Of a stretch of DNA of 27,562 bases, positions 1 through 27,562 are shown piece by piece. The stretch covers positions 1 to 27,562 of IMG/VR virus record IMGVR_UViG_3300037187_000044, one strand, 5' to 3'. This DNA comes from a virus. Positions within the stretch are counted from its first letter, which is position 1; each line of letters starts with the position of its first letter. Position numbers and translations under genes: made by a program. The notes below the pieces were generated by a model. The model did no database searches. It saw only the letters and a list, made by a program, of their open reading frames with translations, and was not told the origin of the DNA.

Positions 1-1
1 G

Positions 2-292
2 GCCGCGGACCAGACCACAAACCCCGGGGTGTATGGATACTTCGTGGAAGTGGGCCACCGCTCACCGGGCAAGGGATTAAACAACAATCCTGAATACCGC
101 CGCGCCTCCGCAGCCGGCCGCAAACAGGGCAAGCGGCTCAATACCTACACGAATCCTTCTTCCCGCGGCTATGGAAACCTGACCACTCCGCCCTATCCGT
201 GGCTGGAACCGGCATTCGATCAGAGTAAAGACGCTGCATTCGCAAAGATGGGGGAAGTGATCGAGCACGACCTAGGAGAGCTCGGACTTTAG
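2..292 (+). CDS. HK97 gp10-like tail completion protein (C-terminal part)
   Basis: The reading frame is open from base 2, so the gene begins upstream of the window; only about 96 residues are visible. The segment GVYGYFVEVGHRSP followed by PYPWLEPAFDQSKDAAFAKM matches the end of HK97 gp10-type proteins, where a '(F)(L/V)E(F/V)G' strand is followed by 'RPFLRPAFD..K' and a final helix. Proteins of this family sit at the head-tail interface and help complete or terminate the tail tube. The stop TAG (290-292) overlaps the stop of the leftward gene that follows. A GTG at 29 is in frame but would remove the family's N-terminal part, so it is not the true start. The next rightward gene is the tape measure gene. 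Confidence 0.62.
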   Translation, partial: AADQTTNPGVYGYFVEVGHRSPGKGLNNNPEYRRASAAGRKQGKRLNTYTNPSSRGYGNLTTPPYPWLEPAFDQSKDAAFAKMGEVIEHDLGELGL

Positions 293-612
293 CGCGTCTG
301 CGCTCCGAAGGCAGCCGCAATCCGCGTTTGGCGAGCCCCTTCTTCGTTCATGAAGGCATCGGCTTCATGCGATCCCAGCTCATCATCGAGCGTGCAGAGA
401 CTGTCAAACTCCGCCTTGGCGCCAATCGATTCGAGGCGCTGCCCAAGAGTACCGTGATCATCGCGCGAGAAGCGGTCGAAGAGAGCATCTACATGTTCCT
501 GATAGGTTTGCCCCCCGATAGCATCGTGGCAGGAAACGGGCCGTTTCTCGCTGGCCGCTGCCACGGCAATGGCCAGCGCCGAACATAAGAGTAAAGCGAA
601 CTTAAGTTTCAT
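289..612 (-). CDS. Small secreted protein with signal peptide (candidate moron)
   Basis: A 107-residue protein of unrecognised family. It starts with a textbook Sec signal peptide (two Lys, then a hydrophobic core at about residues 5-17, ending in an AAAS region), so the mature part of about 85 residues is probably exported. The mature part is acidic and has two Cys (about residues 28 and 73) that could form a disulfide. It is transcribed against the surrounding tail genes from its own good promoter, and its stop overlaps the stop of the upstream tail gene. A lone reversed gene with its own promoter and a signal peptide is the classic layout of a moron, an accessory gene expressed from the prophage to alter the host. 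Exact function unknown. The ATG at 612 is chosen because it lies directly after the -10 box. Confidence 0.7.
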   Translation of the reverse strand: MKLKFALLLCSALAIAVAAASEKRPVSCHDAIGGQTYQEHVDALFDRFSRDDHGTLGQRLESIGAKAEFDSLCTLDDELGSHEADAFMNEEGARQTRIAAAFGAQTR

Positions 613-659
613 GGCGCGATCCTAGCAGCCCGGATCGCGAAGTCAAGCACGAACGTGCT
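613..659 (-). promoter_or_regulatory. Leaderless promoter and palindrome of the secreted-protein gene
   Basis: Reading leftward: -35 TTGACT (646-641), 16-nt spacer, -10 TAGGAT (624-619), then only six bases before the ATG at 612. Transcription would begin about at the start codon, so the mRNA is probably leaderless; no Shine-Dalgarno is present. A palindrome AGCACG-AA-CGTGCT (646-659) abuts the -35 box, a good place for an operator. A second inverted repeat, CGCGATCC-N9-GGATCGCG, spans the spacer and -10 box and contains two GATC sites. Confidence 0.62.
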
Positions 660-701
660 ACCCGCAGCGAATACTTTTTATTCCTTCTCGACTCAACTCC
701 T

Positions 702-3700
702 ATGGCTACTCTCAATGTAGGCGCGATGGCGGCCCGGCTGGGCCTCGATCCCTCAGACTTCCTCGACAAGATGAAGGGCGTGCAGGGATTCAACGGCTTC
801 GCTTCGGCCGAAATGTCGCGGCAGTGGAAGAAGACCGGACGCGATGGCCAGGAAGGCCTGCGCCTGATCGACGAAGCGCTCGGTATCCACGTAGCCCGGC
901 CCGTCGCGCGCATCGTGAGCGAGACCTTTCCCGCACTCGGGAAGGCCATGTCGAGCGTGTTGCCCACCGTGGCCTTTGGCGCCCTGGGCTATGCCATCTT
1001 CGAATTTGGCGAGCACGTTGCCCAGAAGATGACGGAGGCCAAAAAGAAAGAAGAGGAATATTCCGACGCCGTCCGTAAGACGCAGACCGTTTATGCGGAG
1101 TCCTCGGCCAAGAACGAACATTCAATCGACGCCGTGCGCGCAAAGCTGGCTGCTCTCAAAGGCGATCAGAGCGCCGAATTCAAATTCAAGGTGGCATCGA
1201 TCGACAGCCAGAATGTGGCAGACCTGGCGAAGCAGGTAGATGAACTGGTGGATGCCGAACGCCGGGAAGCCGCGGCCAACGCCGCGCGCATGGGCACTTG
1301 GGCCGCACTCGCTAATATCTGGCACGGTATCGTCTCGACCGATGCGGAGCTTGGGGCCGAGAAAATCGGCGCCCAGGTCAAGATCTTCCAGGAGAAATTC
1401 GCCGACCTCGCCCGCACCGACGGCCTCGCCGGCACCACCACCGCCGCGGCCTACCTGAACAAGGAACTGGACGCCGCGAAAAAGACTCTCGACGACATGC
1501 AGGCAAAGGCCGGCAAGATGATCCTCGCGCCCTCCGTGGGTATGGGTGCGGCGCCCCAGGCGCGTTTGATCGTTACCCCGGAAGAGCTGGCGGCGGCCAA
1601 TGCCTATTACGCGGCGCTCCAAAAGGCTGCTGCCCTGCAGAAGCAGATCGTCACCGATAAAGGCGATGCGGAGAAAAAGGTCGCGGCAATCGAAGCCGGC
1701 GCGCGTCACGCCGAGCAGCTCCGCAGTGAGATTGAGCAGATCCACCGGCTCGGCCAGACGTCGACGGCGGCGGCCGCCGCCGCGGAACTTTTGGCGGCCA
1801 GCACGGGAAAAGGGACGGCCGCCAGCATCTTGAACGCTGCAGCGGGCGAAGCCCAAAAGAAGATTCTGGATGCGACGGCCGAAGCCAACACAAAACTTTT
1901 CAGCGGCACGCATCAGCCGGTGTCGAGCGATAAGACCGTGCAGGATGCCCTGGCCGAATACGCGGTCATCGAGCGCCGGAATGCTCTCGTCGACCAGAGC
2001 GCAAAGTCAGTCGAAGAATTCAATCGCAAACTTGGGGAACAGAGCACGCACGATGATGAACGTATTTCAGCCCTGAACGCCGAAGCCGACGCTCACGGCA
2101 AGGTTGCTGGCGAGCAGGCGAAAGACCTGGCGACGCTGGTCCCGCTGCGCGAGGAACTGCAGCACCTCAAGGACGTGTATGCCAGCCTGCCGGCCGCCGA
2201 TAAGAGAGTGCCCGCGATCGGACCGCCGGCCAATGAGGATCAGGCCTTCGCGCAGCAACTAGCCGCGCAGATTGCCAGAGGCGCGGCGGGGCTGCAGGCG
2301 GAGACGGAAAAGAAAACCAACGTCATCCTTCCCGCAATCCAGACGGGCGCCTTTCGCGGGGAGTTAAACAAAATCGAAGAGCAGATGAAATCGCTCGCCG
2401 GCGCCGAAGTTTCACCGTTTGCGAAGATCGACGCCGAAGTGCAGAAACTGACTCACGATCTGAGTCTCACGTCACCACAGGCAGAGGAATTACACCGCGC
2501 TCTTATCTCTGTGCAGAGCGTCAAGATTGCCGGCGAGTTCGAAAAGGTTGCCGAGAAATTAAAGGAAGCGGGAATCGAGACCGCCGCTCTCGCCTCGGGA
2601 TCTCCGTTCGCCAAATTGGATGCGGAAGCGCAGAAACTTGGGCGCGAATTCGGCCTGTTGCCACAGCAGATTGCATTGGTGCGCCAGGGCCTGATCGAAC
2701 TGCAGGCTCTCGAAAACGCGGGCAAAGCCTTCGGCGCCGCCGACTCCATGAATGCCGGCGGAGGCAAGATGCAGGAGCTGCGCCAGCAGATGGACGCGCT
2801 CAGCCGCGCCTCGAGCACCGGCCGCACCGATGACGGCACCGCACTTTCAGCCGACGACTTGGCCGCGGTGCGCCTGGAAATGCAGGCCATTCAGGGGGAA
2901 CAAGACCAGATCCTGCTCAAGACCGGCGGCATCGATGCCGGAATCAAGGCCTGGGCCGATGACCTACAGCGTGTGAAATCGGAAGGCGAGTTTGTTTTCG
3001 ACATACTGAATCAGGCCTCCAAGGGCTTTGAAGACAACGCGGCAAAATCGCTGATCGACATGCTGGACGCCCAGAAGGGCGGCCACCGCAAGATGATCCA
3101 GGAGCTGCGCACCATGTGGGCCGGCTATTTCAACAGCCTGGCCGAGATGGCAATTAAGCATGGCCTGGCGGAGCTGCTGGCGCCGATCGGCAAACAGATT
3201 ACCGGGCCACTCGGGAAATTGTTCGGGAAATCGGCCGGTGCCGCTACGGGAGCTGCGGGCGCGGCCAGTATGACCACCGCCGGCACCATGTTGCAATCGG
3301 CTGCCACCGCGCTGCTGAGTGCGGCCGCGGCCTTGCGCGCAAGCTCCATGAGCGGAGGCGGCGGTCTGTTTAGCGGCGGCGGAGCTGGTGACGCCATCGA
3401 TGCGGGCGCTCCAATTCCATTCTTTGCCGAAGGCGGCGATGCTACACCTGGATCCAGTTTTATCTCCGGAGAAGCCGGCGCCGAAGAAGTGAGCCTCAAT
3501 CGCTCCGGAGGTGCGCACGTTACGCCGCTCGGCATGGGCGGCGGTAAAGGCGGTGACGTCTACCAGCATTTCGATCAGCGCGGCGCCGTGGTCACCGAGG
3601 ACCTCATGACGAAAGGCGATGCCCTGCGTATGGCGTCCATGACCGAAATGCGCTCCGTGAACAAAGCCGTGGCTCTCAGCAGTGAGATCGCACGGCGCTC

Positions 3701-3713
3701 GTTAGGAAGATAA
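702..3713 (+). CDS. Tail tape measure protein
   Basis: 1003 residues. It acts as the ruler that sets tail length and is ejected with the DNA. Evidence: very long Ala/Lys/Glu-rich helical protein; hydrophobic segment at about residues 78-107 (ALGKAMSSVLPTVAFGALGY...), as in most tape measures; long coiled-coil region (about 110-530); two imperfect tandem repeats beginning SPFAKIDAE at residue 571 and SPFAKLDAE at 634 (period 63 residues); a C-terminal part with AMIKHGL-like helices, a Gly-rich stretch (about 880-900) and the signature FAEGGDATPGSSFISGEAGAEE that ends lambda-GpH-type tape measures. No clear Shine-Dalgarno precedes ATG 702. The 63 bp encoding residues 78-98 recur exactly in a leftward gene near 24.2 kb. 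The usual tail-tube and chaperone genes are not found immediately upstream. Confidence 0.92.
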   Translation: MATLNVGAMAARLGLDPSDFLDKMKGVQGFNGFASAEMSRQWKKTGRDGQEGLRLIDEALGIHVARPVARIVSETFPALGKAMSSVLPTVAFGALGYAIFEFGEHVAQKMTEAKKKEEEYSDAVRKTQTVYAESSAKNEHSIDAVRAKLAALKGDQSAEFKFKVASIDSQNVADLAKQVDELVDAERREAAANAARMGTWAALANIWHGIVSTDAELGAEKIGAQVKIFQEKFADLARTDGLAGTTTAAAYLNKELDAAKKTLDDMQAKAGKMILAPSVGMGAAPQARLIVTPEELAAANAYYAALQKAAALQKQIVTDKGDAEKKVAAIEAGARHAEQLRSEIEQIHRLGQTSTAAAAAAELLAASTGKGTAASILNAAAGEAQKKILDATAEANTKLFSGTHQPVSSDKTVQDALAEYAVIERRNALVDQSAKSVEEFNRKLGEQSTHDDERISALNAEADAHGKVAGEQAKDLATLVPLREELQHLKDVYASLPAADKRVPAIGPPANEDQAFAQQLAAQIARGAAGLQAETEKKTNVILPAIQTGAFRGELNKIEEQMKSLAGAEVSPFAKIDAEVQKLTHDLSLTSPQAEELHRALISVQSVKIAGEFEKVAEKLKEAGIETAALASGSPFAKLDAEAQKLGREFGLLPQQIALVRQGLIELQALENAGKAFGAADSMNAGGGKMQELRQQMDALSRASSTGRTDDGTALSADDLAAVRLEMQAIQGEQDQILLKTGGIDAGIKAWADDLQRVKSEGEFVFDILNQASKGFEDNAAKSLIDMLDAQKGGHRKMIQELRTMWAGYFNSLAEMAIKHGLAELLAPIGKQITGPLGKLFGKSAGAATGAAGAASMTTAGTMLQSAATALLSAAAALRASSMSGGGGLFSGGGAGDAIDAGAPIPFFAEGGDATPGSSFISGEAGAEEVSLNRSGGAHVTPLGMGGGKGGDVYQHFDQRGAVVTEDLMTKGDALRMASMTEMRSVNKAVALSSEIARRSLGR

Positions 3714-4351
3714 TGCCTTTTACCTACCCCCTCACGCCGCCGGTGATTGCCGGCATCGGCCCGCTCGAGTTCACGCTCGCGCTCGAAGCCATCGTCGCCG
3801 AGAACGATTCCCCTTTTGATTTTTCGGAACAGGTCTTCCTCTGGCCTGGCGACATGTTCACCGCCGAACTGACCATGCCGCCCATGCAACTGGTGCAGGG
3901 AGAGCAGTGGGTTTCTTTTCTCGCCATGCTGGTGGGCAAGTACGGAACGTTCCTGATGGGCGATTACAACCGGCCCACAGCGCAAGGCCCAATGAGCGGG
4001 GCCCCGGTAGTGAACGGGGCGAACGCCAGCGGCTCGAACCAACTCCTGGTGCGTGCTGCAACGGCTTCCATTACGAATTGGGCCGTGGCCGGCGATTACA
4101 TTCAGGTGACAGCAGCCGGCGGCCTGCAACGGATCCACAAAGTTCTGGCCAATGCCAACAGCTCCTCCGGCGGTCTGGTCACGCTGCAGATTCGTCCGAG
4201 CATTCGCGAGGCGCTTGCGGATGGCGTCACTATCGTCACCGCCAACTGTGCGGGCACTTTCCGCCTACAATCGAATCAGACGCCATGGAAGGTCGACAAG
4301 AACAAGGTTTACACGATCAGCTTCAAAGCCCGAGAGGCGATGCTGCCATGA
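3713..4351 (+). CDS. Distal tail / tail-tip assembly protein
   Basis: 212 residues. Starts in a TAATG overlap with the tape measure stop, so translation is coupled. The pattern of an N-terminal PFTYPLTPP start, a 'FLWPGDMFTAELTMPPM' strand pair, 'WVSFLAMLVGKYGTFLMGD', a central Gly/Ala-rich insertion, and 'FRLQSNQTPWKVD...YTISFKAREA' at the end matches a conserved siphophage tail protein found directly after the tape measure, thought to join tail tube and tip (distal tail-like). I recognise the family by pattern only. The position tape measure - this gene - hub - peptidase - tip protein is the standard siphophage order. Confidence 0.72.
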   Translation: MPFTYPLTPPVIAGIGPLEFTLALEAIVAENDSPFDFSEQVFLWPGDMFTAELTMPPMQLVQGEQWVSFLAMLVGKYGTFLMGDYNRPTAQGPMSGAPVVNGANASGSNQLLVRAATASITNWAVAGDYIQVTAAGGLQRIHKVLANANSSSGGLVTLQIRPSIREALADGVTIVTANCAGTFRLQSNQTPWKVDKNKVYTISFKAREAMLP

Positions 4352-4581
4352 GTTCCAACTGGCCCACGCGGCCGCATCATCAATATGTGGATATGAAGCC
4401 GTTGACCCCGGCCGAACAGCAAGCCGTCAAGCCCGTGGAATGGAATGCGGCCAGAGCCTGCTTTGAAGGTTTCCAGACGGCCGTAATCAATTGGGTCCCT
4501 CCGATGGAATGGGACGATCTGCCCGAGACCCTCCGTGCCGGATGGCTCGCCGCCGCAAGAGCGGCTCGCAGCAGCTTCTAG
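4348..4581 (+). CDS. Small conserved tail-module protein
   Basis: 77 residues, beginning MSSNWPTRPHHQYVD. Its ATG overlaps the previous stop (ATGA), showing translational coupling. The protein has no signal peptide or membrane segment; it contains a Trp-rich stretch (NWVPPMEWDDLPETLRAGW) likely to form short helices. No known fold recognised. Because it is coupled between two tail-tip genes it is probably a minor tail or assembly factor. An alternative is a leader whose translation opens the downstream gene, whose start lies 24 bases beyond its stop. Confidence 0.6.
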   Translation: MSSNWPTRPHHQYVDMKPLTPAEQQAVKPVEWNAARACFEGFQTAVINWVPPMEWDDLPETLRAGWLAAARAARSSF

Positions 4582-4604
4582 CAATTTTCCCCGTTTGCCT
4601 CGCC

Positions 4605-6983
4605 ATGCCCCGATCTCTTTCCCCCACATTTCTAGCGCAGCTTGGCAGCACGGGCTCATCGCAGCCCGTGCTTTTTGTGGTGCTGGCATTCGCCGACCAA
4701 ACGCTTTATCTGTTCAACGGCATTGGCAGCTTTGTGGCCGCCGGATCCCCCTATAGCCCGCTTTCCACGTTTCCTTATGGGCAGACCTTCACGGGCGTGG
4801 GCTGGCTGGGAAAACTTTCCTCCATTCCTCAGACCAGTAAAGTGCAGGCGCAGGGCATCACGCTGGCGCTTTCCGGCATCCCCTCGGCCCTGGTGAATGA
4901 AGCCGTGGCGCAGGTGCGCATCACGGGCACTGCCACCGTGTACCTCGGTTTTTTCAACCCCTCCACCGGCGCCCTGATTCCCGATCCGTTGCAGCTCTTC
5001 GCGGGCGCGCTCGATGTTCCCACACTCGATGATTCCGGCGCGACCAGCACGCTCTCCATCACCGCCGAAAATCCCCTGCTGCAATTGAACGAAGCGCCGA
5101 ATCGCCAGTTCGATGACATGGACCAGCAGATTTATTTCCCCGGCGATCTCGGTCTGAGCTTCCTGGGCGCGCTGGGAAACCTGGCGCTGTTCTGGCCAGC
5201 GCCGGTCGCGAATGCCAGCGTGTTCGCCGTGGACTTTATTTTGACGCCGAATGGCGCCGATATCGGCGTGGGCGACACGCTCCAGATGTCCGCCACACTC
5301 AACTACAGCGACACCAGCTACTACACCATTACCGGCAGCGGCCACTCGGGCAGCGGGGCGGCGTGGATAGGCGGCATTTCGAGCAGCAATCCAAAGATCG
5401 CGACCGTGAACGAAAACGGACTGGTGACGGGCATCAGCCCCGGCATCTGTCTGATCATCGTGCGCGCCGTCTATCCCTACGGTACCCCCGCGCCCGCGTC
5501 CGAGAAACGCGTGGCCTGCACCGTCATCGTGAGCAGCGGCGCAGCTCCGGGCAATCTTCTAATGGGAGCGAGCACGAGCACGCCCGGCGGTGTTCGGCAG
5601 ATATCGACCGCCTCCAACCTCATCAGTCAATATCCGATCACGAGCAGCGATTCTGTCTGGACTGCAAATGGCGGCACGATTGTCCTGTCCGGGGGCATGT
5701 GCGTCGATGCTTCGGGCAATATGTACATTTTCGATGCCGGCGGCAGCGCGATCTACAAGGTTCCATTTGCCAGTGGTGTTGCGGTTAGGATTGCTGGCAC
5801 CGGAACCGCTGGGCACTCTGGCGACGGCGGAGCAGCCACAAGCGCTCAAATCGCCAGTACCTCGACAGGGATCGCCGTGGATGCGGCGGGCAACGTTTAT
5901 TACTGCGATTACCAGTATGTGCGGGCCATTAACATGCAGCCGACGACGCAAACGCTTCTGGGCGTGTCGATCCCCGCGGGCTGCATCGCAGGAGTGGCCG
6001 GAATTTGGAATTCAGGGGGCTATACGGGAGATAGTGGCGCTGCCACGTTGGCTCACTTAAATACCCCCTGCGGCGTGGCGTTCGATTCGGCGGGTAATTT
6101 GTACGTCGCCGATTCCAACAATAACGCCGTCAGGCAGGTCACCACGGCCGGGATCATCAACACATTCATTGGCGGCGGTGGTCCCGATATCGCGGGTCAC
6201 TCAACGCAGCACTCTGGCGATGGCGGCTCTTATCTGACGGCTCAAATCTGCGCTCCCACGGCGCTCTGCTTTGACGCTAACGAGAATCTCTACATCTTTT
6301 GCGCCAATACAGGAAATAGTTTCAGCAGTGGCGGCTCTCCGATCGGCAACGTTCTGCTCTATTCTTCGGTCACTCAAGTTGCAGCAGCCGTCGGCGTGTA
6401 CCCATCTGTGAGCACGGCTTATACGGCAACCGCAGTTGTCGGAGGAATTCCAGCAGGGAACCTGGCTGGAGGCATGTTGAACGTCGTAGGACTCACCGGC
6501 ACACCGGGAGTGGCGGACAACGGCGAATATGAACTCTGGCCGGGCGCAGGCAGCTCAGGTTTCGCTCTGCAAAACCCATACGGAGCCGTTCTAACGGGGG
6601 GCGCCGGAGCGGCCTATGCGGAGGGCGCCATACCGACCATTCGAGTGATCAATCTCAGCGCCACAACGCAAGTATGCTGCGGCATCTCCATCCCGGCCGG
6701 GGCTATCAACTCCGTGGCGGGGCTGCACTACGCAGGCTTCAGTGGCGACGGTGGGTCCGCTCTTTTCGCGCAGCTTGGCCTGAACACCTATGGGATCGCA
6801 GTTGATGGCGTGGGGAATCTTTATATCGCCGATATAAGCAATAAGCGCATCCGAATGGTCAACGCTGCCGGAACGATTAGCACTTATGCCGGCAACGGGA
6901 CCAATGCCAACACCGGAAATGGCGGCCCGCCTGGGGCGGCGGAAGTCCGGGTCTGGGAAGGTCTCTGCTTCGTGCTCTCCTAA
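4605..6983 (+). CDS. Tail hub protein fused to Ig-like domain and NHL beta-propeller
   Basis: 792 residues from ATG 4605 (the frame is open further upstream, but that would overlap the previous gene). Three parts are visible. (1) Residues 1-205: a tail hub-like domain with 'SIPQTSKVQAQGITLALSGIP', 'TVYLGFFNPSTGALIPDP' and 'STLSITAENPL', as in phage proteins that follow the distal tail protein. (2) About 208-300: a bacterial Ig-like (Big2-type) domain, 'GADIGVGDTLQMSATLNYSD ... SSSNPKIATVNENGLVTGISPG'. (3) About 335-790: at least five NHL-type repeats, e.g. GIAVDAAGNVYYCD, GVAFDSAGNLYVADSNNNAV, GIAVDGVGNLYIADISNKRI, each with a GDGGAA-type turn, interrupted by one other beta-rich module (about 580-680). 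The propeller is probably surface-exposed on the tail tip and may bind a receptor. NHL repeats of this style are common in Acidobacteria. Confidence 0.8.
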   Translation: MPRSLSPTFLAQLGSTGSSQPVLFVVLAFADQTLYLFNGIGSFVAAGSPYSPLSTFPYGQTFTGVGWLGKLSSIPQTSKVQAQGITLALSGIPSALVNEAVAQVRITGTATVYLGFFNPSTGALIPDPLQLFAGALDVPTLDDSGATSTLSITAENPLLQLNEAPNRQFDDMDQQIYFPGDLGLSFLGALGNLALFWPAPVANASVFAVDFILTPNGADIGVGDTLQMSATLNYSDTSYYTITGSGHSGSGAAWIGGISSSNPKIATVNENGLVTGISPGICLIIVRAVYPYGTPAPASEKRVACTVIVSSGAAPGNLLMGASTSTPGGVRQISTASNLISQYPITSSDSVWTANGGTIVLSGGMCVDASGNMYIFDAGGSAIYKVPFASGVAVRIAGTGTAGHSGDGGAATSAQIASTSTGIAVDAAGNVYYCDYQYVRAINMQPTTQTLLGVSIPAGCIAGVAGIWNSGGYTGDSGAATLAHLNTPCGVAFDSAGNLYVADSNNNAVRQVTTAGIINTFIGGGGPDIAGHSTQHSGDGGSYLTAQICAPTALCFDANENLYIFCANTGNSFSSGGSPIGNVLLYSSVTQVAAAVGVYPSVSTAYTATAVVGGIPAGNLAGGMLNVVGLTGTPGVADNGEYELWPGAGSSGFALQNPYGAVLTGGAGAAYAEGAIPTIRVINLSATTQVCCGISIPAGAINSVAGLHYAGFSGDGGSALFAQLGLNTYGIAVDGVGNLYIADISNKRIRMVNAAGTISTYAGNGTNANTGNGGPPGAAEVRVWEGLCFVLS

Positions 6984-6997
6984 TCCACGGTCACCCA

Positions 6998-7456
6998 ATG
7001 AAACTGAAACGATATTCCAACTGGCCTACCCGGCTGCATCTGCTTATCCAGAATTCGAAAGACGTCCCGTTCGATTGGGGGCGCCGCAACTGTGGCCTGT
7101 TCGTAACACAGTGGATTCGCGAGGCCACCGGCGTGGACCTGGGCGCTCCCTTCCTGGGCAAAGCTACCGATGAAGCCAGCGCGGAAGCGATCTTTCTAAA
7201 CGGCTTTTCCGGGCCCACTGCGCTCGGCGATTTTGCGGCTTCGATTGCGGCCGCCAATTCGATTGCGGAAGTACTGCCAGTCACCTACGCGCAGCGCGGC
7301 GATGTGGTTTGGGTGGATAACAGCACGGCTCTAAACCCCAGCGCTTATGGCGCCCTAGGCGTGGTGAGCACAGACGGCAAAAATGCCGTTTGTATGTCGG
7401 AAAAGGGAACGGTGCGCGTGCACATGCAGCACTGGAAACGCGCCTGGAGAATTTGA
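6998..7456 (+). CDS. NlpC/P60-like tail-associated cysteine peptidase
   Basis: 152 residues. The segment PFDWGRRNCGLFVTQWIREATG matches the active-site helix of a phage tail-tip cysteine peptidase family (consensus '(F)xWGxxDCCxFxAdWv'), with the presumed nucleophile in RRNCG; the residue before Cys is Asn where Asp is usual. A later 'VTYAQRGDVVWVDN' and 'YGALGVVSTDGKNAVCM' fit the beta core with its histidine/polar partners less clear. Such proteins sit at the tail tip and cut peptidoglycan during DNA entry. Placed between the hub and the tip attachment protein, as expected. The stop is only one base ahead of the next start. Confidence 0.72.
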   Translation: MKLKRYSNWPTRLHLLIQNSKDVPFDWGRRNCGLFVTQWIREATGVDLGAPFLGKATDEASAEAIFLNGFSGPTALGDFAASIAAANSIAEVLPVTYAQRGDVVWVDNSTALNPSAYGALGVVSTDGKNAVCMSEKGTVRVHMQHWKRAWRI

Positions 7457-7457
7457 A

Positions 7458-9590
7458 TTGTCGAAAACCATTGAAGAAATCGGGCTAATTGTCGGAGGTC
7501 TGGCATTTGCCATGGCCACCGGGCCGATCGGCATCGCCATGCTTGGCCTGAGCGCGAGCGCGGCCTCGGCCATGATCGGCATTGGACTGACTACGGCCCT
7601 CGCCGGCGTGGGCCTGGCCATTCGCCCCACCAATCGGCCGGTTGGAGCGGCGAACACAATCAGCTTCGGCAACGGGAGCAGTCCGCGGCGCGTGCTCTAT
7701 GGCCAGTTCCAGACCGCGGGCGTGCTCACCGATGCTAGCTTTCCCGCGTCGGCCAACCTTTCAACGACGGCGCAGTACTTGCACCTGGTCTATACGCTGA
7801 CCGGGCACGAAATCTCGAGCTTCGATGCCGTCTCGATCGATGGCACGGTCTATAACTTCGGCACTAATGGGCTCATCGGCGATCTCTATTACGGCGGCGG
7901 CGTGGGAGACAATCTGTGGCACGTCATGCCCGGAGGCGGCGTCGCCGTCAACGACATCTACTGGCAGCACGTTTTCTTTGAATTCGATTTTGGCCGCCCT
8001 CTCAATACCGGGCAGCCCTTTCCGGCTCTGGCTTCGGGGGATTCCTCCTGGACTTCGGCCTGCCTGCAGCGCGGCTGCGCCAAGGTGCATGTGATCCTGC
8101 GCGCCGATGCTGGCTGGACGGTGCTTTTCCCCAGCGGCCAGCTCCCCAACATTCAATTCCTCATCACCGGGAAAAAGCTGATCGATCCTCGCATCGTTAC
8201 CGCCTGGCAGCCTTTGACGGTGTATGCGAAATATCAGTACGCTCTGGATTCCGCAGGACACATCTGGGTGCAGACAAACACCAGCGGCGCCAGCGGCGCC
8301 GGCCCGGCCAGCCCGCTTATTTATGTCAGCAGCCCCACCACCGTGAGCGATGGTACCTGCAGTTGGACCAGCTACGGCTATGGCCAAACGCAGATCTCAG
8401 AAGGCGTCGACGGCAATCCGCAGGGCCACTTGGTGAATGCGCGCCTGGTGAATGATGCCTGGGCGGCAGGATCGACATACGCCGTTAACTATGTAATCGA
8501 AGCCCCGCTTGGCTACGTGCAAATGTGCACCGCGAGCAGCGGAGCCGTGGGAAGCACGGAGCCCGCATTCGCTCTGACTCTCGGCGGCGCCACCACCGAT
8601 GGCGGCGCCACCTGGACCTGCCTGGGCCGGAGTTGGCACGCCATCAACCCCTCGAACCCGGCGCTGATCGTCAATGACTATCTGCAAGATACCGACGCCG
8701 GCCTGGGGGGCGCGCTGAATACGATCGATATCGCTTCGGTCTGCGCGGCCGCCAACGTGTGCGAAGAGCAGGCCCTCATCATCTGGAACGCCGATAACAC
8801 CGTGGTTTATGAGAACCAGTACGCCTGCGATGGCATGTTCGATCACAGCTCGACGCGCGGCGACGTGCTCAGCTCACTGCTGGCCTCGATGGCCGGCTGG
8901 GCGATTCCGCCCGGCGATCTTTGGCACGTCATCGCCGGAAGTTTTCAGACACCCACACTCAGCCTGGGCGATGGCGACATGCGAGGGCCGACCAAGGGCG
9001 ATTTCCGGCTTTCGATGCGCGATGTCTGCAACTCGGTAAAGGGAAAATTCTCGCCCGCCTTTATTCCAGCCAATCCGGCGGCGCTGGTTTCCATGACCAA
9101 CCTGCCGGGCATTTGGCAGGAACAAAGCTTCCCCGCCTACCAGGCGAACGGCTCGGCCGGCAAGCCTAACTATCTCAATTCGGAAGATGGCGGCCAGATC
9201 AAATGGCTCGACCTCAAGCTGGATTTCACCACCAGTATGTGGATGGCGCAGCGCCTGGCGAAAATCGCCATGATGCGCACGCGCTTCCAGCAGACTCTAA
9301 CGCTGGCCTGCAAAACAATCGCGCTGCAACTCGAGGCGAGCGACGTTTTCGATTTCACTCACGCACGCTGGAACATTGTGAGCCAGCCCTTTGAAGTGAC
9401 CCAGACATCAATGACCATGGAACCCGCCGACGGGCGCGCTTCGGAAAAAGACGGGCCTTCGCTCGGCGTCGATCTGACGGCGCGGCAGACCGATCCTTCG
9501 GTCTACGAATTCCAGGGGCCAAGTTCTGCCACCGTATTCGGCGAGTACTCGCCTTATGGAATTACCGGCGTGATGACGGGTGTGGAATAG
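7458..9590 (+). CDS. Tail tip attachment protein (J-like) with carbohydrate-module-like inserts
   Basis: 710 residues from TTG 7458, chosen because a GGAGA Shine-Dalgarno (7446-7450) lies seven bases upstream and the previous gene has just ended. N-terminus: Gly/Ala-rich hydrophobic stretch (about 9-55), then 'GNGSSPRRVLYGQFQTAGVLTDAS ... LHLVYTLTGHEISSFDAVSIDG', typical of central tail-tip proteins. Two related inserted modules, about residues 250-307 and 335-390, have the form 'W..(L)T.Y....Y..(...)(G)..W(V)QT..SG.SG...P....(..)T(V)SDGTCSWTSYG' and 'DGGATWTCLG', a carbohydrate-binding-like module common in phage tail proteins. The last third (FRLSMRDVCNSVKGKF..., 'LEASDVFDFTHARWN') resembles the baseplate part of tip proteins. 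Probably the baseplate hub and adhesin platform. The cell target is unknown. Confidence 0.8.
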   Translation: MSKTIEEIGLIVGGLAFAMATGPIGIAMLGLSASAASAMIGIGLTTALAGVGLAIRPTNRPVGAANTISFGNGSSPRRVLYGQFQTAGVLTDASFPASANLSTTAQYLHLVYTLTGHEISSFDAVSIDGTVYNFGTNGLIGDLYYGGGVGDNLWHVMPGGGVAVNDIYWQHVFFEFDFGRPLNTGQPFPALASGDSSWTSACLQRGCAKVHVILRADAGWTVLFPSGQLPNIQFLITGKKLIDPRIVTAWQPLTVYAKYQYALDSAGHIWVQTNTSGASGAGPASPLIYVSSPTTVSDGTCSWTSYGYGQTQISEGVDGNPQGHLVNARLVNDAWAAGSTYAVNYVIEAPLGYVQMCTASSGAVGSTEPAFALTLGGATTDGGATWTCLGRSWHAINPSNPALIVNDYLQDTDAGLGGALNTIDIASVCAAANVCEEQALIIWNADNTVVYENQYACDGMFDHSSTRGDVLSSLLASMAGWAIPPGDLWHVIAGSFQTPTLSLGDGDMRGPTKGDFRLSMRDVCNSVKGKFSPAFIPANPAALVSMTNLPGIWQEQSFPAYQANGSAGKPNYLNSEDGGQIKWLDLKLDFTTSMWMAQRLAKIAMMRTRFQQTLTLACKTIALQLEASDVFDFTHARWNIVSQPFEVTQTSMTMEPADGRASEKDGPSLGVDLTARQTDPSVYEFQGPSSATVFGEYSPYGITGVMTGVE

Positions 9591-9593
9591 AAC

Positions 9594-9869
9594 TCACTTC
9601 ATCAGGGCCATGGCCAGAAAGCGCCGGGCATGCGTTTCCTGCGCGTTGATCTCGTCGGTGATATCAACACCATCTTTTACCAGATGGCCGCGCAGGGGGT
9701 CGCCTTCGGCGTGCACCCGATAGGAAGTCCGCTCCACTCGAATGTCGTCGAGCAGACGGTGCATCAGGCGAAGAAACATGCGGCGTTCAGGGTCGGTGAG
9801 ATCGATGCGGCAAGTTTGCCGCCGCTCAGTTACGGTTTCAGGCATAATCAGCTCCAACTTTCTCGGCAT
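9594..9869 (-). CDS. Small hypothetical protein, last gene of leftward coupled cluster
   Basis: 91 residues from ATG 9869, which overlaps the upstream stop as TGATG. A second in-frame ATG at 9845 (MPETVTERRQ) has a GGAG Shine-Dalgarno seven bases upstream and may be the main start, giving 83 residues. The protein is charged, rich in Arg/Asp/Glu (CRIDLTDPERRMFLRLMHRLLDDIRVE), with no membrane segment. The family is not recognised. The stop lies four bases from the stop of the tail tip gene, so the two units are convergent with no room for a terminator between them. Confidence 0.55.
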   Translation of the reverse strand: MPRKLELIMPETVTERRQTCRIDLTDPERRMFLRLMHRLLDDIRVERTSYRVHAEGDPLRGHLVKDGVDITDEINAQETHARRFLAMALMK

Positions 9870-10243
9870 CAGCAGGCGCGCATGAGGCCAGATAAAAACG
9901 TTAAGAACAGCGCGGCGCAGACCATCGCGCCCGTCCACGGCGAAATCGAAACCGTCGAGTTTGAGGTCTTCGAACCAAAGTACTGCGAACGTTGCGGGCG
10001 GATGGGGCTGCGCGTCAAAGGCTCGCGCGAAAAATACTGCTCCTCCTGCAACGAATCGCTTTCCGCGCTTCCGCCGGCCACCGCCGAACTCTCAGCGCGC
10101 GAACTGCCGCCAAGAGTGTTCTCGAAGGAAACCGTGTCTGAGGAAACCAACTCCTCAAGGATCTCGCCAAAGCGATAGTGGTTGAATTGCACCTGGCCGT
10201 CGGCGCGAACGATGGTCTCGACAGCTTCCACGCTCAACTTCAT
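9869..10243 (-). CDS. Small protein with C-terminal hydrophobic segment (coupled cluster gene 3)
   Basis: 124 residues. The ATG (10243) overlaps the previous stop (ATGA) and has a good GGGAGG Shine-Dalgarno. Residues 1-45 (MKLSVEAVETIVRADGQVQF...) look like an ordinary soluble domain; the middle is Ser-rich; residues about 105-122 (GAMVCAALFLTFLSG) form one possible membrane span. However, the C-terminal two thirds are exactly antisense to a zinc-ribbon protein at 9882-10178 that looks genuine. Either both strands code or the C-terminal part of one of them is not natural. No function recognised. Confidence 0.45.
   Translation of the reverse strand: MKLSVEAVETIVRADGQVQFNHYRFGEILEELVSSDTVSFENTLGGSSRAESSAVAGGSAESDSLQEEQYFSREPLTRSPIRPQRSQYFGSKTSNSTVSISPWTGAMVCAALFLTFLSGLMRAC
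9882..10178 (+). CDS. Small zinc-ribbon protein
   Basis: 98 residues from ATG 9882. The core FEPKYCERCGRMGLRVKG..EKYCSSC, followed by 'ALPPAT', is a C-x2-C ... C-x2-C zinc ribbon of a style seen in small acidobacterial proteins ('KYCERCGGLWLRP.G...YC..C'). The ribbon probably binds zinc and perhaps nucleic acid or protein; the role is unknown. The gene lies wholly antisense to the 9869-10243 reading frame. The C-terminal 30 residues (after about residue 68) are polar and may be an extension that exists only because the frame stays open. No obvious Shine-Dalgarno. Confidence 0.55.
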   Translation: MRPDKNVKNSAAQTIAPVHGEIETVEFEVFEPKYCERCGRMGLRVKGSREKYCSSCNESLSALPPATAELSARELPPRVFSKETVSEETNSSRISPKR

Positions 10244-10338
10244 TGCAGGCCTCCCAGCGGTTTGGCATTGCGAAAGATCAGCCACAGAAATAGCCGGTCG
10301 AGCTGGTCCCAAACGAATAGCTGTAGATTTGTTCTCAC
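10240..10338 (-). CDS. Very small hydrophobic protein (32 residues, coupled cluster gene 2)
   Basis: Starts at GTG 10338, which overlaps the upstream stop (GTGA), and ends in ATGA with the next start. The product VRTNLQLFVWDQLDRLFLWL... has a Trp/Leu/Phe-rich amphipathic or membrane-associated helix. Being overlapped at both ends by neighbours argues that it is translated. It may be a membrane micro-protein or may serve mainly to pass ribosomes to the next gene. Family not recognised. Confidence 0.42.
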   Translation of the reverse strand: MRTNLQLFVWDQLDRLFLWLIFRNAKPLGGLQ

Positions 10339-10598
10339 TTTTTGGCCGCCTTGCGACCTTTCTTGTAGGCAGCCGACGGGCGCTTCGGCTTTGACTGCGG
10401 GATGTCCGAAAGCTTGGGCGGAACAACAGGCTGGCGATGCGGGAAAGAGGCTGGGATGGGCCGCTCGGCAGAGGGCTGAGGGTTCGGCTCGTCCAGTTTT
10501 CGCACCAGCCGCACCAGCCAAACCAGATCCTTCATAGTGATGCCGTATTGCACCTTGCGATCGATCTCATTGAAACGGTCAGCGTCAACTTTATTCAT
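10335..10598 (-). CDS. Small basic protein, first gene of leftward coupled cluster
   Basis: 87 residues from ATG 10598 (MNKVDADRFNEIDRKVQYG). The N-terminal 40 residues form predicted helices with ITMKDLVWLVRLVRKLDE; the rest is Pro-rich and ends in a Lys/Arg-rich tail (PSAAYKKGRKAAKK) that could bind nucleic acid. It lies about 30 bases after the -10 box of a good promoter and leads a chain of four overlapping genes running to 9594. The cluster sits between tail and lysis modules on the opposite strand, so it is probably expressed independently of late transcription. No known family recognised. Confidence 0.6.
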   Translation of the reverse strand: MNKVDADRFNEIDRKVQYGITMKDLVWLVRLVRKLDEPNPQPSAERPIPASFPHRQPVVPPKLSDIPQSKPKRPSAAYKKGRKAAKK

Positions 10599-10655
10599 AA
10601 CCCAGCGGGTGCCTTTCTGGGATCGGAGTCTAGCGCGATCCCAACGGCAGCGCAA
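10599..10655 (-). promoter_or_regulatory. Promoter with two operator-like inverted repeats (leftward cluster)
   Basis: Leftward -35 TTGCGC (10655-10650), 17-nt spacer, -10 TAGACT (10632-10627). The -10 box sits at the centre of a perfect inverted repeat GGGATCG-N10-CGATCCC (10619-10642), which contains two GATC sites. Directly downstream, 10599-10615, is a degenerate copy of the AAGCCA-N5-TGGCTT palindrome (AAGGCA-N5-TGGGTT read leftward). The same arrangement is found at 15477-15534. The promoter is back-to-back with the lysozyme gene. Confidence 0.65.
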
Positions 10656-10680
10656 GGGCCATTGGTAACAAAAAGGGAAA

Positions 10681-11121
10681 ATGATCACCTGCATAAAAGA
10701 CCAGCTCATCCGCGATGAAGGCGTGCGCCTGCAGAAATACCTGGACTCGCGCGGCTTCTGGACGATCGGCGTCGGCCACAACCTGGACGCGAATCCCCTG
10801 CCCTACGACATTTCGCAGGGCATCTCGATGGCGCTGGCCACGCAGATTGAAGGGGATGACATTGCGCGTGTGACCGCGCAGCTCTTTGGCGACCTACCCT
10901 GGCTGCGGTCGCTCGATGTGGTAAGGCAGGGCGTCTTCCAGAACATGGGCTTCAACATGGGCGAAGGCGGAGTACTCGAATTCCATCACGATCTGGCCGA
11001 CACCCAGGCCGGCAGGTATGTGCAGGCCGGCGCCGACATGAAGGCCTCGCTGTGGTACGGGCAGGTGGGCCCGCGGGCCCAAAGGCTCGTGCAGCAGATG
11101 ATCACGGGCGTCTGGCAATAG
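10681..11121 (+). CDS. Phage lysozyme, T4-type (GH24)
   Basis: 146 residues. It cleaves the glycan strands of peptidoglycan at lysis. The catalytic motif is plain: IRDEGVRLQKYLDSRGFWTIGVGH gives Glu13, Asp22 and Thr28, spaced exactly as Glu11-Asp20-Thr26 in T4 lysozyme. Then 'NMGFNMGEGGVLEFHHDL' corresponds to the conserved Asn-Met-x-Phe-Asn region and 'SLWYGQVGPRAQRLVQQMITGVW' to the C-terminal RA.R...M..G.W signature. No signal peptide, so release depends on the neighbouring holin-like gene. ATG 10681 follows AAGGGAAA. First gene of the lysis cassette. Confidence 0.9.
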   Translation: MITCIKDQLIRDEGVRLQKYLDSRGFWTIGVGHNLDANPLPYDISQGISMALATQIEGDDIARVTAQLFGDLPWLRSLDVVRQGVFQNMGFNMGEGGVLEFHHDLADTQAGRYVQAGADMKASLWYGQVGPRAQRLVQQMITGVWQ

Positions 11122-11178
11122 GGTTCCCCCTCTCTCTTCGGGTTCCGTGGTAGGAACTTTTCGAGAAGGGATCACTCC

Positions 11179-11463
11179 ATGAAGAAACTGATCGCACGAG
11201 CAAAAGCCTTTTGGGCGTCACTGCCTCACCAGGTGCAGGCCGCGGTTGTGGTATTCGCCACAGTGGCCGCCACCACGCTGAGTAAGGAATTGCAGGCCCT
11301 CACCTTTAGCACCCCGCATTTCACCTGGATCACTTTGCAGCATGACGTCTGGGCCTCCTGCGTGGCCGGCTTCATCGCGCTGCGCGCTTTCTACATGTTC
11401 CCCAACCGTAACGCTCCGGAGCAAGGGGCGATCGCGCCGCCGGCAGAGCTGGGTGGGAAATGA
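11179..11463 (+). CDS. Holin-like membrane protein
   Basis: 94 residues. Two hydrophobic segments are visible, about residues 18-36 and 55-74, with a Lys/Arg-rich N-terminus (MKKLIARAKAF) and a polar Pro/Gly tail. Size, two-span topology and placement directly after the lysozyme fit a holin that permeabilises the inner membrane at lysis. No sequence family was recognised, so the call rests on topology and context. It overlaps the next gene by ATGA. A AGAAGGGA ribosome-binding site precedes the ATG. Confidence 0.6.
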   Translation: MKKLIARAKAFWASLPHQVQAAVVVFATVAATTLSKELQALTFSTPHFTWITLQHDVWASCVAGFIALRAFYMFPNRNAPEQGAIAPPAELGGK

Positions 11464-12155
11464 AGACGGCTCTTTCGATTGCACTTATCGCCTTGCTCGC
11501 AGCGGCGACGGCGGGAATCCTGGTGGTGGTCCATGACCTCCACCGGGATCTCACCGACCTGCACACCGTCATCGATGAGACCGCCGTCACCGTGCGCACG
11601 GCCGGCGGCTCCATTCAAACGACGGGCAAGGCCGTGGGCGATGCGGTCACCGATATCGCCGACGCTGCGGAAAACTCCCAGCACGATATCCGCGACCTGG
11701 CGAACGGACTGACCGGCAGCATGGACCGGGTTGCCACCGACACCGCGCGCAATCTCGAAATCTTTGGCGGGACGCAAAACGAGATCCGGCAAATCATCCG
11801 CGACCCTCGCTTCAAAAAGCAGGTATTCGATGCGCTCGAAAACTCGAACGAGCTGCTGCAGCATGCTCAGCTCACGCTAACGACCGCGGACGGAACTCTC
11901 GGCAAGAGCCAGGACACGTTCGATGCCGCCACCGGAACCTTGCACCAGGCCTCGGCGCTCTTTGCCAATGCCGATCCTTTCGTCATGAACCTGGGGAAAA
12001 TTTCAGGCGACGCCTATACCACAGAGCATCGTTACTTCTTCCCCACGAAGCAGAAGATGTCGGTCGCCGGCTATTTGTGGAAGGGATTCGAAATCGGGAA
12101 AGAGGTTGTCTTGCCGGGCTCCGAGATCGGCTACTACCTGACCAACATGAAGTGA
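11460..12155 (+). CDS. Membrane-anchored helical protein (possible spanin-like function)
   Basis: 231 residues, coupled to the holin-like gene by ATGA. One N-terminal membrane span (about residues 4-24, ALSIALIALLAAATAGILVVV), then a long Thr/Asp/Ala-rich helical stretch (about 27-175) full of heptad-like repeats (TVIDETAVTVRTAGGSIQTT, 'TARNLEIFGGTQNEIRQI', 'ALENSNELLQHAQLTLTTAD'), then a compact end with YFFPTKQKMSVAGYLWKGFE. The topology is that of an inner-membrane spanin subunit reaching into the periplasm, and it sits where a spanin would. The length exceeds typical inner spanins and no outer lipoprotein partner is seen. Alternatively it is an MCE-tail-like or phage-envelope protein. Confidence 0.5.
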   Translation: MKTALSIALIALLAAATAGILVVVHDLHRDLTDLHTVIDETAVTVRTAGGSIQTTGKAVGDAVTDIADAAENSQHDIRDLANGLTGSMDRVATDTARNLEIFGGTQNEIRQIIRDPRFKKQVFDALENSNELLQHAQLTLTTADGTLGKSQDTFDAATGTLHQASALFANADPFVMNLGKISGDAYTTEHRYFFPTKQKMSVAGYLWKGFEIGKEVVLPGSEIGYYLTNMK

Positions 12156-12158
12156 GGA

Positions 12159-12206
12159 AACCGAGCCGCTGGCTTTTGGCGTAGACTTCGGATCGGAGGG
12201 GAATTC
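12159..12206 (+). promoter_or_regulatory. Candidate promoter with degenerate AAGCCA-N5-TGGCTT site
   Basis: A -10-like TAGACT (12182-12187) is followed by GGATCGGAGG, which supplies both a GATC and the GGAGG Shine-Dalgarno for ATG 12213. Just upstream, 12159-12175 reads AACCGA-N5-TGGCTT, one good and one poor half-site of the palindrome found elsewhere in the window, with the same GCCGC spacer as the 15.5-kb copy. No convincing -35 is seen. Confidence 0.35.
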
Positions 12207-12212
12207 AAAATC

Positions 12213-12590
12213 ATGAACAAATTTGAAAGCTGGCTTGAGAGAGCTGGCAAGGATTTCGAGAAAGGCCTCACCTTCGTGCTGCCTATTGCGGCCAGCTCGG
12301 GCGAAGTGGCTGTGGCGGCTTTCGCCCCGGCTCTGGGTCCGATGTTTAATTCCACCGTCAACGCCGTCGTGCTAGCCGAACAGAAGTACACCGCGCTCGG
12401 TAAGCAGACCGGAACCGGCGCATCGAAACTCGCGGACGTCGTCACGCTGATGGGTCCGGTGATTGCGCAGGGCTTGAAGGATGCAGGCCAAAGCTCGGAT
12501 GCCACGGCCGTGAACGGCTATGTGAGTTCCGTAGTTGCGGTGCTGAATGCGGCCCCGGCGCCGACGCCAGCGCCCGCAGCAGCCTCATAA
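12213..12590 (+). CDS. Small conserved phage protein, unknown function
   Basis: 125 residues. The N-terminus (MNKFESWLERAGKDFEKGL) is an amphipathic helix, followed by Ala/Val-rich helices (about 28-62 and 78-112) and a Pro-Ala tail. 'NAVVLAEQKYTALGKQTGTGASKLADVVTLMGPVIAQ' resembles small proteins often seen near the lysis or late modules of acidobacterial and related prophages, but I cannot name a domain. No signal peptide; the helices are only moderately hydrophobic. A strong GGAGG lies about 14 bases before the ATG. It follows the lysis cassette and ends 12 bases before a large hairpin. Confidence 0.55.
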   Translation: MNKFESWLERAGKDFEKGLTFVLPIAASSGEVAVAAFAPALGPMFNSTVNAVVLAEQKYTALGKQTGTGASKLADVVTLMGPVIAQGLKDAGQSSDATAVNGYVSSVVAVLNAAPAPTPAPAAAS

Positions 12591-12602
12591 CAAACTCAAC
12601 GC

Positions 12603-12654
12603 GCATGATGTGCATAAGATTCGTATGCACATCATGCCCCGCTTTTGGTGCGGG
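12603..12654 (+). repeat. Two adjacent hairpins between late genes
   Basis: A perfect 14-bp stem, GCATGATGTGCATA (12603-12616) paired with 12624-12637, encloses a 7-nt loop. It abuts a second hairpin CCCGC-N7-GCGGG (12638-12654). No U-tract follows, so this is not a standard intrinsic terminator. It may stabilise the 3' end of the upstream message or be a DNA operator or recombination site. It ends 15 bases before the next gene. Confidence 0.6.
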
Positions 12655-12668
12655 TGTAGGATTGCCTT

Positions 12669-13187
12669 ATGGCCAGCCCCGCCAAAGCTCTCGCCCCCGT
12701 CGCCCTTTCTCCCGCCGAGATTGAAGCTTTAGCTGCGGAGTACCGCGACCTGGATGCACAAATCGCGGCGATCGATCTCAAGGCCAACGAAGAGATACGT
12801 CCTCTGCGGACCCGTATCGACGAGGTCTGGGAGCTGCTGATTGCCCAGGTGCGGAAGTACGGTTCGGCGCATGCCGAGAAATCGAAGCTGCTCTACGGCG
12901 TGACGCTCGAAGTGATGGGCACGTTTGGCAGCTCCTCGAGTGCGGACGCCGCCGCAGTGGAAGCGTTTCGCCTGCTGTTGGTGAAAGCCAAGAAAGCGCG
13001 CCTGCTGAAACTCATCTTCGAAAAGACGGAACGCTGGGCGCTCACGGCAAAGGCCTCCGTCATCCTGCTGAAAGCTCATGCCGAAAAGCAGATCCCGAAT
13101 AAATTGTTTATCGCCTTCGCGCGCTGCTCGGTATCGAAGGATCGCACGCCCACGCTGGTGGTGCGCGAGAGAGTAAAGCCAGCCTAG
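12669..13187 (+). CDS. Gam-like host-nuclease inhibitor family protein (tentative)
   Basis: 172 residues. Residues 15-65 form a charged helix (LAAEYRDLDAQIAAIDLKANEEIRPLRTRIDEVWELLIAQV) followed by 'HAEKSKLLYGVTLEVMGTFG', a layout like Mu/bacteriophage Gam proteins: a long coiled coil, then a Lys-rich 'K...L.G.' beta segment. Gam binds DNA ends and shields them from host RecBCD. The remaining half (KKARLLKLIFEKTERWALTAKASVILL...) has no clear match, and a DNA-binding structural protein is an alternative. Last rightward gene before the terminator near 13.37 kb. Confidence 0.4.
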   Translation: MASPAKALAPVALSPAEIEALAAEYRDLDAQIAAIDLKANEEIRPLRTRIDEVWELLIAQVRKYGSAHAEKSKLLYGVTLEVMGTFGSSSSADAAAVEAFRLLLVKAKKARLLKLIFEKTERWALTAKASVILLKAHAEKQIPNKLFIAFARCSVSKDRTPTLVVRERVKPA

Positions 13188-13423
13188 CCGTCTTCGAGTG
13201 TTAAGCTAGAGAGGTCATGACGGGCAAACGCTCATCCGTCCAAGGTAGAAGCGAAGAACCCGTAGCGTGTCGATTTGAATCCATCCAAAGAGGTCGCGGC
13301 TATCACAGTCGTGTCATAATTTAGAGGCTTACCCTTGAAATCCCCACTCCAGCCCGGAACCCTAAAGGGTCCGGGCGATTTTTTGTTTTGAGTGGAGAGC
13401 GCGAACAAAGGGGCCTTCCTTCC
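13188..13423. other. Non-coding interval between convergent late and HU genes
   Basis: This 236-base stretch has no credible gene. It contains a TCATAAT box (13314-13320) without a matching -35 and, at 13352-13390, a terminator. A short transcript of about 60 nt starting just after the TCATAAT and ending at the terminator is conceivable but unsupported. No tRNA cloverleaf could be formed. Confidence 0.5.
13352..13390 (+). terminator. Intrinsic terminator after the lysis/late genes
   Basis: GCCCGG-A-ACCC-TAAA-GGGT-CCGGGC forms a strong GC-rich stem with a single bulged A, followed by GATTTTTTGTTTT on the plus strand. This would end rightward transcription from the late module before it enters the leftward HU gene. 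Confidence 0.85.
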
Positions 13424-13741
13424 CTAAGCGGCTTTCTTCGCGGCCGTCGGCGAGATCGCTTCCTTCACCGCCTTCGCGATGCGGAATTTCACCACCGTTC
13501 TCGCCGAGATCTTGAGCGCTTCGCCGGTCTGGGGATTGCGTCCCATGCGGGCGTTGCGGTGGGCTTTGACCAGGCGGCCAATGCCGGGCAACACGAAGAC
13601 GCCATTCTTCTTCGTCTCTTTGATGGCGACGGCGGCGAGCTCGTCGAGGAAAGTGTTCGCGATTTTCTTGTTGATGGGAGCGCCGAGTTCTTCGGCAAGG
13701 TAGGCGACTAGCTTGGTTTTGCTCATTGTGGCTGTGGGCAT
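13424..13741 (-). CDS. HU/IHF-family DNA-binding protein
   Basis: 105 residues. HU-type proteins bind and bend DNA as dimers. The full pattern is present: MSKTKLVAYLAEELGAPINKKIANTFLDELAAVAIKETKKNG (helical body), 'VFVLPGIGRLVKAHRNARMGRNPQTGEALKISARTVVKFRIAKAVKEAI' (beta arms with the GRNPQTGE signature) and an Ala/Lys tail. ATG 13741 is chosen because GGAGG lies six bases upstream; this adds five residues before the more usual MSKTK. It is transcribed leftward, divergent from the 13779 gene. A phage-coded HU could assist integration, packaging or chromatin control. Confidence 0.92.
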   Translation of the reverse strand: MPTATMSKTKLVAYLAEELGAPINKKIANTFLDELAAVAIKETKKNGVFVLPGIGRLVKAHRNARMGRNPQTGEALKISARTVVKFRIAKAVKEAISPTAAKKAA

Positions 13742-13778
13742 TTGTTCCTCCAGCGTGGATAATAGCGCAGTTGCACAA

Positions 13779-14063
13779 ATGAAGGTTCGATTTCAGTACG
13801 CGCCTCCCTATCCAGCCGCCAGATTCCGGGCGAGATTCCAGCTTCGATACGTGGAGTTCTGCTGCGAACGCATGGAGGCGGTCGTTACGGAGACCCGCGC
13901 CATTCAGTTCGGAGCCCCGATCCTCACCGACCGCAAGGAATGCGAGCTTGCCATTTACTACTGGAGCTGCTGGCCCGAGGGCCCCGCGCTCACTCGCCTG
14001 CCGCTCGACTTCTGTCCGTTCTGTGGCGAACCCATCGAACTCGAAGAGATAACAATCGGCTGA
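13779..14063 (+). CDS. Small Cys-rich conserved protein
   Basis: 94 residues from ATG 13779 (MKVRFQYAPPYPAARFRARF). Contains 'VEFCCERMEAVVTE', 'RKECELAIYYWSCWPEG' and a C-terminal 'CPFCGEPIEL' zinc-knuckle. Several Cys pairs suggest metal binding. The family is not named to my knowledge, but proteins of this look accompany acidobacterial prophages. A GATAAT box at 13758-13763 would start transcription about nine bases before the ATG, and no Shine-Dalgarno is visible, so the message may have almost no leader. Divergent from the HU gene. Confidence 0.6.
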   Translation: MKVRFQYAPPYPAARFRARFQLRYVEFCCERMEAVVTETRAIQFGAPILTDRKECELAIYYWSCWPEGPALTRLPLDFCPFCGEPIELEEITIG

Positions 14064-14079
14064 GCGTTTTGCACAGTTT

Positions 14080-14119
14080 CCACTTGGCCGCACAGGCCTG
14101 CGGGTGATAACGATCCCGC
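14080..14119 (+). promoter_or_regulatory. Promoter of the first tyrosine recombinase gene
   Basis: -35 TTGGCC (14084-14089), 16-nt spacer, -10 GATAAC (14106-14111), then eight bases (GATCCCGC) to ATG 14120, again consistent with a leaderless message. The -35 lies in CCACTTGGNNGCACAGGCC, a 19-base string shared with the promoter at 17552-17583. Confidence 0.55.
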
Positions 14120-15253
14120 ATGGCACAAAACGCAGCCGCCGGCTTCCAGTTCCCAGCTTCCCGAAAAACGCCTCACAATCCAGGGCTCGCGCTGGTGCTT
14201 CCGCGCCAAGCGCCGGCCACTGATTTCCAGCTCACCCCACCCATGCCTCGCAGAATCCCACGCCACACGCCGGCCGGTCCCGGCTCTCCTCCGGAGAAAC
14301 GGAAGCCGCGGCGCCAGCGCAAGCCTCCCGTCTCGCTCAGCGATGAGCAGCTCCTCGCTCTGTTGACTCGAGCGAAGGAACATCGGCAGCGCGATTACGT
14401 GATGATTCTGGTCACCTACTGGCACGGGCTGCGGGCAAGCGAAACCGTGGCCCTGAAAGAGAGCGATTTCAACCTGGACGATGGCACGGTGCAGATTGTT
14501 CGAGGCAAGGGCAGCGAGGGGGGCAGCCACACCCTGCAGGAGTTCCCCGACAACCCGCTTTTGAACGAAGCGGTGGTGGTGGCGGACTGGCTGGCGAATC
14601 GGGGGCAATTCGGGGTCAAAGGCGGTGCCAAACCGGGGCGTGTGCGGAATCTCGCACAGCAGCCAAAGTGGAAATTGAAGGGCGAGATCCTGGATGATCG
14701 AGTTCCTGGAAGTGGGACCGACCCTGCAAAAATGCAACAATCTACGAAGATTGTTACATTTTCACCTGACGGGCCCGAGAAATTGCCTCCGGGTGATGTC
14801 TGGGCTTGGCCGCCTGGCGAAAAACCAGAAACTTACCATTTTCCTCCCGCGTTTGAGGGAGCGCCCTGCGAAAAGCCAGCGGGTGGCTCCGAACCCCCAC
14901 CCGACCCCTCCGCCTCGCTCCTAGCCCCCTCAGCGGCTCCGGATACCCCATCAGAGCTGCTTTTCCCCATTTCCCGGGTCCAATTCTGGCGTATCGTCCA
15001 CGGCTATGCCCTCGCCGCCGGCATCCCCCGGCGGAAGTGCAAAACCCACATGCTCAAGCACACCATCGCCAAGCACCTGGTGCGGGCCGGGCATCCGCTG
15101 AACGAGATCCAGGAATGGATGGGCTGGTCATCGATCGAGACCATGAACTGGTACACCCGCGCCGACGAAGAAGAGCTGGGCACCCGGATTGGGGCTACCA
15201 TTCGAAGCAAGGGCGGCTTGCGCCAGGTCCAGCAGGGGAGTCTGTTCTCATGA
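14120..15253 (+). CDS. Tyrosine recombinase, catalytic domain with long insertion and Arg-to-Lys change
   Basis: 377 residues. Tyrosine recombinases cut and rejoin DNA at att or inversion sites. Visible residues: Arg105 in YWHGLRASE, Lys130 in VRGKGS, His310 and Lys313 in THMLKHT, Trp336 in WMGWSS, and nucleophile Tyr345 in NWYTR. The second catalytic arginine (HxxR) is Lys here. There is no N-terminal core-binding domain, only a basic Pro-rich tail of about 70 residues. Between about residues 172 and 278 a Pro/Gly-rich stretch interrupts the fold; without it, 'GVKGGAKPG' would join directly to 'SELLFPISRVQFWR'. That insertion holds a 34-bp inverted repeat. The start could be internal (MPRRIPRH, residue 42), but a promoter ends right at ATG 14120. 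Coupled to the next gene by ATGA. It could be an integrase, an inversion enzyme or an accessory partner of the second recombinase. Confidence 0.85.
   Translation: MAQNAAAGFQFPASRKTPHNPGLALVLPRQAPATDFQLTPPMPRRIPRHTPAGPGSPPEKRKPRRQRKPPVSLSDEQLLALLTRAKEHRQRDYVMILVTYWHGLRASETVALKESDFNLDDGTVQIVRGKGSEGGSHTLQEFPDNPLLNEAVVVADWLANRGQFGVKGGAKPGRVRNLAQQPKWKLKGEILDDRVPGSGTDPAKMQQSTKIVTFSPDGPEKLPPGDVWAWPPGEKPETYHFPPAFEGAPCEKPAGGSEPPPDPSASLLAPSAAPDTPSELLFPISRVQFWRIVHGYALAAGIPRRKCKTHMLKHTIAKHLVRAGHPLNEIQEWMGWSSIETMNWYTRADEEELGTRIGATIRSKGGLRQVQQGSLFS
14729..14762. repeat. 34-bp near-perfect inverted repeat inside the recombinase gene
   Basis: Arms of 15 bp with one mismatch (AAAATGCAACAATCT and its partner AGATTGTTACATTTT) flank a 4-bp centre (ACGA). 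The site is AT-rich in GC-rich surroundings and lies within the insertion of the recombinase gene. It could be a regulator binding site, a recombination crossover site or an RNA hairpin. Confidence 0.75.
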
Positions 15254-15441
15254 AGCTCTATTGCGTCACCGTCCAATCAGTTGACCCGGTGCCAATGGAT
15301 GACGGGTTGACCGTGAACATTCTGATGCCGGCCAACGATCCCGCGCACGCCCGGCGGCGGGTACACCGCTACTACGCGGGAAGAATTCAGGCGGTCCGGA
15401 AAATTGCGGAAGGGAGTATGTTCGCGAGTTTATTTCCATGA
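15250..15441 (+). CDS. Small protein coupled to the recombinase gene
   Basis: 63 residues (MKLYCVTVQSVDPVPMDDG...). The ATG overlaps the recombinase stop (ATGA), so it is co-translated. It has a beta-rich N-terminus and a basic helix (DPAHARRRVHRYYAGRIQAVRKI) that might touch DNA. A recombination directionality factor or other recombinase helper is an attractive guess from position alone; no family is recognised. Confidence 0.5.
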   Translation: MKLYCVTVQSVDPVPMDDGLTVNILMPANDPAHARRRVHRYYAGRIQAVRKIAEGSMFASLFP

Positions 15442-15476
15442 TGGAGAAACCCGATCGATCTTTTCCAAGAAATCTA

Positions 15477-15544
15477 TTGCGGTGCGGAAGGGATCGCGCT
15501 AAACTCCGATCCCAAGAAAGCCAGCCGCTGGTTTTCGGGAGGAG
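15477..15544 (+). promoter_or_regulatory. Promoter with paired inverted repeats and Shine-Dalgarno
   Basis: -35 TTGCGG (15477-15482), 17-nt spacer, -10 TAAACT (15500-15505). The perfect inverted repeat GGGATCG-N10-CGATCCC (15490-15513) is centred on the -10 box. Four bases later comes AAGCCA-N5-TGGTTT (15518-15534), a one-mismatch copy of the 17-bp palindrome, then GGGAGGAG (15537-15544) and the ATG at 15548. Almost the same element lies at 10599-10655 on the other strand. Confidence 0.7.
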
Positions 15545-15547
15545 AAC

Positions 15548-16088
15548 ATGATCGCGCAGGAAGACGACCCCGAGCTTCTGGAATGGCTGGCCACCGCTGA
15601 CACCGAGGGGGGCGCCTTCGTTTCCTCTCGCTCACGCGGGCCTGGTCGCCGACTTTGAAAACTATCCCATCTTGCGGCCGGTACTGGTCGCGATGCGCGC
15701 GAAGTATCCGCAGTACGAGCCCAGCGAGTACGAGCCCAGCGAGATTGCCGATCGCGGCATCACTCTGCATGACTTTCCCCAACAAGAGGCAGGCGTGAGC
15801 GAGCATCGGCTCAACGCGGAAAATCTGATCATCTCCTGGGTGGATCGCGGATTCGAGCCGCGCTGCGCGTCCGACCCGAAAACCCCTGACGGCGTCGACC
15901 TGGACATGTCGAAAGGCGCGGAGAGGACCTGCGCGCGAGCGCTGCCGTATCCGGCCAAGCGGTGCGGCTACTTCGTGGTGAACTGCGAAGACTGCGGCCT
16001 CTCCGCCTGCATCACCACAGCCGGACGCCGCGACGATCCGCGCTCGATCACTTTGGCCTGCAAGGAAAGGTTTTCGCATGAGAACTGA
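15548..16088 (+). pseudogene. Small phage protein interrupted by a G-run frameshift
   Basis: From ATG 15548 the frame reads MIAQEDDPELLEWLATADTEGG and then stops after 36 residues. The rest of the protein continues in another frame (APSFPLAHAGLVADFENYPILRPVLVAMRAKYPQ...) to 16088. The switch falls at a run of six G (15607-15612); five G would restore one protein of about 179 residues. The C-terminal part, RCGYFVVNCEDCGLSACITTAGRRDDPRS, has a C-x2-C motif typical of a conserved phage family. A 15-bp tandem duplication (15714-15743) gives YEPSEYEPSE. The promoter and Shine-Dalgarno are excellent, so this may be phase variation, a recent mutation or a sequencing error rather than an old pseudogene. 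Confidence 0.65.
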
Positions 16089-16296
16089 TTTTGAATACTC
16101 CCGAGAAACGGGAGAACTCCGATTCTTCGTGTACCCGGAGACCCAGGCGGAAGCGGCTATCTTTGCTGCCTTGCGAGATAAAGGGGTCCAGCCCGTACTG
16201 ATTGAGTCGCCTTCAGCCTCAGGCTTGCAGTTCAACCTCAAGCTGGCGCAGCCTTCGAAAGCGATTAAGGAAGGGCGATCGCGCCATCGTGGTTGA
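16078..16296 (+). CDS. Small hypothetical protein with truncated end
   Basis: 72 residues (MRTDFEYSRETGELRFFVYPETQ...), starting 11 bases inside the previous frame. It has a clear alpha/beta look through 'AAIFAALRDKGVQPVLIESPSASGLQFNLKL', then an Arg-rich tail. The tail begins where similarity to the 22840-23076 gene starts on the DNA level, so the original C-terminus may have been lost in a recombination. No family recognised. Confidence 0.5.
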   Translation: MRTDFEYSRETGELRFFVYPETQAEAAIFAALRDKGVQPVLIESPSASGLQFNLKLAQPSKAIKEGRSRHRG

Positions 16297-16316
16297 AGGT
16301 GCACAGTCCAACCATG
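16283..16316 (+). repeat. Fragment duplicated from the 22840-23076 gene
   Basis: Bases 16294-16316 are identical to the complement of 22948-22970 (23 bp), and similarity extends leftward to 16283 with one extra base (GCCATCGTGGTTGAAGG versus GCCATCGTAGTGAAGG). In the leftward gene this DNA encodes AIVVKVHSPTM; here the extra base breaks that frame. It looks like the leftover of a second copy of that gene. Confidence 0.7.
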
Positions 16317-16859
16317 AAGATGAGACCCAGCGAAATTATCTACTTCGGCGATTCGAAGATTTCTTCGGCCGAGCGCGACGTGCTACTGAGCGAGCCGGCC
16401 TGCGACCGCTATAAAACGAATTGGATCAAGCCGCGGATGAGCCGCCAGCGAGCCGAGTACGTGCGCCAGCTCCGGTGCGCGGAGAACCGGAGTTATCGCG
16501 TGGTGGCCTGCATCACGTCCTTGGAGTGGGGAGCGGATGCGAATTGGGAGCCACTCTCCAATCAACTCGCGGGAATGGCCCTGTGCCGCGCCCGCAGAAC
16601 TACTCGGCGAGAATGTGGAGGGCTATCCATGGCAGGCAAACGTGGCATGAGCGGTGGCAAGCTCTACCCGTGGATCGACGAGGAGTACGGCCCGGTCCAG
16701 CGGCATTGGATGTGGGAGCGGACCCATAGTGATCCGAATTCTAATCGTGAGCGCGAGCGCGCCGAGATCCTGCAGGCGGAACGGGAGCTGGATCAAGGGC
16801 TTGCAATACTTCCTAGAAATTTTCGTCGGTATGTCTCATCAACCTTTCCTTATGTGTGA
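16314..16859 (+). CDS. Hypothetical protein, possibly two genes in one frame
   Basis: 181 residues from ATG 16314 (MKMRPSEIIYFGDSKISSAER...). A start at 16293 is possible but lies in the duplicated fragment. The frame has an internal ATG at 16629 (MAGKRGMSGGKLYPWIDEEYG) preceded by GGAGGG about eight bases upstream; translation from there gives a 76-residue protein with a helical 'RERERAEILQAERELDQGL'. The first part (about 100 residues) has a basic stretch RMSRQRAEYVRQLRCAE. I cannot name a family for either part. The C-terminus overlaps the next gene slightly. Confidence 0.45.
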   Translation: MKMRPSEIIYFGDSKISSAERDVLLSEPACDRYKTNWIKPRMSRQRAEYVRQLRCAENRSYRVVACITSLEWGADANWEPLSNQLAGMALCRARRTTRRECGGLSMAGKRGMSGGKLYPWIDEEYGPVQRHWMWERTHSDPNSNRERERAEILQAERELDQGLAILPRNFRRYVSSTFPYV

Positions 16860-17154
16860 GCACATCAAAACCCCGAATGGTGGCGAGTTCATTATCTGCG
16901 GCCTTCGTTCGCCGGCGCGGCGCTGTGTTCACTGCGGCCTGCCCGGAGTGTTTCTCTGCGACTGGAAAGTAAAAGGCCGGCGCAGCGGAACCTGCGACCG
17001 CGCCATGTGCGCGAAGGACGTCCGCGAAGTGGCGCCCGGAAAACATCTTTGCCGCGAACACTCGCGCGCGTGGGACGATTGGCAGCGATTGCATAGCGAG
17101 CAGGCCGCCCGCATTCTCGTGCGGCGCCAGCCTGAGCAGATGAGCCTGCTCTGA
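16852..17154 (+). CDS. Small zinc-binding phage protein
   Basis: 100 residues from ATG 16852 (MCEHIKTPNGGEFIICG); an ATG at 16831 would add MSHQPFL. Cys/His pattern: C.H...NGG..I.C, then 'RRCVHCGLPGVFLCDWKV', 'GTCDRAMCAKDV' and 'KHLCREHSRAW'. This is a recognisable small phage family with two or three zinc-knuckle units ('RC..CG.PA..LCDW...TCD..LC..H'). Function unknown; probably protein or nucleic-acid binding. Ends three bases before the next ATG, in an operon with the ASCH-like gene. Confidence 0.65.
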   Translation: MCEHIKTPNGGEFIICGLRSPARRCVHCGLPGVFLCDWKVKGRRSGTCDRAMCAKDVREVAPGKHLCREHSRAWDDWQRLHSEQAARILVRRQPEQMSLL

Positions 17155-17157
17155 GCC

Positions 17158-17529
17158 ATGGGCCTCTACAACTTCAAGAAGCGCTTCGCTCCCTTCGTAC
17201 GGAATGGCACAAAGCGCCACACCATTCGGGCGAAGCGCCGCTATCCCGACAAGCCGGGCAACCCCGTGCATCTCTACTGCGGTCTCCGCACCAAACACAC
17301 GGAACTGCTCGGCCGGTCCACTTGCGTTAAGGTCGAAGACATCAGGGTCACGATAGATCGGCAGGTTTACATCGACGGCGTGCTCCTCTTTGACGATGAA
17401 AAAAATCAGCTCGCATTCCGCGATGGGTTCCGTTCGCGTGGCAGAGCGCGGGCTTTCGAGGAAATGATGGAGTTCTGGGAAGGCCGCCTGCCCTTCACCG
17501 GCGACATCATCCACTGGAAGAAGTTCTAA
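17158..17529 (+). CDS. ASCH-like (PUA-fold) small protein
   Basis: 123 residues. The start MGLYNFKKRFAPFVRNGTKRHTIRAKRRYPDKPGNPVHLYCGLR carries the ASCH signature (G-x-K-x-x-T-x-R, here GTKRHTIR) followed by a 'PG' turn and beta strands; the end LPFTGDIIHWKKF is typical of this phage family. ASCH domains resemble PUA domains and probably bind modified bases or RNA. It lies immediately upstream of the DNA methyltransferase gene, which fits a role in nucleic-acid modification, but this is inference. Confidence 0.68.
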   Translation: MGLYNFKKRFAPFVRNGTKRHTIRAKRRYPDKPGNPVHLYCGLRTKHTELLGRSTCVKVEDIRVTIDRQVYIDGVLLFDDEKNQLAFRDGFRSRGRARAFEEMMEFWEGRLPFTGDIIHWKKF

Positions 17530-17551
17530 ATTCTCAGGTTTTCCACTGAAT

Positions 17552-17583
17552 CCACTTGGATGCACAGGCCCGGTGTATATATA
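17552..17583 (+). promoter_or_regulatory. Promoter upstream of the methyltransferase gene
   Basis: -35 TTGGAT (17556-17561), 16-nt spacer, -10 TATATA (17578-17583) inside an AT-rich TATATATAAAA. The -35 is within CCACTTGGNNGCACAGGCC, shared with the promoter at 14080. A leader of about 100 bases would follow before GTG 17698. Confidence 0.6.
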
Positions 17584-17697
17584 AAACCCTCGATCGTCTT
17601 TCGGGGGTCCTATCGATCCGACGGGGGTAACCGATTGGCCAAGAACGACCTGACACCGTTGAAGCTGGTTTATCCTCATACGGACAGAGGAAAACCT

Positions 17698-18312
17698 GTG
17701 GAAGCTGTGTATAAGGGCCGCGCCCATGGTGGCACGCGGGAGTGTGATCCCTCGCGAAAGCCGCACGCCGGCCATCCGGAACTTGGCACGGCTTCGATCG
17801 AGTACGAAACGCCGCCGGAACTTTTCGATGTGCTCAACCGCGAATTCGGGTTCACCGTCGACGTCTGCGCGACCTCCGCCAACGCCAAATGCAAACGCTT
17901 TTTCACGGTGCGGGAAAACGGCTTGGCACAACGGTGGGCTGAGTCAGGTTCCGCCGTGACCTGTTGGATGAATCCCCCCTACGGCGACCAGGCCATTACC
18001 CGCTGGATGGCGAAAGCGCATGGCGAAGCTCTGGCTGGCGCCACCGTGGTTTGCCTCGTGCCGGCGCGCACGCATACCGCCTGGTTCCACACCGTCTGCG
18101 GGCAGGCCGAAGTGCGATTCCTGCGCGGCCGTCTTCGCTATGTCGGCACCGACGGCGAAGCGCCCTTTGCGCAGCTCGTCGTCATCCTTCGCCCGTCGCT
18201 CGACGGCAAAACGCTTGGCCGCCCCTGGGTAATGAAACCATGGGAGTGGCGCCCGCTGTCAAAGCAGCGCCTGCTGGATCTGGCAAGCCTCCCGGTAGCA
18301 AGCGGCCAATGA
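17698..18312 (+). CDS. Phage DNA N6-adenine methyltransferase (Dam-type)
   Basis: 204 residues from GTG 17698, chosen for its AGAGG Shine-Dalgarno (17686-17690) seven bases upstream; TTG 17635 is an alternative. It methylates adenine N6 using S-adenosylmethionine. The phage family pattern is clear: 'YETPPELFDVLNREFGFTVDVCA' (SAM-binding start), 'CKRFFTVRENGLAQRW', catalytic NPPY at residues 92-95 in CWMNPPYGDQAITRWMAKA, 'GATVVCLVPARTHTAWFH' and 'VRFLRGRLRYVG...APFAQLVVIL'. Members of this group often modify GATC, protecting phage DNA or changing gene expression; specificity here cannot be read from sequence. Coupled by ATGA to the next gene. Confidence 0.9.
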   Translation: MEAVYKGRAHGGTRECDPSRKPHAGHPELGTASIEYETPPELFDVLNREFGFTVDVCATSANAKCKRFFTVRENGLAQRWAESGSAVTCWMNPPYGDQAITRWMAKAHGEALAGATVVCLVPARTHTAWFHTVCGQAEVRFLRGRLRYVGTDGEAPFAQLVVILRPSLDGKTLGRPWVMKPWEWRPLSKQRLLDLASLPVASGQ

Positions 18313-18953
18313 AGCCGATGCCGGCAGGCGCGCGGCGTCTCGCTCAATCTCTAGTGGATCGTGTGCGGCACTACGAGCGGAATTGCCGCTGCCCGCAGTG
18401 CCATGGCGCCGAGAGCGGACCGCTTGCCTGCATCGAATGCGAATTCTGTGTGGCCAATCTGCGCAAGCTGCTGCTCGGCGAATTGACCACGAAGGCAGCG
18501 GGTGCGTTTTTCTCTTGCCTTGCGGAAACGGATCGCGCTAATCTTCTTTCCATGAAAACCGTCAAGGCAATTCGCAAGCCCAAACTCAAAGCCCACGCGA
18601 AGGTGAAGGCTAAAGCCAAGTTGAAGGCGAAAGCCAAAACGAAAGCCACGCCCCGCGCTCACGCTCACAAGCTGAAAAAGCCCGCGGCATCGGCCCGGCC
18701 GAAATCGACGCTGAGCGTTATCTCCGGAGGCCCCAGGAGCGGTGACAGCGATCGCGGATTCTATCTGCGCTTTGGCACCGAGAAAGATGGGCTGGGCCCG
18801 TCCCTCAAGGCAGCGGTGAAAGCGACCTCCGAGAAAGCCGGAGTGAGTATGAACGAATTCGCCGCCGCGGCCACGCTGTATTGGGTGGAGATGGGCGAGA
18901 AGGGCGAATTCCCTCCGTCGATCGTAGCGGAAAAGAAAGCCATCGCGGTCTAA
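18309..18953 (+). CDS. Cys-rich N-terminus fused to H1-like basic linker and helical C-terminus
   Basis: 214 residues if read from ATG 18309 (ATGA overlap with the methyltransferase). Part 1 (1-80): a zinc-binding-looking domain, 'ERNCRCPQCHGAESGPLACIECEFCVANL'. Part 2 (about 82-125): Lys/Ala-rich repeats (KPKLKAHAKVKAKAKLKAKA) like the tail of histone H1-like proteins. Part 3 (about 140-214): 'DRGFYLRFGTEKDGLG', 'LKAAVKATSEKAGVSMNEFAAAATLYWVE', resembling a ribbon-helix-helix DNA-binding unit. A separate promoter ends seven bases before the in-frame ATG 18552, so parts 2-3 (133 residues) may also be made alone. A DNA-binding or DNA-compacting role is inferred. Confidence 0.6.
   Translation: MKPMPAGARRLAQSLVDRVRHYERNCRCPQCHGAESGPLACIECEFCVANLRKLLLGELTTKAAGAFFSCLAETDRANLLSMKTVKAIRKPKLKAHAKVKAKAKLKAKAKTKATPRAHAHKLKKPAASARPKSTLSVISGGPRSGDSDRGFYLRFGTEKDGLGPSLKAAVKATSEKAGVSMNEFAAAATLYWVEMGEKGEFPPSIVAEKKAIAV
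18515..18551 (+). promoter_or_regulatory. Internal leaderless promoter
   Basis: -35 TTGCCT (18515-18520), 18-nt spacer ending in GGATCGCGC, -10 TAATCT (18539-18544), then seven bases to the in-frame ATG 18552. The GGATCGCGC immediately before the -10 is identical to that at the 10.6- and 15.5-kb promoters. It would produce a short form of the 18309-18953 protein. Confidence 0.55.
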
Positions 18954-18983
18954 ACCGCGCAAAGCCTCCCGGTCCAAGGGACA

Positions 18984-19037
18984 AAAGCGGCAGTGAGATC
19001 ATCCGAAGAGGATGGTTCACTGCCGCTTTCCTTTTTT
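18984..19037 (+). terminator. Strong intrinsic terminator ending the rightward module
   Basis: A perfect 13-bp stem, AAAGCGGCAGTGA (18984-18996) with 19017-19029, contains an inner CATCC/GGATG stem and is followed by CCTTTTTT. It lies 30 bases after the previous stop and separates the rightward module from the leftward genes. Confidence 0.92.
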
Positions 19038-19090
19038 GGGAAATCATCGGGAAATCAGTCCTCGCAGAAGTGGCGGAGGCGCCCTCGCGG

Positions 19091-19122
19091 CCCGCGCCAC
19101 GCTCCCTACTGCCTGGCGCGGG
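19091..19122. repeat. 9-bp inverted repeat between convergent genes
   Basis: CCCGCGCCA (19091-19099) and TGGCGCGGG (19114-19122) pair perfectly around a 14-nt loop. It lies about 40 bases beyond the stop of the leftward 19160-19462 gene and may help end that transcript, although no U-run follows on that strand. Confidence 0.4.
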
Positions 19123-19159
19123 CTTACAGCGAGTGGTGACCGGAAGCAGGAGACTCGCT

Positions 19160-19462
19160 TCATGCCGCCTGACGCTGCAGATGGTGCAGCTTGAAGAAGT
19201 CCACGTTGGTCATGGGTTGAGTAACACCCTGGGCGATCCATCCGAGCGGAGTCTTCCCTCCCTCGAAGGTAGGATGGTAGACCAGGATGATCGGCTCCTC
19301 GGGGGTGCCGGTATTCTCAAACTTGCAGCCGCCTTTCAGAATGGCCTCCGTGCTTTGTTTCAGTAGACTTTGCGCAAGCGGTTGGTCGTCGTTACTGTTG
19401 ACCAGGTCGATGATGGTGCGGTTCGGCAGTTCGAGATGGCCGCGATAAGCTTTCGGTTGCAT
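19160..19462 (-). CDS. Small protein of unknown function under the 17-bp palindrome
   Basis: 100 residues (MQPKAYRGHLELPNRTIID...). ATG 19462 has an ideal AGGAGG six bases upstream. The sequence looks alpha/beta: 'AYRGHLELPNRTIIDLVNSN', 'KFENTGTPEEPIILVYHPT', and a His/Gln-rich end. No family recognised. It is an isolated gene between the terminator at 19.0 kb and the long leftward operon, with its own promoter. A perfect AAGCCA-N5-TGGCTT palindrome lies in its leader, so it probably responds to the same regulator as the right-end array. Confidence 0.62.
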   Translation of the reverse strand: MQPKAYRGHLELPNRTIIDLVNSNDDQPLAQSLLKQSTEAILKGGCKFENTGTPEEPIILVYHPTFEGGKTPLGWIAQGVTQPMTNVDFFKLHHLQRQAA

Positions 19463-19489
19463 TTGGAACCTCCTATGGGATCGGGCGGG

Positions 19490-19530
19490 AAGCCACTGGC
19501 TGGCTTTACGCGCCCGCAGCCGACACTCTA
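19490..19530 (-). promoter_or_regulatory. Leader operator and -10 box for the 19160-19462 gene
   Basis: Leftward -10 TAGAGT (19530-19525) with a weak -35. Between it and the Shine-Dalgarno lies a perfect 17-bp palindrome AAGCCA-N5-TGGCTT (19490-19506). On RNA it could also form a 6-bp hairpin just ahead of the ribosome-binding site, so DNA or RNA control are both possible. The rest of 19531-19715 shows no convincing gene. Confidence 0.55.
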
Positions 19531-19715
19531 GCAGAGAAATTCCTGGGGGAAAACAACGAAGAGAAAACAGGCACAGGCTAAACAGGGGGCGTTACTACCT
19601 CTTCGCGGGTCTTCCTTTCTCGAATGTTCTCGGCGTGGTGCGAATGCCGGCCTCGCGGGTATGCGCATGAGAGAAAATATAACGGGGCGCGGCCGGTGCG
19701 AATGTACAAAACTGC

Positions 19716-19994
19716 TCAGGCCAGATTCCGATTCCCATTCTTCGGCCCAAGCGCATTGAGTTCGCGACGTGTGCGGTCGGCCCGCGTGGCTTCGTCGACG
19801 GGAAAGAAGTTGCCGGCCGGTAGGGCGCCGGTCACTTCGAGAAATTGAATCTCGACCTTGGCTGTCTCGATGATCTTCTGCGCTACGAAGCCAATGGCCT
19901 TGGCGCGGTCGATATCAAGCGGCTTCTCTTTATCATTGAGCCCTTCGATGGCGGCGAACAGATGATTACGCAGATCTCCGATTGTGTTTTTCAT
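19716..19994 (-). CDS. Conserved small phage protein
   Basis: 92 residues. MKNTIGDLRNHLFAAIEGLNDKEKPLDIDRAKAIGFVAQKIIETAKVEIQF is a recognisable pattern of a small phage protein (helical, 'IGDLRNHLFA.IE.L.D...PMDI.RAKA....AQ.II..AKVE') found in many proteobacterial and acidobacterial prophages near the regulatory region; its function is not established. The N-terminus overlaps the preceding gene by 29 bases. Last gene of the long leftward operon. Confidence 0.72.
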   Translation of the reverse strand: MKNTIGDLRNHLFAAIEGLNDKEKPLDIDRAKAIGFVAQKIIETAKVEIQFLEVTGALPAGNFFPVDEATRADRTRRELNALGPKNGNRNLA

Positions 19995-20781
19995 TTTTCG
20001 CTTTCTCTCGATAGGTGTGTTTGAGTTGGTTAGCCAGGCGAATCGCCTCTTTCAATTCCGGCGAATAGCGATAGTGGTAGTCATGGGCCTTCGCGAACGG
20101 GCGCAGTTCCATCTGTCGAACTGTGCAGCCGGTCGTTCCGTCTTTCCAGTAGACATATTGGTGTCGTGGGATCGGCCCTCGACGCGCCTGCCAGACGGCG
20201 CGGAGCGCTTCGATGCCCGCGAAGAAATCGCGGACGCGAATTGCCGTCCTCGCAATTACGGGCATAGGCTTGCCTCGGAGCGAACGGATTTGCAGGCCCC
20301 CGCTTCGATTGCCCAGCGCCTCATGACTGATCAGGCTGGCCGGATATCCCCAGGCGATCAGCCAGCGGAGTTTGTTGAGCGTATCCGCGGGGTCAATGTT
20401 AAGGTTCCGTGGCACGGTGTCGAGCGTTGGTCGGTAGGAGAGCACCTGCGCTTCCTTGCGGCGCCGCATGAAAAGTTTCCGGCCCTCATGGCCTCCCCAA
20501 ACCAGTCGACCGAGGGATGTCTTCCCCAGCCCGACTTGTTTTGCCACGGTTTTATATCCGATCCCGAGCTTCTGCATATCGAGCAGAAAGGAACGAACGC
20601 GATCGGTCGGCACAAGATCATTTGGGCCGAATAGCATCACATTGTTTGCGAGCTTGTCCTTGTAGAGCCGGTTCCCACGCCGGCAGCGCCAGCACCTGCA
20701 GCCGGCCAAGTAGCGCATCATGTGCCCGTGTGGTTTACCGCGTCCCAGCACTTTCGGAGAAGGTAGGTCTGGCGGCCTCAT
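19966..20781 (-). CDS. Helix-turn-helix protein with Cys-rich N-terminus
   Basis: 271 residues from ATG 20781 (ATGA overlap). The N-terminal part, GKPHGHMMRYLAGCRCWRCRRGN, matches the 'HGT..RY..GCRC..CR.AN' motif of phage and actinobacterial DNA-binding proteins, followed by 'LVPTDRVRSFLLDMQKLGIGYKTVAKQVGLGKTSLGRLVWG', a helix-turn-helix. A second half (about 150-271) has further helices: 'TLNKLRWLIAWGYPASLISHEALGN' may be another HTH-like unit, with a 'HQYVYWKDGTTGCTVRQMEL' stretch. Probably a transcriptional regulator of the phage or a DNA-binding accessory; target unknown. Confidence 0.62.
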   Translation of the reverse strand: MRPPDLPSPKVLGRGKPHGHMMRYLAGCRCWRCRRGNRLYKDKLANNVMLFGPNDLVPTDRVRSFLLDMQKLGIGYKTVAKQVGLGKTSLGRLVWGGHEGRKLFMRRRKEAQVLSYRPTLDTVPRNLNIDPADTLNKLRWLIAWGYPASLISHEALGNRSGGLQIRSLRGKPMPVIARTAIRVRDFFAGIEALRAVWQARRGPIPRHQYVYWKDGTTGCTVRQMELRPFAKAHDYHYRYSPELKEAIRLANQLKHTYREKAKNEKHNRRSA

Positions 20782-21155
20782 GCCGCGATCACAATCCCTT
20801 CCCATGGAGCTGGGTTCGGCACGTCGTAGAGAACCACGAAAGCGTGGATCACATTGGGAATATTCAGCGACGTTGTGAGGAACCACACTCCAGGCACCAC
20901 GCGCTGCGCGCCGAAGGCGACGAGCTCGCCTAGCGCATTCTGGTGCGGCCCGGTCTTCGAAATGGCAAACGGGACCGACAGCTCCGGAGCCAGCCACAGC
21001 GCCAGGCTGGCGCCGCCACAGACCAGATCCTCGCCGCGATAGCCGGCGACGTCGGCGACGTAACGCACGAAGAGCTGGCAGATGGGAATCGCGGGATCGC
21101 CGAACAGCTCCGCAGCGCCGATGCACCAATCCGAGACTTCGGTAAAGGTCTTCAA
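20778..21155 (-). CDS. Hypothetical protein with hydrophobic stretches
   Basis: 125 residues from TTG 21155, which overlaps the upstream stop as TTGA; an AAGGAGAGG lies further upstream in the preceding gene. The sequence KTFTEVSDWCIGAAELFGDPAIPICQLFVRYVADVAGY then 'GGASLALWLAPELSVPFAI' and 'GVWFLTTSLNIPNVIHAFVVLYD' is hydrophobic but Pro/Gly-broken, more like a beta-rich globular protein than a membrane protein. No family recognised. Coupled at both ends. Confidence 0.55.
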   Translation of the reverse strand: MKTFTEVSDWCIGAAELFGDPAIPICQLFVRYVADVAGYRGEDLVCGGASLALWLAPELSVPFAISKTGPHQNALGELVAFGAQRVVPGVWFLTTSLNIPNVIHAFVVLYDVPNPAPWEGIVIAA

Positions 21156-21292
21156 AACAGGTTCGCCTGCCTCTCCTTCGGTTGCTCCGGAGCTGCGTCG
21201 TGCAGTTTGTTGAGCTTGTCGATGCAGTCGAGGCACGGCCCTTTACGCACGCCGTCGATGCGGTGCTGGGTGTACTTGTGTTGCTCGCTCAT
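21152..21292 (-). CDS. 46-residue protein with C-x2-C motif
   Basis: MSEQHKYTQHRIDGVRKGP-CLDC-IDKLNKLHDAAPEQPK... ATG 21292 overlaps the upstream stop (ATGA) and the stop overlaps the next TTG start. The single CLDC motif could coordinate metal with His residues. Too short for a family call, but tight coupling on both sides supports translation. Confidence 0.55.
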   Translation of the reverse strand: MSEQHKYTQHRIDGVRKGPCLDCIDKLNKLHDAAPEQPKERQANLF

Positions 21293-21609
21293 GACAGAGC
21301 CTCGCTTGTCGATATTCTCGATTCGCCCGTCACTTCTACGCCTTGCGCTAATTGCTCTCTAGCAATCCAACCGCGTGCGGCCCAGATGCTTTCTCTTCGA
21401 CCGCCGCCAGAAAGCATGAACTGGCCGTGGGTTTCCCACCATTTACGGAACGGATGATCAGTATCATCGAAATCAGTAAACCGCGTTATTAGAGGCTCGC
21501 TCATCGCCTTCGTGCCGAGCTTGGCCAGTTCAGTGAGAGCTTCCAGAAATTCAGTCAGCGCGGCTTTCCAGTTTTCGTTCTTCACGCTGTTCGCGTTCGT
21601 CGTTGACAT
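21289..21609 (-). CDS. Hypothetical helical protein
   Basis: 106 residues from ATG 21609 (MSTTNANSVKNENWKAALTEF), with AAAGGA upstream. A longer version from ATG 21678 overlaps the previous stop by ATGA and would add 23 residues of unusual composition (MTCIWLPFPSGSWAPCLPR), so the shorter form is preferred. One helix 'WKAALTEFLEALTELAKLGTKAM' is followed by 'FRKWWETHGQFMLSGGGRRESIWAARGWIAREQLAQ'. No family recognised. Joined to the next gene by ATGA. Confidence 0.55.
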   Translation of the reverse strand: MSTTNANSVKNENWKAALTEFLEALTELAKLGTKAMSEPLITRFTDFDDTDHPFRKWWETHGQFMLSGGGRRESIWAARGWIAREQLAQGVEVTGESRISTSEALS

Positions 21610-21673
21610 CGTTTTTCCTTTCCGCGGTAAACATGGCGCCCAGCTCCCAGATGGGAACGGGAGCCAGATACAC
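21551..21673 (-). CDS. Possible 40-residue protein overlapping two neighbours
   Basis: From GTG 21673, two bases after the upstream stop, the frame reads VYLAPVPIWELGAMFTAERKND and ends in a Glu/Arg-rich helix (DEREQREERKLESRAD). This is more protein-like than the alternative frame over the same DNA. It overlaps the start of the 21289-21609 gene by 59 bases. No Shine-Dalgarno beyond the end of the previous gene. Confidence 0.35.
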   Translation of the reverse strand: MYLAPVPIWELGAMFTAERKNDVNDEREQREERKLESRAD

Positions 21674-21674
21674 G

Positions 21675-21926
21675 TCATCGAGACGCCTTCGGATCTCCGC
21701 TCTGCGCTACCACGACGGGCACAGGCCGCCCCCAGCCGAGAAGCCGCCTTATAGCGAAGTCCGCATTGGCGTCGATGCGATTGAGGCGCTGCAGCGCATC
21801 TTCGCTGATCAGCACGTCATACCAGCCATCGCTGCGCAGTTCGCCCGGACCGAGCGTGCCGGCAAACTCCCTCGCGAAAAAGCGTAGTTCTGCATTGACT
21901 TCGGGGCTTATTCTGATCGTTGCCAT
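21675..21926 (-). CDS. Small hypothetical protein
   Basis: 83 residues from ATG 21926 (MATIRISPEVNAELRFFAREF), preceded by AGGAGAGGG. The composition is ordinary and charged; 'GELRSDGWYDVLISEDALQRLNRIDANADFAIRRLLG' suggests an alpha/beta fold. It could be a small regulator or inhibitor; nothing more can be read from sequence. Part of the leftward operon, 17 bases after the previous gene. Confidence 0.58.
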   Translation of the reverse strand: MATIRISPEVNAELRFFAREFAGTLGPGELRSDGWYDVLISEDALQRLNRIDANADFAIRRLLGWGRPVPVVVAQSGDPKASR

Positions 21927-21942
21927 AACGGCCCTCTCCTCT

Positions 21943-22170
21943 CTATCCTGCTTTCGTCTGTTCGTCGGTGCAGACAATCTTTTGCGCCGCCTTCCTTCGG
22001 CCAAGGCCATGGCGGAAGAGATCCCGATTGAGTTTTTGCTCGGCGGGATCTACCTGCATTATGGGATGGATGCTGGGCCAGGCTCCGTCATGTGCCAGGG
22101 GCTCAGATTCGCGCACGTAATTGGGCCGCGACGTTTGCCAGTGGGCTCGCTCTTCTGTTTTGTGAGTCAC
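21943..22170 (-). CDS. Small hypothetical protein with GTG start
   Basis: 75 residues from GTG 22170, two bases after the upstream stop. VTHKTEERAHWQTSRPNYVRESEPLAHDG... is His- and charge-rich with no membrane segment; the end is 'NRDLFRHGLGRRKAAQKIVCTDEQ'. It is kept because it fills the operon tightly between two genes with good ribosome sites; no family recognised. Confidence 0.48.
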   Translation of the reverse strand: MTHKTEERAHWQTSRPNYVRESEPLAHDGAWPSIHPIMQVDPAEQKLNRDLFRHGLGRRKAAQKIVCTDEQTKAG

Positions 22171-22172
22171 GG

Positions 22173-22481
22173 CTAGGCCGCCCTTTGGTTTGGCGGCTTA
22201 AGCCCCTGGGGCTGCCGGCGGTCAAAGCGTAGCGACCGTTGCGCCCGTATTTCGTCGCGAATGTTCTTGGCGGCTCGTCTGATTCCCAGAGCATCCATGG
22301 CGCGGCTCAACGTGTTGCGGTGCATTTGCAGGGCTCGCGCTGTATGGCAGAGATTACCGCCGGTTTCGCGCAGGTAGGCCAGAATCAACTGGCGTCGTAG
22401 TACGACTGTTCCTTCACTCCAAGTGATTCCCGCCGCAACCATCTTCGCGGCGCATTGTTCGATCAGCGTTGGTTCTTTCAT
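22173..22481 (-). CDS. Fis-type helix-turn-helix regulator
   Basis: 102 residues from ATG 22481 (MKEPTLIEQCAAKMV), with AAAGGGAAA upstream. The middle contains a Fis-family HTH: 'LRRQLILAYLRETGGNLCHTARALQMHRNTLSRAMDALGI', the pattern used by Fis and the C-terminal domains of NtrC-type regulators to bind DNA. No receiver or ATPase domain is present, so this is a stand-alone DNA-binding protein, perhaps a phage regulator. The tail is Arg-rich. Member of the leftward operon, followed two bases later by another gene. Confidence 0.78.
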   Translation of the reverse strand: MKEPTLIEQCAAKMVAAGITWSEGTVVLRRQLILAYLRETGGNLCHTARALQMHRNTLSRAMDALGIRRAAKNIRDEIRAQRSLRFDRRQPQGLKPPNQRAA

Positions 22482-22565
22482 TGGCTTTCCCTTTCCCAAG
22501 TTTGGTACTCAGGGCCAGCTCCGTATTGACGTCTGCGGGGCTGTGCCTCTGGCTGGTTTCGTCCG

Positions 22566-22835
22566 TTACTCGCCGCGCTGTTTCTTCCTACCCACTAGCA
22601 GGAAGTGGCGGCGATGTTCGTCGATGGGACAGTCAGACTCGCGGCGAACAAAGAATCCGATCTCATCCCAGAAAGCTTCACACTTACATTCATCGGCCAG
22701 CGCAATCTCGCCGTCGTACTGCTGAAACACCAGCCGCAGGTGTCCAGCGATCAAACGAAGGCGCGGTCCAGGCAGGCTCATGACCTCCAGAGAACTGCGG
22801 CGGTAACGCGGCTTGATTGCTGCGCTGGTGGCCAT
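22566..22835 (-). CDS. Hypothetical protein
   Basis: 89 residues from ATG 22835 (MATSAAIKPRYRRSSLEVMSL). The central part 'LRLIAGHLRLVFQQYDGEIALADECKCEAFWDEIGFFVRRESDCPIDEHR' looks like a small alpha/beta domain with three Cys and an acidic patch. No family recognised. Four bases separate it from the upstream gene, so co-translation is likely. An 84-base gap follows before the next gene. Confidence 0.55.
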   Translation of the reverse strand: MATSAAIKPRYRRSSLEVMSLPGPRLRLIAGHLRLVFQQYDGEIALADECKCEAFWDEIGFFVRRESDCPIDEHRRHFLLVGRKKQRGE

Positions 22836-22839
22836 GGCT

Positions 22840-23076
22840 TCACGCCCGCTCCGGCCAGTGCCAGGTGTTGCTCCCCGTGCCTTCCGAGACGCTGGTCGCA
22901 TAGACAGTTCCATCGCCGCCGCGATCCTGAAAAACCTGCAAGTTCACCATGGTTGGACTGTGCACCTTCACTACGATGGCCGGTAGCGGCTTTTCGTTCA
23001 CTGATTGACTCAGCATCGTGCCGTAGGGCTCGTACATCACAATGCGCCCCAAGGTGGGCGGCTTCGCGTCGCTCAT
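22840..23076 (-). CDS. Conserved phage protein of the 'TWHWPE' type
   Basis: 78 residues (MSDAKPPTLGRIVMYEPYG). ATG 23076 has a strong AGGAGG seven bases upstream. The order 'GRIV.Y', 'AIVVKVHSPTMVNLQVFQD', 'VYATSVSEGTGSNTWHWPERA' matches a widespread small phage protein ('PA.VV.V..D..VNL.VF.DG....V.SV..G...GTWHWPE'), probably a beta-barrel-like domain of unknown role. A damaged DNA copy of its centre lies at 16283-16316. Confidence 0.72.
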   Translation of the reverse strand: MSDAKPPTLGRIVMYEPYGTMLSQSVNEKPLPAIVVKVHSPTMVNLQVFQDRGGDGTVYATSVSEGTGSNTWHWPERA

Positions 23077-23276
23077 AAAACGCCTCCTTCTGAAATTTGA
23101 ATTTGTGCCGGGCCGCGGTGAGAACCGGAGTCCGCGACCCGGCGTGCTTCTGACGAATTCTCTTCGGGCTGCCTCCTCTCTTCATCGAGACATTTGCTCG
23201 CGAGCGCCGTTCCAAGGGCTCGCGCAATCCGCCTTCGAGAGCAGGGAGGAGGCCTCGCGCGTGAAATTCTAGTCAT
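23073..23276 (-). CDS. Small basic protein coupled at both ends
   Basis: 67 residues from ATG 23276. Its start overlaps the upstream stop (ATGA) and its stop overlaps the next start (ATGA). The sequence MTRISRARPPPCSRRRIARAL then a polar Glu/Ser-rich part suggests an RNA/DNA-binding or disordered protein. No family recognised; the coupling is the main support. Confidence 0.48.
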   Translation of the reverse strand: MTRISRARPPPCSRRRIARALGTALASKCLDEERRQPEENSSEARRVADSGSHRGPAQIQISEGGVL

Positions 23277-23707
23277 GTCCCGCCACCGTGGCGATGGGCC
23301 TCGCGCTGGAAGTGGCCCGGTGCAATCGTCTTCATCTGCTCGTTGAACGCCGCCTGATCCGTTGCCCTTCGCGAGAGGTCGCCTCCGCTGGAGTCGACGA
23401 GCGGCCGATTGGACACTTCTAAGCCAGTGGGCCGGTGCCGGGATTCTGACCAGGCCGGGGTCCCTATGATCCGATCTATTCCCGTAACCATCGCGGCTGC
23501 GCAGTGCCGCGGAATAGAAATTTCGAGCAGCTCGCCGTGATGGTTTTGCTTCATGATCCATTTGCGAATCAGGAAGCCGGTCTCTTCGTTGGGAAACTTG
23601 CCGGAATCATCCTCACGCCCTGCCGCCAGCAGGTCCATCTTCAAGCGCGGATAGTTGAGCAGGTTGGCGATTACTTCTTCTCGCTTCCGGCCTTTGTTCT
23701 TTGGCAT
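23273..23707 (-). CDS. Hypothetical protein
   Basis: 144 residues from ATG 23707, preceded by GGAGGG five bases upstream. The N-terminus MPKNKGRKREEVIANLLNYPRLKMDLLAAGREDDSG is basic then helical; 'FPNEETGFLIRKWIMKQNHHGELLEISIPRHCAAAMVTGIDRIIG' follows; the end is His-rich. No family recognised. Part of the leftward operon, joined to the next gene by ATGA. Confidence 0.58.
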   Translation of the reverse strand: MPKNKGRKREEVIANLLNYPRLKMDLLAAGREDDSGKFPNEETGFLIRKWIMKQNHHGELLEISIPRHCAAAMVTGIDRIIGTPAWSESRHRPTGLEVSNRPLVDSSGGDLSRRATDQAAFNEQMKTIAPGHFQREAHRHGGGT

Positions 23708-23725
23708 CTGTCCCTCCGATTAACG

Positions 23726-23998
23726 TTAACTGCCAACAACATTGCCCGATCGCTTCCGCTCCTGATCGAACTGCACCAGGAACGGCTGCGGTCGCGGCAC
23801 AACAAACGGGCGCGCACGCTGCGGGCTATCCTTGGCTTCGCTCGCACCAGTCGGTACTCCATTCACAGGGCGGCTCTGGGTAGGGTGAAAATTCCTCTCG
23901 CGCGAAACGTAGACGCGCACGCGCCAGCGCCGAATCGCCCACACCGCGAAGGGCAGCGAGAAACAGAAACCAAGGACGATGCAGTCGAAGAGAGTCAA
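23726..23998 (-). CDS. Small membrane protein
   Basis: 90 residues from TTG 23998, whose first bases overlap the upstream stop (TTGA) and which has GAGGAGG upstream. Residues 3-22 (LFDCIVLGFCFSLPFAVWAI) form one membrane span followed by Arg-rich RRWRVRVYVSRERN, giving an inside-positive tail of about 65 mostly polar residues. A single-span regulator, superinfection-exclusion factor or lysis modulator are possible; none is shown. Next gene follows after 18 bases. Confidence 0.55.
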   Translation of the reverse strand: MTLFDCIVLGFCFSLPFAVWAIRRWRVRVYVSRERNFHPTQSRPVNGVPTGASEAKDSPQRARPFVVPRPQPFLVQFDQERKRSGNVVGS

Positions 23999-24300
23999 GC
24001 GGCCTCCTCGATCAGACCCAGCTCAAGAGCCAGGTGAATGGTTTCCGCGAAAGGGCGCGCTTCGGCGTAGGCCTTCTCTACACATGCGGGATTAGAACAG
24101 ACGTCATCGAGCAGCCAGCCGCAGGAAATGAGTTGCGTCGACGCATCGGCCGGAACGATCGCATAGCCCAGGGCGCCAAAGGCCACGGTGGGCAACACGC
24201 TCGACATGGCCTTCCCGAGTGCGAAGGGGAATGTGACGGCGGCAAACCGGCACGGCCGGCGCTCGGTGCAACCGCAGAATTTACATCGTTGGACGGCCAT
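23995..24300 (-). CDS. Cys-rich small protein carrying an insert from the tape measure gene
   Basis: 101 residues, first gene of the leftward operon (ATG 24300 with GGAAGG). The ends resemble a small phage zinc-finger-like family: 'CKFCGCTERRPCRF' at the start and 'CGWLLDDVCSNPACVEKAYAEA' after it. Between them, residues 27-47 (ALGKAMSSVLPTVAFGALGYA) are identical to tape measure residues 78-98. The 63 bp that encode them (24161-24223) are identical, in the same reading frame, to 932-994 on the other strand. The insert is strongly hydrophobic and could create a membrane hairpin. This is either a real gene fusion or an assembly error; the surrounding frame is intact. Confidence 0.7.
   Translation of the reverse strand: MAVQRCKFCGCTERRPCRFAAVTFPFALGKAMSSVLPTVAFGALGYAIVPADASTQLISCGWLLDDVCSNPACVEKAYAEARPFAETIHLALELGLIEEAA
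24161..24223. repeat. 63-bp inverted duplicate of tape measure gene segment 932-994
   Basis: Complementary to 932-994 with no mismatch over 63 bases. Outside this block the two loci quickly differ, though a few short matches continue on each side (TTCCC.. before, ATC after). The reading frame of the tape measure is kept at the second site. Confidence 0.9.
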
Positions 24301-24514
24301 GCTCGCCTTCCCTTCCGTATCTAAACCGTATCTAAAATGGCTCCGGTTCCATCGCTTCCGTTAGGATTGATAGGAACGGAATGCCCGTAAGTTGAAGGTG
24401 TGCGCGGGTAGACGGGCTATAATGAGTTGTTTCAACCATTTCCCGCACCCGCATAAACACTGCCTCTAAATCGGCACTTGCGTTCATATCTAAAATGTAG
24501 ATAATGGGATCGCG
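24301..24514. promoter_or_regulatory. Divergent control region between leftward operon and second recombinase
   Basis: Contains two tandem CCGTATCTAAA (24315-24325 and 24326-24336), and TATCTAAAATG occurs again at 24487-24497 within the palindrome ATCTA-N5-TAGAT (24488-24502). A second palindrome GTTG-N3-CAAC lies at 24426-24436, and a TATAAT at 24418-24423. The likely recombinase promoter is TTGCGT (24478-24483), 16-nt spacer, GATAAT (24500-24505), with ATG 24515 only nine bases beyond. Leftward -10 candidates are the TTTAGAT sequences of the tandem repeat, 15-30 bases before ATG 24300. The repeats could be regulator or Int/Xis arm sites. Confidence 0.5.
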
Positions 24515-25873
24515 ATGAACCGATCCCACGCCAAAACTGCCCGCCCTTCGCCCACTGTCTTCTCTTCCCTTTATGGCACGGTGCGCGTCTACACTCCCCG
24601 CCACATTCGCGGATGCCGTCTGAGCGATACCCGCGACAACCATTGCTCCTGCCCTAAGTGGCTGTACAAAAACGCGGGTGGCCTTCCTCCCGTGCAAGAG
24701 GCGGCCAAGACGCCCAGCTTCACTGAGGCCTGCGAGGTCGCGCAACGCTGGCTCCGGGGAATGGATCCGGAGATTCGCGCCGCGCGCGCACTGGTCACCC
24801 CTCCCGCCGACGCTTTCAGCGTCGAAGCCGCCCTTGAGCAATACATGGCGGTGCTCAAGCGGCGCCGGCTGAGCGAGGACTATGTGGGCGGCATCATCCG
24901 TCCCGTCTTTTGCCGCCGCAAGCCGCGGAAGTACAACCGCGGCCGCCGCGCTCTCAACGTGAGCCTGCTCGATTTTCTGGATCGCCGTTTCCCACGCGCC
25001 ATCGCCCTCAGGGAAGTGACTGGCACGCTGCTCGATGAGTGGGTCGATCACTGGCAGTCGAACGATCTGACGTCGAAGCAGTGGCGCATGCAGGCCACAG
25101 CTTTTTTCAAGTGGGCGATCAGCCGCGGAATGATCTCGGCGCTGCCCGTTTTCGATAAGGGCGAAAGCATTAAAGCGGGAAACCGTTGCGGCCACTTCAG
25201 CGAAGAGCAGTTCAATCGCATCCTTGCGGCGCTTCCCTTCTACAAGAGCCGCACCCGCGCGCTGCCTCCGAACTACGCCGAGCGCCTGCGCGCCTTCATG
25301 GACCTGGGCCGCTATGGTGGCATGGCGGTTTGCGATATCGTCCTGTTCCGCCCCAAGGAAAATCTGGACAGCAATAACGTCCTGACCTATCGCCGTCTGA
25401 AAATCAAAAAGACCATCCAGCTCGCTCAGGTTTTGCTCGAGCCTTCCGTGGCGCTGCGGCTGCGTTCGATCCCACTCGAACCGGGTTGCGAGGCCGATCA
25501 GCCGTTCCGCTTTCTCAAGCTCACTGAGGATCGAAGCCGCGGCATCTGGCGTGAGCGTTTTCAGAAATTGTGCGAGAAGGCGGGCATTACGGAAATCGAA
25601 ACCGAGATCGGAACCCGGCGCCGTCCGCATCCCCACATGCTGCGGGATACCTGCGCGATTGAGGCCATCGTTCGCGGCGTGCGGCTGGACAACGTAGCTA
25701 GGATGCTGGGGCATGCTTCCGATCAAATGACGCAAAAGGCATATCTGACTTGGACGCGGGCGCGCATGGATTCCTCTATCGAAGACCAGCGCTCGGTTCT
25801 AGCCCGCGTGCAGGTCCCGGTCCCGGCCGACGACGACGATGCCACCGACGGGCCCGGCCCGCTTGTTAACTAG
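24515..25873 (+). CDS. Tyrosine recombinase/integrase with altered first catalytic box
   Basis: 452 residues. N-terminus: 'RHIRGCRLSDTRDNHCSCPKWLY', a Cys-rich motif common in acidobacterial integrases, then a helical 'AKTPSFTEACEVAQRWLRGMD' arm-like part; a core-binding domain (about 110-230, 'FSVEAALEQYMAVLKRRRLSEDYV', 'VDHWQSNDLTSKQWRMQATAFFKWAISRGMI'); catalytic domain from about 240. Catalytic residues: His374 and Arg377 in HPHMLRDT, His400 in MLGHAS, nucleophile Tyr410 in KAYLTW. The first box reads RYGGMAVCD (266-274), where an Arg is expected after 'GL/GM' or two residues later; neither is Arg. Activity may therefore be reduced. The 3' end overlaps a leftward HTH gene. Probably the phage integrase because the HTH gene next to it is Xis-like. 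Confidence 0.88.
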   Translation: MNRSHAKTARPSPTVFSSLYGTVRVYTPRHIRGCRLSDTRDNHCSCPKWLYKNAGGLPPVQEAAKTPSFTEACEVAQRWLRGMDPEIRAARALVTPPADAFSVEAALEQYMAVLKRRRLSEDYVGGIIRPVFCRRKPRKYNRGRRALNVSLLDFLDRRFPRAIALREVTGTLLDEWVDHWQSNDLTSKQWRMQATAFFKWAISRGMISALPVFDKGESIKAGNRCGHFSEEQFNRILAALPFYKSRTRALPPNYAERLRAFMDLGRYGGMAVCDIVLFRPKENLDSNNVLTYRRLKIKKTIQLAQVLLEPSVALRLRSIPLEPGCEADQPFRFLKLTEDRSRGIWRERFQKLCEKAGITEIETEIGTRRRPHPHMLRDTCAIEAIVRGVRLDNVARMLGHASDQMTQKAYLTWTRARMDSSIEDQRSVLARVQVPVPADDDDATDGPGPLVN

Positions 25874-26098
25874 CCGGTCGCGCACTCGCTGGAATACGCT
25901 CTCGGGAATGCGCAGCACCGAATACCGGCGCTTATAGCCCACGCGCCGGTTTACCAGGCGCGTGGGCTGGCCGATCTTGAGAACACCTTCCTCATCCACA
26001 AACATGTTGCGCACCGTGTCGTCGCTTAGCTTCCACTGCTTCGCGATCTCCGGCACAGTGTAGTGGGGCTCGATTCTCTGCGTCTCTTCGCTCGCCAT
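25799..26098 (-). CDS. HTH DNA-binding protein (Xis/regulator candidate)
   Basis: 99 residues. MASEETQRIEPHYTVPEIAKQWKLSDDTVRNMFVDEEGVLKIGQP is a winged-helix/MerR-Xis-type HTH, followed by 'RYSVLRIPESVFQRVRDRL'. A close paralogue is encoded at 26822-27148. The last 75 bases overlap the convergent recombinase gene, so the two messages are antisense there and could limit each other. Small HTH proteins next to an integrase are often excisionases. Alternatively, one of the two paralogues is the phage repressor. Confidence 0.7.
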   Translation of the reverse strand: MASEETQRIEPHYTVPEIAKQWKLSDDTVRNMFVDEEGVLKIGQPTRLVNRRVGYKRRYSVLRIPESVFQRVRDRLVNKRAGPVGGIVVVGRDRDLHAG

Positions 26099-26111
26099 TA
26101 GTTACCCACGA

Positions 26112-26372
26112 TTATTTACCTGGCAAAGCGCGTCCCGCTTTGCCGTGGTTACAGCCGAAATTAAGGCCGCCGGACCGCACAAAACTCACGGGCCTAAACT
26201 CAAAGGTGACATCCTGATCTGCCTCTCTCAGGAAGGCCAGTACATCGGAAAGGTTGCGGTCGTCATCGCCGAAACTGCAAGCGGCAACGTAGCAACCGCA
26301 CGGCTTCTTTGCCACGATGCAAGGCTGTTGATCTTCTGTGTACTCAATAACTGGCGTTTCAGTTTGTCCCAC
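26112..26372 (-). CDS. Small Cys-containing phage protein
   Basis: 86 residues from GTG 26372, chosen because GGGAGG lies six bases upstream (a TTG two codons earlier would touch it). 'CIVAKKPCGCYVAACSFGDDDRNLSDVLAFLREADQDVTFEFR' and 'GCNHGKAGRALPG' follow a small phage family with a KPCGC start, a helix and a C-terminal Cys/His. Perhaps zinc-binding; role unknown. Located between the two HTH paralogues, in the same direction. Confidence 0.6.
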   Translation of the reverse strand: MGQTETPVIEYTEDQQPCIVAKKPCGCYVAACSFGDDDRNLSDVLAFLREADQDVTFEFRPVSFVRSGGLNFGCNHGKAGRALPGK

Positions 26373-26407
26373 TTTCAACCTCCCAAACTTGTCAGGTAAA
26401 CAATCTT

Positions 26408-26749
26408 CTAGTTGCCTGCCTTAGCTTTGCGGAGTGCGGCGTCGGCGGCTCCAGCCTTTCCTCTTGCGCTAGAGATGAGACTTGGCAGATTCTCGACCAT
26501 TACGAAAGCGTCGCAGGTTTCCAGATAGCAGGAGAGTCCGATCAACTCGTTGTGGGCTTCTTCGAGCGCTTTGAGTAGTTCCGGCGCTGCGGCGATCAGG
26601 CGGGCGTTGGCCTCGCACTCTTCATCGGAAATTTGACCAAAGGATTCAGCACGTCCGATCTGTGCCGACTTGCCTTTAACCATTGCGGTGATTGGGAGAT
26701 AACGACCGCCGCCGACTTTCCACGGTCCTGGCGTGTGGTTCGTTTCCAT
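26408..26749 (-). CDS. HTPGPW-type conserved phage protein
   Basis: 113 residues. METNHTPGPWKVGGGRYLPITAM ... 'ECEANARLIAAAPELLKALEEAHNELIGLSCYLE' is a very common small phage protein marked by HTPGPW and 'ANARLIAAAP.LL.AL'. Its function is not known; it is a reliable phage marker. AAGGA lies upstream of the ATG. In a leftward unit with the HTH genes. Confidence 0.85.
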   Translation of the reverse strand: METNHTPGPWKVGGGRYLPITAMVKGKSAQIGRAESFGQISDEECEANARLIAAAPELLKALEEAHNELIGLSCYLETCDAFVMVENLPSLISSARGKAGAADAALRKAKAGN

Positions 26750-26821
26750 GGCGGACGAATCCTTTCCTCCCGCAAGTAACTCGGGAGCGTAGCCAAAGTT
26801 TCAGTGAGATCGCGCCGCAGT

Positions 26822-27148
26822 TTAGCTGGCGCGCATTTCTCGCGTATGCGAACGGCGCGCAAGGACACCGGAACTGGCCGCGCTCCCGGCACTCTGCACG
26901 GGGCGGGCTTTGATGGTCACGCGGTCGAGCACGCGCAGCGCTACCGACTCCGGGACCCGCACGGTGCAGATCCTGCCATTTTTCCCGGGAAAGGCCAGCA
27001 CGCCAGGCTCTTGGGAGAAAAGCCTCACGGCGGTGCGCTTGCTCAGGTTCCAGAATTTGGAGATGTCTTTGAGGGTGTAGTGGGGCTCGTCGTCTCCGAG
27101 GAGCGGCGCTTTCAGACTGGCTGGCTGTGGCTTTCTGTCACTTACCAT
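26822..27148 (-). CDS. HTH DNA-binding protein, paralogue of 25799-26098
   Basis: 108 residues. 'EPHYTLKDISKFWNLSKRTAVRLFSQEPGVLAFPGKNGRICTVRVPESVALRVLDRVTIK' lines up with the paralogue's HYTVPEIAKQWKLSDDTVRNMF...VLRIPESVFQRVRDRL, so both are one winged-HTH family. It lies first after the strongest promoter in the window (TTGACA-17-TAGATT) and next to the operator-like array, so it is the best candidate for the regulator that binds AAGCCA-N5-TGGCTT; this is inference only. The tail is basic (LARRSHTREMRAS). AAAGG lies ten bases before the ATG. Confidence 0.7.
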   Translation of the reverse strand: MVSDRKPQPASLKAPLLGDDEPHYTLKDISKFWNLSKRTAVRLFSQEPGVLAFPGKNGRICTVRVPESVALRVLDRVTIKARPVQSAGSAASSGVLARRSHTREMRAS

Positions 27149-27199
27149 TAGCGAACGACCTTTCGAAAGCGGCCTCCGCGTACCGGCTACTTTCGAGGA

Positions 27200-27228
27200 A
27201 ATCTAGTCTCTAGCGTGGTTCATGTCAA
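27200..27228 (-). promoter_or_regulatory. Consensus leftward promoter for the HTH gene
   Basis: -35 TTGACA (27228-27223) is a perfect consensus, the spacer is 17 nt and the -10 is TAGATT (27205-27200). The start would be near 27193, giving a leader of about 45 bases that contains the palindrome CTTTCGAAAG. This is the best sigma-70-type promoter seen in the window. Confidence 0.8.
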
Positions 27229-27360
27229 TAGGGAAATTCAACCAGTTTGGCGCAGTTTGTAGCTTCGGCGTGGAAATGCTGTGCAGACCTGTGCATTTCT
27301 GTCGGGATCGGGCACCGATCCCTCTCATATAACAAGGCTTGGCCGTGGACCGCTCCGGAC

Positions 27361-27500
27361 AAGCCAGCGGTTGGCTTATGGCGCATCTCGGCTCCCTTTC
27401 TGACTCTATAGCCAGCCAGTGGCTTAGCGCGTTGAATTGGCCCGAAAAGCCTGCCAGTGGCTTGATTCAGCCCGATAGGGATTAAGCCAGTGGGTGGCTT
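27361..27500. repeat. Four-copy array of a 17-bp palindrome (operator-like)
   Basis: Each copy is 6-5-6: AAGCCA-N5-TGGCTT at 27361-27377 (exact), 27409-27425 (one mismatch), 27447-27463 (one mismatch) and 27484-27500 (exact), with start-to-start distances of 48, 38 and 37 bp. Copies two and three share the spacer GCCAG. Other copies lie in leaders near 10.6, 12.2, 15.5 and 19.5 kb. Most likely binding sites for a dimeric regulator. Confidence 0.78.
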
Positions 27501-27562
27501 GTTGGGATCGCAATTGTGTTAGAAATGGTAAGCAACAATCCCATGGGGGCGGCCTAACTGGG

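Follow-up and report, generated by a model that had tools for sequence, protein, structure and literature searches.

The tail-tip gene at positions 4605 to 6983 of virus record IMGVR_UViG_3300037187_000044 raises the question of how a tail hub protein came to end in an NHL beta-propeller and what such a propeller might do at the tip of a phage tail. We analyzed the whole of the stretch in which this gene lies, a linear 27,562-base fragment (here, the window). A first-pass annotation had placed a hub-like domain, a Big2-like Ig domain, and NHL repeats in this one tail-tip gene and had proposed that a host-derived propeller could serve there as a new kind of adhesin. The combination of domains is borne out by a phrog_2048 match (2.7e-28), the model of the Ig domain, and a TEN_NHL match (1.6e-20).

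The tail-tip genes and the parts of the hub protein

The genes of the tail tip and the parts of the hub protein are as follows.

702..3713, + strand: probable tape measure protein, 1003 aa, assigned by position and length; without a Pfam or PHROG match
3713..4351, + strand: Dit (distal tail protein); phrog_1302, E 8.3e-28
4348..4581, + strand: small 77-aa ORF separating Dit from hub; relative L006 has a counterpart
4605..6983, + strand: hub-Ig-NHL protein, 792 aa, ATG start
4605..5204, + strand: gpL-type tail hub domain, residues about 1-200; phrog_2048 "tail protein," E 2.7e-28 over residues 4-198
5217..5537, + strand: Big_2-like Ig domain, residues 205-311; Pfam score, model, and structure and profile searches
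5538..6980, + strand: NHL beta-propeller, residues 312-792, the acquired module of 481 codons; Pfam, model, fold matches, and codon usage
6300..6644, + strand: blade insert of about 115 aa, residues 566-680, in one blade; matched to no family, with GC3 at its lowest and codon usage at its most atypical
6998..7456, + strand: DUF6950 protein; PF22262, E 5.1e-26; occupies the position that the tail peptidase gene has in RcGTA
7383..9590, + strand: gpJ-like central tail protein; phrog_5616, 1.9e-38, and phrog_31, 3.3e-15; the start may be 7383 or lie near 7458

The order tape measure, Dit, hub, DUF6950 protein, gpJ-like protein is GTA/lambda-like; for comparison, published accounts give the order in RcGTA and lambda as Dit, hub, small peptidase-slot protein, and megatron/gpJ (PMC7296036, PMC10721106). 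The start of the hub ORF at 4605 is backed by residues P2 and R3, which are invariant in 12/12 aligned hubs; no obvious ribosome-binding site was seen upstream of it. Among the window proteins scanned, no other tail-fiber-like product was found outside the tail-tip set, and as the window is a linear fragment, further adhesin genes may sit beyond its ends.

The protein is a hub of the gpL/RcGTA-g13 type from a siphophage tail tip. Besides the phrog_2048 match, a tblastn search of phage records with the hub protein gave "minor tail protein L" of CRP-406 as the top match (2e-20), and the best 50 Foldseek matches of the hub model included the lambda tube protein gpV, the tail tips of T5 and DT57C, and other baseplates, with lambda gpL and RcGTA not among these 50. 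RcGTA g13 and lambda gpL share with the window hub both membership in the phrog_2048 family and the gene order given above, but the window hub is without their four-cysteine iron-sulfur domain after the hub domain (there are 0 cysteines before residue 282) and has in that place the Ig domain, with the C-terminal NHL propeller added. Lambda homologs without the iron-sulfur cluster have been reported, and the portion after the hub domain is described as variable, with a different fold in LSH1 and a reduced form in Jersey (PMC13243795). In lambda gpL this portion lies on the outer surface (PMC10721106), and three hub copies together with gpJ or megatron make up the last ring in lambda and RcGTA (PMC7296036, PMC10721106).

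The Ig part scored 22.1 bits with Big_2, just below the Pfam cutoff of 22.8, and structure and profile searches matched it to LigA/LigB, S-layer, and Big_2 structures; in view of the sub-cutoff score and the LigA/LigB fold matches, we call it Big_2-like. Its model is mostly confident over residues 205-311, with confidence falling to about 60 near residues 291-300.

For the C-terminal part, Pfam searches recovered TEN_NHL (1.6e-20), SBBP (1.7e-8), and NHL (2.8e-6). PF25021 reached 73.8 bits against a cutoff of 27.1 and PF01436 reached 27.5 against 20, and with the NHL model of Pfam itself just a single stretch passes. By motif we located five NHL-type blade starts, at residues 364, 422, 490, 553, and 730, in keeping with the earlier count of at least five repeats. 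The first and last strands of the propeller would together form a sixth blade, and seven blades rather than six are possible. The insert of about 115 residues appears to sit in the blade that starts near residue 553. No family match was found for it; it may resemble an FCCH-type domain of the sort present in phage proteins, an assignment that we do not claim.

Modeling of the final 481 residues from a 26-row alignment (25 NHL rows added) gave a mean pLDDT of 69.2 and a pTM of 0.73, with zones of low confidence at model residues 1-45, in the insert (model residues about 258-340), and at the C-terminal end. The first Foldseek match of this model was a bacterial teneurin-like protein (9ifo; 2.8e-18). 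VIA-align, which compared only chains that Foldseek had already ranked, gave Z 28.5 for the SOQ1 NHL domain (7djl_C; rmsd of 3.4 over 311 residues), Z 28.3 for the NHLRC2 NHL domain (6g7w), and Z 27.7 for 9ifo. The match of the predicted fold to solved NHL propellers is thus far above chance, and the propeller that had been expected from structure prediction is present in the model, with a Z of about 28 to solved NHL propellers. A full-length model made without the NHL rows (pTM 0.33) supported the hub and Ig parts and did not form the propeller; a mixed hub and NHL alignment was misaligned and was left out.

A 67-nt piece of the tape measure gene (932-998) recurs inverted and 99% alike at 24157-24223, near the integrase region and inside a small minus-strand ORF (23995-24300). 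This inverted repeat may reflect a real transfer or an assembly artifact.

Relatives of the hub and the point of junction

A search with the whole protein recovered 11 viral loci, with all matches within residues 1-345, and a search with an alignment of those relatives recovered 35 loci from 45 stretches, with matches within residues 1-311. A hub profile run over 208 sequences (22,270 ORFs) identified 56 hub ORFs. Removal of the window, its copy L001, and repeat copies (L022, L191-L204, and L207) left 38 hubs, and removal of L025, which is cut at its 3' end, left 37. L029 and L030, cut at the 5' end and complete at the 3' end, were kept, and the apparent near-copies L027/L028, L032/L033, and L035/L036 are counted apart among the 37. 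One stretch, L120, has an in-frame TAG inside its match.

These 3'-complete relatives take two forms: in 24/37 the hub ends after the Ig domain, 100-114 aa past the hub domain, and in 13/37 (the short form) it ends 1-10 aa past the hub domain. None of the 37 distinct relatives with an intact 3' end carries an NHL propeller on the hub. Hub alone (13 relatives), hub with Ig (24), and hub with Ig and NHL propeller (the window) form a series that offers a near-snapshot of the gain of a large domain. The two closest relatives (L002 and L003; 74% identical) have the hub stop, and then the start of the next gene, right at the junction, and from that same stop point the frame of the window continues for 481 codons before the same next gene follows. 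As the aligned sequences place it, the NHL propeller frame is joined to the hub C terminus exactly where the relatives stop.

A pattern search at the DNA level for the NHL core retrieved 56 stretches of viral contigs, and no hub match was found among their 1638 ORFs. The domain order hub-Ig-NHL did not turn up elsewhere in the sequences searched: it occurs in 0/37 complete relatives, with 0 hub matches in those 1638 ORFs. The hub profile likewise found no relative in the genome_contigs collection. A hub-domain match was present in 3/396 genomes of the phylum of the Terriglobia metagenome-assembled genome (MAG), all of the short form; the other 34 genomes with a match had, among the matches listed, the Ig-like part only.

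Among the Ig-form relatives, 21 extend far enough upstream of Dit for a phrog_2448 gene to be looked for there, and 19 of them have one (L002 and L006 include it only in part); the window does not. We considered the propeller as a substitute for this missing gene, an idea weakened by L015 and L026, two relatives in which neither phrog_2448 nor the propeller is present and which show that a propeller need not take the place of the gene. The phrog_2448 protein (L004:1814-2863 and its counterparts; about 350 aa), encoded between tape measure and Dit, is itself an adhesin candidate for these phages, and its counterpart in L012 has a weak polysaccharide lyase match. L004 also encodes a 961-aa protein (L004:2864-5749) with a C-terminal Dit sequence and three Big_2 stretches, in which domains were gained on Dit and not on the hub.

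Source of the propeller and its counterparts in other phages

The codon usage of the propeller, compared with that of five neighboring tail genes, gives a z of -7.85 (0/2000 simulations as low), with the five tail genes ranging from -3.9 to +1.3 when each is compared with the others. The blade insert has the most extreme codon usage (z of -5.7). GC3 is 64.4% in the propeller and 56.5% in the insert, against 66-77% in the neighboring tail genes.

In samples of four phyla, with at most five candidates scored per genome, propeller matches at E <= 1e-18 were found in 17/297 genomes of the phylum of the Terriglobia MAG (best, 103.7 bits), 4/299 of the phylum of Ralstonia (83.7 bits), 2/296 of that of Mucilaginibacter (79.9 bits), and 0/288 of that of the Akkermansiaceae MAG. 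Terriglobia belong to the Acidobacteriota. An acidobacterial origin of the propeller is favored because matches concentrate in the phylum of the Terriglobia MAG, and the nearest propeller relatives are Acidobacteriota NHL proteins, which accords with the acidobacterial style of NHL repeat recognized at first reading. Two of these proteins (L208 and L210) resemble the window propeller in their TEN_NHL/NHL repeats and SGDGG turn but are without a hub and are about 46-49% identical to it over part of its length. The three Acidobacteriota genomes with a short-form hub match also carry strong propeller relatives. The host of this uncultured virus is probably an acidobacterium.

Together, the clean junction relative to L002 and L003, the foreign codon usage, and the Acidobacteriota best relatives indicate a recent and well-bounded gain of a host-type NHL module by a tail hub. 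The propeller, of a type widespread in secreted proteins of bacteria, probably derives from a secreted NHL protein of an acidobacterium, either directly or by way of another phage that had captured such a protein. Thus, of the proposal that the propeller is host derived, the added module and its Acidobacteriota-type relatives stand, while the searches turned up no donor above about 50% identity, and that across only part of the propeller. Such a gain means that a conserved hub, and not fibers alone, can accept a host-type module.

Beta-propellers are known from published receptor-binding proteins, namely, phi11 Gp45, PRD1 P2, phiKZ gp131C, and the endosialidases (PMC4901313). Like the candidate described here, these proteins (Gp45 being from a Staphylococcus phage) have a propeller in a receptor-binding or host recognition protein, but they are separate receptor-binding proteins rather than hubs and are not described as NHL. 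NHL repeats have been reported in the tail fibers of the Nitratiruptor phages NrS-2 and NrS-3, with repeats that differ between the two (PMC9723563). The NrS-2 fiber NrS2_61 has an Ig-like domain followed by a propeller whose repeats score as SBBP in Pfam, and its gene lies directly after a DUF2460 gene. DUF2460 is a Dit-type family. NrS2_61 thus resembles the window hub in having an Ig-like domain and then a propeller, with its gene adjoining a Dit-type gene, but differs in its N terminus, its SBBP-scoring repeats, and its naming as a fiber rather than a hub; N-terminal kinship between the two was ruled out (hhalign probability of 0). When 50,697 phage records were searched by tblastn with the propeller, nothing was recovered at 0.01, and since the NrS-2 propeller is present among those records, this search misses distant propellers.

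A PHROGs scan of nine NHL proteins from the 56 NHL-motif stretches identified a minor tail protein with internal NHL repeats (L187:6992-10297, from IMGVR_UViG_3300044720_000003; phrog_837, 3.4e-43), encoded two genes after a 1304-aa tape-measure-like ORF. This protein and the window hub are both tail proteins with NHL repeats, but the former belongs to phrog_837 and has its propeller before a conserved C-terminal part; it provides a separate, independent example of a tail protein that bears NHL. Other NHL-motif stretches encode a fiber-like protein with Mtd_N, collagen, and NHL domains (L146:3-4292) and an NHL protein that matches a structural family (L163); in L013, found by another search, NHL is joined to MBG domains. 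To call the propeller a new kind of adhesin was therefore too strong, given the propeller receptor-binding proteins, the published NHL fibers of NrS-2 and NrS-3, and the L187 tail protein. In the literature searched, mostly outside subscription journals, we found no description of an NHL propeller on a tail hub. The novelty lies in the comparison, that is, in a propeller on this hub that is absent from 37 complete relatives; modular tips and propeller receptor-binding proteins were already known.

Possible roles of the propeller

On balance, we favor the reading that the protein is a tip hub with an outward NHL propeller of acidobacterial type, borne on an Ig stalk and binding a surface ligand. 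The Ig domain would take the outward place held in lambda gpL and RcGTA g13 by the iron-sulfur/oligosaccharide-binding part, and three propellers would project from the tail tip on Ig stalks. One face of the propeller, enlarged by the 115-residue blade insert, would bind a ligand such as a polysaccharide or an outer membrane protein and thereby bring the tail tip to the cell, where the hub, the DUF6950 protein, and the gpJ-like protein would share the work of opening the tail. By analogy with lambda gpL, the propeller would be exposed at the tail tip, and a receptor-binding role for it is likely. It is the best antireceptor candidate in the window, because it would project outward, the phrog_2448 gene is absent, and no other fiber was found among the scanned window proteins.

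The propeller might instead be decorative, adhering weakly to capsule, extracellular polymer, or soil surfaces rather than serving as the specific receptor-binding part, which we regard as unlikely, though well worth weighing. Weak carbohydrate binding is a suggested role of Ig-like domains on phage tails (PMC10721106), and the propeller adjoins such a domain; moreover, L015 and L026 do without both propeller and phrog_2448, and 37/37 complete relatives do without the propeller. However, a complete propeller, one blade of which carries an elaborate insert, exceeds a stick-on domain, and the window holds no further fiber-like candidate.

A reading that we hold to be improbable is that a captured acidobacterial surface propeller acts as the antireceptor by binding the same partner or glycan as the host protein, with host recognition changed via the hub rather than a fiber. 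To our knowledge, few ligands of acidobacterial-type NHL propellers have been described, and the junction supplies a precise cut point for asking whether such propellers bind cell surface partners.

There is a small chance that the propeller is an enzyme domain, e.g., a tail-tip depolymerase of the polysaccharide lyase or lactonase-like type. Propellers are used by phage endosialidases (PMC4901313), and virginiamycin B lyase is among the structural matches (Z of about 26), but the top structural matches are NHL propellers not described as lyases, and the Pfam SGL and Vgb_lyase scores fall under their cutoffs.

That assembly falsely joined a phage hub gene to a bacterial NHL gene is very hard to credit. 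The record does come from a metagenome collection, the added part does have foreign codon usage, and the copy of the 67-nt tape measure piece elsewhere in the window shows that odd joins can occur; yet the 481 codons are in frame, 14 bases separate their stop from the tail gene that follows, tail genes flank the propeller on both sides, and a chimera would require two exact joins at a natural gene end. The two ends of the propeller also seem to resemble two parts of one closing blade. It is just as implausible that the propeller is a passive spacer, an assembly aid, or a degenerating, functionless passenger, for no stop codon interrupts the reading frame and the NHL blade motifs have been preserved, even though some of the blades have diverged and codon usage is at its most atypical in the insert (residues 566-680).

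Elsewhere in the window, two different integrase genes occur within the 27.6-kb fragment (14120-15253 and 24515-25873; Phage_integrase, 2.4e-24 and 2.9e-10), a GC-rich palindrome at 11050-11097 lies within the 3' end of the lysozyme gene, and a DNA methyltransferase is encoded at 17560-18312 (phrog_111, 1.5e-46).

Follow-up and report, generated by a model that had tools for sequence, protein, structure and literature searches.

A 17-bp palindrome dispersed over a phage genome is probably the operator of a phage-encoded regulator

Introduction

Dispersed operators are an established principle of gene control in phages. In SPbeta, one conserved element, SPBRE, is found at about ten promoters and is bound by the master repressor MrpR, whose binding peaks lie inside the prophage only; it had been put forward from sequence as a repressor site before the protein was known (PMC10516654). 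The C1 operators of P1 are 17-bp, asymmetric and widely dispersed, and repress lytic genes including those for replication (PMC8546580). In mycobacteriophage L5, a monomer binds asymmetric 13-bp stoperators whose orientation follows transcription (PMC9283540). In the SAS/ESAS system of cluster K mycobacteriophages, two linked repeat types lie near gene starts: a 13-bp repeat that overlaps the SD is preceded by the ESAS, which consist of paired inverted arms of 17 bp, and for these 17-bp repeats RNA hairpins were not supported and protein sites were proposed (PMC3203893).

The palindrome AAGCCA-N5-TGGCTT was analyzed here in a linear IMG/VR virus fragment of 27,562 bases from an uncultured phage (hereafter the window, meaning the whole stretch), which lacks the DNA to the right of a terminal palindrome array. 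The window resembles SPbeta in repeating one element at several promoters of a single phage, P1 in the dispersal of 17-bp sites over the genome, and L5 in having many genome-wide sites in promoters and short intergenic gaps. The likeness to L5, which had been put forward when the motif was noticed, fails on two defining features, an asymmetric 13-bp site and an orientation tied to transcription, whereas the window sites are palindromic and of mixed orientation. SPBRE and the C1 operators are closer, with differences of their own: P1 operators are asymmetric, whereas those of the window are palindromic and include an array of four, and MrpR has a tyrosine-recombinase fold, whereas the window protein of that kind (14120-15253) has no homologue in a distant relative carrying the motif, G411. 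With SAS/ESAS the window shares two repeat types paired near gene starts; unlike there, its 17-bp unit is itself a palindrome, and its second motif flanks the -10 box. The composite promoter with this GATC-flanked -10 box, and the lineage itself, appear to be new. How genes are controlled in phages of the Acidobacteria, which are abundant in soil, is poorly known.

Results and Discussion

Rescanning the window confirmed all palindrome coordinates of the original prediction. Three exact copies were counted against 0 expected from dinucleotide shuffles, seven copies with up to one mismatch against 0.1 expected, and nine with up to two against 1.2. Three mismatches brought no gain over chance (18 copies versus 12.9 expected, not significant). 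In a blind test of all 6-bp gapped palindromes in the window, AAGCCA-N5 was the most enriched, with 7 copies against 0.16 expected. Although the generous gene map used leaves just 9.3% of the window non-coding, eight of the nine copies having no more than two mismatches fall there. The claim that sites always lie between genes was thus slightly wrong, since a good site with one mismatch, 14873-14889 (minus strand), falls within the tyrosine-recombinase ORF 14120-15253. This site had been overlooked, as had a degenerate one with three mismatches (18492-18508, plus strand), also inside an ORF; that ORF overlaps the next promoter, GGATCGCGC-TAATCT, and the site stands upstream of this promoter of the 18552 gene.

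Tail and lysis-type genes occupy the left of the window, followed by the tyrosine recombinase 14120-15253, a Dam-family methylase and a block of small genes, most of them leftward, including one for a Fis-like HTH protein; further right come a second integrase (24515-25873) and two small HTH paralogues, with the array upstream of them. The array comprises AAGCCAACCGCTGGCTT (27361-27377, minus strand, exact), TAGCCAGCCAGTGGCTT (27409-27425, plus strand, one mismatch), AAGCCTGCCAGTGGCTT (27447-27463, plus strand, one mismatch) and AAGCCACCCACTGGCTT (27484-27500, minus strand, exact), the last followed by a GGGATCG half-site at 27504. The 5-bp spacer originally described is present in all four copies; exactness holds for those at 27361 and 27484. 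The first gene downstream of the array, 26822-27148, encodes one of the HTH proteins, and the predicted promoter of its operon is TTGACA-17-TAGATT (27200-27228, minus strand). A GATC inverted repeat, GGATCGGGCACCGATCC (27305-27321), lies between array and gene.

The remaining copies, at 10599, 12159, 15518 and 19490, had been placed next to a -10 box or Shine-Dalgarno, and this is true of each; the copy at 19490 is exact, that at 15518 has one mismatch, and the degenerate ones at 10599 and 12159 have two each. Gene 19160-19462 has the exact palindrome (19490-19506, minus strand) in its leader. The copy at 15518-15534 (plus strand) is likewise in a leader, and beside it lies a composite promoter, TTGCGG-17-TAAACT (15477-15505, plus strand), whose -10 box is enclosed by GGATCG and CGATCC (inverted repeat 15491-15512). 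A similar promoter, TTGCGC-17-TAGACT (10627-10655, minus strand; inverted repeat 10620-10641 around the -10 box), accompanies the palindrome at 10599-10615 (minus strand), which directly precedes the start codon of the 10335-10598 gene. The palindrome at 12159-12175 (plus strand) covers the -35 region of the promoter of the 12213 gene, which has the -10 box TAGACT. Single palindromes are thus found either about 20 bp downstream of the -10 box or over the -35.

Five promoters from three phages could be aligned as TTGC-N19-TARACT, with CGATCC within two bases and the palindrome 3-7 bases further on. In four of the five, GGATCG directly precedes the -10 box, which consequently sits inside an inverted repeat. 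GGATCG-N5..10-CGATCC occurs four times in the window (at 10620, 15491, 24507 and 27305) against a shuffled mean of 0.05; the repeat at 24507-24526 contains the start codon of the integrase and has no palindrome. In G411, a GATC-flanked -10 box at 58296 has a degenerate AAGCCAGCCGCCGGC copy upstream. This repeat, which flanks the -10 box in most of the promoters concerned, has the look of a second operator.

Since several palindromes occupy short leaders near start codons, they could be hairpins of mRNA leaders that control translation close to the ribosome-binding site. Over 20 sites, however, covariation of pairing arm positions did not exceed that in shuffles, mismatches being left uncompensated, and neither the array nor the copies over -35 regions are in leaders. 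Hairpins of this kind are largely refuted and highly improbable, and the palindrome is accordingly read as a DNA site.

Conservation was assessed in related contigs. G003 (38.9 kb) is collinear with window positions 1-18312 and ends before the HTH and array region. Its sites at 7932, 6180, 2723 and 3231 are orthologous to those at 10599, 12159, 15518 and 14873, respectively, the last within the orthologous recombinase gene, and at 6180 the palindrome overlies the -35 of a TAGACT promoter as it does at 12159. Intergenic regions of G003 (L070) also show frequent GCCAATTGCC or TTAGCCAATGGCTAA-like repeats, which were not noticed in the window. The more distant G411 (60.3 kb) carries 15 sites with the 5-bp spacer and up to two mismatches, versus 1 in the control, and five sites of a version with a 4-bp spacer and up to one mismatch, versus 0. 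Orthologues of the window sites at 15518 and 18492 are found there at 51191 and 34595, and a replication-initiation-O-like gene starting at 22733 is closely preceded by a 4-bp-spacer site (22699). Conservation of the sites in related phages, named at the outset as a check, was therefore seen at orthologous promoters of both contigs. With a matrix trained on nothing but eight window sites, five loci in G003 and 11 in G411 scored 15 bits or above; shuffles had 0-2, and no locus scored this high in G413, L106, L118 or L119, four relatives that lack the motif.

An array of four copies is also present in G411, one with a 4-bp spacer (19772) and three with 5 bp (19809, 19845 and 19869, two mismatches each), with a homologue of the window's HTH paralogues starting about 300 bp away. 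To the right of the array lies an IS1595-family transposase gene (20103-21029; L126 103-1029), and elsewhere G411 has a cluster of 23 tRNA genes (L126 18998-19901, L127 136-2064).

Blind scans of IMG/VR with the exact palindrome AAGCCAGCNGCTGGCTT gave five hits, of which one was a true relative, L013 (5.4 kb), independently retrieved through tail-protein homology; the other four look like chance matches in unrelated contigs. With the promoter pattern, three hits included two true relatives, G003 and G411, and a match in contig L136, inside a gene, was due to chance. In exact form, GATCGCGCTARACTNCGATC was found across all of IMG/VR in G003 only, a search from which the window's own records may be left out. 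A scan of IMG/VR with the integrase found no relative, and neither the HTH protein nor the Fis-like protein nor the promoter had a match among cultured phages.

Since the HTH and tail proteins have homologues in Acidobacteriota, the host is probably an Acidobacterium. In eight genomes of this phylum the palindrome, which was to be compared between phage and host, was about as frequent as its reversed control, so that the motif counts as phage-specific and a host-wide repeat was rejected. The promoter pattern GATCGCGCTARACTNCGATC was matched a single time across 396 Acidobacteriota genomes, at a site with one mismatch, and no palindrome arrays were found beside HTH homologues in genomes of the host phylum.

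These results give good support, on four counts, to a phage-wide operator regulon as originally predicted: conservation at orthologous promoters, the conserved array, the background level in the host phylum and the lack of RNA covariation. The palindrome is probably the operator of a phage-encoded regulator, itself probably dimeric and most likely a repressor that silences a set of promoters; counting against this are the good site inside the recombinase gene, the lack of arrays beside HTH homologues of the host phylum, the degenerate array copies of G411 and the frequent 4-bp spacers in that contig. The four-copy cluster beside a candidate regulator gene, the single promoter copies and their conservation together point most likely to a phage-wide switch through which a single phage protein governs many genes simultaneously. 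Protein binding and repression at the palindromes, and the immunity of the original prediction, are what we infer. The regulator would bind the array beside the operon of the small excisionase-like HTH proteins as its master control region, and at single sites over the -35 or about 20 bp past the -10 box, shortly beyond the start, the bound protein would block RNA polymerase at initiation or early elongation. The regulatory switch of the lineage becomes directly testable now that its probable operator and control array are defined and three proteins are named as candidates, and the palindrome and promoter pattern provide a sequence signature by which related phages can be recognised.

None of the proteins scanned was recognisable as CI, LexA or another classical repressor. 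As the source of the regulator, the excisionase-like HTH pair is preferred, since it adjoins the array in two phages and co-occurs with the motif. The G411 array-side HTH protein is 53% identical over 68 aa to the window protein 25799-26098 (minus strand) and 34% identical to 26822-27148 (minus strand), and no such protein was found in the longer motif-less relatives G410, G413, G414, G415 and G416, a co-occurrence of the kind that had been proposed as a check. The 26822-27148 protein matched no Pfam or NCBIfam family, and the pair passes no family cut-off. In the excisionase family TIGR01764 the window HTHs had no hit, and the G411 homologue scored 14.6 bits against a cut-off of 28.8. A structural model of 25799-26098 was weak, with an HTH plus wing (pLDDT 64); it had no match at E below 0.001 in a fold search and was set aside as too weak for identifying the fold. 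One of the two HTH proteins is the regulator with a likelihood a little short of even.

That attribution, part of the original prediction, has position and co-occurrence on its side and a serious rival in a Fis-family protein (22173-22481, minus strand), conserved in G411, which might activate as well as repress. Its HTH_8 Pfam match is at 2e-8, and G411 has an almost identical recognition helix, MHRNTLSRA. In its favour, too, the 17-bp palindromes recognised by NtrC-type HTH_8 dimers have arms of 6 bp and a spacer of 5 bp. Its gene is, however, about 5 kb from the array, and homologues, though with different helices, occur in the motif-less G413 and G415, where no enrichment of the motif was seen. 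The Fis-family protein is a real competitor, though less likely than the HTH pair. The recombinase 14120-15253 was also considered, since MrpR of SPbeta is a recombinase-fold repressor, and is an unlikely MrpR-like regulator given its absence from G411, an argument that covers this protein but not the phage integrases. Together with G003 2849-4114, this protein is a tyrosine recombinase with a long variable insertion; in both, the arginine position of HxxR appears as a lysine (HMLKH), so catalysis may be impaired.

Because an HTH gene adjoins the integrase in both phages, and the G411 protein has a weak 'excisionase family' NCBIfam hit, the sites might instead be arm-type or excisionase (Cox-like) sites, in which case the array would belong to attP and the HTH protein would act mainly as a recombination directionality factor. 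The distance of 1.5 kb between array and window integrase, and the single copies at promoters of unrelated genes, make this improbable; the protein may have a dual role like that of P2 Cox. Still less credence is given to a plasmid-like prophage in which the array would be a partition site (centromere) or iterons and the single copies dispersed centromere sites, of the type known for phage N15. The array does adjoin a gene for a small DNA-binding protein, and the second HTH has a weak ParB-like PHROG hit (E 0.007); yet the proteins scanned yielded no detected parA-like gene, tyrosine integrases are encoded by the phages, and in three phages the single sites keep fixed positions relative to promoters.

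A more elaborate form of the operator reading is control in two layers in a temperate lineage, probably of Acidobacteriota, with a non-CI, excisionase-like HTH protein acting on the palindromes and array and another factor on the inverted repeat that places GATC on either side of the -10 box, a repeat possibly modified by the Dam-type methylase of the phage. It is offered tentatively, as a doubtful extension. Against its methylase part, no Dam homologue was found among the G411 tblastn matches listed, and, with GATC also near Markov expectation genome-wide, Dam methylation is weak as a general mechanism. The window does encode a phage Dam-family N6-adenine methylase next to GATC-containing promoters (17560-18312), with a homologue in G003. 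The small protein 18552-18953, driven by one of the GATC promoters, has a Lys/Ala-rich N-terminus reminiscent of histone H1.
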